Part shown: positions 1-64,000 of the stretch, one piece after another
How the letters are laid out: every line of letters starts with the position of its first letter
Numbering within the stretch: position 1 is the stretch's first letter
Source of the DNA: Bremia lactucae
Lineage: Eukaryota > Oomycota > Peronosporomycetes > Peronosporales > Peronosporaceae
Reading direction: 5' to 3'
Length of the DNA stretch: 64,000 nt
Assembly: GCF_004359215.1 (NCBI RefSeq)
Contig: NC_090611.1
Coordinates: forward strand, 796,627-860,626
Translations under genes and position numbers: made by a program
Notes under the pieces: generated by a model
Told to the model about the DNA's origin: nothing
Databases searched by the model: none
What the model saw: only the letters and a program-made list of their open reading frames with translations

Positions 1-735
1 GCAAGTACATTCGTGCTTGCGAGGTATGTCAACGGGTGAAGTCTAGCTCTTCGTCCCGCGCACCTCTTCAACCTCTACAACTTCCGGCAAAATGTTGGGC
101 AGTCCGTATATATGGACTTCGTGTTCGAATTTCCCGAAAACGATCACAGAAACAATGACATCCTCGTTTTTGTAGACAGATTCAGCAAGATGGTACATCT
201 TGTTGCAGTATAGAGATCCACGGCTCACGGCGAAGTTTCGTCAATCCGTGTTACGATCTCTCGGAACACGGCTGACTATGTCAACTTCTAACTACCAGAG
301 ATAGATGTCAGACGTAACGCGTAAATCGCGTCCTCGAAGGGATACTTCGAGGTTACGTCAAATCGTATCCGAATTGAAGCGAGTTTCTACCCATTGTCGA
401 ATTTGCCATCAATAATTCGGTGCGTGCGTCTACAACGCATGCACCGATCTTCATGAATGGCTTACGCCATTCAGTCATACCCAGCCAATAAAAGGACTCC
501 TCTAGTTTAAGGAAGGGGTGAACTCGCACGAGCAAAACGATCTCTGGCTCATGCTAATCACGCGTCGAAGTTACCAACGACGCGAATGATGTCGATGTCG
601 AAGCAATGGACATCGAAGATGAGAAAGATCTCATGGCAGTGCGCACAAAGCGCACAGAAAAAGATAAAACAAACGAGTCAGCAGAGGAATTTCTTCTGGC
701 TAGAGAATCAGTAATCCGTTTCGTATAGGATTTCA
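1..735 (+). pseudogene. Gypsy copy A1: decayed integrase core
   Basis: This is the 3' part of a Ty3/gypsy integrase, read on the plus strand, and a close match to the better copy at 22579-23166. The zinc-finger end is visible at the start (ACEVCQRVK, so both Cys are kept) and a catalytic-core strand with DRFSKMVHLVAV lies near 176-211. Directly after that, about 90 bases that are present in the other copy (roughly 22909-22995) are missing, so the core is deleted and out of frame. The second core block and the DDE glutamate region follow in fragments up to about 360. The rest (360-735) matches the interval between integrase core and C-terminal domain at 23160-23530. It cannot make a working integrase. 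Confidence 0.85.
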
Positions 736-746
736 TTGCTAACGCA

Positions 747-1673
747 GTGGACCGTCAGAAACGGAACGCAGACAAACATGGAAGAACAAACGTTCTTTCA
801 TTTCAAATTAGTGACCACGTACTACTCTCTACGGTAAACTTACCGAAACATGTAGTCACTAATGCGGGTTGTAGTACACCTCATCTCAAATTCATTGGGC
901 CATTCCGTGTACTGCATCGCAGAGGCAATGCGTACACAATAGAATTGCCACGTAGGATGCGAACGCATCCTACGTTTTACGTTGGTCGGCTCCGCCCGTA
1001 CCATCAGTACGCGGTTTCTTCCGAGGACGGATCTGACCACCCTTTACAAGAAGTCCTAAAAGATTCTTGTGGTCACGAACCAGATTCTCATGCTGAATCT
1101 GGAGATTCCCATGTCGGGTCCGAAGATCCTCGAAACCGCGATGAGCTGACGACAGCTCATTACGAAGAGCGTGAAAATTCCGATCGTACTCCAACGTGGA
1201 GTACGCACGCTTCGAACGGTCTCCCAACCGTTCGATATGATGAGACTGCACCGTCTGCTCTAACGAGCGACGCTTACCGCGCTCGTGATCAAGTCCTTCC
1301 TCCAAATCATGGAGGAAGCGATCAAGTTTGTCGATCTTCGACTCTAGATCCGACACATGGCTCGGATCTAATTTCCCCTCCTCCGTCACAACCATTGGTG
1401 GATTTCCACGGTGATCAACGTTTCCTTGTGGAACGTATCCGACACCACCGTGATGTGAAGGGGCAGCGAACGAGTTATTTTGTTCGCTGGCGCGGTTATC
1501 CACCATCACATGACAGCTGGGAGCCTCGTTCCCAGCTGATTGTTGACGTTGAGGGCCTCGTCCGTCAGTATGACGAGACCCATCCGATGGATCAGAAGGT
1601 CCATCGGAAAACACGCGCCCCTGGCGCCTGTAAATTGACTGCAAAACGTCAATGGCATCGCGCATCTCGATAG
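747..1673 (+). pseudogene. Gypsy copy A1: integrase C-terminus plus chromodomain
   Basis: This open stretch of about 308 codons encodes the end of a chromovirus pol polyprotein. Residues 1-90 are the integrase C-terminal (GPY/F-type) region with FIGPFRVLHRRGNAYTIELP and THPTFYVGRLRPY. A hydrophilic linker occupies about 95-225. A chromodomain follows, with RFLVERIRHHRDVKGQR, YFVRWRGYPPSHDSWEP and an acidic tail. In chromoviruses this domain guides insertion to particular chromatin. The frame is intact here although the upstream core is broken. The linker is overlapped on the opposite strand by the coiled-coil end of an antisense frame. It has no start of its own because it is part of a polyprotein. 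Confidence 0.9.
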
Positions 1674-2073
1674 AGGTGCGAGCCCTTTCCACGGGCGAAG
1701 AACGGGAATAAACATCCCCTTTCACTCGTTTCGTGTTGTCAACACAAAACGGATAGGGATCGCCCCCCGTAAGGCATGGAAGTCCTGCCTCACGTGACAA
1801 CCGATGCAATTTATCCCCTGCACCGGTTGGAGTTCGTTTCTCAAACTTAACGCGAATCGAGTTAAGTCTTTGAAGCCAGGCTTCGCGTCCAATGTCTTTG
1901 ACATTGCGAATGAACGCGCTCCAGGCTTGAATAAGCGAGACTTTATCTCGCTTGTTGTTGCCACTATACCATAGATGTTTAAGAAAAGCACCAAGATAAA
2001 AATCTTCTTCAGCGCGAAAGTTCTTCGCGCTGGATTCAGGCCATGTAGCTTCGTCGCAAATAATAAGGGATAC
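970..2073 (-). CDS. Antisense accessory ORF of gypsy A1 (main body)
   Basis: This minus-strand frame stays open for 367 codons, from just below a TAA at 2074-2076 to the stop at 970. It lies antisense to the end of pol and continues far beyond the pol stop (1673). The first half is globular-looking, with AWSAFIRNVKDIGREAWLQR and DKLHRLSREAGLPCLTGGDP. The second half, roughly 1050-1400, is a heptad coiled coil (DLESKIDKLDRFLHDLEEGL, then HENLVRDHKNLLGLLV), ending in a basic RPRKKPR stretch that could be a nuclear signal. Homologous antisense frames occur at 3570-5040, 15241-16626, 23882-24900 and 51655-52376. There is no Met near its upstream end, so the true start is probably in the acidic segment at 2234-2590, through a lesion or splice. 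I know no family for it. That it is real is inferred from cross-copy conservation. Confidence 0.6.
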   Translation of the reverse strand, partial: VSLIICDEATWPESSAKNFRAEEDFYLGAFLKHLWYSGNNKRDKVSLIQAWSAFIRNVKDIGREAWLQRLNSIRVKFEKRTPTGAGDKLHRLSREAGLPCLTGGDPYPFCVDNTKRVKGDVYSRSSPVERARTSIEMRDAIDVLQSIYRRQGRVFSDGPSDPSDGSRHTDGRGPQRQQSAGNEAPSCHVMVDNRASEQNNSFAAPSHHGGVGYVPQGNVDHRGNPPMVVTEEGKLDPSHVSDLESKIDKLDRFLHDLEEGLDHERGKRRSLEQTVQSHHIERLGDRSKRAYSTLEYDRNFHALRNELSSAHRGFEDLRTRHGNLQIQHENLVRDHKNLLGLLVKGGQIRPRKKPRTDGTGGADQRKT

Positions 2074-2233
2074 TTATTGTGCGGGGTAGTCTCTCCAGAC
2101 AAGCTACTAACTAGCCGTTCGGGCAAAAGCCACGGCTATTTTTTCAGGGGCAAGACGAAACATTTTAGTGTCTACGATCCCCTAAGTGGTACCCACTAAG
2201 CAGGGGTACCAAAAGAACTTTTATTACGATGGC

Positions 2234-2590
2234 TTACGCCATCGTCATGGTGACGGCACGGGACGGTGCTGGCGATGAGGAATCATCCTCATCGGTCGAA
2301 CCAAACATGCTGTAGCGAATGCTACCAGCACGTCTACTCGAATGAGCCCCCTCATTCGTAGGCTCATAGTCAGCCGCCTGACGATGATCAGGTGACTGTT
2401 CTGTTCTACCCGGCTCGGCCATTTCGTCCGACTCGCATTCGTAGTCGACCTCAAAAGAGGGGTCGCATTCACGTGGTGTTTCACCACGTGCACTTGCAAC
2501 ATTTAAAGTTGCGGGAGAAGAAGACACTACGGTAGACGGAACGTCTGCCGCAAGAGACAATAAATAATGCGTCGCCCGCGGCTGCATGAA
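2234..2590 (-). CDS. Probable N-terminal segment of A1 antisense ORF
   Basis: This minus-strand frame of about 118 codons starts at an ATG near 2587 (MQPRATHYLLSLAADVPS) and ends at a stop at 2234. It is Ser/Ala-rich, then strongly acidic (ECESDEMAEPG, STDEDDSSSPAP). It lies between the antisense body (970-2073) and the 3' LTR (2759-3205), so transcription from the LTR in antisense would read it first. A comparable Ala/Ser/Thr-rich segment lies just inside the 3' LTR in copies E (3570-3773) and B1 (15241 onward). Copy A2 has lost about 510 bases here. It closes with ATGGCGTAAGC, so either the stop or a GTAAGC splice donor could be used. The link to the body is inferred. Confidence 0.4.
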   Translation of the reverse strand, partial: FMQPRATHYLLSLAADVPSTVVSSSPATLNVASARGETPRECDPSFEVDYECESDEMAEPGRTEQSPDHRQAADYEPTNEGAHSSRRAGSIRYSMFGSTDEDDSSSPAPSRAVTMTMA

Positions 2591-2743
2591 CCGCAGCCGA
2601 AGGCGCCACACTATTCGCATACCGCATGGACTTGTTAACCATGCGATAGAATTAGAAATGATGAATCTGACCAATTAACATCGTTTTTAATAAAGTGGTC
2701 TTTTAGTGACCACTCTACCCAATGACAGTTAGAGTGATTGTCA

Positions 2744-2758
2744 TTTTAGGGAGGGTAA
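2744..2758 (+). other. Polypurine tract of gypsy A1
   Basis: TTTTAGGGAGGG lies directly against the 3' LTR start (TGTAACGGGG at 2759). This is the expected place and composition of a plus-strand primer tract. The equivalent in copy A2 is 25063-25077. Confidence 0.6.
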
Positions 2759-3205
2759 TGTAACGGGGTGTATAGTTACATCAAATTAACACTTAAAGGT
2801 TGTTAATTAATATATTTATCTAAAAGTTAGATAATATTTGGAGAATATTACTTTACATGGTGTAATATTCTAAAAGCTTATCCATCGGTAGATAAAGACC
2901 ATTATATCTACTTTCTCCGCGGTCCAGTCAGCGCTGGACGCGCGCAAAGAGAAAGATAGATAATACTTTTAGTACATGTATTGTATGTTTATTCATAATT
3001 AAGTTAGTATAAATGTAGATAGACAAGAAGAACTTAATTATATTAAAACAGTTTTCATTTAACCCTCTTTAAAGCAAGTGTTTTAAAGAGAAGACTTCCT
3101 CTGCACGTACTAGTGTACGTGAAGTGACGTGAGGCACCACTCGCACTGAGGCAGTGCGAAGTGGACTTGTACTGCTTCAGTACAAGTCGGCAGTGCCCCG
3201 TTACA
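2759..3205 (+). repeat. 3' LTR of gypsy A1
   Basis: This 447 bp LTR starts TGTAACGGGG and ends CCCCGTTACA, a perfect 10 bp terminal inverted repeat. It follows a polypurine tract and is related along its length to the LTR at 25078-25455. The last 110 bases contain two stem-loops: TCGCACTG/CAGTGCGA at 3141-3159, and an 11 bp stem with a 3 nt loop at 3164-3188. A GC-rich palindromic block (GTCCAG..CTGGAC) lies near 2921-2938. No 5' LTR partner is in the window. Confidence 0.85.
3164..3188 (+). promoter_or_regulatory. LTR-terminal hairpin, copy A1
   Basis: GACTTGTACTG and CAGTACAAGTC form an 11 bp perfect stem around a CTT loop. The same stem, with different loops, is at 25414-25438 (AAG) and 26835-26859 (AAA when read in LTR sense). 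It could act in RNA 3' end formation, packaging or strand transfer. The role is not known. Confidence 0.6.
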
Positions 3206-3480
3206 GTTCTTAAGTAACGATTTTCTATCTACTGGCTAAATATTCTCATAAAAAGGTATGTATAGCGCCTACTTGCGCACCGCCCAATTGTGTCTTGAAA
3301 CGATTGGCGGAGTTTATTTAAGCTTAAAATCAACCAAATAACAGAACTATTGTCTTGTTGCCCCAATATAACCAGATTTGTTTATATTGAAAAAGTTACG
3401 GCAAAATTGTTTAATAATAATTCTTCAAATAGTAGGAAATAATACTTATGTAATGCGATATCCAGTTATATCACCTCAAC
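3206..3480 (-). repeat. Diverged LTR remnant, probably of gypsy E
   Basis: The plus strand here (for example AACGATTGGCGGAGTTTATT at about 3299) aligns with 8115-8400 and 8888-9170, which lie in gypsy-type LTRs oriented to the minus strand. The A1 LTR abuts it at 3205, so the low-coordinate end is cut off. The terminal TG is no longer recognisable. Its position next to the start of the E antisense frame fits a 3' LTR of the minus-strand element E. Confidence 0.55.
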
Positions 3481-3569
3481 AGTCACTACAAAGACTGACG
3501 TGGAGTGACAGAAAGTACTATTGTGTTTTCTCTACTTGTTGGTTTCTATTTCAATTCCAGATTTGTTTG

Positions 3570-5040
3570 CGCATGATAGCAAATCCCGTACGCGTAGCCT
3601 CTAACGCCGCAAAGCTGGCAGCTACACGACTAAGTGTAGTTGCTAGTGATACAAATGTTTCAGTAGATGCTCATGCATTAATTACGGGGAGAGGCCCAAA
3701 CTCAATTTCGGTTGTAGGTGACTGGCATGAGTCGACGTCATCGTCCGACTCGGTGACCACTGTTAAGGCCTAGGAATCGCCCTGGGCCGAGTCCGTCAAA
3801 CCTTAAAATTCTGACGTGACAACCAAAGTGGTAATGACGACGTTGTTTAAATCGTCAGATCCTTTTGGCATGGAGTCATCACAAGATGACTCCATCGACG
3901 GCGACCTTTACCATCATCTCTGGTGATGGTAAAGGTCATTTTGAAAAGAATGCTACTGGTGGTGCTAGCGTGCATACCAGGAACAAAGTGACTTTCGAGC
4001 GTAATGTTGGCTAAAATGCTAGCATTACTGACGGGAGAGGGAACGCAAAAAACGCTGCAGTTTGATCACGAAAAAAAACCCTGGTAATCTTCTAAGAGCA
4101 ACTTAATTCGTTGGATTGGAATGACTAACGATCGATACAAAGTTTCGCTCTTCGACTCATCCAGGCTTCAAAAGCCTGGTAAGGACGAATCTAAATTCTT
4201 AATCGATGCCTTTTCCGGCATCGATGGTACATACAACGGTTCGAGAAACGAACCTTAGTAGGTGCACGCTACAAGCTGCACCATTTGTCTACAGAGGCAG
4301 ACATACCTTGTCTCCCGAGGGGAAACTCATATCCCTGCTGCTGTAAGGGTGGAGGCCATGCCCCTAGAGGGGGCGTACTTCCTGAAAAACCCTCATTAGA
4401 GGACGTACGTCTCTTCTGAAATCCGCGAAGGGATTGAAGACATTCAATTATATTACGAGCGCGCAAGGCACTCGTTCTTTAGGTGGACCTTCTGAGGAAG
4501 AGGGCAAGTCTCATTATAACGTTGAACGAGACCCGAAACATCCACCACTATTAGGGAACGTGATTTTTAACCAAAATGCGAAGGTGAATATTCTCGCCAA
4601 CGAACGTGATACTCGTTCGGACCCCCTTCACCTCGCGGTGGTTTAAGAAGCGTTCGACTAGAAAACGCTTCTTACTGCTCGAGTCCGTCAGTGGATTTGG
4701 AGGTAGAGGGAAAATCGGGTTTGCCTCATTTATCACACCGAAGTTATCACGATGATCTAAGTCGCGTCCTCCGGCACTTGCGCGAGGAGGTTAATCATAC
4801 ACATTCCCGTTGTCGTGACTTATTGTTGCCGGTCGACAATATTTGTCGCGAACATTTGCGAAACCGTGCCTAAGTTGCGGTCGATCAAACTTACGGGCGC
4901 ATCAGTCCCTTCGAGACGAGCTAGTAATAGCTCGTGAAGAGATTTCACTCTAATGGGATGAAGCAAAACATCTGGTTCGTGAGAACCAGTATTTTTTAGA
5001 ATCATTAGTCGTTGGCGGATGTCTTGGTCCGTGCCGGTTA
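3570..5040 (+). pseudogene. Antisense accessory ORF of gypsy E (broken)
   Basis: This plus-strand coding is antisense to the chromovirus E pol and spread over several frames by small lesions. From 3' LTR inward: a Ser/Ala/Thr-rich start (MIANPVRVASNAAKLAATRL, ending 3773); an acidic patch near 3880; KLHHLSTEADIPCLPRGNSY near 4270-4330, matching KLHRLSREAGLPCLTGGDPY of copy A1; SSEIREGIEDIQLYYERAR near 4410-4470, matching SIEMRDAIDVLQSIYRRQ of A1; and a coiled-coil end (SLRDELVIAREEISL, then AKHLVRENQYFLESLVVGG, 4908-5020), matching ENLVRDHKNLLGLLVKGG. The first two matching blocks lie outside the sense pol frame. Several stops and shifts mean this copy is dead. The function is unknown. Confidence 0.6.
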
Positions 5041-5471
5041 AGTCAGAGCCGGAACAGTCCAAGACATCCGTTAAAGACTGATGCCCCCCCAAACAAATAC
5101 TGATTAGCCCCGTACTGATAGTACGGGCGGAGACGCTCGACGTAAAACGTAGGAAGCGTACGCATCCTACGAGCCAGCTCGATCGTGTACGCATAGGCTT
5201 GGCGGCAATACATGGAGGGGGCCATTATACATGGGCAGTAATATATTCTTCCCACATTTTTCGCGACATGTTATGATAGATTTACCGTAGATAGTAGAAC
5301 TAGATCGTTAACTTTAAATAAAAAGAGCCTTTGCTCGTCCATTATTTTATCAGCGTTCCATTTCTGTCGGTCCATCGCAAAGGCAATGGAATTCTGCACG
5401 AAACGGGCCACTGCTTCTTCAGCCCGCAAGAATTCTCCTGCTGACTCCGTTTGTTTTTGTTTCCAGTGCAC
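4551..5471 (-). pseudogene. Gypsy E: integrase C-terminus, linker and chromodomain
   Basis: Minus-strand pol tail of a chromovirus related to lineage A. From high to low coordinate: the integrase tail with MDRQKWNADK and LVLLSTVNLS (5471-5271); AYTIELARRMRTLPTFYVER (about 5200-5150); the linker, in a second frame, with SDLTGTDQDIRQRL and GSHEPDVLLHP; then a partial chromodomain with KKRFLVERFLNHREVKGVRT (4680-4620). Frameshifts separate the blocks. The chromodomain lacks its YFVRWRGY core in frame, so it is not functional. Confidence 0.75.
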
Positions 5472-5759
5472 CCGATGCGCACTGCGGAAAAAGCATTCTC
5501 CTCTTTAGTGAGAGCATCATTATTCTCACTAGTATTGTTGGTTACGATGCTGCCTATACCTGAAGCGTAATTGTCAAATTCAGCAGTAGCCTTCTCGCTA
5601 TTACTAGTTCATGTTGTTTTTACTGTTGATCGAATCAACACTGGTATCCTTCGTATTTACTGTTGAGTCAATGCGTGATGAGCAAGGCTAGATGGCTCAT
5701 TGCTCGAATGAGTCCCTTCCTCCTTAAATTAGAGTCACTTTCAAATCAAGTGGGTATTT
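5472..5759. other. Degenerate pol spacer of gypsy E
   Basis: The stretch between the integrase core and the integrase C-terminal domain of element E. The only support for coding is its position, and no clear domain is seen. It contains short AT-rich patches and nothing that looks like a separate gene. Confidence 0.4.
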
Positions 5760-6330
5760 GTGGATGGTGTAGACCATTCACGAAAGCGGTGTATGCTTTG
5801 TTGATGCATGCAACGAATTGTTAATGGGAAATTCTGCCATCGGTAAGAACTCCCTCCAACTTGTAAATGAGGGATGTATCCGCGAAGTATTCTTCGAGTT
5901 TTGCACATTCTATTTGAACATGTGTATCCGGATGGTCAGAAGTTGACATTTTCAACTCTGTTCCAAGTGATTTGAACACAGATTGCCAATCCTCCGCCGT
6001 GAACCGAGAGGATCGATTCGAAATCAATTCACGGGGTAGTTCATCGTGTCAACAGACACGAGTACAGCCTTCGGCTGTGATGGACTTCGAGACAGCAGCA
6101 AAAGTAGATGTACCATATAGCTGAAACGATTTATGAACATTTTATTTGTGTTCGTCTTCGAAAACTCCGAAGACGAAGTCTATATATACAAACTGCCAAC
6201 ACTGCCGGAACAGGCAGAGGTTGTAACGAAGTACGGGATGAAGCACTGGGCTTTTCCCGTTGACACCCTTTGCAAGCACGTATGTAGTTGCGAGGTCAAA
6301 TTCATGATAGTGAGGCTAGTAGTAATCGTG
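5760..6330 (-). pseudogene. Gypsy E: integrase core remnant
   Basis: Minus-strand fragments match the integrase of lineage A at 22700-23166. SSRFTAEDWQSVFKSLGTEL and MSTSDHPDTH (about 6000-5930) correspond to the second Asp block. FVFGVFEDEH and MVHLLLLSRS lie upstream near 6170-6090. The first Asp block and the SDRDP motif are altered (NRSSRF replaces DRDPRF), and the glutamate block is lost. Multiple frameshifts are present. Confidence 0.7.
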
Positions 6331-6422
6331 GCTTACAGTGAGATAAGTCTTGTCGCGCCCACGATGCCACTATTGGTGTAACGTGACACTCATACATGAT
6401 GCGTAATCGTAAATCATTATGG

Positions 6423-6770
6423 CTAAGGATAATGCCAAAGGTGTGTCGCCAGCAATGGATGTATAACACAGTTACCCTTTATCGATCTGTTGATCATGAG
6501 CCGTCCTGATTCATATTCTACGGGAACGTTATTTTCCGCAAAGAAAGACAATAATCTCGCCATTCTTTGCGAGAGGCGTAGACTGTTTAGGGCCATGCGG
6601 AAAGACGCAGGGTCCGTATGAACAATGAACAGTCTATGTCGCAAGAAAAAGACCCTTAATTTAGCCAGTGCATATTCATGGCAAGAAGTTCCTTGTCTTG
6701 CACTAAGTGTTTGCATTAAGCTGATTGAAGCTGACGCGATTGATAGCAGGCAACGCGTTCTGCGCCGTCT
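6423..6770 (-). pseudogene. Gypsy E: RNase H domain remnant
   Basis: A minus-strand frame of about 97 codons with LAKLRVFFLRHRLFIVHTDP, SLRLSQRMARLLSFFAENNV and PVEYESGRLM. It corresponds to the end of the gypsy RNase H domain and connection seen intact at 22070-22300 (VYTDHASLRAAV, FSQRRARWLSFFAEYNF). The N-terminal catalytic Asp block is only partly visible between 6770 and 6900 (VCDASYIAIG-like remnants in mixed frames). Confidence 0.75.
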
Positions 6771-6951
6771 GTGTCATATTGCATTAGCGCACAGCCGATT
6801 GCAATATAGCTGGCATCACAGACCTAACGAAATGGTCGGTCTTGATCCGCAATCGCCACGATGGAGATTGCATCAAGCTTTGCTTGATTTGCCTTTTGTG
6901 GTCTGAGCTGGGTGCTCACTGCAAGCAACAATGGCGCGAAGTGGCATTTTT

Positions 6952-7071
6952 GGAACGCGGTGCTGTGAATGGTTTAGCTGCGTAGCCCAGAACACCGGAC
7001 CCTGAGTCGAACATGACTCAGGGTCCGGTGTTCTGCGCTACGCAGCTTAACCATCCACAGCACCGCGTTCC
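6952..7071. repeat. Long near-perfect inverted repeat (hairpin)
   Basis: Two 57-base arms, 6952-7008 and 7015-7071, are reverse complements with three mismatches and a 6-base loop (GAACAT). The arm begins GGAACGCGGTGCTGTG. It sits inside element E between the RT and RNase H remnants and has no counterpart in the A, B or C pol copies. It resembles a foldback or MITE-like insertion. No clear target duplication is seen. Confidence 0.85.
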
Positions 7072-7437
7072 CTCAAAGGAACACTGACAATTAGCGTTTC
7101 ATGACCTCTTTACATTTTCCTTTAACAAAGAAGAATGATGAACTGTCATTTCGGTTTAATTGCAAGAGTACTCGTAAAAGAACGCCGCTAAGCCGAGGAA
7201 CTTTCGAAGTCCCTTTACATCGACTGGCAAAGGCCATTTGGTAATCGCCTTGATCTTTTCCGGATCAGGGCGTACACTGTGTTTACCCACGATGCAGGTA
7301 TTTCGCTTGCAACGAATATATACTTTTTGAGATTTGCATATGCTTTCGCGTAAGTGTAGTAACCTTTTGGACTTTAGATACGAATTACTGCAACGTCCGA
7401 CTTTCCGTTCATGGGTCTGCTAGGAACGAAGACGTCA
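7072..7437 (-). pseudogene. Gypsy E: RT thumb/connection remnant
   Basis: Minus-strand pieces match the region after the RT active site in lineage A: VGKHSVRPDPEKIKAITKWP at about 7290-7220 and LRKFLGLSGVLL near 7205-7160. It continues the RT of element E between the catalytic part (7438-7950) and the inserted hairpin. The reading frame is interrupted. Confidence 0.5.
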
Positions 7438-7950
7438 TCAAAATAACTCGGTGCGAAATCTTACACCAATCTCAACAGATTGGGTTACACATTTATTGAA
7501 TGTCACAGGGGCATTTCTAAGCCCCTGTGGCATATCTAGCCACTCCCATAGCATTCCGCTCCGCTTTGGGGTGCTAACTGCTGTGTACAGAATATACTGT
7601 TCACGCATAGGAATCTGATATATTCCATATATTAGATTTATTGACGAAAAGATAGTACCCTTTGACATACCATCAATAATTACATCTTCTTGTGGTATTG
7701 GCGTCTAAGCCGATACCGTTGCAGCAATCGATTTATCCAATGCATGCACAATCCGCCAACCTCCTGTTGCTTTACGCACACAGAAGGTCGGAGATATGTG
7801 AGGAATTTGACTCCCTCACATGGCCCGCTGCTAAGCGATCGGCGAAGAACTTGTAGATCGCTAAACTTGCTCACGAGGTTGTGGTCAGTGCTTCACGACA
7901 GATTATTTCGAACCTGGTATCAAATTTCAGGATATGGCACCTTACTCTAG
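7438..7950 (-). pseudogene. Gypsy E: reverse transcriptase remnant
   Basis: Two minus-strand frames cover the RT fingers and palm. The upper one (7874-7680) carries a damaged VKFLTYLRPSVCVKQQEVGG and VCMHWINRL. The lower one (7668-7438) carries MSKGTIFSSINLIYGIYQIP and MLWEWLDMPQGLRNAPVTFN, the gypsy RT palm block. The FDD active site would lie just after 7438 (a YFDDVFV-like remnant near 7450-7425). Everything upstream of RT, that is protease and gag, is missing. An LTR-like sequence follows at once. Confidence 0.8.
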
Positions 7951-7984
7951 GACTGATAACAGTGCTAGCCAACCTTCACTGATA

Positions 7985-8412
7985 ACATGAAGGTGAGGTG
8001 CCTCGATACGTCACGTACACTGACGTGCAGAGAAAGGTTTTAAGATGTCTTAGCTACTCTAAGTCAATACTAAGGCTTTAGTACAGGGATGAATAAAACT
8101 GTATTAACATATTTAGTTCCTAAGAAACAATCTTCTATCTACGACTTTAATATATTTAATGGTAATACGTATAGCGTCTCCTTGCTCACCGCCCACTTGT
8201 GTCTCGTAACGATTGGCGGGGTTTATTTAAACTTAAAATTAACCAATCAACAGAACTATTGTCTTGACTAACAAATTTAAAATATTGGAATATAGAATCA
8301 ATTTATTGAAAAATATTTTTTCATACTTCTTTATTATTTTTCTCTTATAGGAAATTGCGTAATATTTCTTTGATAAAATATATATGTTTATGTAACAGGA
8401 CACCCCGTTACA
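7985..8412 (-). repeat. Gypsy LTR, minus orientation, first copy
   Basis: Read on the minus strand it starts TGTAACGGGGTG at 8412, as the A1 LTR does. It ends in a CTCTGCACGTCAGTGTACGTGA-like block (8025-7990) that matches A1 positions 3100-3125. The final hairpin part is truncated. On its high-coordinate side AAGGAGGATAAAGATGG looks like a polypurine tract. It is therefore more likely the 3' LTR of another minus-strand element whose body was later split by the copia insertion than the 5' LTR of E. Confidence 0.6.
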
Positions 8413-8807
8413 ATCCATCTTTATCCTCCTTGTAAGAAATTAAAGTTTATTGCGTCCTATTGATGCACAATTGGTTCTTATATAATGCACAGAGTTGTTA
8501 TTTCTGATAAAATTCGTGTTGCAATATTTGACACCGATTTCATAAATTTACAACTCTCACATTGTTAACACGCTTTGCTAGCTAGTTTTGGGATATAACA
8601 ACACACTGCGTAAGAATGTCTTCGTGCAGGGAAAAACGAGAAGTATATTCGTTATTATAAAACCCTAATGCATGTAACGTATTTAAATGTAACAACCTCG
8701 CTTGCTCTTTCTCTTGTCATTCACGCCAGCAACCACCACATCAGCACGACAACGAACCGTCACTGATGTTCCACCTTCAACACTCCTCGACGAGAAGTTT
8801 CCAATAT
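8036..8807. repeat. Tandem duplication unit 1 (772 bp)
   Basis: Nearly identical to 8809-9579, with only a handful of substitutions and a one-base indel. The unit spans part of a gypsy LTR, a flank, one copia target-site copy (GCTAG at 8581-8585), a whole copia LTR (8586-8782) and 25 bases of copia interior. It ends at a single N (8808), after which the same sequence restarts. Confidence 0.95.
8586..8782 (-). repeat. Copia LTR copy inside duplication unit 1
   Basis: A 197 bp LTR, essentially the same as the 3' LTR at 9358-9554. It exists because of the 772 bp duplication and is not an independent insertion. Confidence 0.85.
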
Positions 8808-8808
8808 N

Positions 8809-9579
8809 GGTTTTAAGATGTCTTAGCTACTCTAAGTCAATACTAAGGCTTTAGTACAGGGATGAATAGAACTGTATTAACATATTTAGTTCCTAAGAAA
8901 CAATCTTCTATCTACGACTTTAATATATTTAATGGTCATACGTATAGCGTCTCCTTGCTCACCGCCCACTTGTGTCTAGTAACGATTGGCGGGGTTTATT
9001 TAAAGTTAAAATTAACCAATCAACAGAACTATGTCTTGATTAACAAATTTAAAATAGTGAAATATAGAATCAAATTATTGAAAATTATTTTTTATTACTT
9101 CTTTATTATTTTCCTCTTATAGGAAATTGCGTAATATTTCTTTGTTAAAATATATATGTTTATGTAACAGGACACCCCGTTACAATCCATCTTTATCCTC
9201 CTTGTAAGAAATTAAAGTTTATTGCGTCCTATTGATGCACAATTGGTTCTTATATAATGCACAGAGTTGTTATTTCTGATAAAATTCGTGTTGCAATATT
9301 TGACACCGATTTCATAAATTTACAACTCTCACATTGTTAACACGCTTTGCTAGCTAGTTTTGGGATATAACAACACACTGCGTAAGAATGTCTTCGTGCA
9401 GGGAAAAACGAGAAGTATATTCGTTATTATAAAACCCTAATGCATGTAACGTATTTAAATGTAACAACCTCGCTTGCTCTTTCTCTTGTCATTCACGCCA
9501 GCAACCACCACATCAGCACGACAACGAACCGTCACTGATGTTCCACCTTCAACACTCCTCGACGAGAAGTTTCCAATAT
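8809..9579. repeat. Tandem duplication unit 2 (771 bp)
   Basis: Second copy of 8036-8807. It includes the gypsy LTR part up to 9184 (CACCCCGTTACA), the flank 9185-9352, the GCTAG site and the copia LTR, and it continues into the copia interior. It is the copy that connects to the complete copia element. Confidence 0.95.
9358..9554 (-). repeat. Copia 3' LTR
   Basis: 197 bp. It aligns end to end with 13435-13633 and is flanked by the GCTAG target copy at 9353-9357. Its outer base pair has mutated from TG to TT on the plus strand. Confidence 0.88.
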
Positions 9580-9958
9580 TGGTCTTGGCCACGAGAAATT
9601 GAAACTTCGTTGTCGAAATGGTATTGGTCAGGAAATCAGCGAGCTGTAACTTGGTTTCAAAATACTCCAACTGAATTACCTTGTTCTTGACTTGATCACG
9701 GACAAAATGATAGCGTTTATCAATGTGCTTCGCGCAACCTTGATACACTTCATTTTTCGCGATAGCTATCGCACTTTGATTGTCCTCGTACACCATTCCT
9801 GGACCATCAATCTTGACCTTCATATTCAGCAATAGCAATAGTCCACAATACACCTGATGTTGAGAGATCCGATTGGCCTTGTTACTGCCCCGATAAGAGT
9901 CACTAAATGCACTCAACTGCAGTTCACGTGACTTGCTCCGATAGCAGATTCCATCCAT
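9555..9958 (-). pseudogene. Copia RNase H domain
   Basis: This is the C-terminal end of the copia polyprotein. VYEDNQSAIAIAKN and CAKHIDKRYHFVRDQV are the copia RNase H signatures, followed by LADFLTNTISTTKFQFL. The frame runs on into the LTR before stopping at 9455. Upstream, SREQLSAFSDSYRGSNKANR-like sequence covers the first catalytic Asp region (SDSYRG). Codons 1-165 are open, but the join to RT is broken near 9960-10100. Confidence 0.88.
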
Positions 9959-10102
9959 AGCTGTTGACTTTAAAAAACGCAGTACTCGGATGGCCTCATT
10001 TCAATGTACTTCACTTGGTTTTTCTAAATGTTGACTCAATTGACACACCGCGAATGCAATATCGAGTCTTGTACCGGTTGCCGCGGACAGAAATGAACCC
10101 AC

Positions 10103-10775
10103 TTAAGAATGATACGGACGATTCTTTATTTTTGGGTCCATCACTTCAAACTTTTTCATGTTCTGGCCTTCCACACCCAGATTATACACCGGTCTGGCAT
10201 TTTCTTGATTTAATTTTTCAACCATTCTTGCTATACACGTGCTTTGACTGATCTTGAGCTGTTTCTCCTCCATCTTGTAGTCAACTTCGATGCCCAGAAT
10301 AAACCTCACTTTACCCAGTGTCTTGAGCTGATAAATAGTAGACAATTCATCAGCAACTTGCTAATTTGAGTCGTACGAAAGACCACCAACCAGATGTATA
10401 TGAAGGGGCTCCGAACAATATTTCCAGTTTTTTTGCAATGAGCATGTCGTCGACATATAACGTCACGGAAATCCATGAAAAGTTGTCAAATCGACGAACG
10501 AATACACACGGATCCGAAACACACGCCACAACCCCCATGCTCTTAAAAACACTTGAAATAGTCTTAAACCATGTTGCAGCAGCTTGTTTCAGTCCATAAT
10601 GGCTTCGATTTAGCTTCAGCACTTGACTCAATTCTTGCATTTCAACGCTCTTGTGTGTATAAATAAACACCTCTTCTTCTAGCACACCATTGATAAATGC
10701 TGTATCGACATTATATTGGAATATAGCCATCCTATAATGGCAACACACCGCGGAAAACACACGAATTGAATTCAT
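10103..10775 (-). pseudogene. Copia reverse transcriptase
   Basis: Two minus-strand frames cover the RT. 10775-10350 has FQYNVDTAFINGVLEEEVFI, HYGLKQAAATWFKT and the active-site block VTLYVDDMLIAKK (YVDD intact). 10345-10103 continues with STIYQLKTLGKVRFILGIEV. A frameshift separates them near 10347. The enzyme copies element RNA into cDNA. Here it is inactivated by the shift and by further lesions downstream. Confidence 0.88.
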
Positions 10776-11481
10776 GTCCGCGACCGGAGAATACGTGTCG
10801 TAGTAATCAATTCCATAGGTCTAACGATAACCTAGTGCCACAAACCGCGCCTTATTTCGCTCAATATCACCGATATATTTTGCTGATGGCGAACACCCAC
10901 TTAGTTCCAATAACCTTCTTGTTTAACGAATTGTTCACGGGACTCCACGTCATTTCGCTATTAAGTGCCTTCAGTTCGGCCTATATCGCTTCTTTCCACA
11001 TCGTACTTTGTGGAGATTTCATAGCATCTTGGTACGTTGATGGGATTTCAAATGCCGCATTAGCTTGATCATACTCAATACGATATCGTATTGAGGCACG
11101 TTCCACAGGTTCATCTCCACGTGACGAAACGATAGCATCTGACATTCCGACCGGAACCAAAGCTTGTGAGTCTGGACTTGGAAGAGATATTGCAAGAGGG
11201 TTATTGTGTCCACTAACACGAGATGAATGTGTCTCCAGATTGTCGTCGAAATTAGTCCATTCCTTTCTAGGCACACTGGCCTGAATATCATCCTCAACTA
11301 AATCAGCTGGCTGCATGCACAGGTCATCGATATCAAAAGCAAAATCATCTCCATGTCCATTTTCTAGATGTGTCCCCAACGACATTAATTCTTGAGGAGG
11401 CGAGACTATTTCATCACTGTTAGTCTGAATAACCTCCATAGGTTCATTTTCATTGTGATTCGAGGAAATTGGTGCTTGCAC
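10776..11481 (-). pseudogene. Copia integrase-RT linker
   Basis: A minus-strand frame with an acidic linker (EWTNFDDNLETHSSRVSGHN) and the conserved entry to RT, YRIEYDQANAAFEIPSTYQD with MKSPQSTMWKEAI, the usual DPPTYEEAM-type block before copia RT. Stops and shifts occur between 10776 and 10980. Confidence 0.7.
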
Positions 11482-12459
11482 CCTGATATCTTCGTCTCCA
11501 TCGCATTTGTTTTTGCATGCTGACGAGTCGATGCAGGTGCGTCATCAACAACTTGTACATATTTCGTCTGTGGTGTTCTTGAAATATCACTGCCCTTGTG
11601 ACCTCGAGTCTTTCTGAATTATATCCAGACACGATAACCTTTCCCATCGTGTGAATAACGAAAATTTTGCACCGAAATGGCTTCTTGTCCAATTTAGTAC
11701 GTTTCGCTTTGTCAATGTGTGCGTAACCTTGAGTACCAGAAACGCGCACGTGTGATATGTCTGGCTTCAAGACAAAACACATCTCAATTGGAGTCTAGTC
11801 ATGGATGAAGCGCACGTGACCCGGTTAATCACATATACAGCTGTATTTATAGCTTCAGCCCACCACTTCTTTTCCACTTGCATGTGATTTACCATCGATC
11901 TTGCACGTTCCGTCAGTGCCCTATTCATTCGTTTAGCCATTCCATTTTGCTGCGGGGAATATGGCACTGTCACTCGGTGTGCTACGTCAGCCTTGCGACA
12001 AACTTCTACTATTGTCTTGTTGATCTATTCGCTACTATTGTCAGTGCGTATGCATTTGATCTTAGAATTCAGTTGATTTTCCGCCATCGACTTGTATTCG
12101 ATGAACTTTCCCAGCACTTCAGACTTATTAGCGATGAAGTATGTCACCACGTAGCGCGAAAGATCACCCAGAATGTAACCACGTATCATGCTCCTCCTTG
12201 AGACTTTGCCTACATTGGACCCATCACATCACTGTGAACAATTTGAAGCAGTTATTTTGTCTTCACTTTGCCGTGACTTGACTTTGGAAATACTTTGACT
12301 GACGACTTTCCCAGTCACACATCCCTCGCAAATTTTGTCTTGATCATCGACATCATCACTCGAAGCTCGCACATTTATTCTTTCTACACGATTGTGTAGG
12401 TCATTGAACGTCTTCATTGGAATATGTTCTAGTCGTGCATGCCACACACAAGGACTCAC
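11450..12459 (-). pseudogene. Copia integrase with GAG-pre-integrase zinc region
   Basis: 12459-12229 carries the pre-integrase block CVWHARLEHIPMKTFNDLHN and CEGCVTGKVV, which is the HHCC zinc finger. 11973-11767 carries the glutamate block of the catalytic core (PYSPQQNGMAKRMNRALTER) with KKWWAEAINTAVYVINR. 11782-11450 carries the C-terminal part (KLDKKPFRCKIFVIH). The first two Asp blocks lie in broken frames between 12230 and 11975. Confidence 0.85.
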
Positions 12460-12774
12460 ATCTTTAATTCCACATCTAAAACTTCGCTAGTGAATGCCGA
12501 CCCTAATGTTGCACATTCCATCACAAACAATTTCCCGAATTTGTTTACTTTCGCCACCACATCTTGACCATTCCTGATCACACATGTTGTGTTCGTAAAA
12601 GTCACATCCAACCCTCTTTTCAATAGTGTAGGAATTGACAGCAGTCTGCGATCCAGCTCTGGAACGCATTGGTTCAATGCGAATTGGCGTATTGTTTTTC
12701 AGATTAATTCGAATCGTACCAATTCTAGCAGCCATAACTGTCTGCCATTTGCAATCGAGATACCAACTGATCAA
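12456..12774 (-). pseudogene. Copia protease to integrase region
   Basis: CVPELDRRLLSIPTLLKRGL and CVIRNGQDVVAKVNKFGKLF are the characteristic copia sequence between protease and GAG-pre-integrase. The protease DSG motif itself is not found in an open frame and is presumably lost between 12775 and 12948. Confidence 0.75.
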
Positions 12775-12948
12775 TTTAACAATCGAATCTCCAAAAATTC
12801 ATTTTCACGACGAAGCATTTCTTTGGCTTGGAACAAATCAATGTCCCTCATGTTCTCAATGATTCTGATATCTGAACATACTCATCAGACAAGCTTCTAA
12901 GCAGTTTAACGAGCTCCTCGTCTTGCATGGACATGCACAGCTCATCAT

Positions 12949-13374
12949 TCAGAAAGTGATCCAGTACACTCTCTCCTTTCTGCATCTTGAACTCATGCAG
13001 CTGCCGAGGCACCTGTACACGGTTGTGAATACTTGTTCGAAGAAAAAAAACTCTTTAATATCTCTTAAGCTTCTGCAGTCGTGCCTGCATTTCTTGAGCT
13101 CATGCAGCTGCCGACGCATCTGCACACGGTTGTGAATACTGATTCGAAGGAAAAAAAAACTCTTTAATATCTCCCAAGCTTCTGCAGTCGTGCCTGCATT
13201 TCGAACCATGGACTGTAGACTTAGGGTGATTGACGCACAAATAATCGCGAAGGCCTTCATATCATTGACTTTCCATATCGACGCGTCGGACCTCGTGGCA
13301 CTCGGTGCCTTTGTCTCGTTGATGTGCTCCAGTAGCCTTTTCTTGGCTAGTTTATCCGAGCATTTATTTCCCAT
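12949..13374 (-). pseudogene. Copia gag with internal tandem duplication
   Basis: About 140 codons of a copia gag (UBN2-type) with AIICASITLSLQSMV and AGTTAEAWEILKSFFF. An internal duplication repeats AEAWEILKSFF- and MRRQLHELKKCR-type sequence: DNA units of about 107 bp (12986-13091 and 13092-13199) are nearly identical. Because 107 is not a multiple of three, the second unit shifts frame. There is no zinc knuckle in an open frame. Confidence 0.8.
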
Positions 13375-13420
13375 ACAAAATAGTTGTCCATGTTGAGGAC
13401 ATCATTCGCCTCACCCGCGT

Positions 13421-13434
13421 TTGGGCTCATAACC
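13421..13434 (-). other. Copia primer binding site, half-tRNA type
   Basis: Directly inside the 5' LTR the minus strand reads GGTTATGAGCCCAA. This is complementary to GGGCTCATAACC, the anticodon stem-loop region of eukaryotic initiator tRNA-Met, and not to a tRNA 3' end. Drosophila copia is known to prime from such a tRNA half. A second example is at 26282-26296. Confidence 0.75.
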
Positions 13435-13633
13435 TGTTGGGGTATGACAACACACTGCGTAAGAATGTCTTCGTGTGAGGGAAAATGGAAAGTATATTCG
13501 TTCTTACAAAACCCTAATACATGTAACGTACTTATATGTAACAACCTCGCTTGCTCTTCTTCTCTGTCATTCACGACAGTAACCGCCACATCAGTACGAC
13601 AACAACCCGTCGCCTGATGTTCCACCTTTAACA
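13435..13633 (-). repeat. Copia 5' LTR
   Basis: 199 bp, plus-strand ends TGTTGGGG and TTTAACA. It pairs with 9358-9554 and is flanked by GCTAG at 13634-13638. Confidence 0.9.
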
Positions 13634-13638
13634 GCTAG

Positions 13639-14529
13639 CACCTCACAATATTCCTCGCATAAATTCCTTAACGGATCTTATAAGACCAACTACGCACCCG
13701 CAAAAGCGGATGCTGCGCACGATTCACCCATTGCTTCTAACATGGAGACGCCCAACGTTGCGAAGCCAAACTTGCCTAACGTCAATAAAGCAACTGTCTC
13801 GTCGTCTGCGATAGCTAACGCATAACTTACACGCTTAAATTTCATCGAGCCTGTCTGCATTGATGAAGAAATTCTGTAACCCATAAGAGGAAAAATAAGA
13901 ATCGAATAATATATTACACATAGATAATATTACCGAAATTAAGACATGGTCATATTGAGGTAGTTATATGACAGTTCTCTTCACTGGTTGACTTAACTAT
14001 TTCAATCAAGCCAGCCAGTAGATGCTAGACGCGAGATGGGCGGTTAGCAATGAGTCACTATACCTAGTTTTTTTCTTTTTTTAATTTAGTCAGGACATTA
14101 AGAAGTTATGTACGAGGAACTTTAAATAATAAATAGAGTTTTACTTTTTCCTCTGATAATCCTTCCTTATGATTTACTTTAGCTGCCAACCACGCTTCGC
14201 AACTTTAAAAACCTTTCTCTTCACGTCGTGCAGGTGAAGTATTTGGAGGATTTTAACCTTAAATGTTATCAGTTTAGGTTAGCTAGTACTAAGACAATAA
14301 TACCAAAAGGTGCTGTATTGTACTGCCGACTCATAAACTTTGGCGCTGAACGACTGTTTGGTACGAAGGAGAACTCTGTCTTACAATTGGAGGCTGGAAA
14401 AGTAGCAACTACGTTCTTTCTCGCTGGCGATCAAAAGAACGACTCTACAAACCAGGTCATTGTAATTTGGGGCTTGAGGCGGGCTTGATGATATGAATAT
14501 TTTTAGAGCTCGAGTAGCGAGAGTACGTT
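13639..14529. other. Unassigned stretch between copia and gypsy B1
   Basis: At 13690-13830 the plus strand can be read as an Ala/Ser/Asn-rich segment (SNMETPNVAKPNLPNVNKAT), similar in composition to the starts of the gypsy antisense frames. That would fit an element split by the copia insertion. From 13890 to 14220 the DNA is AT-rich with nothing recognised. A plus-strand frame at 14228-14488 (86 codons) resembles nothing I know. No confident gene. Confidence 0.35.
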
Positions 14530-15063
14530 TGTAGGCGGGCACGTCGTATTGCGGCCACACTCTACTTAGACACACACCCTAGCACAGCGAGAAAGCGCTT
14601 AAGCCAGCTTCTTTTGCGTGCAGTGAGGTAGTTGTGGTGGGCGCCTTAGCGACTTCACCCAACGCACACTAAGTACTCTAGTAAACTGTCGTCACGGGAG
14701 CGGTAATTCGTCTCCTCGTGCGCACTTACCAAGTAGAAAGTAGTTTTCAGACTGATTTATATTTAATCGTATTAAGTATAAATACCTATTTTTACCAATC
14801 AAAATGTCATCTCTATAGATAACACTATTATGTATTGCAAGCGTATCTTTCTAGATACCTCGCATAACGGATGACGCTAGGCGTCATCTTTCCTAATGTA
14901 GATGCAACTATGTGCATCACATACACAAGGGTTGGTCACAAATGTAAACCACACCCGAGTGCTGGGTCTTATTACTTCTGTTTAGCAAGTGACCATCCCC
15001 TTAAGTACACCAAGTGTACTTAACGGAGACTGTGTAACATTAGGGCAACTTTAGCCCGTTACA
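14530..15063 (-). repeat. 3' LTR of gypsy B1
   Basis: It matches the B2 LTR (56432-56739) at both ends: plus-strand start TGTAGGCGGGCACG and end TTTAGCCCGTTACA. This copy is 534 bp because about 225 extra bases (about 14628-14853) are present in the middle. Either they were inserted here or they were lost from B2. Read on the minus strand it begins TGTAACGGGC, following the polypurine tract at 15064-15076. Confidence 0.88.
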
Positions 15064-15076
15064 CCATCCCCCCTTA
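15064..15076 (-). other. Polypurine tract of gypsy B1
   Basis: The minus strand reads AAGGGGGGATGG immediately before the LTR start TGTAACGGGC. This fixes the LTR as the 3' one and the element as minus-strand. Confidence 0.7.
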
Positions 15077-15240
15077 TAGAACGAATTTACATTATAAATT
15101 CGTCAAAGAGGAGAGAGGAACTGCTAGCATCTTTACGCGCCGCTAGTTCACTCAATCACTCGACCGACCTGTATTTCCATACACGGCGCCAAAGATGCCG
15201 CCTTAAAGGGGCCACGTTGGCGGGTCGTCTGCGAAGACGC

Positions 15241-16626
15241 CCACTCAACCTCGCACTAAGTGCACGCGCCGCGTTAACTCGCCGGCCGCGTCCAATGCCT
15301 TAGTCGAAACGCCGACAGCTACTGATGCTATCGCGTTAACTAAAGGATCCATCCCACATTAACAGTGAGGATGCTGATCCGTAATTCGTTGTCGACAACA
15401 ATGAGTCGACACCGATGCCGTCACCTCATAGTAGTGATGCCGACAACGAGCTCATGAGGAAGGATGATGGCGCATTATTGCCCATCCAAACTTCTCTCTT
15501 GACTCACAACTTGGAGGCAGCAAAATTTACGAATGCTGTCACGTCGTCAGCGCTGGATACCGCAGCGACGGTTAATGACAGCGCTGCCCATAAAGGCGCA
15601 GCCGCTTCTTCGTTGGGTAAACCACAACGCCTTATGCTCAACCACTATCAATAATGGTTCTGACATAGAGGATTCTGAGCCTAAAGCTTCGCTGACGACA
15701 CGTGAACTTGCTCAGCCGGTGTTACAAGCCAGTCGTTAAGAACATGGCTATCTGACGGGTGGCATTCCAAAGATGCCCCTCCAGACCAAGAGCGTCGCTC
15801 CTATAGCGCGCTCTTCTAGCCGCTTATAAATATTATGGCGTCTTTAAATCACAAGAGGCTGAGCGAAATCGCTTGGGCGTATTTTCCCGATCCCGGTCGC
15901 GTTGCGTTCAAATGAACGCCTGACCGATACGAGGCGGAATTCTTGCGCCGTATTCATCCGCATTCCGATGCGAAAAGAGCGGTCGCAACGAATTAATTTC
16001 GCCCGCTTGCGAGTGAAAGAAATCATGGGCGGTACTGTCCCCCCTGTTTCTTCATACAACGCTACTTCTGCTAGTCCATTTGAGACTCCCGAAGAGGCCT
16101 CAGTTGGTGCCCCTTTCATAGGCAGCCACCAAGCGGGGCACATCAATACGTAGGGTATCGATCGTTTCTAAAGAGTCGAAACTCTTCGAGTAACCTTTCC
16201 ATTGGACGAGGATCTGATACCTTTGGCTCTCGGAGCGGTGGGCAAGCAACCTTCTAACAAGGAAACGTTGATTCCCACCCGCATCCATCAGTGCAGGTGG
16301 CGCCCGATAGGAGTGGCGATCTCGCCCACCTACTCGCGGCTGCGTTACCTTCGTCCGTTCAGTCGCATGCGTTAAGCGCTGCTGAACGACGTATTGCGGA
16401 TCTCGAGGGTCAAGTCTCACGACTGACCTCGGAAATCGTTGACGTCCGAGCGAAGGCTCGTCAGGGTTATGAACGCCTGAAGACTCGCTTGGACCTTTTT
16501 GAACGGATAATGCTGAGGGGTCCGCGTTACTCGCGTGATGTCCCTCGCTCTCCAAGTCCTGTTTGTGGAGGGAGGATCGGTCCGATACCTTTTGCCTTCA
16601 CCGTCCCCTCACCCGAACGACGCTAG
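15241..16626 (+). pseudogene. Antisense accessory ORF of gypsy B1 (broken)
   Basis: Plus-strand coding antisense to the minus-strand B1 element. It begins near the 3' LTR with a Ser/Ala/Thr-rich part (SPAASNALVETPTATDA at about 15270-15330, then a 79-codon frame from 15415). It ends with a coiled coil at about 16300-16520 (ERRIADLEGQVSRLTSEIVD, YERLKTRLDLFERIML) opposite the integrase-chromodomain linker. The coiled-coil frame is open from 16258 to 16626 and has the same phase relative to pol as in copies A1, E and C. The middle (15740-16200) is broken by shifts. The ending FERIMLRG resembles the end of the A1 coiled coil. Its role is unknown. Confidence 0.5.
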
Positions 16627-17040
16627 AATCACAGTCGGCGTCACCGTCGGTCTCCTTAGCCAGATGGGGATATGTGACCTCATTTGGGGCTACATACCGT
16701 TTCAGACGACCCACGTAAAATACGGGGTGCGTCTTCATATACGGGGGAAGTGTGAGCCTATAATAAAGGTCTCCAACCTCTTCTACCACCGTAAAGGGCC
16801 CAATGAAACGCGGCAACAACTTCGTAGTACCTCCAGGTAGTACGGAAATTGCATTTATAGGTAGGGTAGCAGTACTTAATAGTACTTTTTCACCCACTTT
16901 AAAGCATTCATTATTTTGGCGCCCATTTCGATCCGCATATTATTTTTGCTTGTTCTGTGCGCTTGCCATTGCGTCAAGGACTTTACGTGTGATAGCTAAT
17001 CACTCATTCACAAAGCGTTGAGCCTCGCTCACGCTTTTAG
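16100..17040 (-). pseudogene. Gypsy B1: integrase C-terminus, linker, chromodomain
   Basis: Minus strand. The integrase C-terminal domain has GEKVLLSTATLPINAISV, RFIGPFTVVEEVGDLYYRL and THPVFYVGRLKRYV (16897-16670). The linker is Pro/Ser/Arg-rich. The chromodomain (about 16280-16130) has NQRFLVRRLLAHRSESQRYQ and ILVQWKGYSKSFDSLE, where the usual SWEP is changed to SLET. A frameshift separates the integrase tail from the linker near 16600. It is lineage B, clearly divergent from A and C. Confidence 0.85.
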
Positions 17041-18110
17041 CATCAAACTCGCCAATGATACCGCCAAGAGGTCGGTCATAAGGCGCGGTTTTATTGACCA
17101 CTGCTAAACTGGCAGGGTCACTAGGGCAAGTTTCAGTCTTTCAGATGATACCCTCATGGGTCATTGTCATATTGACAAAACTATGTCCCTCTTTCGCACC
17201 GAGCAGTGAGGGGCCCTCCCCCACTAAGACTCGGGCTGCGCACAAACGAGACTGGCGTCCGAGGATGGCGCAGTCCGTTAATATAAAACGGTGTCACCCG
17301 TACTGGCGTGGACACTGTTAGTTATAGCGAACTCCCCAAAAAACAATTGCTTGCTCCACTATTTGGGAGTTGCTATAGTGTGTAAGACATCCGCCTCGAC
17401 CCGATTGGCAAGTTCTGTTTCGCCATCGGTCTGGGGATGATCTGCGGTCGACATGTGGAGCTTGCTACCTAGCAGCTCGAACACATGTCACCAAAACCCG
17501 ACGTAAGACGTGGATCCCAGTCCGATACTATGGACTCGGGCATCCCGTGTAGTCGGTAATCATGATCCAGGAACAAGAAAGCTGCCTCCCTGCCTGTGAT
17601 CGATGTTTACACGGTGCTAAACGCACCATTTTGCTCAGTCTGTCTACAAAGACCCGTCCGACATTTATGACCGGGCGGCATGCCAAACATGAAGTCCAGA
17701 CTTACTGACTTCCAACAGTTGGTTGGAATCGGTAGCGGCTTCAGTGGCGCACTGCTGGAGGGTGCAGGCTTAATGCGCTGACACTGTATGCAAGAGCGAA
17801 CATAGTTGACCACCCATCGATATAGGTGTGGCCACCAAAATATCTCTGACACTCGTAAGAATGTCTTTTCATGGCCCAGATGCCCACTTGATGGCGCATC
17901 ATGGAGCTCGTGAAGGATCATCAGCTTGAGATCTGTGTCATGAGGCACACAAATTCTCAAGAAATCACAAGGTGACAGCTGATGCCATAACAGGCCGTCG
18001 CTGTAGCTAAAGCGAGTTAGCTTAGCTGTCAGGTGCGACGGAAGGGTTACCTTTCGTCCACCAAAGTGATCCAACAGCAGGCGACAGTGGTTGTCCTGAC
18101 TGTAGCTCTT
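17041..18110 (-). pseudogene. Gypsy B1: integrase zinc finger and core
   Basis: 18074-17607 holds the HHCC zinc finger (HELHDAPSSGHLGHEKTFLR, then CIQCQRIKPAPSS) and the first catalytic Asp block (CWKSVSLDFMFGMPPGH). Below 17607 the frame breaks. The second block (SIVSDWDPRL, with W in place of the usual R) and MSTADHPQTDGETELANR, the glutamate block, are readable between 17540 and 17390. The copy at 52478-53130 is almost the same sequence. Confidence 0.85.
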
Positions 18111-18670
18111 TTTTTGTCACAGAGGCCAATGAGCTCGTCACGTGGTATGCCTTCATGGCTGCCAACGTTGACGGCTAAAATTGTGCTTAAGAACTAGCCA
18201 CACATTCCTTGTGTCTTACCTCGAAGTCTGGTCTGCGCGATAAAGCATCAGCCAAGACATTCGACTTGCCCGGCTTGTATTCAACTTTAAATTAAATCTA
18301 GAGAAGAATGTGAGCCATCTTGCCATTCTAGGCGAGAAGTGCAGTGAGTTTATTGCGGTCCGCAGTGGTGCGTGATCCGTTTAAACCACAAATGGCTCGG
18401 TGCCCAATAGGTGGACACGAAACTTGACAAGAGCATACTTTATTGAAAGTAAGAGTTATTCAGTTCCGCGGCTTTTGATGGCCGGGACCGATAAAAAAAA
18501 CGCAGCCAATGCCGTCGTCATCCTTCTGTATGAGTCCGCTGCAGATTGCAAAATTACTTGCATCGCAGACGACGCTGAAGAGCTTATCCGCGTCTGGCAA
18601 TGCCAAGACCGGTGCCTCTACAAGAAATTGCTTCACTGATGTGAAAGCGTCATCTTGTTCTTTTAACTAA
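18111..18670 (-). pseudogene. Gypsy B1: RNase H remnant
   Basis: The minus strand corresponds to B2 53240-53600. The catalytic start (VVCDASNFAI-like) lies near 18570-18530, and the KHALVKFRVHLLGTEPFVV-type block is opposite 18440-18390, followed by KPGKSNVLADAL near 18280-18240. The frame is broken by several small indels. Confidence 0.7.
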
Positions 18671-19480
18671 ATTCAGCCTGCGTCCTTTTAAAGGAGGTTA
18701 GATAATGGTTTAGTTTGCTCAGAAAATCCTTTACATGCCGTGGGATTGGCAATTCCTTTACTGATTTTACCTTGTCTGGGTCTGCTCATACACCATGTAT
18801 ACCAACGATGCAGCCCAGCACAGGTATCTTAGGGATCCCTGTGACGCAATTTTGCAAGTTGACGTACAATTGGGCGTCCTACAAAGTCTACAACACAGCG
18901 TCTAAATAACGGGCCTTTTGTGCACGAATACATTTGTTAAAGTAATGGGACGCGTAGACACGGTGCTGACGTATCACGTGAGCCCCCGCTCGGTTGAATG
19001 TCGCTGGTGCGCTTTCAACCTTGGGGCATCACAAGCCACTCCCAAAGCATACCGCTTGAGGTGCTTGCAGCGGTTCTGGCTACATTGGACTCTATCATGA
19101 GTACCTGATATTATCCATCCTTTGACTTTCACACGATGTTCAACAAAACATCTTCCGTGGGAATGGCGTTTGGGCCGGTGTGGTCGCCGTGTTCAGCTTA
19201 TTGTTAACATAAACCACGCGCCATCTACCTGTGGCTTTACGGACACAAAAGGTCGGGCTGCAGTGAGGCGATTTGCTCTCACGCACATGTCCCGCCTTGG
19301 CTCGCTTGTCGAAGAGCTCATCGATACAATTGACTTGTTTGTTCAGCAGCGACCATTGCCTGGTCACACAATACTTGGTACCAGCTTCGAGGTCTATCTC
19401 GTTCCCGATGCCCTATCTGCTGGTAGGCGGCTCGGCACTTCTTATGAGAAGACATCGCAACGTTTCCACAGAACCTTAAA
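18671..19480 (-). pseudogene. Gypsy B1: reverse transcriptase remnant
   Basis: Minus-strand pieces: AKAGHVRESKSPHCSPTFCV and GRWRVVYVNNKLNTATTPAQ (19310-19180), then GMLWEWLVMPQG (about 19060-19025). Below that come the VGLHGVWSDPDKVKS-like thumb blocks (18830-18770). The FDD active-site block falls in a deleted interval between about 18900 and 19000. Not functional. Confidence 0.75.
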
Positions 19481-19499
19481 GAACGGACTGTCTCTCAAG

Positions 19500-20418
19500 G
19501 CATCCCAGTCTTGAGCAGCGAACCGTTTATCTATGTCCGTTTCTAGGACGCTCTCGTCCATTGTGGACGAGGAACAGTCCACCAAGTTCTCTTCTGGAAC
19601 TGGTGTGACTATTTCGTTGATCTTTCCTTCCTTTAGTTCGGCAAGGAACAGATTCTACGACATCTCCAGGAGATTTACTATCTCCTCGGCAGATTTGGAG
19701 ATTTGCCGGAGCACCTCAACTGAAGATGCCTTTGCAATTTCGTCTTTGACGGCCTCAAAACACCTCGTTCGAAGGCTCGTCCTCTTAAAATAGGAACTGG
19801 TCCAAAAGTCACTCGTTTTGACGTGCCTCTCGGCTCTCTGCAGGGGTTATGGGACACATGGCTACTTGCCATTGCCCTTTTACTACCTCAGTCTCCACAA
19901 GCTGGGTAGGAATTGGTGACGTTTGACATCTCGTCAGCGCATCCTCAACTGTGTTTGACACGACCTCAGTTGCATACGCCTCTCGCAGGAGCACATCCTT
20001 TCCGGTCCTGCGTAGAGTTCGCATCTGTGCGTGTACGCCTCTCTATCCATGGTTGGTGTTTGACAACCATGGCATGCCTAGGATGAGGTCTTACGGACTC
20101 TCCATACCTAGCACTGTGAACTTCTCTTTACAAGAGAAGTCAATAAAGCTGAAGGCGAGTTCTACCTGAACTTTCTCAGACTTAACGAGCGCGCCGTTCG
20201 CTAAACGAACGGTTGCCTCTTCTCCCTTGCCATCCTGGCAAAGCGACCAAACATCGCAGGTCTCTTTCTTAGAGCCGTGAGTTTTACAAATGTTTTGATG
20301 CACCCGAATCCACTTGGATGGTCATCACCTGGTCATAGCCTCTTACTTGAGCGCTATAGACACGCAGGGTTGAGGTCCGAAATTTAAGGACTATGCTACC
20401 CATTTGTTCGACAACTTT
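19500..20418 (-). pseudogene. Gypsy B1: aspartic protease and spacer
   Basis: The minus strand carries the retropepsin motif VDSGAS near 20305-20325, followed after a frame change by KKETCDVWSLCQDGK, ATVRLANGALVKSEKVQVEL and FTVLGMESP (20250-20095). A long Ser/Thr/Glu-rich spacer to RT follows (19870-19510). A stop appears right after DSGASKHL, and the continuing protein is in a different frame. Exactly the same change occurs in copy B2. The N gap at 20419 cuts off gag. Confidence 0.8.
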
Positions 20419-20518
20419 NNNNNNNNNNNNNNNNNNNNNNNNNNNNNNNNNNNNNNNNNNNNNNNNNNNNNNNNNNNNNNNNNNNNNNNNNNNNNNNNNN
20501 NNNNNNNNNNNNNNNNNN
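20419..20518. other. Assembly gap (100 N)
   Basis: A run of about 100 N joining lineage B1 protease (minus) to lineage A2 pol (plus). The length is a conventional placeholder, so the true distance is unknown. Confidence 0.98.
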
Positions 20519-21600
20519 CCTAGGAACAAACCGAGACATTGAATGTCTCGGTCAATGACGGATCAAGAGTAGGCGCTTATACTCTTGATCTGAATGCGCC
20601 TCCGAAGTTAACTTCGGAGATAAATCAATTACCAACCCTAGAACCCAAGCGATTCTTGAGAGATCTGCATTGTGTTAGATTCAAGCAGATCTACGTACTC
20701 GTCAAAGAGGACGAATACGTAAACGATAATAGGTCAGCGGTAAATTTTGCAGAGAACGAACGGGCTCTCAGCAGCTCATCGATGGACGAAAGGGTCCTCG
20801 ATGTGAAGACTCGGATCGAGAGATATACTACTCAATCCTGGGAGTCACTTAAGACATATCCTTTATACAAGGATTTGATTGAATTCAGGGATGTATTCCC
20901 TGAAGCAGTTCCCTGCGAGTGGCCTAAGGATAAAGACACTCGACATGAGATCGAGCTCAAACCGGGCTCGAAGTACTTTGTCATGAAGCAGTGGCCACTG
21001 CCTCGTGAACAAGCACTTGCGATCGATCGATTAAAAGCGGGCCATGTGAGGGAGTCAACCTCCCCACATAGCTCTCCGACCTTCTGTGTACGAAATGCCA
21101 CAGGAGGGTGGCGGATAGTGCACGCATTCAACAAACTGAATGCTGCAACGACACCGGCTCAAACGCCGATACCTAGAGAAGACGTAATCAAAGATGGTAT
21201 GTCTAAGAGTACCATCTTTGCGTCTATAGGTCTGATCGATGGATTTTATCAGATCCTTATGCATGAACGGGATATCCCGTACACAGTAGTGAGCACACCC
21301 AGTGGGATGCTCTAGGAATGACTAGTAATGCCACAGGGGCTTAGTAACGCCCCTGGAACATTCAACAGATGCGTAATGAATCTGTTGAAACCGATGCGAG
21401 ATCGCACCGAGTTATTTTGACGATGTATTCGTCCATAGCCGAAGCGTGGACGGAAATGCTCGCACCGAGTTATTTCGACGATGTATTCGTCCATAGCCGA
21501 GCCACGGACGGAAAGACGGACGTGAAAGTTCATAAACTCAATTTCGTCAGGTTCTTACACTTATGCGAAAGCATAAGTTGCACGCAAATTTTAAAAAGTG
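20519..21600 (+). pseudogene. Gypsy A2: protease tail and reverse transcriptase
   Basis: The frame at 20539-21315 covers the spacer and the RT fingers/palm: IEFRDVFPEAVPCEWPKDKD, IELKPGSKYFVMKQWPLPRE, FASIGLIDGFYQILMHERDI and YTVVSTPSGML. A stop (TAG) replaces Trp in MLWEW at 21313. After it come LVMPQGLSNAPGTFNR and the active-site block SYFDDVFVHSRA (21465-21500), duplicated by a 58 bp tandem repeat that also shifts frame. Gag and most of the protease are in or beyond the gap. Confidence 0.88.
21402..21517 (+). repeat. 58 bp tandem duplication over the RT active site
   Basis: Two units starting at 21402 and 21460 repeat TCGCACCGAGTTATTT(T/C)GACG onward, covering the FDD motif twice. 58 is not a multiple of three, so the duplication disrupts the frame. 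Confidence 0.9.
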
Positions 21601-22406
21601 TTTATTCGCTGCAAGCGAAATACCACTTCTTGGACGCATCGTCGGTAAACACGGCGTGCGCCCTGATTTCGAAAAGATCAAGGCAATTACTTACTGGCCA
21701 GTTCCAGTCGATGCCAAGGGACTTAGAAGTTCCTTGGTTTTTAGCGGCGTATTTGCACAAGTACTCACACAATTATGCCGAAATGACAGTACATCTCTCT
21801 CGTCTCTTGAAAAAAGACGAGAAGTGGCTTTGGAACGCTGATTGTCAGCGTTTCTACGAAGGTATCAAGCAAAGCTTGATGCAATCGCCCGTCTTGGCGA
21901 TTGCAGATCAAGACAGACCATTACATGTGGTCTGTGGCGCCAGCGATTTCGCAATCGGCTATGCGTTAATGCAATACGATACAGACGGCGCGGAGCGCGT
22001 CGTCTGTTACCAATCGCGTCAGCTGCAATCAGCTGAACGCAATTATCCAGTGCGTGACAAGGAACTCCTTACCATGAAACATACACTGGCTAAATTTAGG
22101 GTCTATCTCCTCGAAGATAGACCGTTCATCGTATATACGGACCATGCGTCATTACGCGCGGCCGTAAACATCCCACACTTCTCGCAAAGAAGAGCGAGGT
22201 GGCTATCCTTCTTCGCGGAGTATAATTTCTCCGTGGAATTTGAACCAGAACGACTTAATGTCGTTGTTGATGCGTTATTACGCCGAACCGATATTGAGCC
22301 GGCTGCGCACTCCAAAATTGGAAAAAAATCCGACTGTTGCATATTCATTACAAGTTTATCGTCATCAACTTTGTTTGATGACATAAAAAGCCTAAACAAA
22401 AGTTAA
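21600..22406 (+). pseudogene. Gypsy A2: RT thumb and RNase H
   Basis: The plus-strand frame is largely intact from 21740 to 22406. It reads the tether (LKKDEKWLWNADCQRFYEGI), then the RNase H catalytic start DRPLHVVCGASDFAIGYALM, where the first catalytic Asp (usual VVCDAS) is Gly. It continues with SRQLQSAERNYPVRDKELL, FIVYTDHASLRAAVNIP and FSQRRARWLSFFAEYNFSVE. The thumb (VGKHGVRPDFEKIKAITYWP, about 21645) lies in another frame. The Asp to Gly change alone should kill RNase H. Confidence 0.88.
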
Positions 22407-23170
22407 AGACCTTATGCGTTTAATAGATCATCTGACGAATCCATCCAATTAATCTTTTAAAGATTTACTTGCTTTACATCGATCGTCATCCGATCGATAC
22501 ACAACACGCAAAGGCTTACTGTACTACACAGCCGTTGCCGGCGATACTCCACGTGTCGTCATTTCAACTCACAATAATTTGCGCTTGCGCATCATGTATG
22601 AGTGTCACGATGCACTAACAAGTGGGCATCGTGGACGTGAGAAAACTTATCTCAGAGCAAGTCGCGACTTTTACTGGCCCCGCCAGTATCGGTTCGTGCG
22701 CAAGTACATTCGTGCTTTTGAAGTATGCCAACGGGTGAAGCCTAGCCTTTCATCCCGTGCACCTCTCCAACCTCTACCACTGCCGGCAGAATGCTGGCAG
22801 TCCGTATCTATGGACTTCGTCTTCGAATTTCCCGAAGGCGATCACACAAACAATGATATCCTTGTTTTTGTAGACAGATTCAGCAAGATGGTACATCTTG
22901 TTGCAGTACCAAAGTCGATCACGGCTCCGGGTTGTGCCCGTGTCTTTATCGACGCGGTATTCAAACTCCACCGTTTATTCCGGGAACTAGTATCGGATAG
23001 AGATCCACGATTCACGGCGGAGTTTTGGCAATCCGTGTTCCAATCTCTCGGAACACGGCTGACTATGTCAACTTCTAATCATCCAGAGACAGATGGCCAT
23101 ACGGAACGCGTAAATCGCGTCCTCGAAGAGATACTTCGAGGTTACGTCCAATCGTATCCGAATTAAAGCG
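22407..23170 (+). pseudogene. Gypsy A2: integrase
   Basis: The frame at 22579-23166 carries most of the enzyme. The zinc finger has HDALTSGHRGREKTYLRASR, but FEVCQRVK shows Phe where copy A1 keeps the first Cys. The three catalytic blocks are SVSMDFVFEFP (Asp), VSDRDPRFTAEFWQSVFQ (Asp) and HPETDGHTERVNRVLEEI (Glu), all intact. The frame stops at 23164 in a YPNXSEF context. This is the best integrase core in the window, but the zinc-finger Cys loss and the stop suggest it is dead. Confidence 0.9.
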
Positions 23171-24430
23171 AGTTTACAGATGGTAAAATTCGCCATCAAC
23201 ATTTGATGCATGCGTCTGCAACGCATACACCATTCTTCGTGAATGGCTTACGCCATCCACGCTACCCACCCAATTAGAGGGATCCTCTAGTTTAGGGGGG
23301 GGTGGACTCGCACGAGCAAAACCATTTCTGGCTCATGCTCATCACGCGTCGAAGTTACCAACGACGCGAGTGATGTCGATGTCGAAGCAATCGACATTGA
23401 AGATGAGAAAGATCTCATGGCAGTGCGCACAAAGCGCACTGAAAAAGACAAAACAAGTAAGTCAGCAGAAGAATTTCTGCTGGCTCGAGAATTAGTAATC
23501 TGTTCATACAGAATTCCATTACTAACGCAGTGGACCGTCAGAAACGGAACGCAGACATTAATGGAAGAGCAAATGTTCTTTCAGTGAAATTAATGACCTA
23601 ATACTAATCCTTACGGTAACTTACCTAAGCGAGCAGTCACTATTAGGGGTAGCTCTTTACGGTAAACTTCCTAAGCGTGTGGTCACTAATGCGGGTAGCA
23701 GTATAAGACTACCCAAGTTCATTAGGCCATTCCGTGTACTGCATCGCAGAGGCAATGCGTACACAATAGAACTACCACGTAGGATGCGAACGCATCCTAT
23801 GTTTACGTTTGTCGGCTCCGCCCGTACTATCAGTACGCGGTTTCTTCCGAGGACGGATCTGACCACCGATTTAAAGAATCTTTAAGCGATTCTTGTGGTC
23901 ACGGACCAGGTTCTCATGCTGAATCTTGAGATTCTCGTGTCGGGTCCGAAGATTCTCAAAACTGCGATGCGCTGACGACAGCACATCACGAAGAGCGTGA
24001 TACTTCCGTTCGTACTCCGATATTGAGTACGCATTCTTAGAACGATTTCCAAATGTTTGATATAGTGAGCTTGCACCGTCTGCTCCAACAAGTGACGCTT
24101 ACCGCACTCGTGATCATGCCCTCCCCAAATACATGGAGGTAGCGGTCGAGCTTGTCGATCTTCGACTCTAGATCCGACACACGGTTCGGATCTAATTTTC
24201 TCCACCACCATAATTATTGGTGGATTCCCACGCTGGTCAACGTTTCCTTGTGGAACGTATTCTAAGCCACTGAGATGTGAAGGGGCAGCGAACGAGTTAT
24301 CTGGTTCGCTAGCGCGGTTATCTACCTTCGCATGACAGCTGGGAGCCTCGTTCCCAGCTGATTGTTGACGTTGAGGGCCTCGTCCGTCAGTACGACGAGA
24401 CCCACCCGATGGTTCAGAAGGTCCATCGGA
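23171..24430 (+). pseudogene. Gypsy A2: integrase C-terminus and chromodomain remnant
   Basis: This corresponds to A1 370-1673. Fragments include VDRQKRNADI (about 23530), FIRPFRVLHRRGNAYTIELP (23718-23777) and chromodomain pieces (SWEPRSQLIVDVEGLVRQYD near 24340-24400). The linker has stops in the sense frame, for example TGA in GCTGAATCTTGA near 23925. A short local duplication of the CTTACGGTAAACTT block is visible at 23610-23680. Not functional. Confidence 0.8.
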
Positions 24431-24900
24431 AAACACGCGCCCTGGCGCATGTAAATTGACTGCAAAACGTCAATGGCATCGCGCATCTCGATAGAGATGC
24501 GAGCCCTTTCCAAGGGCGAAGAACGGGAATAAACATCCCCTTTAACTCGTTTCGTGTTGTCAACACAAAACGGATAGGGATCGCCCCACGTAAGGCATGG
24601 AGGTCCTGCCTCACGAGACAACCGATGCAATTTATCTCTTGCACCGGTTGGAGTTCCTTTCTCAAACTTAACGCGAATCGCGTTAAGTCTATGAAGCCAG
24701 GCTTCGCGTCCAATGTCTTTGACATTGCGAATAAACGCCCTCCAGGCTTGCATAAGCGAGACTTTATCTCGCTTGTTGTTGCCACTATACTATTGATGCT
24801 TAAGAAAATCATCGAGATAAAAATCTTCCTCAGCGCGAAAGTTGTTCGCGCTGGGATCAAGGCCATGTAGCTTTGTCGCAATAAATAATGGATATTTATT
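23882..24900 (-). pseudogene. Antisense accessory ORF of gypsy A2 (broken)
   Basis: Minus-strand homologue of 970-2073. The frame at 24753-24322 begins with an ATG that copy A1 has lost: MQAWRAFIRNVKDIGREAWL. It then runs through DKLHRLSREAGPPCLTWGDP and SIEMRDAIDVLQSIY before shifting frame. The 24436-23882 frame continues with the low-complexity part and coiled-coil remnants. The upstream acidic segment is deleted: about 510 bases of A1 are missing at 24903. Because of this deletion the antisense frame now lies only 180 bases from the LTR. Confidence 0.55.
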
Positions 24901-25062
24901 GTGAGGAGTAACAGCCGAAGACGCCGCACTATTCGCTTACCGCATGGACTTTTTAATAATGCGATAAAACTAAAAATGATGGTTCTGACCAATTAAGATC
25001 GTTTTCAATCAAGTGGTCTTATAGTGACCACTCTATTCAATAACAATCGGAGGGATTGTCGT

Positions 25063-25077
25063 ATAAGGGAGCGGTGA
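25063..25077 (+). other. Polypurine tract of gypsy A2
   Basis: ATAAGGGAGCGGTGA lies immediately before the LTR start. It is a slightly decayed version of the A1 tract. Confidence 0.5.
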
Positions 25078-25455
25078 TGCAACAGGTGTATCGTTACATG
25101 AAATTAACACTTAAAGGTTGTTAATTAATATATATTTTTAAAAGGTAGATAAAATTAAAGCTTATATATTGGTAAATATAGGCCATTATATCTACTTTCT
25201 CCGCGGTCCAGTCAGCGCTGGACGCGTGCAAAGAGAGAGACATTCGTATTAGTTTATGTCTAAATTAATATTAAAAAGATAGAAACAGAAGAACTCAATT
25301 ATAATTAATAGAGTTTACTTTAATCTCTCTGCATCAAAGAGAGTTTTTCTCTGCACGTACTATTGAACGTGAAGTGACGTGAGGCACCACTCGCAATGAA
25401 GCAGTGCGAAGTCGACTTGTACTGAAGCAGTACAAGTCGTCAGTGCCCCGTTACA
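25078..25455 (+). repeat. 3' LTR of gypsy A2
   Basis: 378 bp, starting TGCAACAGGTG (decayed from TGTAACGGGGTG) and ending CAGTGCCCCGTTACA. It is colinear with 2759-3205 but about 70 bp shorter, through a central deletion. The terminal hairpin is kept at 25414-25438 with loop AAG. Confidence 0.85.
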
Positions 25456-25566
25456 ATGTCACTTTGCTTCATTTCTGACTCCATAAGGTGGAAATGCTGC
25501 AAGCGAGCGACCCGATCCAGATAAGAGTATAGAGGGCCACATCATCTTCTTTGGCAGGCCGATGTG

Positions 25567-26000
25567 TCAAGGACACCAACCTCTTAACGTCAAACCATAA
25601 AACGGGTTGTCAATCAACAACTTGCAGCGCTTCTTTATCCGCTGCATTACCCATGACCCGCTGTCGAGTATCCAGGCATCTGAACTCAAGCTTTCAGTAA
25701 TATCGTTTGGATTATCAAAATCGTCGCGGTTTCCTCTGGCCTCCTGAATCGCCAAAACTATATTTTCGGCTGATTTTCCGTGTCGGCCATTATTTCGAAG
25801 TTCTCGTTTGGATTTGCAGTCGGATTCACGTGTCCGACTTGACCGCAATTATAACACGTGCGGGTCTCCTTGCGCCCCACCTTATCTTCAATGTTGGCCA
25901 ACACCTCTTTTCCAAAAGCTCGACCGAGCGAGATTCGTGCTCGATCGCTTGGGCGAAATGAGCCAATTCCCTGTTGAAATATGCACAAAAAAGGTGCATA
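25567..26000 (-). pseudogene. Copia gag-protease fragment
   Basis: Minus strand. TCYNCGQVGHVNPTANP (about 25870-25820) is a gag zinc knuckle (CX2CX4H) whose last Cys has been lost. It is followed after a shift by the protease motif AWILDSGSWVMQ (about 25695-25660), the copia form of DSG. It is a second copia lineage, unrelated to the nearby plus-strand gag. Confidence 0.7.
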
Positions 26001-26281
26001 GGGCGACGTTTCAAGTTACACGCAGAGAAGGTGCGTCATGCGACTTTCCAAGATGCACACAAAGAAGGTACAGTGAGTGCAAATTTAGGGTTTATTACTC
26101 ACCTAGGTTACACAGTCGCATGCTCTATGATGTTTCAGATACTAATTAACTCATTTTAAGTAATTTAGGACAGGCTACTTAGTGAAGCACAAGTAGGATT
26201 AAGATAATACATACTAGTTTCCCATTTACTACTTCGTTCATAAGCTAACCCCCTTCTTATTTTTTCTACACCGTTTTAACA

Positions 26282-26296
26282 GGTCATGAGCCCAAC
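26282..26296 (+). other. Primer binding site of a plus-strand copia, half-tRNA type
   Basis: An LTR-like end (TTTTAACA at 26274-26281) is followed at once by GGTCATGAGCCCAAC, one base different from the 13 kb site over its first 12 bases and again matching the anticodon region of initiator tRNA-Met. The gag ATG (26286) lies inside it. Confidence 0.6.
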
Positions 26297-26692
26297 TACC
26301 AACTCACCTGCAAGTGATGTCGAACTTCCGACATCTTCTAGTCACGAAAGGGCTAGGTCGGAATCGGCAACAACCATACCACCTCAAACCTCTGAACGGG
26401 TACGGAAACTGAGGCGCTATCCAAGATGATGGATATGCTTACTAGGATGGATAAACAAATGAAGAAGATAGAAGCATCTCGATCCAGGTTGACCGAGGAT
26501 GAAAAGATAAGAGGTGCGGTTGAAAGTGGGATGTTTACATCTATGCTAGGTGCGGATTTCGCTGGTCGACTACACCGCGATTCTTTGGACAATTCCTTGG
26601 TGAGGGGTCGAAATGAAATTTGGGTAACCAAAATCGGTACTATCCATGGGCACGAGCTTGGGTGGCACAGAAGGAACAATAAATCCCTTTAA
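26286..26692 (+). pseudogene. Copia-type gag, N-terminal part
   Basis: The first frame starts MSPTTNSPASDVELPTSSSH and shifts near 26400. The second frame (26426-26692) has MMDMLTRMDKQMKKIEASRS, a short coiled coil, and ends HELGWHRRNNKSL. The placement directly after an LTR end and primer site identifies it as gag. The family assignment rests on position and the copia RNase H at 27367 more than on sequence. Confidence 0.5.
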
Positions 26693-26818
26693 CCCTGTGC
26701 AATTTCCTCCGTTTCAACCTCAAAGCCCCCAGTGCCGACTCAGCGAACGTAACCCCTGGTAAATTACAGGACACCGGAAGCCAGACAACGAAAATTGGCT
26801 ATTCGAATGTTCGCTGGG

Positions 26819-26877
26819 TGTAACGGGGCACTGCGACTTGTACTGTTTCAGTACAAGTCCACTTCACACTGCTTCAG
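26819..26877 (-). repeat. Terminal fragment of a gypsy A-type LTR
   Basis: The plus strand reads TGTAACGGGGCACTGCGACT, which is the reverse complement of the last bases of the A LTRs, including the 11 bp hairpin (26835-26859). Only about 59 bases remain. They lie between copia gag and an unrelated frame. Confidence 0.8.
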
Positions 26878-26879
26878 AT

Positions 26880-27150
26880 GGGGAAAGACGTTTTGGAGAC
26901 AGATTGACATGGCCCAAGAATCATGTGGAATTCTTTGGACGAAGAGTGTCAAATCTGACGTTTTTAGACAATATCTTACGGGCACTGCTGGGACATTCTC
27001 AGCAAACAAGTGGATTCATGTGGCAAGTTTTACCAACTCTAGAATACGTGATGAAGAGGATGCACGACACGTTCAAGACAACAATAACTGCTGCTCAGCG
27101 ATTAAACTCTTTACTAATAAAAGGAGGCGTGGCGGTCTTGGCCTGAGCAT
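26880..27150 (+). pseudogene. Possible DNA-transposase (hAT-like) fragment
   Basis: A plus-strand frame of about 90 codons with [36 protein letters not shown] and [14 protein letters not shown]. The helical pattern around [11 protein letters not shown] recalls the central part of hAT transposases, but no catalytic residues are included. It could be any single-copy gene fragment captured between elements. Confidence 0.25.
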
Positions 27151-27366
27151 TTTTTATACTTAGTGGCTGTGAGCAATGCAGCAGGGGGCGGGGGGTTACA
27201 AGTACTGGACAATATTGTCAGATACGCCTCCCCTGATTTGGCTCCCATTTTAATGGCCAAGTACTCAACCCAGAGAACCGATTTTTTGGTTCAAGCTGAA
27301 GCTGATTTTTTTGCAAGCTGAAGCTTTGAAGAACCGATGTCGCTGCGAGTGGATAACTAAGCTGCT

Positions 27367-27618
27367 TTGAAGCAGGTTGATGGCAAGAGAGCACCAGCCA
27401 AGGCCAAACATGTTTATGTTCGCATCAAGGTTGTCGGTGGTTTTACTAAGCGTGAAATTATAACACCCGAGTATCGAGAGACTTTGAATATGCCTGCGGA
27501 CATACTTACAAAGGCGTTGGCTGCATCAAGACTGGATGAATTGCGCCAAGTGATCGGTTTAAAGAAAGTAGATTTAAGTCGACGATGGAAAAGCAAGGAT
27601 CAAGTGTTTTTGTCATGA
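27367..27618 (+). pseudogene. Copia RNase H C-terminal fragment
   Basis: A plus-strand frame with AKHVYVRIKVVGGFTKREI, then MPADILTKALAASRLDELRQ, the standard end of copia polyproteins. It is followed by a polypurine tract (GTCGACGAGGAGGAG, 27624-27638) and an LTR-like start at 27639. With the gag at 26286 it brackets a copia element whose middle has been deleted or replaced. Confidence 0.75.
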
Positions 27619-27638
27619 ACAGTGTCGACGAGGAGGAG

Positions 27639-28279
27639 TTTTGAAAGACAAGCTTCAAGGTGATGAACCAACAAAGTGGTTCGTGTAGTATTTATCGTCA
27701 TCGTGTTTCCGCGGACGACTGTAGGAGTTTCGTTTTCTAATTTCTCCTGCCGTGAAATTCGTAGCAAGCTAGGAGAAATAAAGCTAATAACACTCTCTAT
27801 TTTGCCTCATTTTGTATGTCCACTAGTTTGTTTGTTCCATTCCACTTCTTACAGGTGAGTTGCTTCCATGTCACCCCTTCCCTAGGTGGCGGGTGACGAC
27901 ATAGCTTGTGGTCTTTCCTGCTGGCAAACTGATCTAAATAAGCTGTTACGGGCTAGTCTGGGTCCTCTTGTATTTAAATCCAACATTTTCCTTTTCTTTC
28001 AAATTTCAAATTTCAAACTATCAATTGATATTTCAAATTGATTAAAAAGTGTAATAGTTCGTGTCTGTCATGGCGAAATCGATTTGCAAATTATAAGCAG
28101 TAGGTAGAAAGTTTTAACTCCTATAAGAAGAATGATATAAAATATTATCTCCTACAAGCAACGGTGATGACTTTCAATCGCTAAATTCAATACTAAGACT
28201 TTTTCTTTCAGATGATTAAAATGGTAAACTGGATGCTTATAATTCATATCGACCTTCTGGCATCTCTAGGCTGCTTAAG
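27639..28279 (+). repeat. Probable copia 3' LTR start and AT-rich spacer
   Basis: TTTTGAAAGACAAGC after the polypurine tract parallels TGTTGAAGGTGGAAC in the 13 kb element (minus strand), so the 3' LTR probably begins here. Its end is not defined. From about 27860 to 28279 the DNA is AT-rich and holds the 3' flank of the tubulin gene. No other gene is seen. Confidence 0.35.
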
Positions 28280-29632
28280 TTAATACTCCTCACCAATTTC
28301 TTCGTCCTCACCCTCCGCTGTCTCAGCCGACACTTCTTCATAGTCCTTTTCTAAAGCCGCCAGGTCCTCTCGAGCTTCCGAAAACTCTCCTTCTTCCATG
28401 CCTTCACCCACAAACCAGTGTACAAACGCACGTTTCGCGTACATGAGATCAAATTTGTGGTTAATGCGTGAAAACACTTCGGCAATAGCGCTCGTATTCG
28501 AGATCATACACACAGCACGCTGTACTCGAGCCAGGTCGCCACCAGGCACTACAGATGGCGGCTGGTAATTAATGCCACACTTAAAGCCTGTCGGACACCA
28601 ATCCACGAATTGAATTGTGCGCTTGGTCTTGATCGAAGCCACGGCCGCGTTCACGTCTTTTGGAACGACATCACCACGGTACATAAGGCACGTCGCCATG
28701 TATTTGCCATGACGTGGGTCACACTTGGCCATCATCGAGGCAGGTTCAAAGGCGCTATTAGTGATCTCCGCCACGGACAGTTGTTCATGATAAGCTTTTT
28801 CAGCGGAGATAACAGGAGCGTACGAGCTCAGCATGAAATGGATACGCGGATACGGCACGAGATTAGTTTGAAACTCGGTAATGTCGACATTTAGCGACCC
28901 ATCGAAACGTAGCGAAGTTGTGAGCGAGGAAATCACTTGCGCAATTAATCGATTAAGATTCGTATACGTGGGTCGCTCGAGGTCTAAAGATCGACGGCAA
29001 ATGTCATAAATGGCCTCGTTATCGAGCATGACTGCCACGTCAGTGTGCTCCAGTAAAGCGTGAGTGGAAAGGACCGAGTTGTAAGGCTCTACTATAGCTC
29101 CTGAGAGGAGCGGAGACGGATAGATGGTAAATCCGAGCTTACTCTTGCGGCCATAGTCGACGGAAAGACGCTCGAGTAGCAGCGAGCCAAAGCCAGAGCC
29201 CGTGCCGCCACCAACTGCGTTAAACACCATAAAACCTTGCAGACCCGTGCACGAATCGGCAAGTTTACGGATCCGGTCAAGCACGTGGTCTACGACTTCC
29301 TTGCCTATCGTGTAGTGGCCACGAGCGTAGTTGTTAGCGGCATCTTCTTTGCCAGAAATGATCTGTTCGGGGTGGTATAGCTGACGGTAGGTACCCGTGC
29401 GCACTTCGTCACAGACCGTGGGCTCCAAGTCGACAAACACAGCCCGCGGGACGTACTTCCCCGAGCCGATCTCGGAGAAGAAGGTCGAGAACGAGTCGTC
29501 ACTCCTGCCAGTTGAGTCGCTAGGGAACTGGCCGTCTGGCTGGATACCGTGCTCGAGGCAGTAGAGTTCCCAACACGAGTTCCCGACCTGGATGCCACCC
29601 TGGCCAAGGTGGATAGACAAGATCTCGCGCAT
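28280..29632 (-). CDS. Divergent alpha-tubulin (copy 1)
   Basis: An intact single-exon gene of 450 residues that forms the alpha/beta-tubulin dimer of microtubules. The GTP-binding loop GGGTGSG (about 142-148) and the catalytic-loop Glu in [14 protein letters not shown] are present. The C-terminus ends EEIGEEY, keeping the terminal Tyr for detyrosination cycles. Unusual points: residue 40 is Ser ([10 protein letters not shown]) where alpha-tubulins usually have the acetylated Lys40, and that loop is one residue short; the start is MREI, not MREC; and residue 12 is Gly (GQGGIQVGN), not Ala. It lies head to head with 30288-31646. This could be a flagellar or stage-specific isotype (inference). 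Confidence 0.97.
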
Positions 29633-30287
29633 GTTGAAGCGAGTTGCTAGGAGTAAAAAGTTTTAGAGGCAATGAAGGTGTGAATGGTTTGTGTGTTGTT
29701 GGACAATGCGTGCAGGAACGACTCCGCCAGTCAGACAAAACGAAGGATGTTTATAAAAATTGAGATTCTATATATTATGCAAGTATGAGACACACAATGT
29801 TGTCGGGAGCTTCGGCATTAAATTACAGGAGAGATCCGCAAACATTTATACAAAAAGTGAGACCGAGTTTGAACGAACTCAAACATCTATTACTGAATTA
29901 ATGTGAAATTCGATCGTTGTGTAATAAAGAGCCGCCAGTGCTACGATACGACAGCAGCGCGACATGTTCGTACTGGTCGCCACTTTTGTCTCCTTGAACC
30001 TTAATTCTGTATTTTTTCATAGACTTTTCGCAGCTGCAAATCTTTTACACTTGTGTTAATTACATCACCGACAAAGGTTAGTTGAATTCATTATTATAAC
30101 ACCAGCGACAGGACCTAGAATGAACGGCCTATTATTTGCCAAAAAGCGATTTTTCAAACATTCAAACGAAATGGGCGGCGTGCGGACTCCCTTTCCCCTT
30201 TTGCGCGCCATTCTCCAACTCGACTGTAGACGCCCTCACAACGTTTCCAGTTGACCGTTGACGACCAACACTCTGCTAATACTAAAG
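29633..30287. promoter_or_regulatory. Shared promoter region of the divergent tubulin pair
   Basis: 655 bp between two outward-reading tubulin start codons, so both promoters must lie here. A CCATTCT at 30208-30214, 75 bases before the plus-strand ATG, fits the oomycete initiator consensus YCAYTYY. No TATA box is clear, and no other gene is seen in the interval. Confidence 0.5.
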
Positions 30288-31646
30288 ATGCGTGAAATCT
30301 TGTCCATTCATCTCGGCCAGGGCGGTATCCAGGTCGGCAATGCTTGCTGGGAACTCTACTGCCTCGAGCACGGCATCCAGCCGGATGGCCAGATCCCGAG
30401 TGACTCGTCCGCCATGGGCGATGACTCGTTCTCGACCTTTTTCTCCGAGACTGGCTCTGGCAAACACGTGCCACGTGCCGTTTTTGTCGACCTGGAACCA
30501 AGCGTCTGCGATGAAGTACGCACGGGTACCTACCGTCAGCTGTATCACCCCGAGCAGATTATCTCTGGGAAGGAGGATGCCGCTAACAACTATGCACGTG
30601 GCCACTACACGATTGGGAAGGAGGTCGTGGACCTTGTACTCGACCGTGTCCGCAAACTCGCTGACGCGTGCACAGGATTGCAGGGCTTTATGGTATTTAA
30701 TGCCGTTGGGGGCGGTACTGGTTCGGGCTTGGGTTCGCTGCTTTTAGAACGCCTGTCGGTCGATTATGGCCGCAAGAGCAAACTCGGCTTTACTATCTAC
30801 CCATCGCCTCTCGTATCCTCGGCTGTCGTCGAACCGTACAACTCGGTCCTGTCTACTCACTCGCTGCTGGAACACACAGATATTGCCGTGATACTTGACA
30901 ATGAAGCCATTTACGATATTTGCCGTCGGTCGCTGGACATTGAGCGCCCCACGTACTCGAACTTGAATCGTCTAATTGCGCAAGTGATTTCCTCGCTCAC
31001 AACTTCGCTACGTTTCGATGGGTCGCTAAATGTCGACATTACCGAATTCCAAACCAATCTTGTGCCGTATCCGCGTATCCATTTCATGCTGAGTTCGTAC
31101 GCCCCTGTTATTTCCGCTGAAAAAGCTTATCATGAACAATTGTCCGTGGCAGAGATCACTAATAGTGCTTTTGAGCCGACTTCGATGATGGCCAAGTGTG
31201 ATCCACGTCATGGCAAATACATGGCGACATGCCTTATGTACCGTGGCGATGTCGTTCCAAAGGACGTAAACGCGGCCGTGGCAACGATCAAGACCAAGCG
31301 CACGATTCAATTCGTAGACTGGTGTCCTACCGGCTTTAAGTGTGGCATTAACTACCAGCCGCCATCGGTAGTGCCTGGTGGCGACCTGGCACGTGTGCAG
31401 CGTGCGGTGTGTATGATCTCGAACACGAGCGCGATTGCCGAAGTGTTTTCTCGCATTGACCACAAATTTGACCTCATGTACGCGAAACGTGCGTTTGTAC
31501 ACTGGTTTGTCGGTGAAGGCATGGAAGAAGGAGAGTTTTCGGAAGCTCGAGAGGACTTGGCGGCTTTAGAAAAGGACTATGAAGAAGTGTCGGCTGAGAC
31601 AGCGGAGGGTGAGGGCGAGGACGAAGAGTTTGCTGAGGAGTATTAA
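30288..31646 (+). CDS. Divergent alpha-tubulin (copy 2)
   Basis: An intact, intronless gene of 452 residues. I place the start at 30288 because [17 protein letters not shown] is the invariant tubulin start; an in-frame ATG 30 bases upstream would add ten unrelated residues. GGGTGSG and [14 protein letters not shown] are present. As in copy 1, residue 40 is Ser ([10 protein letters not shown]), the K40 loop is shortened, and residue 12 is Gly. The two proteins are almost identical from about residue 200 to 430. They differ mainly in the K40 loop and at scattered sites in the first 190 residues. The C-terminal tail is [12 protein letters not shown]. The Vti1-type SNARE gene starts 215 bp downstream on the same strand. 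Confidence 0.97.
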
Positions 31647-31861
31647 GCCATTTCGACATGGGATCAAAATTCTTGTGAAGTAGTCGTATCATGTATTGCT
31701 ACTTTAGAAAGGTGATTAAAACGAACTTTTTGGCTGTGTAAATTGTTGTTTTTCGATTTAATGTTTCTTGTGGGACGGTGCAAAATTTAATTGCTTGTCC
31801 CACAATAGCTATTGTCGGCCGATATGATTAAAACGTTCATTAAGGAAGCAGAGAACGCAGT

Positions 31862-32952
31862 ATGTTCGACAAGTACTTGGTAGACTTTGACCAATATCAG
31901 GAGGCTGCTTTTAAGGCTCTTGACGAGTATGCACACGCCACGAATTCGGGTAGATAAGTATTAATTACTTCATTCTGTCGTCTGGTACTTATTTCTTTGT
32001 TTTTAGTCAGGCGTGATGAGCTTGTTGTAGAAGCAAAGAGCTGTGTTGATGAAGTTGAGCGATACGTGCGTGATTGATGTATTTATGCTTGTATGACATT
32101 GCTGAGGAGAATTGTTGCGGCAGATTCGCATATTGGAGAATGAAGCGAAGAATGGGTCGACTCCCAGCGCGAGGAAGCAGATGATGGAGCAAGTGCGGAG
32201 ATGTCGAACTAAGTGGGTTGCGCTGAAGACGTCACTTGAAAGGGAGATATTGGTGGGGGATGCACGTGCGGGAAAAGCATCGGAATCATGGAAAGATGCA
32301 ACTAGGGTAAGTGGTCAATAGGAAGATATGTGCTAAGCAATTTGTAGCCCTGACGCGTTTTTGATCGATTGCGCAGGACGAACAAATAGAACGCTGCGTT
32401 GAACGCGCTGATAGGTTTCTGATACATTTGCGTTATGATCGAATTTATATTCACGCTTTAATTTTGTGCTAGAAATGGACGTCATTTGGCTGAAGCTCAG
32501 CGCACTCTGGCTCAAACAGAAGCAGTTGGTATGATTGTTCACGTTTGGATGCTTTTGTTGAAAGGTGTTTAAGTTCAGTAATGTATTGTGAATTGACAGC
32601 GGAGAATGTTGCCAATAATTTGCTACAGCAACGCAATCAGCTGGAGCATACCGGGCTAAATGTATGACTTTATTTCACAGCTGGTTGGTTCACTGTGACT
32701 ATATTTGATTCTGTGTGTTTTGTCAATCAGGTTGCCCAAATAGAAGAAGATACTTATGAGGCAAAGGGCCACATTCGATCCATGGCCTGCAAAGCTCTGA
32801 CTAGTCGAATTTTGCTGCTGTTTGTGATGTTGGCACTTGTTGTCGCCATTGTACTGGTTTCATATTATAAATGGTACCCGCGCAACAGGAAAGACTATGT
32901 AGGCATTCTACCAGATATGAAAAACTCCACTTCCGGTAGTGGAACTGCGTAA
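31862..32952 (+). CDS. Qb-SNARE, Vti1/NPSN-like, seven exons
   Basis: I join exons 31862-31949, 32007-32065, 32124-32306, 32377-32414, 32473-32528, 32600-32661 and 32731-32952. Together they make 235 residues with all six introns GT-AG and 56-71 bp long. The protein starts MFDKYLVDFDQYQEAAFKAL, with an N-terminal helical region. It has a SNARE motif (about 125-185) with EAVGAENVANNLLQQRNQLE, where a Gln sits at the expected central layer. A C-terminal membrane anchor follows (LLLFVMLALVVAIVLVSYY, about 190-208) with a short lumenal tail. It would act in Golgi-endosome or vacuole fusion. Vti1 and NPSN are both Qb, and the choice between them is uncertain. Confidence 0.85.
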
Positions 32953-33997
32953 TGACTTATAAATCATTAGGGCACTGAAATATTGGCAGCCATTTTATCA
33001 TTTTGACACCCCATTTTATGAGTCCGCTTTATTTGTAGTAGACTGAATTAATCCTCCCATTCCTTTCATCTGTAGTGCCAGCGCAACTCGGTTACGTTCT
33101 AGCAAGCTCTTATATCCTCCTCACCTATGCTTCATCTTACACGCATAACAAGGGAATAAAGCTGATTTTTATGCGCAGTCTGTCAGAGCAAGTTCAAATG
33201 GTGATGGCTGTATATATTTAGCAGCATCTGCTTTTTTTGCTGGTGGGGCCTTTCGAAATTTTCATCGCGTACTTCTAAATTTGCATTGAAGTAGAAATTG
33301 CCCAGGCGCAGCGATAACGTCGCCGCGCTTCTTGCGAGCATTATTTAGATCAGCAAAACTTAAGAAGATAGTTAATCATAGATTTAGAAGTATTTATAGA
33401 CATCAATCTGCAAATTAAATAATACCAAGTGGGTAAAAATTCATTGTAATCGCTCAACAAGATTTTGACGAATTACCGTATCTTATCCTACTTCCAGCTC
33501 ATGCAGAGAAAGGAAGCATGGCAGCAATGATGCTTAACTTTTATTAGGAGCGCTTCGTGCGCTTTGCTACAGGATACTGTAGCAAATTTGGCCAAATAAA
33601 GCTGCGCTCGTGTGTAGATCGAAGTGACCATATTGTTGGTGATCCTACGTCTTCTCCATATCTTGTAAGGATTCGATTCTAGTGATTACGAGCTTTATTT
33701 TTGGCGAAAAGCATCAGCAAAAGTTATTCAAGTAAATCGCGATACCGACCACTAGAGCGAGTGATATATTATACCCTGCTGTAAACGAAAAAACGAAGGA
33801 CCAAGTTGTACATTACCACAAGTCCTTTTTATTAGCAATATTCACAATAATAGCACAACTTTGAATTTTCAACGACCCACTTAGGTTCTCCAGGCTTGTC
33901 GCCCTGAAGATACAATGTAATTGCATAGATACTGTTGCCTACGATGAGCGATTCAGTAAAGTTTTTTATGAATAATTGCGATGTATGAAACAAACAC
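32953..33997. other. Convergent intergenic region
   Basis: This lies between the 3' end of the SNARE gene and the stop of the RWP-RK gene. It is AT-rich with AATAAA-like signals (for example GGGAATAAAGC near 33149). No coding frame, RNA gene or element is recognised. Confidence 0.5.
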
Positions 33998-35131
33998 TTA
34001 GACCAAGCAGCCGTAGTCTGGCGAGATTTGCAAAAACACGTCGTCAAAAAACCTTTCACTGCAAAAGTCTACTTGGCTTGCGTGGACCGTATACTCGTCG
34101 TCAGCATCATTGAAGGATCGTACGTCAGCATACGTGGTCTCCGGTGGCAAAATGGCGAGATTCATGGAATAAAAGCCACTCGAAGGAAAGTCTTCGACGT
34201 AAGTTTTGTTTAAATACGTTGGTGACACTTTCATCATAAAGTCGACCGCTGTGTCGCCCAAAGGAGGCTTGAAACCATCAAATTGGCTATAGAGCTGTTG
34301 TGGAGTATTTATCATTGCACTCGACCGTAAAGCCACGAATGTGTCAATGCTTGACAAGTGCGCCGGTGGCAAATGCATGACTTCATTCCTCCGGAAGTGA
34401 TATTGGGACGATTCCGCTGGAACGACATCACTTTGAGTGATGCCACTAAACGTTGGATGTACTGCGTAGTCATAGTAGCTCACTTCGTTGTTAAATCGAG
34501 GGCTCTGCGATGCTTGCGAGTCATTACCATCCTCAGATTCGCCGTCGTCGTCGTCACTTGTCAGTAGCTGCTGGTGTTGCGGCTCAAGGCGCCCGGACGG
34601 ATCGAGCCCATACGTCTCTGGGGCTAATAGTCGATCCAATTGGCGCTTGTACGTGGCGTACTGAGATTGTTGTTTCTCACTTAACGGAGCCTGCTCCTTA
34701 CACCTTTGAAGTTCCTGTAACGACCGCTTGAGGCTGCGCACCTTGCGATATGGCCAATGGCGAATGCCAATAACTCGGCATCGCTTCTTGAATGCTGTAG
34801 CTCGCACGCCAAATTTCTCGGCTGCCACTTTCAAAGGCAAATGAAAGTGCAGGCTGAAGGCCTCAAAGTTGCAAGCCGGTGACATTGTAAGAAAGTCACT
34901 TTTTCGAGCTGCGTGAACCCGCGTGGCCTGGCCGTCACTTATGACAGGACTGAGCATGTTCACGCCTTTTAGGCTAGAGACATGGTGTGACCCCAGCGGT
35001 CTCGAAGCATCCGGTTGTTGCAACATTAGCGCACTGCTTTCGGAATGCTTGCAATGGCTTAACTTGAGCAAGAAAACGCTCGATTGAAAATGAAAAAAAC
35101 AATGACGACGAACTAAGATCGCAAAAACCAT
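33998..35131 (-). CDS. RWP-RK domain transcription factor
   Basis: A 377-residue open frame. Residues about 90-140 form an RWP-RK domain: FEAFSLHFHLPLKVAAEKFG, then TAFKKRCRVIGIRHWPYRKV, with the signature as RHWPYRK (124-130), followed by a helix (SLKRSLQELQRC). RWP-RK proteins bind DNA and are known from plants, algae, slime moulds and oomycetes. An acidic Ser-rich patch (SDDDDGESEDGNDSQ) follows at about 190-205. The remainder has no known domain. The start is uncertain: Met36 (ATG at 35026, MLQQPDASRP) would remove a hydrophobic leader that looks untypical. It stands alone in about 3 kb of non-coding DNA. Confidence 0.85.
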   Translation of the reverse strand: MVFAILVRRHCFFHFQSSVFLLKLSHCKHSESSALMLQQPDASRPLGSHHVSSLKGVNMLSPVISDGQATRVHAARKSDFLTMSPACNFEAFSLHFHLPLKVAAEKFGVRATAFKKRCRVIGIRHWPYRKVRSLKRSLQELQRCKEQAPLSEKQQSQYATYKRQLDRLLAPETYGLDPSGRLEPQHQQLLTSDDDDGESEDGNDSQASQSPRFNNEVSYYDYAVHPTFSGITQSDVVPAESSQYHFRRNEVMHLPPAHLSSIDTFVALRSSAMINTPQQLYSQFDGFKPPLGDTAVDFMMKVSPTYLNKTYVEDFPSSGFYSMNLAILPPETTYADVRSFNDADDEYTVHASQVDFCSERFFDDVFLQISPDYGCLV

Positions 35132-37452
35132 TGTTTTTCGTTCCTATATAAAGATTGGATGACACAATCTTTTGAAAAACAGGCGGAAGCTTATTGCAAC
35201 GTGCACGAAACGGTAATGGCTGAACTCACCGGTGTGAGTTGAGCCCGTGGCAACGTTAAAACTTGACACATGTTCTTTCATGCAACAAATACAAATGGAA
35301 GAGCAAAATCAAAAGGTTGTAAGCAAATCTTTGTCTAAAAATGACTAGCACGCGAACAGACAAACTTCAACGAAAATCGTAGAGGCGATCTTGAAAAGGC
35401 GTTATAGCTGGTAAGATTAAATTTAAAGATTTTATTTGTGTTTTGTCTACAATTCTGTCGTAGCTTGGTGCAACTGTCACCCGTAGCAAAATACTCGCGC
35501 AGTTTTTTTCCTCCAAAAACTGACTCTATCTTTACTCGAATGCAACGTCCAAAAAATTTGCAACATTCACGTCATGTCGAACAACTACATCAAAACGCAT
35601 TGTTTGGTCACGCTCTTGCGACGCTCGCTACTCCTGTCCAGCTATGTGCTCAGTTTTTGTCACACCACTTTTTTTTAAACTTGGACATCTCTTCGGCGGC
35701 TTATCCATGTGATTGCCGTTGAAGATTAACATTTAAAGGTAAGCGAGTTGGACGACTACTTCGTTCTCAATACTTTACTACTACTCGTTCGAATCGAGAC
35801 GATTCTCTATCGACTAACACAACATTTGAAAAAGCTTTTGCTGATCACGACCAAATGTTGCGAGACGGACGTCAATCTCGCGCTTACCTTGAGCACGTTC
35901 TCGTAAAAACACATTCAGCTCACTGCGACCTTGCAGCCGAGGATATATGCTGCTCGTATTTATTGGAAACCTTCTTCAGCAGCTACATAATTTCCTTGTG
36001 GCTTTTTAATGCATATGCTTAAGTGTATTTAACAATCGCCGTCGTATTGGGATGCTTGCGGTTGCACATTCGATTTAGGCATTCTGGCAGCGACATTCTC
36101 AAGGCGGTCGCAGAAAAGCATCGCTGCATTCTAAAAGCTGATTATACTGCTGTTTTGACTGTTTAGCGCTGTTAAGTTGCTGCCGCGATTATTCAATCTT
36201 TGTGCACAAGGCAGCTTTGTCTTCTTGGTCATCACGAGCTGCTGTACAAAAGTTCAGTCATTCTCCTAGCCGATTTTGGAAAGCTTTTATTCAATCGGTC
36301 GAGGCGATCGACAATTACTTTTGTCCGCTCCACTTCCGTCTCGTGCTGTTTGCTCGTTTCGATCTAAGCTGATGTACTGTTATTTTTTTGTGTATCGCCG
36401 GTTCGAGCAACATAAACTTCTTGTAGTCGGGCTCAATATGCTGCCAAGGGTCTTTTCTTGCATTAAATATGTACGAACGTAAATAGATAGTTGCAACGCG
36501 AACACGCCACTCATGCCGTTCCCTTTGTATGCACTGAACCGACGCCATCGATAATCTTTCCATGCAAAGAGCGAATTTTACACGGCTCGCATCATGAGCT
36601 TTTTTATAAATGTTTTCGTAAGCATTCGTTCACTTGAAAAGGCGAAGGATAATAAACGGGTTGAGTAAAAAGCAGTGAAAATGCACCGATAGCTCAAGGA
36701 AAGGATACATACGAACCAAAAATACTTACAGCATTCCATCCGCTCATAGCGTTCACTTCACGATCTCATTGCTTTTCCTCGTCAACATATTCGGAATCTG
36801 TTTCTCCAATTCACTCATTCGAATTTATACTGCTGATCCTCCTAACAAGCTTCATCGTATATTCTATTCGCAAGAATGAAAAATTAAACTAAAAAATTAC
36901 CTCTTGTCTTCTAGCGAGATTCTACAAACAATGACTATCAAGATAATTTCTAAACTCACTGGCAATGTCGGACTCATGGAAGCTTGAAAAACAAGTTTGC
37001 TCTGCCACAGTATGAAACCTCAAGAATTGTTGCGAAACGTGGCTGAATTTCATCAAGCGTAGTTGACTGCCACAGGTCATTCGTATATTAAGTGACCTCA
37101 CACTAGAAAGCTTTAACTTTACCCGCTGCTACTTCGCTGCATTGATTCGGCATGACGCTTGCTAATACTACTTGAAATTTGCAACGACGTCTCCGAGCTA
37201 GTGGCATGAGACGTGAATTTTACCTTTTGAAGAATAACGTCGTCGAAGGAAATTATCAGACACTTGACGATCCTATAAATATGTTATTTATGCGATTCAT
37301 TCAGCTGCAACTATACAATACTACAGCGAAAGTGAAACCACGATGTCTCCAATGTGCACTGACTAAATCTAGTCGCTGTATTTACGACACCAAGACAGTA
37401 ACAAGCAACCGGCCTGTTTTTCTGCAGCCTGCCAAGCGCTGACTTAAATTAA
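35132..37452. other. Gene-free spacer upstream of RWP-RK and downstream of MED13
   Basis: 2.3 kb without a supported gene. Short open frames (for example plus 35438-35722 and 37179-37442) have no recognisable motifs and no conservation evidence. No LTR, LINE or tRNA feature is apparent, which contrasts with the element-rich flanks of the window. It presumably holds the RWP-RK promoter. Confidence 0.5.
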
Positions 37453-40400
37453 TTACCGCATCTGCAAGGGGTCGGTAGTCAATTGAGTCTCTAGTACCTG
37501 CAACTCGCAACTCATTCTCGAAATCGCTGCCAAGTGGTAAGGGAGTGGCGACTGCCTTTCCATGGTGATCGGATGCATTGTCAAGTATGACAGCGCCTGA
37601 AAATCGCGCAAAATCGTGTTCATCATACTTGATGATATTAATTCAATCACGGGCCCATCCTTCGAACTTTGTAAGACTAGCATAAGCGTCACTTTAAGCA
37701 CCCTCTCTTCCCGATTTTCAGCAAGCATGCTTTCATTCATGGTTGTAATTTTCCATGCATTGTTACCTTTATTGTACAAAGCGCGGCTACTATCGCGAGC
37801 AGCCGTATCATTTCGTGGCGACATGATAGCGAGTCCAAGATTATCGGAAAAATACAGCACCGTTGAAGAAGGATTGTCGCGCAGCTGTACCTCGTCATAC
37901 GATGCAGCAGTGAGCTGTACGAGCAAGATGCAGGATAAATGCGGCTCATAAGTCATCGGAATCAAATTCTCCATTCGGCTTGACCGTAATTGTTCCCATG
38001 CAGACAGCTCTTTGACATTTAAGCTCGAAACTCCCGCCAGGCCCGATAGTCGTGTAATTACAAAAACACTTTTTTCACCGAAAAGCGCATAAAAATGCAA
38101 CATTTTTTGCATCATTTCAAGCAAAGCGTTTTCTAGGCCCTTCCCGTCCTCGTCTTCCCTGACAAGGATCATATATGTCTCGAGCACTGAACCAATTGCA
38201 TCAGTACAACTGCCCGCAATCCACTTTCCATCTTTTGAGAGCAAATACCCACCATAAATATGCGGCAGCTTTGTCGATTCGCTCTGACTAAAAGACGGCG
38301 TTTCAACACGCCAGTCTGCTAAATGATATAAGCGCTCGCAAATAAAGTGCGATCGACCAACAGCATTAGCACCGCCGTCAATTGGTTTGAGGCGTATGTT
38401 CTCGCACACACGATTGTAGAGCCCAAAACAGCTCGGCATGAGTACAAATGGACTTGGGTTTACATCTACTTCATACAAGTCCTCCAAGTACACCATTTCG
38501 ATTGTCACGCTCTGTCTCCATTCGCTAGCTTCAAAAGTGCTTTCAGATCCAAATAAACCACTCGAGAATGCACCTAATACCCACATTCTATGCTTCACAT
38601 CGCTTCGGCGAAACGGAGCGACTATGAATACGACATTAGCGACAGCTGAACGAGAGAAGGCTTGTTTCTTTTTAGTCGCACCAGACGACATCACAGGGCT
38701 CAAAACCTTTCCAGCAGCGCGAAAATTAGCAAAGGGGTCCACCATGCTTTTAGCACAATTCACAAGTAAAAGCCCATTAGCAACATCCACATTCGCATAA
38801 TGATTTTTTTCCACATTACTCAAATTTATTGGGGCCAAGTCACCCATGTGACATTGCCCGTACATACTACGGAAGCATGTAAAGTAAGAGAGCGCGAGAG
38901 ATGCGAGCCACTGCGAAGGAGAGTGAGGACAAATGATTACATAGTCTACTGGTTTAGGCGCCGCCACTGGACGAAAATCGCGCAATAAATATTCCGAAAT
39001 GAGAGTAGATTCAACATGTAAGCTTGATTCCAGTGTGGATATGCATACTTTTGGTTCTTCCACCTCAACACTATCTATTAGTACATCGTCACACGTATAG
39101 GATGTCGCTTGAGTGTAATCTTCAAAACTCATCCATCGTCGATCCCGTTCCATTGTACTTTCATCACTTTCGTGCTTTTCGTTTTTTTTTAAAAGCGAGA
39201 CAAGGCATTGTAAATAAGGTTGCACACGATCCATTAAGTCATTCTTGTCCGCAGCACTTGCAGCAGAGATGTGGGAATTCGTGTGCGCAGACCATGTACT
39301 AATGCCAATTGGCTCTTGCCGCCAAGTAACCAACGCATCCGATGCTGACATCTGAATGCCCAATGAAATTTCATCATCACGGAGCTTAGTACGTTTCGAG
39401 CTATTCCACATTTTTAGCGATTCTTCCCGCCTCTGTTCTTCGAACGCATTTTGGTCAAAGTTAAGTAGAAGTCGGCGCTGTTGTTCTTTCTTCACCTGAC
39501 GACCACCTTTTAGGTGATGCCTGTGAGTGTACTCGGATTTCCAATACTTACAGCGGTTTAAATAGAGACGACGATGCAGCTGCTCGGCTATTGATTCATC
39601 GATTGAAAGCCAGCCCATCGTCGCTCGAAGTTGTAACGGGATAAACGATTCGGCATTTGGCACATACTTGACTTTTTCTGCAAAACTCGCGGTCAACCGT
39701 TTATCTAAAGCCTTAGCTTCTTCATCAACATAGTCCTGGAGAGCCTGCAATGAAGGATGTGTCTTTAGCGGTTGAACTAGAAACATCTCCTGTTGTTTAT
39801 CATGAGAGAGTGACTCAACGAGTGACACATCCACACTAGGAGACTTTGTGTCATTCGTATGTCTTGTAAAAGTTGTTTCGGATTTTACTACAGAATAGTT
39901 AGCCATCGATACAGATTGCGGAGCGTCCACCGCTATTTTCTTCATACCATTACAAGGAGCTGCCTTCTCACTTGAATTTATTCCATTGGATTGGATCGGT
40001 TTAAAGGTGAATGAATAGTTCGCTTCCTTCTTCAATGTCATTTTGTGGTCTCTTCGCCGCCGTTTATAGCTTTTTACATCAAAATCAACATGCAGCTGCA
40101 AAATGTCCTCCCGAGGAAGCGTCATCCGAACAATCGGACAAGCAGCCTTAGGCGTATTAACATGGGGATCTGGCGTCACTGGTACAATTGATTCGTCATT
40201 TCCCGTGGAATTAGTACTATCACGCTTTTGTTTGGCTTTCATGACCCGACAAGCCACCGGCCGTCGTAACAATTCGTCCGTTTCGACTTCAGTCTCTTGA
40301 GTATTATCGTCATCGTCCTCTTCGTCGGCATCGTCGTCATGTTCTTCCCTCTTCAATTCATCTTCATTCCCACTGCCGTCATTTGTATCCATCCGACGCT

Positions 40401-41336
40401 TATGCCTTCGTTTCGAGACGGTACGGAACCATGGCAACACATTCGAATACTTTATATCTGCAACTATACGCGGTACGAGCTCGTCCTCCATATGCCACAC
40501 ATCCACCACCGAATGATCTTTCTGGGATGGTAGCCCTACAAGCCGCTCCCAAGAACATCGTAGATCTCCTAATTCATCAATACAAGTATCACTGGATGAA
40601 AACGAGTCATCTCTTTTTACCACATCCACTGCCACTGTCAGTAATTTGCTTGGAACCAGCAGCTGAAAGTGCAGCTGGAATACAAGCATCGGGTGCACTT
40701 CGTTTAAGTATACTTCGGCGTGATTGAGTTGAGTAAGTGATGGACAACGAAAAATAAATTTGGCATCGTTAGGCTCGTAGAAATGATCCGCAGTCAGGAC
40801 AAATTCCTCCCGCGCAACTAGTTTTTTATGAAGAGCCAAGGAGAGCGCTCCATAGAAGTGTTTTTGTATACATTGATCCAACGAATTGGTTGAATTGGTC
40901 CATGACCCCGCAGTTGACTCACAAACGCTCACCGGAGGCTCTACAGGGACTGTACTCTGCATGCCATTGACAATAAATACCCAGAGTTCAGTATACGCAT
41001 TCGAATCCTCCTCCTGTCTTTGTTGATCTTCATTGAGAATACAGAGAACATTGCGCTGCTGTAGACGCTGATGAAAGAGCGTCAACGCCGTATCTTCAGT
41101 CTGCTTAGTTGTCGACTTGGAGCTCAGCTCCTTCTTGTTCGGCGTTACTGCAAGACGATACACATGCCATTGTAGAGATACAAGCTCACACTGGTGTCAT
41201 AAGATACGTGAGCCATGCCATGGAGCAAGCATAAAGTTAGATAGCCCGTGGAGTACGTAAAACCATCACGCTGACCGCTACGTACGAGGACGAAAGTGTT
41301 GGTCGTGAGCGTCGGAGTCGACCGCACTTGCTCCAT
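37453..41336 (-). CDS. Mediator kinase-module subunit MED13-like
   Basis: I join 41336-41286 (exon 1, MEQVRSTPTLTTNTFVL) to 41190-37453 across a 95 bp intron with donor GTACGT and acceptor CACCAG. This gives 1262 residues and supplies an ATG; the long frame alone begins at a GTG. The N-terminus (LQWHVYRLAV, then ELWVFIVNG) fits the MED13 N-domain. The C-terminal half has the MED13 pattern with VIICPHSPSQWLASLALSYF and the late block YGGYLLSKDGKWIAGSCTDA with GSVLETYMI. The middle is acidic and low in complexity (DDDADEEDDDDN). MED13 bridges the CDK8 module to core Mediator in the nucleus. It is shorter than animal MED13 (about 2200 residues) but similar to other protist forms. Confidence 0.8.
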
Positions 41337-41635
41337 TGTGCGAGACCAAAACTATTAGCGAAATATGGCACAGAATACCACGAGGACGCAAGAGACTCAC
41401 GACGCACTACTTTTAAACCCGATGACGCGCACGCTGCTTATCCGCACGGTAGGAATACTGTGCGCGCGGGCGCGGACACAGCTTATATCCAATTACAGAG
41501 GGTTTTATCATTAATGTGCACAACACAAACTAAATGGCTACAGTGACATTTCCCGCAGACGTCGCCAGATAATTTGCTTGTCGAGTGCGCACTGATGCAC
41601 CACTGCAAAATTTGCCTGCAAGGATAGCCTTAAGA
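41337..41635. promoter_or_regulatory. Divergent promoter between MED13 and PLD-like gene
   Basis: 299 bp between the two start codons, transcribed outward. There is no clear TATA box. An ACATTTCC motif near 41545 is the nearest match to an oomycete initiator for the plus-strand gene. Confidence 0.35.
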
Positions 41636-43195
41636 ATGGATCGTTTCAATGATGCACCCATGCTTGGTGTTGGAAGCGATGCTGTTCTCGCTGCGCTAGC
41701 TACTGTTGTGCGTAAGCCTAAACGTCTATCGTCGGTTACCCGCGCCTCTAAAACTTCAACATCGTCATCGATTGCCTCCATAAAATCATTGCGTACAGCT
41801 CGAGGCTCATGGAACAAAGACACGCAAACGCTTAGTAAAGGACATTGCACAGGGACTAGCCACTTTGCCGCTGTATCTTCTGCATCATTATGTAGTACGG
41901 ACCCACAGACGGTCGGCATTGGCAGTGATGCTGTTTTAATCAATACTGCTTCTGTCAAATCCAAGCGGCGGAAAATAAGTCTTGCCAAAGCAGCACCAAC
42001 ACTTCCGCTCGTCGCAGCCAATCCGCTGGTGGATGATGCATCAGCAGGCGATGTCACAAATGCTGCACAACCCCCCCACATCAATTGTTCTTCTAACTCG
42101 CTGCTTGTGTCGGCAACGTCTAATTCTTGTGCTGACAACAATTTATCCACACAAATTTCGATGAAATTTGATGGTGATACTGCTTTGTCAACTTCCAAAT
42201 CCAAGCGACCTGCCGTGACTTTCAGCCCCAGCACGAATTTAACTCAGGCGCCAAACAGCGGAGACTTAACAAGTATTGCGGCACCCCACGCCAAGTCGAT
42301 TTCGTCCTTTACAGTTCAATATCCTGATGTTAACAACTTTAGCAAGGATAGCCTTACTGGTGTAACTGAAACGTGTACAGGGCACGAAAAGGTCAAGCGG
42401 TCTTTACATAACAGTGACGACAAGAATGAGAAATTGCTGCCGGACGTTCAATTCTACGATTTCGAATTTAATCAAGCGGAAGACACCGAGACCATTCCTT
42501 TCACAGCTCTGCAGCCATTCAAGAGACAAACCGGATCTGTCGTTGTAGGTTACTGGTTTAATAGCGACAGGTGCGGAGAAACTGAGTTTGTCAAGTTTAT
42601 TCAGAAAGCGGTCAAGAGGATTCAAATGGGTGTGGATAGAATTGACCAGATACAGATCATTCAGGAAGTATGCGCCGCTGTGAGCCGTGGCGTCGTCGTG
42701 CAGATATTACTAAATTATAAGAAATCGTGCGATGGAGGACTTCAGTGGGTGAAAGTGCTTTTAGAAGCTGGTGTCAAAGTTTGCCACAGTACAGAGGACT
42801 TCAAGTGGCAAGGAGCGATTTTTGACGGTCAAGTAGTAATGCAAGGCTTCCAAAGCTCGATGAGAAGTGCTATACACGACATGGACTACACAGTGGTGCA
42901 CACTGGGCCAATCGGTAAGAACCAATTGATAGCAATGTCGAGATTTGTTTCTCTTAACGCTTTGTTGTCAGCGGTGTCCTTTGAGTGCCAATTCGATGAG
43001 ATGTGGAAAGCCGCAAGCAAGGAAGTGCTAAATAGGAGCAAGTGCGCAAAAAGCGCAGTCCAAGGAGGCAAACGCAAGTCATCAAATGACTTAGGAAATA
43101 AAAGTCACGATGTACAGTTAGGTACGAAGAGATACCAAGAAAAGAGAACAAGCTTTCCGACCACTTTAGAATTCTTAGAAATGCTTGGATTTTAG
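41636..43195 (+). CDS. Protein with degenerate PLD-like C-terminal domain
   Basis: Intact frame of 519 residues. I use ATG 41636 because the upstream in-frame start is GTG. Residues 1-300 are Ser/Thr-rich and probably disordered. They contain two copies of a motif, GVGSDAVL (11-18) and GIGSDAVL (94-101), each followed by a basic stretch (RKPKR, KSKRRK). Residues about 315-455 look like one phospholipase D-type domain: VVVGYWFNSDRCGETEFVKF, RGVVVQILLNYKK, LLEAGVKVCH and GAIFDGQVVMQGFQSS. The HxKxxxxD catalytic motif is replaced, so the fold may be non-catalytic, as in FAM83 or degenerate mitoPLD relatives. The tail is Lys/Ser-rich. It converges on the peptidase gene, 65 bp away. No firm function. 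Confidence 0.75.
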   Translation: MDRFNDAPMLGVGSDAVLAALATVVRKPKRLSSVTRASKTSTSSSIASIKSLRTARGSWNKDTQTLSKGHCTGTSHFAAVSSASLCSTDPQTVGIGSDAVLINTASVKSKRRKISLAKAAPTLPLVAANPLVDDASAGDVTNAAQPPHINCSSNSLLVSATSNSCADNNLSTQISMKFDGDTALSTSKSKRPAVTFSPSTNLTQAPNSGDLTSIAAPHAKSISSFTVQYPDVNNFSKDSLTGVTETCTGHEKVKRSLHNSDDKNEKLLPDVQFYDFEFNQAEDTETIPFTALQPFKRQTGSVVVGYWFNSDRCGETEFVKFIQKAVKRIQMGVDRIDQIQIIQEVCAAVSRGVVVQILLNYKKSCDGGLQWVKVLLEAGVKVCHSTEDFKWQGAIFDGQVVMQGFQSSMRSAIHDMDYTVVHTGPIGKNQLIAMSRFVSLNALLSAVSFECQFDEMWKAASKEVLNRSKCAKSAVQGGKRKSSNDLGNKSHDVQLGTKRYQEKRTSFPTTLEFLEMLGF

Positions 43196-43260
43196 TGGAT
43201 ATTGGTATGTGCCATCGTCATTGTCAATTGTCAACAGCAAAAATGGTCTCGCTGCGGCAT

Positions 43261-44886
43261 CTAATTCTTCTGCATGGTTGCTTCAATATCTTCAACTTTT
43301 CGTGGCACCTGACTCATGCACTCGACCCCAGTCGCCGTCACGACAACATCCGATTCAATTCGGACACCGCCCGTGCAACGATACCGCGATAGCATTTCCT
43401 GATTAATAAACGCGGCTGTTACACGGTTGGCCAAAACCGCTTGGATTTGTGCCTCGATAAAATAGCAGCCCGGTTCAATTGTTAGCACCATATTCTTTTC
43501 CAAATTCCGAACACACCGCAACTTGGCCAGAATCTTTTTCGTAGAGCGTTCATACCCAATGGGAATGCCGCCAACATCATGGGTGTCTAGGCCCATAAAA
43601 TGGCCTAAGCCATGTGGATAGAAATACGCCGAGATTTCATGATCCATCAGCTCGTCAACTGTACCATTCTGAAAAAGACCAAACTCAAGCAAATGCTGCG
43701 TCAATACGCGATGTGACAGTAAATGCATGTCAACATAGCTAACGCCAGGCTTAATGGCCGCCATGACAGCATCGTGGGCTTTAAGAACCCCTTCGTAAAT
43801 CATACGTTGGTCTGTTGAGAAAAAACCGTTTACTGGCCACGTACACGTGATATCGGACGTATAGCCATGTAATTCCCCGCCCATATCGTTTAAAAAGAGA
43901 TCACCATCTTCGAGAAGTTTATTATTAGGCGCACCCGAGTGCCCATAGTGCAAAGCCGAGGCATTGTGGCCACTCCCACAGATGCAAGTATACGCATGGA
44001 AGCGAGCCCCACCGTTACTGTATACATAATGCAAAAAGTCGCTTTCCGCATGAAATTCCATTTTGCCTGGCCGAATTGTCTTCATAACTTGAGTATGAGC
44101 CCGCGATGACAATTTATTGACAAATCGAAGCAATTCAAGCTCTTTCTCCGTCTTAATCACGCGACATTCCACCAACACTGGATGCAGCGCGATTTGATCC
44201 ACTTCGAAATTTGCAATGCCCTCAAAAGTAGACGTTGTGGTTGTCTCAAGGCCGCTATCAGTATTTGTGCCATGCAAAACGTAAATCTTTTCCGTTTGAA
44301 GCTTTTCCGCCAGCACAGCCGCTATTTCGTCAATATAAAATATCTCGTCAACCTTGTAGTGCGCTTTAAAGTAGGCCAGCGGCTTGCGGTCGCCACACCA
44401 AAGCTCCCATTCATCGCTTAATCGCGGTACAAAAAGTACAGCCTTGCGAGTGGTCAAGTCGACAAGCCCAGCACAGCCGGGTTCACGCACACCGAATAAG
44501 TACTGAAAAAAGCTTTCCTGGTGAAAATTGTACTGAATGTCCGTGTCGTATCGATCCACTTCGACACCACCATGTAGCAAGATAGCAGCTGCACTTTTCT
44601 CGGCCTCTGGATGCGTCTGCAAGAATTTGTGGATGACTTTCTGGCGGATTTGTACGTGCATCGAGTAGTCAATGGCAAAGAGCTCGTACCCTTCAGAAGG
44701 GTCGAGAAGCACGCCGGTGAACCCGTTCTTGGGTGCGCTGTAGGTACTTGACCTGCTCTGATCAATAGCTTTGCGATTCTTCGGTTTGTATGCTGCTGCT
44801 CGCTTTTTTTGCAGTAGGGCAAGAGATGCCATGGCTGCCGTGACTGTGGCAGCGGCAAGAAATCCGCTCACGCGCTCGGAGCTCAT
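43261..44886 (-). CDS. Xaa-Pro dipeptidase (prolidase), peptidase family M24
   Basis: Intact, 541 residues. It cleaves dipeptides with C-terminal proline using two metal ions. An aminopeptidase-P N-domain covers about 70-240, and the M24 pita-bread domain runs from about 250 to 520. Metal ligands visible: two Asp eleven apart in NDMGGELHGYTSDITCTWP, His in YPHGLGHFMGLDTHDVGG, Glu in LTIEPGCYF and Glu in GGVRIESDVV. The DTHDVGG block is typical of eukaryotic PEPD. An N-terminal extension of about 50 residues includes a hydrophobic stretch (FLAAATVTAAMASLALLQ) followed by Lys/Arg, which suggests a membrane anchor or organelle targeting that human PEPD lacks. Start ATG is at 44886. Confidence 0.93.
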   Translation of the reverse strand: MSSERVSGFLAAATVTAAMASLALLQKKRAAAYKPKNRKAIDQSRSSTYSAPKNGFTGVLLDPSEGYELFAIDYSMHVQIRQKVIHKFLQTHPEAEKSAAAILLHGGVEVDRYDTDIQYNFHQESFFQYLFGVREPGCAGLVDLTTRKAVLFVPRLSDEWELWCGDRKPLAYFKAHYKVDEIFYIDEIAAVLAEKLQTEKIYVLHGTNTDSGLETTTTSTFEGIANFEVDQIALHPVLVECRVIKTEKELELLRFVNKLSSRAHTQVMKTIRPGKMEFHAESDFLHYVYSNGGARFHAYTCICGSGHNASALHYGHSGAPNNKLLEDGDLFLNDMGGELHGYTSDITCTWPVNGFFSTDQRMIYEGVLKAHDAVMAAIKPGVSYVDMHLLSHRVLTQHLLEFGLFQNGTVDELMDHEISAYFYPHGLGHFMGLDTHDVGGIPIGYERSTKKILAKLRCVRNLEKNMVLTIEPGCYFIEAQIQAVLANRVTAAFINQEMLSRYRCTGGVRIESDVVVTATGVECMSQVPRKVEDIEATMQKN

Positions 44887-45253
44887 TTTGATAATGCAAA
44901 AAGCTACACCTGCTATAACTTATTAATTATATTTACAGAAAAATAAACACATGTATAATGAAACTAATTTCGGCAAAAAATGTGATTATGAAAATTCGCA
45001 GGAAGGGTGTGAATTTAAGGAAAAAGGGTGTTAATATAGCATTTCCCTCTTTTTATCCATTTTGATGTCTATATAAGATCACATCCATCTCATATAAAAC
45101 GAGCATAGATAAACTAAGATGCACTAAAAGCATTGATACTCCGATCTTGTCTCTCCAGCTCTTGTAAATATTGGCTCTTCATTAATCCACCCCCTTTCTG
45201 CGTCCCCTATTCCCGATTTTTAAAAATATTAAAAGGTTCTACTTTATGGGATG
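44887..45253. other. Upstream region of the prolidase gene
   Basis: An AT-rich interval before the 5' LTR of gypsy C. It presumably contains the prolidase promoter. No gene is seen. Confidence 0.5.
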
Positions 45254-45717
45254 TGTAATGGGGCAAACATAGGTTGGAGAATCGTTGTTGTCGTACATTT
45301 ACTTTATGGGTAAAATACCCTTTAATCTAATATTAAAATAGTTAGTTACTTAAATCCCATTTATTATGGGTAACAAATGTGGTCGCCGCCAGATATAAAT
45401 CTGGCGGCCAAAATCTATTTTTAAATTAGCTAAGGAAGGTTTTTACATTTGAAATAATTAAATTAAGTGCAGTTCCACCTTTCTGAGGCTTGCGCATTGA
45501 TCTGTAAGGGATAAAAGCCTTTCTAAGGTATATCCTCTTGGGCACTAGTTGCCACTTGGTTCTACGAACCCCTGAATCCCTTGAACTATGATTCCTTAAG
45601 CTTTACTAGCTTATACGACTCTCTGAGTTGTTAAAACCCATTAGTTAAATAGAAGTAAGTGACTCTCTGAGTCTGAAAGTCTTCCTCTGACTTTAGGAGC
45701 GAGATAGCGCCGCTACA
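45254..45717 (+). repeat. 5' LTR of gypsy C
   Basis: About 464 bp, starting TGTAATGGGGC and ending GCCGCTACA. The end is fixed by the primer site two bases downstream; the start is less sure. It has several CTCTGAGT repeats in its last 120 bases. No 3' partner is present because the element is cut at 52377. Confidence 0.6.
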
Positions 45718-45719
45718 CC

Positions 45720-45728
45720 TGGTAGCAC
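45720..45728 (+). other. Primer binding site of gypsy C
   Basis: TGGTAGCAC follows the LTR end after two bases (CC). Eight of these bases match the complement of the initiator tRNA-Met 3' end (TGGTAGCA). The same nine bases with the same 2-base spacing are found in gypsy B2. Confidence 0.6.
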
Positions 45729-45730
45729 TC

Positions 45731-46919
45731 GTGGTCAATCTACGCCTGAGTCTTTGCAAGACCAAAACCTTCACGAAAAAGGAAGAGGTTCCAAAATTGT
45801 TAGAAGCGCAACGCGCCGCTTATGACAAGCTTATAACCTTATTTGGACTTGAACACGTGTTATTTATTATCTCCCAGGGACCAGTGGTCCTGCATGCAAG
45901 GCTTGAAGCCTCCCTGATCGGTCAGATACAGGACCATTTAGCGGCATATATGCCAATTCGGTACATCTCTGTACCTGACTCAGAGCCGAGGAATCGCCCT
46001 CTTACTGTAAATGTGAAAATATTTGAGGGAAAAGAGGGAGAAAAACTCCCTTTTTGGATTGAGCAGATAGAAATGTCCATTGATCCCGCCTTGTTCTTAA
46101 CCGAACGGCAAAAGGTGGCTATGGCCATATAGGTGGGCACTATCGTGCAGCAGGTCCACAAACGACGCTTTTTCCTCATGAGATTCGCTGAAACAGCAAA
46201 CGGCCAGCATGTTTGCACCGCCTGATCAGGCTTTTCGCATGCGAGCACGGCTCCTAGCGACTCGACAGGGTAAAAGAACCCTAGGGACTTTGTTAAGGAG
46301 TTGAGAACTCTCATTGCATCTATGCACCAAGACCCGGTGCAAGAAGCAGTTGTAGTAACCATCTTTATGGGGGGTATCAATGAGGGCGTTGCCCGGACGG
46401 AATTATTCCGATCTCATTCTGCTACTTTCGAAGAGGCAGTTTCCATAGCGCTACGCGCCGAGTTATACTTTAAGTCTGCTTGCGTTAGCACGACTCTTTA
46501 CCGAACAAGCTCTTCGAGCACATGGGTTCCGTCAAATAGAGCGGACCCCATGGATTTAAGCCTGTCGAGGAAGGAGAAGAAGCTCTTCAAGCTGTCGAAC
46601 AGCATAAGACCATCCGTAGATGTTGTATGTGCGGAAGCACGAAACATTTACGTCCGGCCTGCCCTCCTCGAAATTCATGTAAAGCTCGAAAGAGCTTCAT
46701 CTCCGACCAATGTGCTCTTCGAGCACATGGGTTCCGTCAAATAGAGCGGACTCCATGGATTTAAGCCTCGTTGAGGAAGGAGAAGAAGCTCTTCAAGCTG
46801 TGGAACAGCATAAGACCATCCGTTGATGTTGTATGTGCGGAAGCACGAAACATTTACGTCCGGCCTGCCCTCCTCGAAATTCATGTAAAGCTCGAATGAG
46901 CTCCATCTCCGACCTATGC
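45731..46919 (+). pseudogene. Gypsy C: gag with duplicated zinc knuckle
   Basis: The matrix/capsid part has [40 protein letters not shown] and, after two shifts, FVKELRTLIASMHQDPVQEA (retrotransposon gag domain). A zinc knuckle CCMCGSTKHLRPAC (CX2CX4HX4C) is at 46621-46662. It is repeated at 46827-46868 by a 205 bp tandem duplication (46509-46713, 46714-46919). The second knuckle is preceded by a TGA in place of the Arg codon AGA. Because 205 is not divisible by three, the frame is lost. Confidence 0.85.
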
Positions 46920-47521
46920 CAAAGATCTGGTACTGTGCGGGAAAACGTCGATACCCAGTAGGTGCGGAGTGCCCTACTGGGGAATACCTAGGTTCTGTTG
47001 AGCCTCTAGGAGGTGAGAATAAAAAGAACCTAGCCCCAATTAGCTCGGTGCTTATTGGCACAGGGCAAAAGTACACGCCTGGCTTGCTAGTCGCTCAAGC
47101 GACTGTAAAGGGCTTTGATAAGCCGTGGTCAATTTTAATTGACTCAGGAGCGTCTTGTAATTATGCTCGACGCCTTTCCCTTGAAGGAAGTCAACAAAAC
47201 GTTGAGGTGCTTAAAGCACATGAAGGTGAGACAATCACTGTTCGCTTAGCGACTGGGACTCGTGTCACTGTTCCCAAGGTTCCATTGAACTTAGGTATAA
47301 AGTTTCTGGACTTTGACAGTATGGAACGCTGTCTCGTCCTTGATTTGGATTCGAGATATGATCTCATCTTTGGTATGGCCTGGTTAGAACACCATGAGCC
47401 ATGGATCGATTGGAGGTCTAAGACCTTAGGCGCCACGCGCAATGTTCCTAGAAAAGTTTTGGAGAGTCATGAAAACCCCACCTTTCTAAGCAACAAAAGC
47501 GCTATTGGCGCGGACCATTGA
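46916..47521 (+). pseudogene. Gypsy C: aspartic protease domain
   Basis: An open frame of 201 codons. The retropepsin active-site motif is ILIDSGASCNYARR (about residue 76-90). It is followed by TITVRLATGTRVTVPKVPLN and the flap/second-half pattern YDLIFGMAWLEHHEPWIDWR. The protease would mature the gag-pol polyprotein. The domain looks intact, but it is not connected in frame to gag or RT. Confidence 0.88.
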
Positions 47522-48155
47522 ATGAGTCTGTCAGTTTTTTAGACATTGGCATGTCTGAGTTAATAAACTCTACTGGAAGAATATTAATTCTGAGCCCGAC
47601 TCAGCAGAAATCAGTGGAATGGCACGTACTCCGTCGAGTGACACTCGTTCTAATAACGATTTACTGAATGCTGAAAGCATTGTTGGCCTAAGGCCGAATC
47701 ATCAAAGGTGCAATATCCCTGAGATACGTGTAGTGGCACGTCTTAGTCCACCGAGCTTGGTCGGCCGAGGTGGCACCGTACTTAGTGTCAATTGTGACAC
47801 TATTGGCGGTTCGCCAGGGCATTTTAGGTCAAACCCTTCTAATGCATGTGAAGCGACACGTAAATGTTCACTGGATAGGAAGTTGAGTTACCTAACTTCT
47901 TGTCAGATGTCAAATTAGACACCATGTCTCGTATAGAATCAATACCGGCTGGAAAATCCGGGGACGTGAATGTCCCGGCCTCTAAGAGGCGTATTGTCTC
48001 CACTCCAAGACAGTATGGACACTAAGCGTGTATACCCTCACAAAGTGATACGAGTGAGCGATTACATACGCTTGTAAATGGTGTAACCGGTAACATTTAG
48101 GGGGGGGTAGCCTTGGGCATTCCCTTTATTACATGCTCTTTTAGAGCTAGACGAA
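47522..48155 (+). pseudogene. Gypsy C: protease-RT spacer, decayed
   Basis: Low-complexity plus-strand sequence between the protease and RT. A Ser/Asn/Arg-rich frame at 47619-47918 is the longest. A homopolymer GGGGGGG at 48101-48107 marks a probable frameshift. No separate gene. Confidence 0.5.
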
Positions 48156-49690
48156 ATGTCTATTGATGAGTGCGGCCGAGCCTTGAAGGCTGGCGACTTA
48201 TCTGAGATGGTGGTCGTTCAACTAACAATTGAGTTGAACTCATCGTCACTTCTAGACGAAGCTGTTCTGGATGACACAAAAGCTGCACTAGTGCGCGAAA
48301 TGGGTCATCGATCCTTAAAGATCCTACGGATCCCTTTTATTCCTTGATCAAGGAATTCCAAGATGTGGTATGTAATAAATTACCATCTCTTTTACCTCCG
48401 GATAGAGATGTTCGTCATGAAATTGACTTGGTTCCGGGAACCAAATACTGTGTCACAAGACAATGGCCTTTACCAAGGGAGCAGTGTGACGCATTGACGA
48501 CTTCTTTCGTGCTAAGCACGAGGCTGGAAAGGTACGAGAGCTAATCTCCTCATTCGATACGGGCATTTTGTGTCAAAAAGCCAAATGGTAAAGGGCACAT
48601 TGTACATGCTTATAATAAGTTTAATGCTGTCACTAAAATGGTATTTACCAGCACAAGCCCCCATTCCTAGAAAGGTTGTTTTTCTGAACAATATGGTGGG
48701 ATGTACAATGTACAGTGCACTGGACTCAGTCGATGTCGACGTTACTACCAACTACTCATGCAAGCTAGCGATGTCCCGCTTACAGCGGTTAGCACCCCAA
48801 GCGGTATGTTATGGGAGTTATTGGTTATTCCAGAAGGGTTTTTCAACGCCCCGGCAACATTAACTGTCTAGTGACGCAGCTGTTGCGCCCTCATCGAGGT
48901 TATGCACAGACTTATTTCGATGACATTTATGTCCATAGTCGTGCGGAGCAACCATTTAGACCATTTGCGAGTGTAAGCGCAAAAACACTCGCAAGGAATT
49001 CCAAGATGTGGTATGTAATAATCTACCATCTCTTTTACCTCCGGATAGAGATGTTCGTCATGAAATTGACTTGGATCCGGGAACCAAATACTGTGTCACA
49101 AGACAATGGCTTTTAACAAGGGAGCAGTGTGACGTCATTGACGACTTCTTTCGTGCTAAGCACGAGGCTGGAATGGTACGAGAGCTAATCTCCTCATTCG
49201 ATACGGGCATTTTGTGTCAAAAAGCCAAATGGTAAAGGGCACATTGTACATGCTTATAATAAGTTTAATGCTGTCACTAAAATGGTATTAACCCCCACAA
49301 GCCCCCATTCCTAGAAAGGTTGTTTTCAGAACAATATGGTGGGATGTACACTGTACAGTGCACTGGACTCAGTCGATGTCGACGTTACTACCAACTACTC
49401 ATGCAAGCTAGCGATATCGCGCTTACAGCGGTTAGCACCCCAAGCGGTATGTTATGGGAGTGGTTGGTTATTCCACAAGGGTTTTCCAACGCCCCGGCAA
49501 CATTTAACTGTCTAGTGACGCAGCTGTTACGCCCTCATCGAGGTTATGCACAGACTTATTTCGATGACATTTATGTCCATAGTCGTGCGGAGCAACAATT
49601 TAGACCATTTGCGAGTGTATGCGCACAAATAAATTGTGTGCCAATGCATCTAAATGCATTTTTGGCGCAGACGAAATTCCTTTTTTAGGT
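48156..49690 (+). pseudogene. Gypsy C: reverse transcriptase with 643 bp duplication
   Basis: RT fingers (IKEFQDVVCNKLPSLLPPDR, HEIDLVPGTKYCVTRQWPLP) and palm (GMLWEWLVIPQGFSNAPATF, QTYFDDIYVHSRAEQ with an intact FDD) are present. The region 48351-48993 is repeated at 48994-49636 with few differences, so both RT blocks occur twice. 643 is not a multiple of three. The second copy keeps the better palm frame (49320-49688); the first reads MLWELLVIPEGFFN. Confidence 0.9.
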
Positions 49691-50440
49691 TGCTTCATTG
49701 GAAAGCGAGATTTTAGAGCGGATCCCGCTAAGGTAAAAGCCATAGTAGATTGGCCGGTTTCTTAAAATCAAAAGGAATTGCGTAATTGGTTGGGTCTCGC
49801 CAATTATTTACACAAATCCAGCGAGAATTACGCTGATATGGCTAGGCCATCATCTAATCTTCTTAAAAAAGATACAGAATGATGCTGGACTAGCACTAAA
49901 CATAATGCTTTTCGAGCAGTTAAGGATAGTCTTATCCATGCCCCGATTCTGGCCCTGCCACACCCAAAGTTGGCCTTTCATTGTCGTCTGTGACGCATCG
50001 GATTTTGCCATTGGCAGTGCTCTATTACAAATAGATGTTGATGGGCATGAACGTGTTATTGCGTTTGAGTCAAGACAGCTTAAAGCTGCGGAAAAGTTCA
50101 TGACAAAGAGTTACTTGCTATGAAGTATGCTCTCGTCAAATTCAGAATTCATCTGCTCGGCTCTGAGCCTTTTGTGATATATACAAATCACGCGTCATTA
50201 CGCAAGGCGACTAAGTCGCCCCATCTCTCACAGAGAATGGCCCGACGGCTATCATTTTTCGCGGAATGCAACTTCGAGGTGAAGTATATGCCCGGCAAGC
50301 AGAATGCTTTGGCCGATGCGTTATCGCTCAGACCGGGTTATGAGCTCTCTTATTTAACGACTATCATGTCGCCTATTCCTGATCGGCTTGCGCCAAGGAT
50401 GAACAGTGTGTAGCTCTGCTACGAGCTCTGATTCAGGTAT
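49691..50440 (+). pseudogene. Gypsy C: RT thumb and RNase H
   Basis: The thumb remnant has CFIGKRDFRADPAKVKAIVD. RNase H starts with WPFIVVCDASDFAIGSALLQ, where the catalytic Asp is kept, unlike copy A2. It continues with ERVIAFESRQLKAAEK, one base shift, then LAMKYALVKFRIHLLGSEPF, YTNHASLRKATKSPHLSQRM and MPGKQNALADALSLRPGYEL. The usual second Asp of YTDH is Asn (YTNH). Confidence 0.88.
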
Positions 50441-51345
50441 TAAATTGCAGGCACATTTGCCTCTAAGGTTACATCGATAACGACTTGGCTTTATTGCACA
50501 GACACCGCGGACCTTCCGCGTGTCATCGTTCCCCATGACGAGGATTTGAAGTACGAAATCCTCTATGAGGCACACGATACAGTCTTTGGTGGTCATCTCG
50601 GTAGAGAAAAGACCTACGGCTTTGTAAGCCAGAGTTTTTGGTGGCCCAAACATTATAAATGGGTCAGCACATATGCGAAACGTGCCAACGGGTTAAGCCC
50701 TCGGCACATGCTGCTGCGCCACTGGCGTGCCTTCCCATCCCCATAGTTTGCTGGAAGTCCATTAGTATGGATTTTTTTTTCGGTCTACCGATAGATTCAG
50801 CCGGTAACTCCGGCATAGTGGTCTTTGTTGACCGATTGAGCAAAAGGGCTCACTTAGCGGCCGTGCCGGATTCCACTGATGGTGAAGGTACAGCTAGGCT
50901 GTTTGTTGATCGTGTATTTCGACAACATGGTTTGCCAGTGGCAATTGTCTCTGATCGGGACCCCCGTTTTACGGGTAAATTCTTGAAATCAATTTTCCGA
51001 TTGCTTGGCACCAGATTGGATATGTCTTCTGCGGACCATCCGCAGACCGATGGTCGAATGAACGTGTCAATCTCGTGATTGAAGCCGTTTTACGAAATTT
51101 GTGTGCTCATACACCAAAGCGCTGGAGCTCAATGTTCCCAGTGGTGGAGTTTGCGTTAAATACCGCTGTACATGCCTCTACAGACCATACTTTGTTCTAT
51201 GTCAACGGTCCCACGCACCCACGCGTTCCATTAACGATACCACTGCGTGGTTCAGGGCTTGGTGGGGGAAAATTAGCCGATAGGCTTGCTGATATCAGCC
51301 CTGTTACCGTTCGGAAACAAGTAAGCGAGTTAGTGTCTTAAGACA
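50441..51345 (+). pseudogene. Gypsy C: integrase zinc finger and core
   Basis: The zinc finger is HDTVFGGHLGREKT and ICETCQRVKPSAHAAAP in two frames. The core has SISMDFFFGLPIDSAG (Asp), IVSDRDPRFTGKFLKSIFRL (Asp) and ADHPQTDGR followed by a shift and ERVNLVIEAVLRN (Glu). All catalytic residues are readable across the shift at about 51055. The frame then runs to 51341, covering the end of the core. Confidence 0.9.
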
Positions 51346-52070
51346 TGTAAGGGATGCGATGGCTGATAGCCAAGACAAACGAAAGAACAAGCAGATGCCA
51401 AAGGCAGAAGCTGTATGAATTCTTGTATGGTCGGAGAATGAATTTCACTAGACGTTAAAAATCTACCTACCAACTTGGTTTCCGCGGTCTTCAAGACCAA
51501 ATTGCGCCCGCGCTTTATTGGACCATTTACGGTCGTGGCCAAGAAGGACCGAGCTTATACGCTAAACCTTTCTAGCAAGCTGCGTACACACCCAGTGCTC
51601 TACGCTGGCTTGCTTAAGCCATATCGGGACCCTTCCCACGTGGACTAGAAGGCGCTTGCGCAGATACAGGCGGTCGTGCCGCAGATTGCTGCATCCTCAC
51701 CAGAATGTCCAGCTGGCCTTCCAAATGAGGCTGCTGACACTCCAGCGTCGAAACACGGTCCCGAACCGCCTCAAGAGCTCTCAACCCGAGCAAGGACTTC
51801 ACGAAGAAGTTGCACCTCGTGCCGTAGAGCATCAAATGCTTCCGCTGAAATTTCGGCCCCCTCCCACGCTGCTTGATGCGCGGGAAAACCTTCAGTTTCA
51901 TGTGGAGAAACTTTTAAAGCGACGTCGTCGTAAGGGTTAATACCAGTATCTGGTGAAATGGCTAGGGTACCCTTCTTCTAAAAACTCTTGGGAGTTCGAG
52001 GTACCTCTTCGGCATGATTGCCCGTACGTCGTTGACGTTTTTGAGCGCCAAGGTCAGGGTCAACTCGCGT
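51346..52070 (+). pseudogene. Gypsy C: integrase C-terminus, linker and chromodomain
   Basis: IGPFTVVAKKDRAYTLNLSS and LRTHPVLYAGLLKPYRDPSH (51518-51645) form the integrase C-terminus. A TAG at 51646 is followed by the Ala/Pro/Ser linker. The chromodomain has ARENLQFHVEKLLKRRRRKG, a TAA, then YQYLVKWLGYPSSKNSWEFE. One frame change in the linker and two stops make it non-functional. The linker is opposite the coiled-coil antisense frame. Confidence 0.85.
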
Positions 52071-52376
52071 CGAACGACGCTATCACCACTAGACGTGAGA
52101 TTAGGTGGATCTATAGCCTCAGTGCGGCTTCGATCGATGGTTGTACGGTCAACCGAAGCACTGAAATATCGGCTAGACCTTTCTTCGTTTTTGTGGCATG
52201 AATGGCGAACGTAACTGGCCTTTGGCCTTAAGCTTAGCGAAATCGAAGCGAAGCTTCCGTTTTAAACGAGCATCAGCCCTATCCGCAGACTCTCTGATAT
52301 TCCAAATATTACGAAGTCGGCAGGCTCGCTGGACCCAGCTCTCAAATGAGACTTCGTTTTCACTCCTTGTTTCGTT
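51655..52376 (-). pseudogene. Antisense accessory ORF of gypsy C (broken, cut by gap)
   Basis: Minus strand. The coiled coil is carried by two frames meeting near 51785: AEAFDALRHEVQLLREVLAR, then LRALEAVRDRVSTLECQQPH with LEGQLDILVRMQQS. Upstream, beyond the sense chromodomain, the frame at 52376-52173 has SWVQRACRLRNIWNIRESAD and RLKRKLRFDFAKLKAKGQL. This recalls AWSAFIRNVKDIGREAWLQR and RVKFEKRTP of copy A1 in position and character. The gap at 52378 removes its start. The match to lineage A is weaker than that of E to A. Confidence 0.45.
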
Positions 52377-52377
52377 T

Positions 52378-52477
52378 NNNNNNNNNNNNNNNNNNNNNNN
52401 NNNNNNNNNNNNNNNNNNNNNNNNNNNNNNNNNNNNNNNNNNNNNNNNNNNNNNNNNNNNNNNNNNNNNNNNNNNNN
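52378..52477. other. Assembly gap (100 N)
   Basis: A run of about 100 N between gypsy C (plus) and gypsy B2 (minus). The true length is unknown. Confidence 0.98.
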
Positions 52478-53150
52478 CCGATACTATGGACTCGGGCATC
52501 CCGTGTAGTCGGTAATCATGATTCAGGAACATGAGAGCTGCCTTCTTGCCTGTGATCGATGTTTTACATGGTGCTAAATGCACCATTTTGGTCAGTCTGT
52601 CTACAAAACCCGTCCGACATTTATGATCGGGCGGCATGCCAAACATGAAGTCCAGACTTACTGACTTCTAACGGTTGGTTGAGATCGGTAGCGGCTTCAG
52701 TGGCGCCCTGCTGGACGGTGCAGGCTTAATGCGCTGACACTGTTCGCAAGAGCGAATATAGTTGGCCACCCATTGATATAGGTGTGGCCACCAAAATTTC
52801 TTTGACACTCGTAAGAATGTCTTTTCACGGCCCAGATGCCCACTTGATGGCGCATCATGGAGCTCGTGAAGGATCATCAGCTTGAGATCTGTGTCATGAG
52901 GCACATAGATTCTCAAGGGATCACAAGGTGACAGCTGATGCCATAACAGGCCGTCGCTGTAGCTAAAGCGATTTAGCTTAGCTTTCAGGTGCGACGGAAG
53001 GGAGACCTTTCGTCCGCTGAAGTGATCTAACAGCAGGCGACAGTGGTCGTCCTGACTGTAGCTCTCTTTTGTTTCAGAGGCCAATGAGCTCGTTCCGTGG
53101 TATGCCTTTATGGGTGCCAACGTTGACGGCTGGAATTGTGCTTCGCACTA
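52478..53150 (-). pseudogene. Gypsy B2: integrase N-terminal half
   Basis: Minus strand, almost the same as 17500-18110. The zinc finger is HELHDAPSSGHLGREKTFLR and CEQCQRIKPAPSSRAP. After a stop comes SLDFMFGMPPDHKCRTGFVD and RLTKMVHLAPCKTSITGKKA, then YRLHGMPESIVS before the gap. The remaining core, C-terminus and chromodomain are missing. Confidence 0.88.
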
Positions 53151-53610
53151 GACATACTTTTCTGGTGTCTTACCTCGAAGTCTGGTCTGCGCGATAAAGC
53201 GTCAGCCAAGACATTCGACTTGCCCGGCTTGTATTCAACTTTGAATTAAATTTAGAGAAGAATGTGAGCCATCTTGCCATTCTATGCGATCGGTGCGGTT
53301 AGTTTATTGCGGTCCGCAGTGGTGCGTGATCCGTTTACGCCACAAATGGTTCGGTGCCCAATAGGTGTACACGAAACTTGACAAGAGCATTCTTTGTTGA
53401 AAGTAGGGGTTATTCAGTTCCGCGGCTTTTGATGGCCGGGACTGATAAGAGATGACGCGGTCAATGCCGTCGTCATCCTTCTGCCTGAGTGCGCTGCCGA
53501 TTGCAAAATTACTTGCATCGCAGACGACGCTGAAGGGCTTATTCGCGTCTGGCATTGCCAAGCCCGGTGTCTCTACAAGAGATTGCTTCACTGATGTGAA
53601 CGCGTCTTCT
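53151..53610 (-). pseudogene. Gypsy B2: RNase H
   Basis: MKQSLVETPGLAMPDANKPF then SVVCDASNFAIGSALRQKDD (catalytic Asp kept), RVISYQSRPSKAAELNNPYF, and after shifts a LVKFRVYLLGTEPFVA-like block near 53400-53340. It is broken in at least two places. Confidence 0.8.
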
Positions 53611-53890
53611 TGTTCTTTTAACTAAATTCATTCTGTGTCCTTTTAAAGGAGGTTAGATAATGGTTTAGTTTGCTCTGCAAATCCTTCACATGCCGTGGGA
53701 TTTGCCACTCCTTTATTGATTTTACCTTGTCTGGGTCTGCTCGTACGCCATGTGTACCTACGATGCAACCCAGCACATGTATCTTAGGGACCCTATGGCG
53801 CACTTTTGCAAGTTGACGTACGATTGGGTGTCCTTCAAAGTCTTTAACATGGCGTCTAAATGACGCGTTCGAGGTTTATCTCGTGCCCGA
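53611..53890 (-). pseudogene. Gypsy B2: RT thumb only
   Basis: IHVLGCIVGTHGVRADPDKV and KSIKEWQIPRHVKDLQS are the region after the RT active site. The RT fingers and palm that B1 retains are deleted: at about 53870 the sequence jumps into the protease-RT spacer (matching B1 near 19395). Confidence 0.75.
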
Positions 53891-55210
53891 TGACCCTATC
53901 CGCTGGTAGGCGGCTAGGCACTTCTTCTGGGAACACATCGCGATGTTTCCACAGAACCTCAAAGAACGGACTGTCTCTCAAGGCATCCTAACCTTGAGCA
54001 GCGAACCGCTTCTTTTTGTCCGTTTTTAGGACGCTGTCGTCCATTGTGGACGACAAGCAACAGTCCACCAAGTTCTCTTCTGGAACTGGTGTGACTATTT
54101 CATGGGTCTTTCTTTCCCTTATTCGGCAAGGAACAGATCCCGCGACATCTCCGGGAGATTTAAAGACTTGCTGGAGCACCTCAACTGAGGATGCCTCCGC
54201 AATTTCATCCTTGACGTTCTCGGACACCTCGTTCGAAATCCCGTCCTCTTCATTAGAGACTGATCCAAAGGTCACTCATCTTTAATTCGGCAAGGAACAG
54301 ATCCCACGACATCTCCGGGAGATTTACTATCTCCTCGGCAGATTTAAAGACTTGCCGGAGCACCTCAACTGAGGATGCCTCCGCAATTTCGTCTTTGACG
54401 GCCTCGAACACCTCGTTCGAAGGCCCGTCCTCTTCATTAGAGACTGATCCAAAGGTCACTCGTTTAGACGTGCCTTTGATCGTCCTAATCTGTCGGGTAC
54501 TCGTTTTTCGAGTTACCACGACCCTTTTCTGGGAAGCGGGTGCCGTTGCACTCCTGGCTAACGCACCCCTTCCAACCGCACCAGGCTCTTGGCACTGTGC
54601 CGGTTTATGCGACGCATGACTTCTTGTCAGCTCGCCGTCTACTGCCACAGGCTCTCGGCTCTGTGCAGGACATTCGGACGCATGACTACTTGTCATCGTC
54701 CTATTCACTACCTCAGTCTCCACGAGCTGGGTAGGAATTGGTGACGTTTGACATCCCGTCAACGCACCCTCAACTGTGTTCGACACGACATCAGTTGCAT
54801 AGGCCTCTCGCAGGAGCACATCCTTTCCGGTGTCCTGCGTAGAGTTCGCAACTGTGCGTGTACGCCAGTCTATCCATGGTTGGTACTTTGCCAACCATGG
54901 CATGCCTAGGATGAGGTCATACGGACTCTCCATACCTAGCACTGTGAACTTCTCTTTACAAGAGAAGTCAATAAAGCTGAAGGCGAGTTCTACCTGAACT
55001 TTCTCAGACTTAACGAGCGCGCCGTTCGCTAAACGAACGGTTGCCTCTTCTCGCTTGCCATCCTGGCAAAGCGACCAAACATCGCAGGTCTCTTTCTTAG
55101 AGCCGTGAGTTTTACAAATGTTTTGATGCACCCGAATCCACTTGGATGGTCATCACCTGGTCATAGCCTCTTACTTGAGCGGTATAGACACGGAGGGTTG
55201 AGGTCCGAAA
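53891..55210 (-). pseudogene. Gypsy B2: aspartic protease and spacer, with 164 bp duplication
   Basis: The 54253-55131 frame carries the protease after the active site: KKETCDVWSLCQDGK, ATVRLANGALVKSEKVQVEL, MESPYDLILGMPWLAKYQPW. A long Thr/Ala/Pro/Glu-rich spacer follows. The motif VDSGAS lies at about 55140-55120 in the previous frame, as in B1. A tandem duplication (54121-54284, 54285-54467; the second unit has 18 extra bases) repeats the acidic spacer near its RT end. Confidence 0.85.
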
Positions 55211-56420
55211 TTTAGGGACTATGCTACCCATTTGTTCGATAACTTTGAGCTTAAGGGTAGCTTCAGAGTTCGCGTCAGTAGGGCATCCCGCCCCTTCTAC
55301 ACTCCTGCATTATCCGACCCCTCAGTGGTCGATGCATATCTCATGCGTCTCGCTCGCTGGTTCTTGCCATCGCCCTTTGGGAAGGAAGTCCTCTTGCTGG
55401 GCGTCTTTTCCCCAGGAGGGACTCTGGCATAGCAGCGAGCCATCATATGGCCGCGCTTGCCGCATTTATAGCAGACAACGTCTGCATTGCCCAACTCCAT
55501 GGGAGTGGCATCTGACCTCTTGGCCGACGGCTTATACCAAGCTGACGGCGAGGCACTGTTGTAGGATTGCTCATCAACTAAGGCAATTTGGATTGCCTCT
55601 TCCATCGTCGACGGCACCTTCTGAAAAGGGCCTGTCGCGATGGGCCATGCCGTAGTCCGTTCATGAACGTGGGCCCCTTATTGTGCTCCGGAATCGGACC
55701 TACGGTAATGGACGTCGACAGCGAGCGCATCTCTTGTACATATTCTTGCAGAGATCGCTTCGCCTGTCGCGCTCTTAAGAAGCGCGCCTGAAGTAACACT
55801 TTGTTGTTCGGCGGCTAGTACATGGCGCGAATCTTTTCCTTGAAGATCGCCCATGTAGGGAACGCCTTTCTGTCCGCTGTAAGCGCCGAGTAAGCCCATT
55901 CTGAGACCTTACCGCGCAGATGCTACATGGCGTACGACACCATCCGGCTGTCGTCCTCGATGATTTGAGCGACACCGCATTGCTCCCCGGCTAACAGCCA
56001 GTGGACAATCGTGTCCGCTGCAGTTCCATCGCACTTGGGCGTGTCCATCCGAATGGGTCTCGGCTGATGCGGCCGGGCAGAGAGCATCTCAACATTCCTG
56101 TTGAGAGCCTCGCTCCGAGCCTGCTCATGCCTCAACTCATCCTGAGTCTGAGTGACGGACTCCGCCGCAGCATGGCTCTGTGCCTCGTACGCAGCTCTCC
56201 GCTGTCCGAGCACGAATGCCTCAAACTGCTCTAACTGAGCAACACGGACCTTGGGAGGACTGCCCAAGAGCCTGGCCAGGGCTTGTTCACCAAGTCCCTG
56301 CATCATATGCCCTGCCACCTTCCAACAATGTACGGAGAGGTGTGAGAAATGAGCCCAATCGATGTTGAGGCTCATCCTCACGAACACACGCAGAGATGCG
56401 GGTCGTGGGAAGGATTTCAA
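55211..56420 (-). pseudogene. Gypsy B2: gag with CCHC zinc knuckle
   Basis: The first frame (56420-55923) starts MKSFPRPASLRVFVRMSLNI and has a coiled-coil stretch (QTQDELRHEQARSEALNRNV) and the capsid start DTIVHWLLAGEQCGVAQI. After a stop comes HLRGKVSEWAYSALTADRKA. The gag-domain end is LQARFLRARQAKRSLQEYVQ, and the knuckle VVCYKCGKRGHMMARCYARV (CX2CX4HX4C) follows at about 55480-55430. It is the most complete gag in the window and shows that lineage B has a normal sense gag as well as the antisense frame. Confidence 0.85.
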
Positions 56421-56429
56421 GTGCTACCA
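56421..56429 (-). other. Primer binding site of gypsy B2
   Basis: The minus strand reads TGGTAGCAC two bases (CT) inside the 5' LTR. This is the same sequence and spacing as gypsy C (45720-45728) and matches the initiator tRNA-Met 3' end over eight bases. Confidence 0.65.
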
Positions 56430-56431
56430 AG

Positions 56432-56739
56432 TGTTGGCGGGCACGTCGTAATGCGGCCACGCTCTACTTAGACACACACCCTAGCACAGCGAGAAAGCGG
56501 TTTAAACAGCTTTTCTTGCGTGCAGTGAGAGATGCCTCGCGTAACAGATGACGCTAGGCTCATCCCTCCTAATGTGAATGCACCTATGTGCATCACATAC
56601 ACAAGGGTTGGTCACAAATATGAACCACACCCGAGTGGTGGGTCTAATTCCTTTTTTTGAAGTAATTGACCATCTTATTAAGTACACCAAGTGTTCTTAA
56701 CGTGGACTGTGTAACATTAGGGCAACTTTAGCCCGTTAA
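56432..56739 (-). repeat. 5' LTR of gypsy B2
   Basis: 308 bp, plus-strand start TGTTGGCGGGCACG and end TTTAGCCCGTTA (the final CA is mutated). It matches 14530-15063 apart from the extra central block there. Confidence 0.85.
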
Positions 56740-57700
56740 AAAGTTGCTGCCGAAAAGAAACTCGCTTGGAACTCTCGTTTAGAGTTTGACTACTTCGGTG
56801 CAATTTTTATTCTTTAGGCGAATAATTCGTCACGTCACTGCGCAAGTATACTTAATGCTTGCTAAAGCCCAGCTGGTCGATTGTTAAGGCGCTGATGATG
56901 TCTTGCACACTGTGATCTAGGCCGCAATTAACAATTTTCAAGAATTTAGAAAGCACTACTAGAAAGGTGACACTGCTATGCTTCCGACATTTCCGGAGTG
57001 ATCCTTGTTTCGCGTCTTCGAGAATTTTCTTTCGAGACGGCCAGGTAGCGATTTTACGCTTAAAGTCAAAGTGTGGTTAGAATTACAAAGTTTGCATTTA
57101 TTAAAAAGGATTTTAACTATTTCTGAAACGCCGTGTGATTTTATCCTTCAAGATGTCGCGTCAAGCAACCAAATTTTTTGTTTTTTTCCGTTTAGCGACC
57201 AGCGTCAGACGCAGTATGACACGACTCGTAACGAGAATCGCATGCCGTCTGTGGAGTGATGCAACTGCGGATAACAACAAACGCTGCCTGCAAAAGATTA
57301 GCGACCTAACGCTTTTGATTACTAGCACGTAGACTGAGAAGTATCATTTCAATCGCAAAGCTATCTTAACTAAATAGCTTTATTCATTCTGTCAGACTAT
57401 GGCAGCTTCAGATAGTCAGCTGCCGACATGTCGCATGTTTCTTAGCATCCCTAACAGCTTTAGCCAAATGCAGCTGTGTATCAATATTCAATACGAATCT
57501 ATAGCTTAACGTGAGCAAGATGTCTGAAAAGTCCTTAGCCGGGATACAAGCGCAGGGTAGGTGGCTTGTCGTGGCTAATGTCCTTTGAAGGCGGGTGCTC
57601 TTGCGGGTCTTGACGAAGTAATTCAATACATGCGAGGAGACGCGTTCCACTGACTGCAGTGGTCGCCGACCGATGTTTGCGTAGAGCGATCGCCTTCAGT
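56740..57700. other. Unassigned stretch
   Basis: No protein domain recognised. Short frames on both strands (for example plus 57005-57259 and minus 57408-57650) have no motif. The right part may be the 3' end of the minus-strand LINE that follows. Confidence 0.4.
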
Positions 57701-59606
57701 TGCCGCAGTCCGCTTTCCCGAAATGCAGACGCACTCCCGACCGTGGATGAGAGCTGTCCACGAAATACCGCCTCAATGCGCTCTACTCAGAGATCTGCTT
57801 GGCAGACAGAGCAGAGAACGAACCAGATGCGTCGAATTCGGCTTCCGCGGCCTTGTGATCGTCCTGAAAATGATGGAACAGAAGCTCACGTACAAGGTTA
57901 AGTAGCGATGGAGCCCGACGATAGGCACAGTGTCTAAAATGAGCGGTGACCTCGACTTCTCTCGCCCTCGTTTCAGTCCAATGCCGAATAAATAGCCTTC
58001 CACATGCCCTCGCTGTGGGACAACCTTAGAATATATGTGTAGCGGTCTCTTTGCATCCGTGGCAGAGCTGGAGCTTTCTGCAGCTATGATCAACGGAACG
58101 ACCGGCGTGATATAGATTCATCTGGTTTGTAGCTATACGATACCAAGTCCACACTTGATACTTGGAGATACTGTTCGCGGGATTCTAAACTTGAGCAGGG
58201 CTTCGATACGCTACGGCTGCAAGCCATAGGTCTGTCTGCGTCTGTCCTTCGAAGCGAGGCAATCATTTCTATAGTGCTGGACGGAGCAGACTCTTATGAT
58301 AATAAAATGCACTCCGTTGAACCGCTGTCCATATTCGTTCATTATCAATCGTCTCCGGCACACTTTGAGGGAATCGATGGAGAGACGGATGAGCAAGAAA
58401 ACCAGTACCTGTGAGATTTTACGTCGTCAGTACGCGTACTCCTCTTGAAAGTACACCATAAGGCCGGCATAACTCCTTGCAGAAACCAGTGGAGTCCGTC
58501 CTCCCCCAGAAACAACTTGATTGGGGGTACTACTGAAGTAACTTGGTCCTGGCATGTACCCATCACCAACGTTTCGCTAGTTTGAGTCCACTGATATAGT
58601 CGCCTAAAAGGCGGCGGGTGCCGTAAGGTCAGTCCTGCCTCATCTAACACCGCCCCAATCGCAATCGTTGGTGATGCAATTGAATCATGGTCGCCCATCT
58701 CCGTAGTTTAGGATGCAAATGTATCGGGAAACCTTCGCTAAGAGATGTAATCCTTAAAACAAACTCTCGAGGCCCTGCGCGTAGATTGTTGAGGTCCCGA
58801 ATCTGGCACGGCGGGACCCTGACAGCTTGTGTATGCTTCAAAGGCTTGCCTTGGGTATCTAGAACCCAAGGGTTGTCGTTTTAAGTAAAACGACTGCAGA
58901 AGCTAGTTAGTGCCGAGCCCTGGGTTCCTGGTCAGCTTGAGCGTCTGGAAAACGATTATGGTCCACTCTTGTCCTTCATGCCAGCTGCTGGCCCCATCCA
59001 ATAGGATTGCATAGTTCTCCGCCATCTTGGCGCGCAATGATAGAACCTGGTCAGGAGAAGGAGCGAGGAGACCTTCAAGTCCTTCACTATATTATCCCGC
59101 ATGGGCCGCCTCACGAACGCACACTCAGTAGCACCAATCGGTTGCAACTCCGAAACTAATACAGATACTGAGCGAGTAGCTCAAAACGTCCAGCTTCTCC
59201 AAGCCAAAAAGTACTTGTCCGGCTTCTGCATGAGCTATTTTAGCGCATGCTTTGTTCTCTGGATTTTGATTGCCACGTCAAACGAAGCAAGACCCACTCC
59301 ACCCGCATAATGTCGAAGACTGCAGCTGTGTAATAGACGGACGGTATGATGATTGCATTAAAAATGACCACCCTTTGTTGCACACTCGTCGCTAACTTTG
59401 CTGCCGTCAAGAGCCGACGTTGGACCCGTCAAATACGCAGTGCCCAATTCCGATTAACTATTTCCGTACCCCAAGTACCGAATTGTCTCATGCGGAGGCA
59501 GCACTGAGATGCCTTAAACTTCTTAAGTCGAATAGACGTGTGCAGAAAAATCAACTTGCTTTTGTCGGCTGTGCGTGGAGACCTGGTAGTTCTTCTAAGC
59601 GAGTGG
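57701..59606 (-). pseudogene. LINE remnant, minus strand: region after RT
   Basis: Several short minus-strand frames follow the RT domain in LINE order, with no single open frame. Readable pieces include ATECAFVRRPMRDNIV and RWRRTMQSYWMGPAAG (about 59130-58980), ITSLSEGFPIHLHPKLRRW (about 58755-58700) and LFLGEDGLHWFLQGVMPALW (about 58525-58465). They are consistent with the long C-terminal region of non-LTR pol proteins, but none is diagnostic alone. Confidence 0.5.
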
Positions 59607-60195
59607 TTAGTCAGAGGGATGGCTCCAGTCATTACGCGCGGTGAGAAAAAGAGTCGACTCGACGACAAAAGCCGAGAAAATATGCTTGCCGTCGGCATCG
59701 CCTGGCACTGATAGCCGGTGTAGACCAGGCTCCTGGCGAATAGCTAACTCAAGTAATTTCACGACGAGCAGAAACAATACCTTGTCGAATCCCTGACTGG
59801 ACAGGAAGGGGAGCAGATTGTTCTTCATTGACGGCAAATCGTGCAGTAGTCCAAGTATGCATTCGGCGAATGAGCTGATCAAACAGTTCGTCGAAGTGAA
59901 ACCGTCGAAGTCCTTCATACAGAAACTCCCGATATACGGTGTCATACGCCTTTAAAAAATCTAGTAGGAGGATGACGCGGCTAGGGCTTGCCGATAGGTC
60001 TTCGATCCGAAAGACGATGAAAGATGGATTAGCATCATCATTACGAGCTTGTGCGTACGCCTGACGCGAACAAACGCTTGCTGCGAGTCCACAATCAAAA
60101 TTGGTAGTACCCGCTGAAAGCGCGTCGCCTGAACCTTCGCAAAAGAACTATAGCTGGTCTGGAGCAAAGGTATCGGGCGATAATCCAGAGCATCT
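59607..60195 (-). pseudogene. LINE remnant, minus strand: reverse transcriptase
   Basis: 60195-59961 reads [20 protein letters not shown] and [20 protein letters not shown], the non-LTR RT blocks 1-2. After a small shift, [20 protein letters not shown] (about 59975-59915) is block 3 with the first catalytic Asp. [12 protein letters not shown] (about 59805-59770) is block 4. The FADD block is not found and would lie in the deleted part near 59700. Confidence 0.85.
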
Positions 60196-61009
60196 GCCGA
60201 ATCGCCTCTGCTACCGGAAATTGCCTGTCTATGGCAGTCGCTCAAGCTCTCGCCGATGCGGACCTACATAAAGACAGTGATGTGCTGGAACGTCTCATAG
60301 CTTCTATCAAACGTGAAATTCGTTTTGCGGGCTTCATGCACATGGAAAACAACTATGTCCATGATGTGCGAGATCAGGCTTTACGGAACGTCGGGCGCGG
60401 TTAGCCGACGATGACACGAGGGCAATCTGCGAATCAGTTTCGATTGTTCTTGGCGATTACTCTTTCACTCCTTCTGATCGCACATTCATGACAGATGAAA
60501 CAGTCTGGGGAGGAAGCGATACTCTGGGCATTGCGGGGATGTCTTAACAGCGTGACATTTATGTACGTAACGTTGAGGAAACGGCTTCGGGGATTAACAG
60601 TTGCAGAAATTATTGTGCGGCCGTCGTGTCTAAGCAGAATAAGCCTGTGGAGACGGTCAACGAATATCAACTTTCGCTCTCCATCTGTGTCGACGAGTTG
60701 CAGGCGGCAAAGCTGGACTCAACGAAGTTCATCCCGCTAGTTTTACGTTATTACGGTAGGCACTACTCGGCGCTTCTTCATTCAGCGCCTGGGGAGGGAC
60801 TTCCTGATTTAGCTGAAGCGTCGTTCGGCACACGCCTGCGACCGAATTTATTCCCAGCGAATATCTTGGCCACCACTGATCAGGATAACGTGCTTCCATT
60901 GCCGTCTGATGCTAACTCTGTCGTTACCAATTCTTCGCTCGCTCTCTGGACTGGATCTGACGCCGACCGTCCAAGTTCGGGCGGGTCATATCATTTAACT
61001 GTGTACTAA
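60185..61009 (+). pseudogene. OTU-type cysteine protease domain of a LINE
   Basis: Plus-strand frames restore an OTU-like domain. SATGNCLSMAVAQALADADL (60206-60265) has the catalytic Cys in the typical TGNCL(F)xAVAxAL setting. It is followed by helices (DVLERLIASIKREIRFAGFM). VWGGSDTLGIAGM (about 60505-60545) is the central block, then RDIYVRNV. RYYGRHYSALLH (60750-60785) holds the catalytic His. The 127-codon frame at 60626-61009 covers the end and a Ser/Asp-rich tail. OTU domains are known in several non-LTR and LTR elements. One stop (TAG at 60402) and shifts make this copy dead. It probably belongs to the plus-strand LINE resuming at 62094. Confidence 0.65.
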
Positions 61010-61027
61010 CCGCCATCGGAGGCTGTA

Positions 61028-61475
61028 TCAGCGATCACGGTAGCGAAGCCGAGAAAACGCGGGCATATTTCTAATTCGGAGGATCACACTATCGAGACAG
61101 CAATAGCCCGCGAACTCCAGAGACTCGGAGTCTAAGACTTTGTGCACTGTGCGGCCTTGGGTGTTAAAAGAATCGCCACTCCACTTGACCGAGAGGACCC
61201 CGTACTCTAGTACGAGAGAGGCGGTGGCCATTATGTCTTTGTTTTCCCCATAGTGATGCCCACCGTAAACTCAACGCCCGTGCTTGACCAGAGTCTGATA
61301 GATGTGTTTCTTGAATATACCACGCCAGAGGTTGGTCTCGGACTGGCCGATTACACCACGCAGTCATCCACCTGGCACGCATACTTTGTTTAAATCCTCT
61401 CACATTTTGCGTGACGAATTTGATTCGGTCTAATCCCGTGGAGAAGATGGTACCTCCTCCTCCGGACGGGACCAC
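61028..61475 (-). pseudogene. LINE remnant, minus strand: AP endonuclease start
   Basis: A minus-strand frame with IKFVTQNVRGFKQSMRARWM (first endonuclease block, with Asn), PLAWYIQETHLSDSGQARAL (the Glu of QETH) and LRWASLWGKQRHNG. This is the N-terminal end of an APE-type LINE endonuclease. The remaining blocks up to RT are missing because the OTU-bearing piece intervenes. Confidence 0.85.
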
Positions 61476-62093
61476 TCCGACAACAGTGCATAAAATCCGA
61501 AAGTGTCCGCTGCTTTTAGGTCGTCGCCGCGCAAGTGCGCTGCCAGATTATCTCGTAAACTGCCCTTAGAACAATAGAAGCTTCTGATCACCGGCTAAAG
61601 TGATAGCAGAAGCGAAAAATATTGCGACATCACACCAGTCAATTGACTGGTTGTCGACTGGATAGAAAATCAATTTATAGGAGGACATTTTTCGTTGAAT
61701 CTGCAGATGTCATCGTATCGCTCCGGACGTCTACGAGCCCTCATTTGGGACATCGGTTAGGGACGCAATCTTTTGGTCTGCTGGCTAAAGCGCACCTTGT
61801 TACGAATATCACACAATTTCAAAATGTCATCCTTCTCATGTTTTAACTCCCTCATTCCTAGCCAATCGTCAAAATTATCGATGAGAAGGGGGAGTTGGGT
61901 CATGGTTGACCTGTGCGTGGCGCTTAGTATCCATTTGACCAACCATATTTGGATTTGATGGGACAGGACTTTACTGCGAAATGATTTTATTGCAGCCATA
62001 AGGCATTCACGACGACAGCAATAAGACCAATGGACCAAGACCTGGGCATTCAATGAGCAACTCTTAACAAAGGCAAAACGTCACATAAGAAGA
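61476..62093. other. Unassigned stretch between LINE pieces
   Basis: A minus-strand frame at 61757-62053 (98 codons, with IWLVKWILSATHRSTMTQLP) is open but unrecognised. It could be LINE-derived. No confident feature. Confidence 0.35.
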
Positions 62094-63060
62094 ATGAGAG
62101 GGTCCCGCTGCGCTGTATCATTCCAATCGAGATTGAGCTACAAGCCGGAGGGAACGGAGTTGCTGCCCTCTTTGGTCACGCTGGACCAAGCGCTTGCCAG
62201 ACAAAAGGCCAATCATATCTGTCCTGGCCTTCCTCAGCGCCGAAATGATCTCCGGTGGACTCCTCATGCAGTAAGAGCGATATGTGTTTCTTACGTAGCA
62301 GACCTTCATACGGCCTCTTTATTTTGAACTTGTATGCCCCATCGCTCAGGCCAAATCGCGAACGGTTCTTTTCGTCCTTTTGCCAAAGGAATTTTCCCCG
62401 TGACAATTCTTTGGCTCTCGGGGATTTGAACTGCGTCCAAAGTCCCCTATTGGATCGGCTTGGTCCTCAACGATCTAGCAGGAGCTGGATACTTTGGCGG
62501 TTGGCAGGACTACTTCAGTTTATCAATGAAATGCGGCTGTCATTTCGTGTAAAACGTGCATAACAAGAGCTTGTAACAAACGCGGCAAAGGCGGTATCGT
62601 AGCAAAAAGCAAATTCTGCAGTGAGAAAGGCGAAAATTTCTAACCCGCTCTCAGTGGATCGAATTCCATATGGAAGGAATTTGTCTGAAGCAATTGGTTC
62701 GGATCGGACAGCGACTGGTACGAACCACCACCCGCCTACGGTGGCCCTCTAAGCGTATCGCTGACTGGTAAAGGGACCAAACGGTGTCTCGGATTGATAA
62801 CATGCATGGCCCGGTATTCACACGAAACATGAACGTAGCCAAGAAATTTGCCTCGGAATGGTCGCCGATCCTGGGCGTTATTTATCGAACCGGACATGTG
62901 GCTGCTATTCCAGAGGCTATTGGAGCATTTGTCCGCATTCGAACTAAGTGTTGGCTTCCTTTTCAAATAATATGGCCTTGCTAGAGGAGTTGACTGAGGC
63001 AGAGGTCCTGCAGGCTGTCGCTGATCTCAGTAGAGATAAATCAGCTGGGGGTGACGACCT
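62094..63060 (+). pseudogene. LINE remnant, plus strand: endonuclease end and pre-RT linker
   Basis: LNLYAPSLRPNRERFFSSFC and SLALGDLNCVQSPLLDRLG (62307-62460) are the endonuclease NxYAP and GDxN blocks, with GDLN where GDFN is usual. After a gap comes the linker MHGPVFTRNMNVAKKFASEW and LTEAEVLQAVADLSRDKSAG with GDDL (62982-63055), the block just before RT. The element is cut exactly where the RT should start. Confidence 0.8.
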
Positions 63061-63813
63061 CTCGCAACCCCAAAAGACGTTCCAAATCTCGCATATCTGA
63101 TGGTGTAGCCATATCACTTTGTGCATCGACAACGCGTGCTTGGGCTCGGCACCCAGAAGACGAATTAGTTTCTCACACTGAGCTCGTTCGTGGCTCGTTG
63201 AAGTCAGAAGAATTAGGGCCGACTGCTTAGGTGCTTGCTCTCTGGCAAGAGCATGTTTCTTCATGGCCGCCTCGGCCAACGTCAAGTGAATCAGCCTTTC
63301 GACCTGGCGTGGGCTTGCAAACCGAGTCGTGTCAGGATCTGAAGACGGTTCGTTTAGCCTAATTGTATCATGTTTCTTTTGCTCCTCCTGTTTCGAGAGC
63401 CGAAAATTGTCCAGAAGGAAGCCGCATCCAAGCCACAACAGGCGGTGGGGTGGCCCAAGTTTTTTTATGCCCGCGTAGGGGTTTTGTAATCCAAGGTTGC
63501 TCTTCCAGCGGCACCGGAGCCAGACCAGAAGCAGAAGAAGATCGTTTACCTGCTGCATAGACAGACTCCGACCGCTCCGTAGACCAAACCGGAGGCTCGA
63601 CAGAGACCAGAAGAGAGGAAGAAGATATCCCGTTAGGTATGACCGCGACATGAGCAGCTTCAAGATGATAGCTTTATCTATTTTAGCACCAATAAAAATC
63701 GAATCTCTTATCTCCGATCCTGTTAAATCTGCATTGAAAATACCGCTGCTGCCATTTTTTCTGGATATAATCCGCATAATCCTACGCAATGTATTTTTGT
63801 TTAAAAAGAGCAA
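63061..63813 (-). pseudogene. Unrecognised minus-strand frame at a LINE junction
   Basis: This frame stays open from 63813 to 62944, but only the part above about 63060 is free of overlap with the plus-strand LINE. It has RQVERLIHLTLAEAAMKKHA, a Lys/Arg/Glu-rich helix, and LIRLLGAEPKHALSMHKVIW. The N-terminal part (SEIRDSIFIGAKIDKAIILK) resembles nothing I know. It could be a LINE ORF1 or a host gene fragment. No function can be given. Confidence 0.3.
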
Positions 63814-63859
63814 ACGAGCGCCTCTTGGTCCAATTCTGGACCAAGAGGCGCTCGTTTGC
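63810..63859. repeat. Perfect 23 bp inverted repeat with 4-base loop
   Basis: Arms 63810-63832 (GCAAACGAGCGCCTCTTGG onward) and 63837-63859 are exact reverse complements around ATTC. It may be a foldback junction or a hairpin of a DNA element. Nothing beyond the arms is symmetrical. Confidence 0.9.
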
Positions 63860-64000
63860 CATGCTGCGCATCTCAGCGACGCTACTAAATGGTTTCGCCA
63901 AGTCTTCGATCATGCATAGGTCGCTTTCCATGACCTAAATTCCACCGGGCCCTTTCAATTTATCATCCGTATGTTCACATCTAGCTGCACTGTGAATTTT
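63860..64000. other. Window end, nothing recognised
   Basis: About 140 bases after the hairpin. A short frame (RISATLLNGFAKSSIMHR) is seen, with no recognised match. Confidence 0.4.

What the first reader, a model, noticed from the sequence alone, without database searches (positions are those of the whole stretch)
970..2590. Antisense accessory gene at the 3' end of gypsy chromoviruses
A minus-strand frame of 367 codons opposes the end of pol in copy A1 and extends about 400 bases past the pol stop toward the 3' LTR. Recognisable homologues lie at the same place in E (3570-5040), B1 (15241-16626), A2 (23882-24900) and C (51655-52376), each on the strand opposite its own pol. B2 and C also carry ordinary sense gag genes, so this is extra. 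The layout (start by the 3' LTR, coiled-coil end, basic tail) recalls antisense leucine-zipper genes of complex retroviruses such as HBZ. That comparison is only of architecture. I know of no description in oomycete elements.
Basis: partly seen in the sequence, partly recalled or inferred. Interest (0 to 1): 0.88.

Follow-up and report, generated by a model that had tools for sequence, protein, structure and literature searches.

The report
Antisense gene overlapping retrotransposon pol end
Jumping genes of a downy mildew carry an extra, protein-coding gene on the opposite strand that starts beside the 3' repeat and runs back over the end of the polymerase gene, with the working parts of the two proteins taking turns along the shared DNA.

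Summary
The frame is real, and it is a gene. Window 973-2073(-) is the C-terminal two thirds of a ~560-aa protein (here AAS) whose start lies near 2642, 116 nt from the 3' LTR. Related proteins occur in Hyaloperonospora and three Peronospora species; one 90%-identity cluster stands for 1335 sequences. In 20 of 20 ten-kb loci chosen for long AAS matches, it overlaps the chromodomain end of pol on the opposite strand. Variants shared by three or more of 27 copies are purified in the AAS frame outside pol (omega ~0.38; core 0.23; upstream control 0.95). The 704-nt overlap with pol is divided: opposite the chromodomain pol is constrained and AAS is not; opposite the pol linker AAS is constrained and pol is not. 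Two more element families, B and C, carry antisense genes at the same place; B and C are related, but not detectably to A. Most likely it is a nuclear, coiled-coil regulator of the element; that function is inferred. Antisense extra ORFs are known in plant Gypsy elements and fungal Boty. New here: oomycete hosts, proteins of no known family, and the deep, domain-segregated overlap with pol.

The parts
970..2642 (-). Antisense gene (AAS) of copy A1, frameshifted between about 2073 and 2261; stop codon 970-972, start codons about 2642 and 2627
   Evidence: homologue P0001 82% identical over the 367-codon part
973..2073 (-). 367-codon open frame: C-terminal two thirds of AAS (helical core, linker, coiled coil, basic tail)
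   Evidence: chance test
2237..2674 (-). Frame holding the acidic, Ser-rich N-terminal part of AAS (match 2563-2261)
729..1673 (+). End of pol of A1: SH3-like module (about 876-1004) and chromodomain (about 1425-1577), stop 1671-1673; overlaps AAS over 970-1673 (704 nt)
   Evidence: Pfam PF24626 and PF00385
2743..2758 (+). Probable polypurine tract beside the 3' LTR (by eye)
   Evidence: sequence printed
2759..3213 (+). 3' LTR of A1; inner edge from TGTAACGGG (by comparison with L019 and L020), far end estimated from their ~455-nt LTRs
4022..4810 (+). Decayed AAS of copy E, opposite its own pol (minus strand, chromodomain region 5387-4468)
15195..16626 (+). B-type antisense gene of copy B1 (broken in this copy), opposite pol on the minus strand (16975-16115); LTR edge at 15064
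23802..24912 (-). AAS of copy A2 (broken), opposite pol (+)
51617..52373 (-). C-type antisense gene of copy C (residues 199-451 of P0172), opposite pol (+, matches 51382-51994)

Best explanation
It is a true accessory gene of chromodomain-bearing Gypsy elements, read from the strand opposite gag-pol. Shown: a protein-coding antisense frame under purifying selection before insertion; a start codon some 110-150 nt from the 3' LTR in A, B and C; an end near the far end of the SH3-like module of integrase; a tail-to-tail overlap of 704 nt with pol in A1, in which the constrained parts of the two proteins alternate. Inferred: a polymerase II promoter between 3' LTR and start codon (initiator-like motif) makes an antisense mRNA; the protein enters the nucleus, oligomerises through its coiled coil, uses its helical, mostly basic core to bind chromatin, nucleic acid or element proteins and its acidic disordered N-terminus to recruit partners, and so regulates the element's own expression, silencing state or integration. 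How sure: coding gene 0.97; domain-segregated overlap 0.85; nuclear oligomeric regulator 0.5; regulation of the element's own transcription in particular 0.35.
For: Coding: selection test on 27 copies, upstream control 0.95; with six natural copies in turn as background 0.38-0.55; stop counts; conserved proteins elsewhere, P0001 core 51-68% identical to four of them. Overlap, three or more sharers: opposite chromodomain AAS 1.02 / pol 0.26 (P 0.02); opposite pol linker AAS 0.51 (P 0.016) / pol 1.28 (P 0.46, like neutral). B family, two or more sharers: linker AAS 0.40 (P 0.044) / pol 1.34; chromodomain AAS 1.98 / pol 0.25 (P 0.048). AlphaFold of P0001: disordered 1-175, helices 177-342, disordered 348-426 (includes the stretch opposite the chromodomain), one helix 429-535 with pLDDT above 90 from about 450 to 530; C-type P0172 has the same order. 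NLS-like K[KR]x[KR] in the last 40 residues of 60 of 73 A-type proteins of 480-600 aa; highest 19-aa hydropathy among them 1.57, just under the usual 1.6. Initiator YCAYTYY (PMC3599244, passages) at -40 to -28 in 19 of 27 A copies, 0.5 expected by shuffling; near -38 in 9 of 13 B copies; 16-24 nt upstream in 5 of 10 C copies.
Against: No transcript, protein or localisation data were available. The core has no family or fold match, and its A-type model is weak (mean pLDDT 54, pTM 0.24). Initiator motifs are shared by descent, so their number proves little. At two or more sharers the AAS-only omega rises to 0.57 with 6 shared stops; at four or more sharers pol opposite the chromodomain is 0.46 and not significant (P 0.27); with other backgrounds up to two shared stops appear in AAS. 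One minus frame of the AAS-only region also scores 0.41, because its third positions coincide with those of AAS; only its many stops tell it apart. In C the test has no power in the overlap: linker AAS 1.1-1.3, pol 1.1-1.4; chromodomain pol 1.07, AAS 2.18 at two sharers; C AAS-only 0.88 at two sharers, 0.37 (P 0.04) at three. B AAS-only 0.71 and 0.48 are not significant. In P0097 the core is acidic.
Confidence: 0.6

Rival explanations
1. The antisense transcript matters, not the protein: convergent transcription makes antisense or double-stranded RNA that controls the element, and the frame is a by-product.
For: Antisense RNA control is discussed for LTR elements in PMC7264820; the gene overlaps pol by 704 nt, so an antisense RNA would pair with pol RNA.
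Against: Purifying selection at the amino-acid level, 0 stops among 160 variants shared by three or more copies against 27 among 547 singletons, and protein conservation across genera.
Confidence: 0.05
2. The frame is open only because pol constrains the opposite strand (composition or codon bias).
For: In the overlap both strands are open; the pol frame also has few stops (6.1 per 1000 codons).
Against: 58% of the A1 gene lies outside pol, with the same low stop rate (3.9) and the strongest constraint (core omega 0.23); opposite the pol linker AAS is the constrained frame.
Confidence: 0.01
3. An older element or host gene was inserted in inverse direction and rides along without function.
For: No homologue outside such elements was recognised that would show where the protein came from, so an insertion origin long ago is open.
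Against: Same position and orientation in 20 of 20 A loci and 10 of 10 C loci; selection; the gene ends near the end of the SH3 match in A and C.
Confidence: 0.02
4. A counter-defence or targeting protein: it blocks host silencing of the element, or works with integrase, instead of regulating transcription.
For: Accessory proteins of that kind are known for other transposons (recalled: VANC of Arabidopsis Hiun); coiled coil and basic parts fit equally well.
Against: Nothing here distinguishes it from the best explanation; no family match.
Confidence: 0.3

Closest known systems
Antisense additional ORFs (aORF-3R) of plant Gypsy elements: Grande gene23, RIRE2, Retand ORF4, PvRetro13
   Same: Opposite strand, near the 3' LTR, present in most copies, conserved; nuclear protein and own promoter in Grande (PMC7264820, parts 1 and 2 of 3 read; PMC11963269, passages)
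   Different: Plant ORFs are described as lying between pol and 3' LTR (2.9-6.6 kb in Retand); here 42% of the A1 gene lies inside pol. No PF04195 (TRP28) match in 8 proteins. Hosts are oomycetes.
brtn, antisense gene of Boty elements of Botrytis (Zhao et al. 2011)
   Same: Additional antisense gene in a Gypsy element of a filamentous organism; known to me here only from passages and citations in PMC7264820 and PMC8365987
   Different: brtn sequence not compared; whether it overlaps pol was not looked up
HBZ of HTLV-1 (details recalled; named in PMC11963269)
   Same: Antisense gene by the 3' LTR; acidic N-terminal part, coiled-coil C-terminal part
   Different: No bZIP match; LTR promoter not shown; no common ancestry implied
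Segregated overlapping genes of HIV-1 (Rev/Env; PMC9119678, abstract and outline)
   Same: Each stretch is mainly constrained by one of the two proteins
   Different: There two frames of one strand (recalled), here opposite strands, and domains of one protein face disordered linkers of the other

Membership tests
Antisense additional ORF (aORF-3R) of Gypsy elements | Coding frame antisense to gag-pol near the 3' LTR | tested here: met
Antisense additional ORF (aORF-3R) of Gypsy elements | Lies between pol and the 3' LTR | tested here: inconclusive
   5' part does (A1 1674-2642); 3' part overlaps pol by 704 nt
Antisense additional ORF (aORF-3R) of Gypsy elements | In most copies, conserved like other element proteins | tested here: inconclusive
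   conserved and selected; 20 of 20 A loci, but these were chosen for AAS matches; 10 of 10 C loci, chosen by DNA match to the region itself, so the share among all copies is not known
Antisense additional ORF (aORF-3R) of Gypsy elements | Transcribed from its own promoter | not testable with these tools
   only an initiator-like motif
Retand-type TRP28 antisense protein | Pfam PF04195 domain | tested here: not met
   8 proteins, no such match at E up to 0.5
HBZ / bZIP | Basic leucine zipper domain | tested here: not met
   no bZIP family among the matches up to E 0.5 for 8 proteins; a long helix is predicted, with its basic stretch after it, not before it
Chromodomain-bearing Gypsy element | RNase H, integrase, SH3-like module and chromodomain in pol | tested here: met
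   Pfam: RNase H and integrase in A2, SH3 and chromodomain in A1; RVT_1 only E 0.17 in the fragment tested
Chromovirus lineage (as against Chronos of oomycetes, PMC5348765, passages) | Position in a reverse transcriptase tree; Chronos has a second RNase H | not tested
   no tree built; no second RNase H family listed for the three A2 frames scanned
brtn of Boty | Sequence homology | not tested
   sequence not fetched

The most novel reading that the evidence does not exclude
Downy-mildew Gypsy elements of at least three families keep a regulatory gene antisense to pol whose coiled-coil domain is written on the back of the integrase-chromodomain linker: two proteins of one element evolved a shared, alternating 'zipper' of domains, and the long linker of pol exists because the opposite strand codes. 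The set may be one ancient protein superfamily (a short acidic VDY-like motif recurs in A, B and C) that acts as an HBZ-like master regulator.
Probability: 0.35. Interest if true: 0.8.

Novelty: new variant of a known kind. Interest (0 to 1): 0.64.

Why it matters
It extends antisense accessory genes of LTR retrotransposons to oomycetes, where Gypsy elements can make up more than half of an assembly (58.6% in Bremia lactucae, PMC6570648, passages), and gives a natural case of a long opposite-strand gene overlap in a eukaryotic element in which selection can be assigned to each strand, domain by domain. It also explains many 'uncharacterized' downy-mildew proteins, one of them labelled an RxLR effector candidate (P0168), as probable retrotransposon products.

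Full report
What is there. The window lies in an assembly of 115.9 Mb in 220 contigs; size, gaps and repeat load fit the description of Bremia lactucae in PMC6570648 (passages), an inference. A stop-free minus frame of 367 codons occupies 973-2073. Pfam places an SH3-like module and a chromodomain in the plus frame 729-1673, so the antisense gene, with its stop at 970-972, opposes the end of pol for 704 nt, and the frame runs 400 nt further.

It is a piece of a larger gene. A database search with the frame gave 143 proteins, 120 of them listed. The best, P0001, is 559 aa and 82% identical. One cluster stands for 1335 sequences and one for 524. A profile search gave 107 proteins, all listed, again with downy mildews as the only named sources; only the 7997 best candidates were scored, so other hosts are not excluded. 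tblastn puts the N-terminal part of P0001 at 2563-2261(-) in another frame, so A1 is frameshifted; the start codons are at about 2642 and 2627 and the 3' LTR begins at 2759.

Position in the element. Twenty 10-kb loci, from the first 23 rows of the list for P0001 (78 candidates scored of 10152), were read: in 20 of 20 a pol chromodomain-region match lies on the opposite strand and overlaps the antisense gene; a few loci hold further, rearranged pieces. LTR pairs of about 455 nt are seen in L019 and L020 (88.8% and 93.2% identical), partial ones in others; the second start codon is 149 and 135 nt from the LTR. A sense ORF with a CCHC knuckle and a protease-like stretch (both by eye) lies upstream of pol in L017.

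Selection. For 27 copies (28 loci less L012) I compared variants shared by three or more copies, mostly older than the insertions, with singletons, mostly decay. Outside pol the singletons are N 383, stop 27, S 137, the shared ones N 85, stop 0, S 75: omega ~0.38, P 2.7e-7; core 0.23, N-terminal part 0.58 (P 0.043), non-coding stretch upstream 0.95. Six natural copies in turn as background give 0.38-0.55; two or more sharers give 0.57 with 6 shared stops. Fisher tests treat shared variants as independent, which is only roughly true. Stops per 1000 codons: 3.9 in this frame, 23-106 in the other five.

The overlap is divided by domain. Opposite the chromodomain AAS shows 1.02 and pol 0.26; opposite the pol linker AAS 0.51 and pol 1.28 (small numbers, 20 and 76 shared variants). 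Third positions of one gene face second positions of the other (codon-position counts), so silent changes in one are mostly amino-acid changes in its partner. The AlphaFold model of P0001 is disordered over 348-426, which includes the stretch opposite the chromodomain (about 358-409), and is one long helix (429-535) opposite the linker. P0001 is 51-68% identical to four other proteins in the core and 29-47% in the coil; the linker reaches 36-68%, as the chromodomain on its back would lead one to expect.

Two more families. For C, ten loci were obtained, the ten best of 40 DNA matches, the window copy among them. All ten match P0172 on the strand opposite the chromodomain region; a database search with one of them (L035, 341 aa) found 15 proteins, among them P. 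matthiolae and H. arabidopsidis. For B, twelve loci were obtained, one with 508 open antisense codons. B and C are related; A is not detectably related to them, although an acidic VDY-like motif recurs in all three (B by eye). The C model has the same order of parts: disordered 1-81 but for a few residues, helical core 86-249, disordered 254-370, coil 375-431. The start is 131 nt from the LTR in B1 and about 110 nt in C. Selection in B points the same way in the overlap but is weak; in C it has no power there.

How it may work. A motif that fits the oomycete initiator YCAYTYY (PMC3599244, passages) lies about 34 nt upstream of the second A start codon in 19 of 27 copies, at about -38 in 9 of 13 B copies and 16-24 nt upstream in 5 of 10 C copies; in three C copies no start was found. 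Copies share it by descent. The protein has an acidic N-terminal part in all five proteins examined, a core with net positive charge in four of five, a coiled coil and, in 60 of 73 long A-type proteins, an NLS-like end; the highest hydropathy window, 1.57, stays just under the transmembrane level. I therefore take it for a nuclear oligomeric regulator, like Grande gene23 in place and HBZ in layout; membership in either family is not shown. Function is inferred throughout.

Verdict. Observation confirmed with corrections; interpretation supported; a new variant of a known kind. Interest 0.64: antisense extra genes are known in plants and in Boty, but this one is in oomycetes, matches no known family, recurs in three element families and shares about 700 nt with pol in alternating domains.

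Noticed in passing
P0168 and P0011 (Hyaloperonospora arabidopsidis, database): AAS relatives are annotated as 'RxLR effector candidate protein' and 'Core-binding (CB) domain-containing protein'; both look like retrotransposon products under other names.
   Followed up: no
28283-29632(-) and 30285-31643(+): Two divergent tubulin genes in an inverted repeat of 1337 nt, 86% alike.
   Followed up: no
37456-41163(-), 41585-43192(+), 43264-44886(-), 34001-35131(-): Host genes amid the elements: Mediator 13-like, weak PLD-like (below the Pfam cut-off), aminopeptidase P-like (M24), RWP-RK.
   Followed up: no
8036-9586, 48349-49629, 46509-46918: Tandem duplications of about 773, 643 and 205 nt, 96-98% identical, the second inside pol of element C.
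   Followed up: no
46916-47518(+): Retroviral aspartyl protease domain (PF08284) upstream of the pol of element C.
   Followed up: no
pol of A, B and C copies: The pol stretch between SH3 module and chromodomain is long (about 140 residues in A1); whether elements without an antisense gene have a short one was not checked.
   Followed up: no
upstream of AAS, A copies printed: A TATA-like run and an ATTGG (CCAAT) box precede the initiator-like motif in most of the eleven copies printed (by eye).
   Followed up: no
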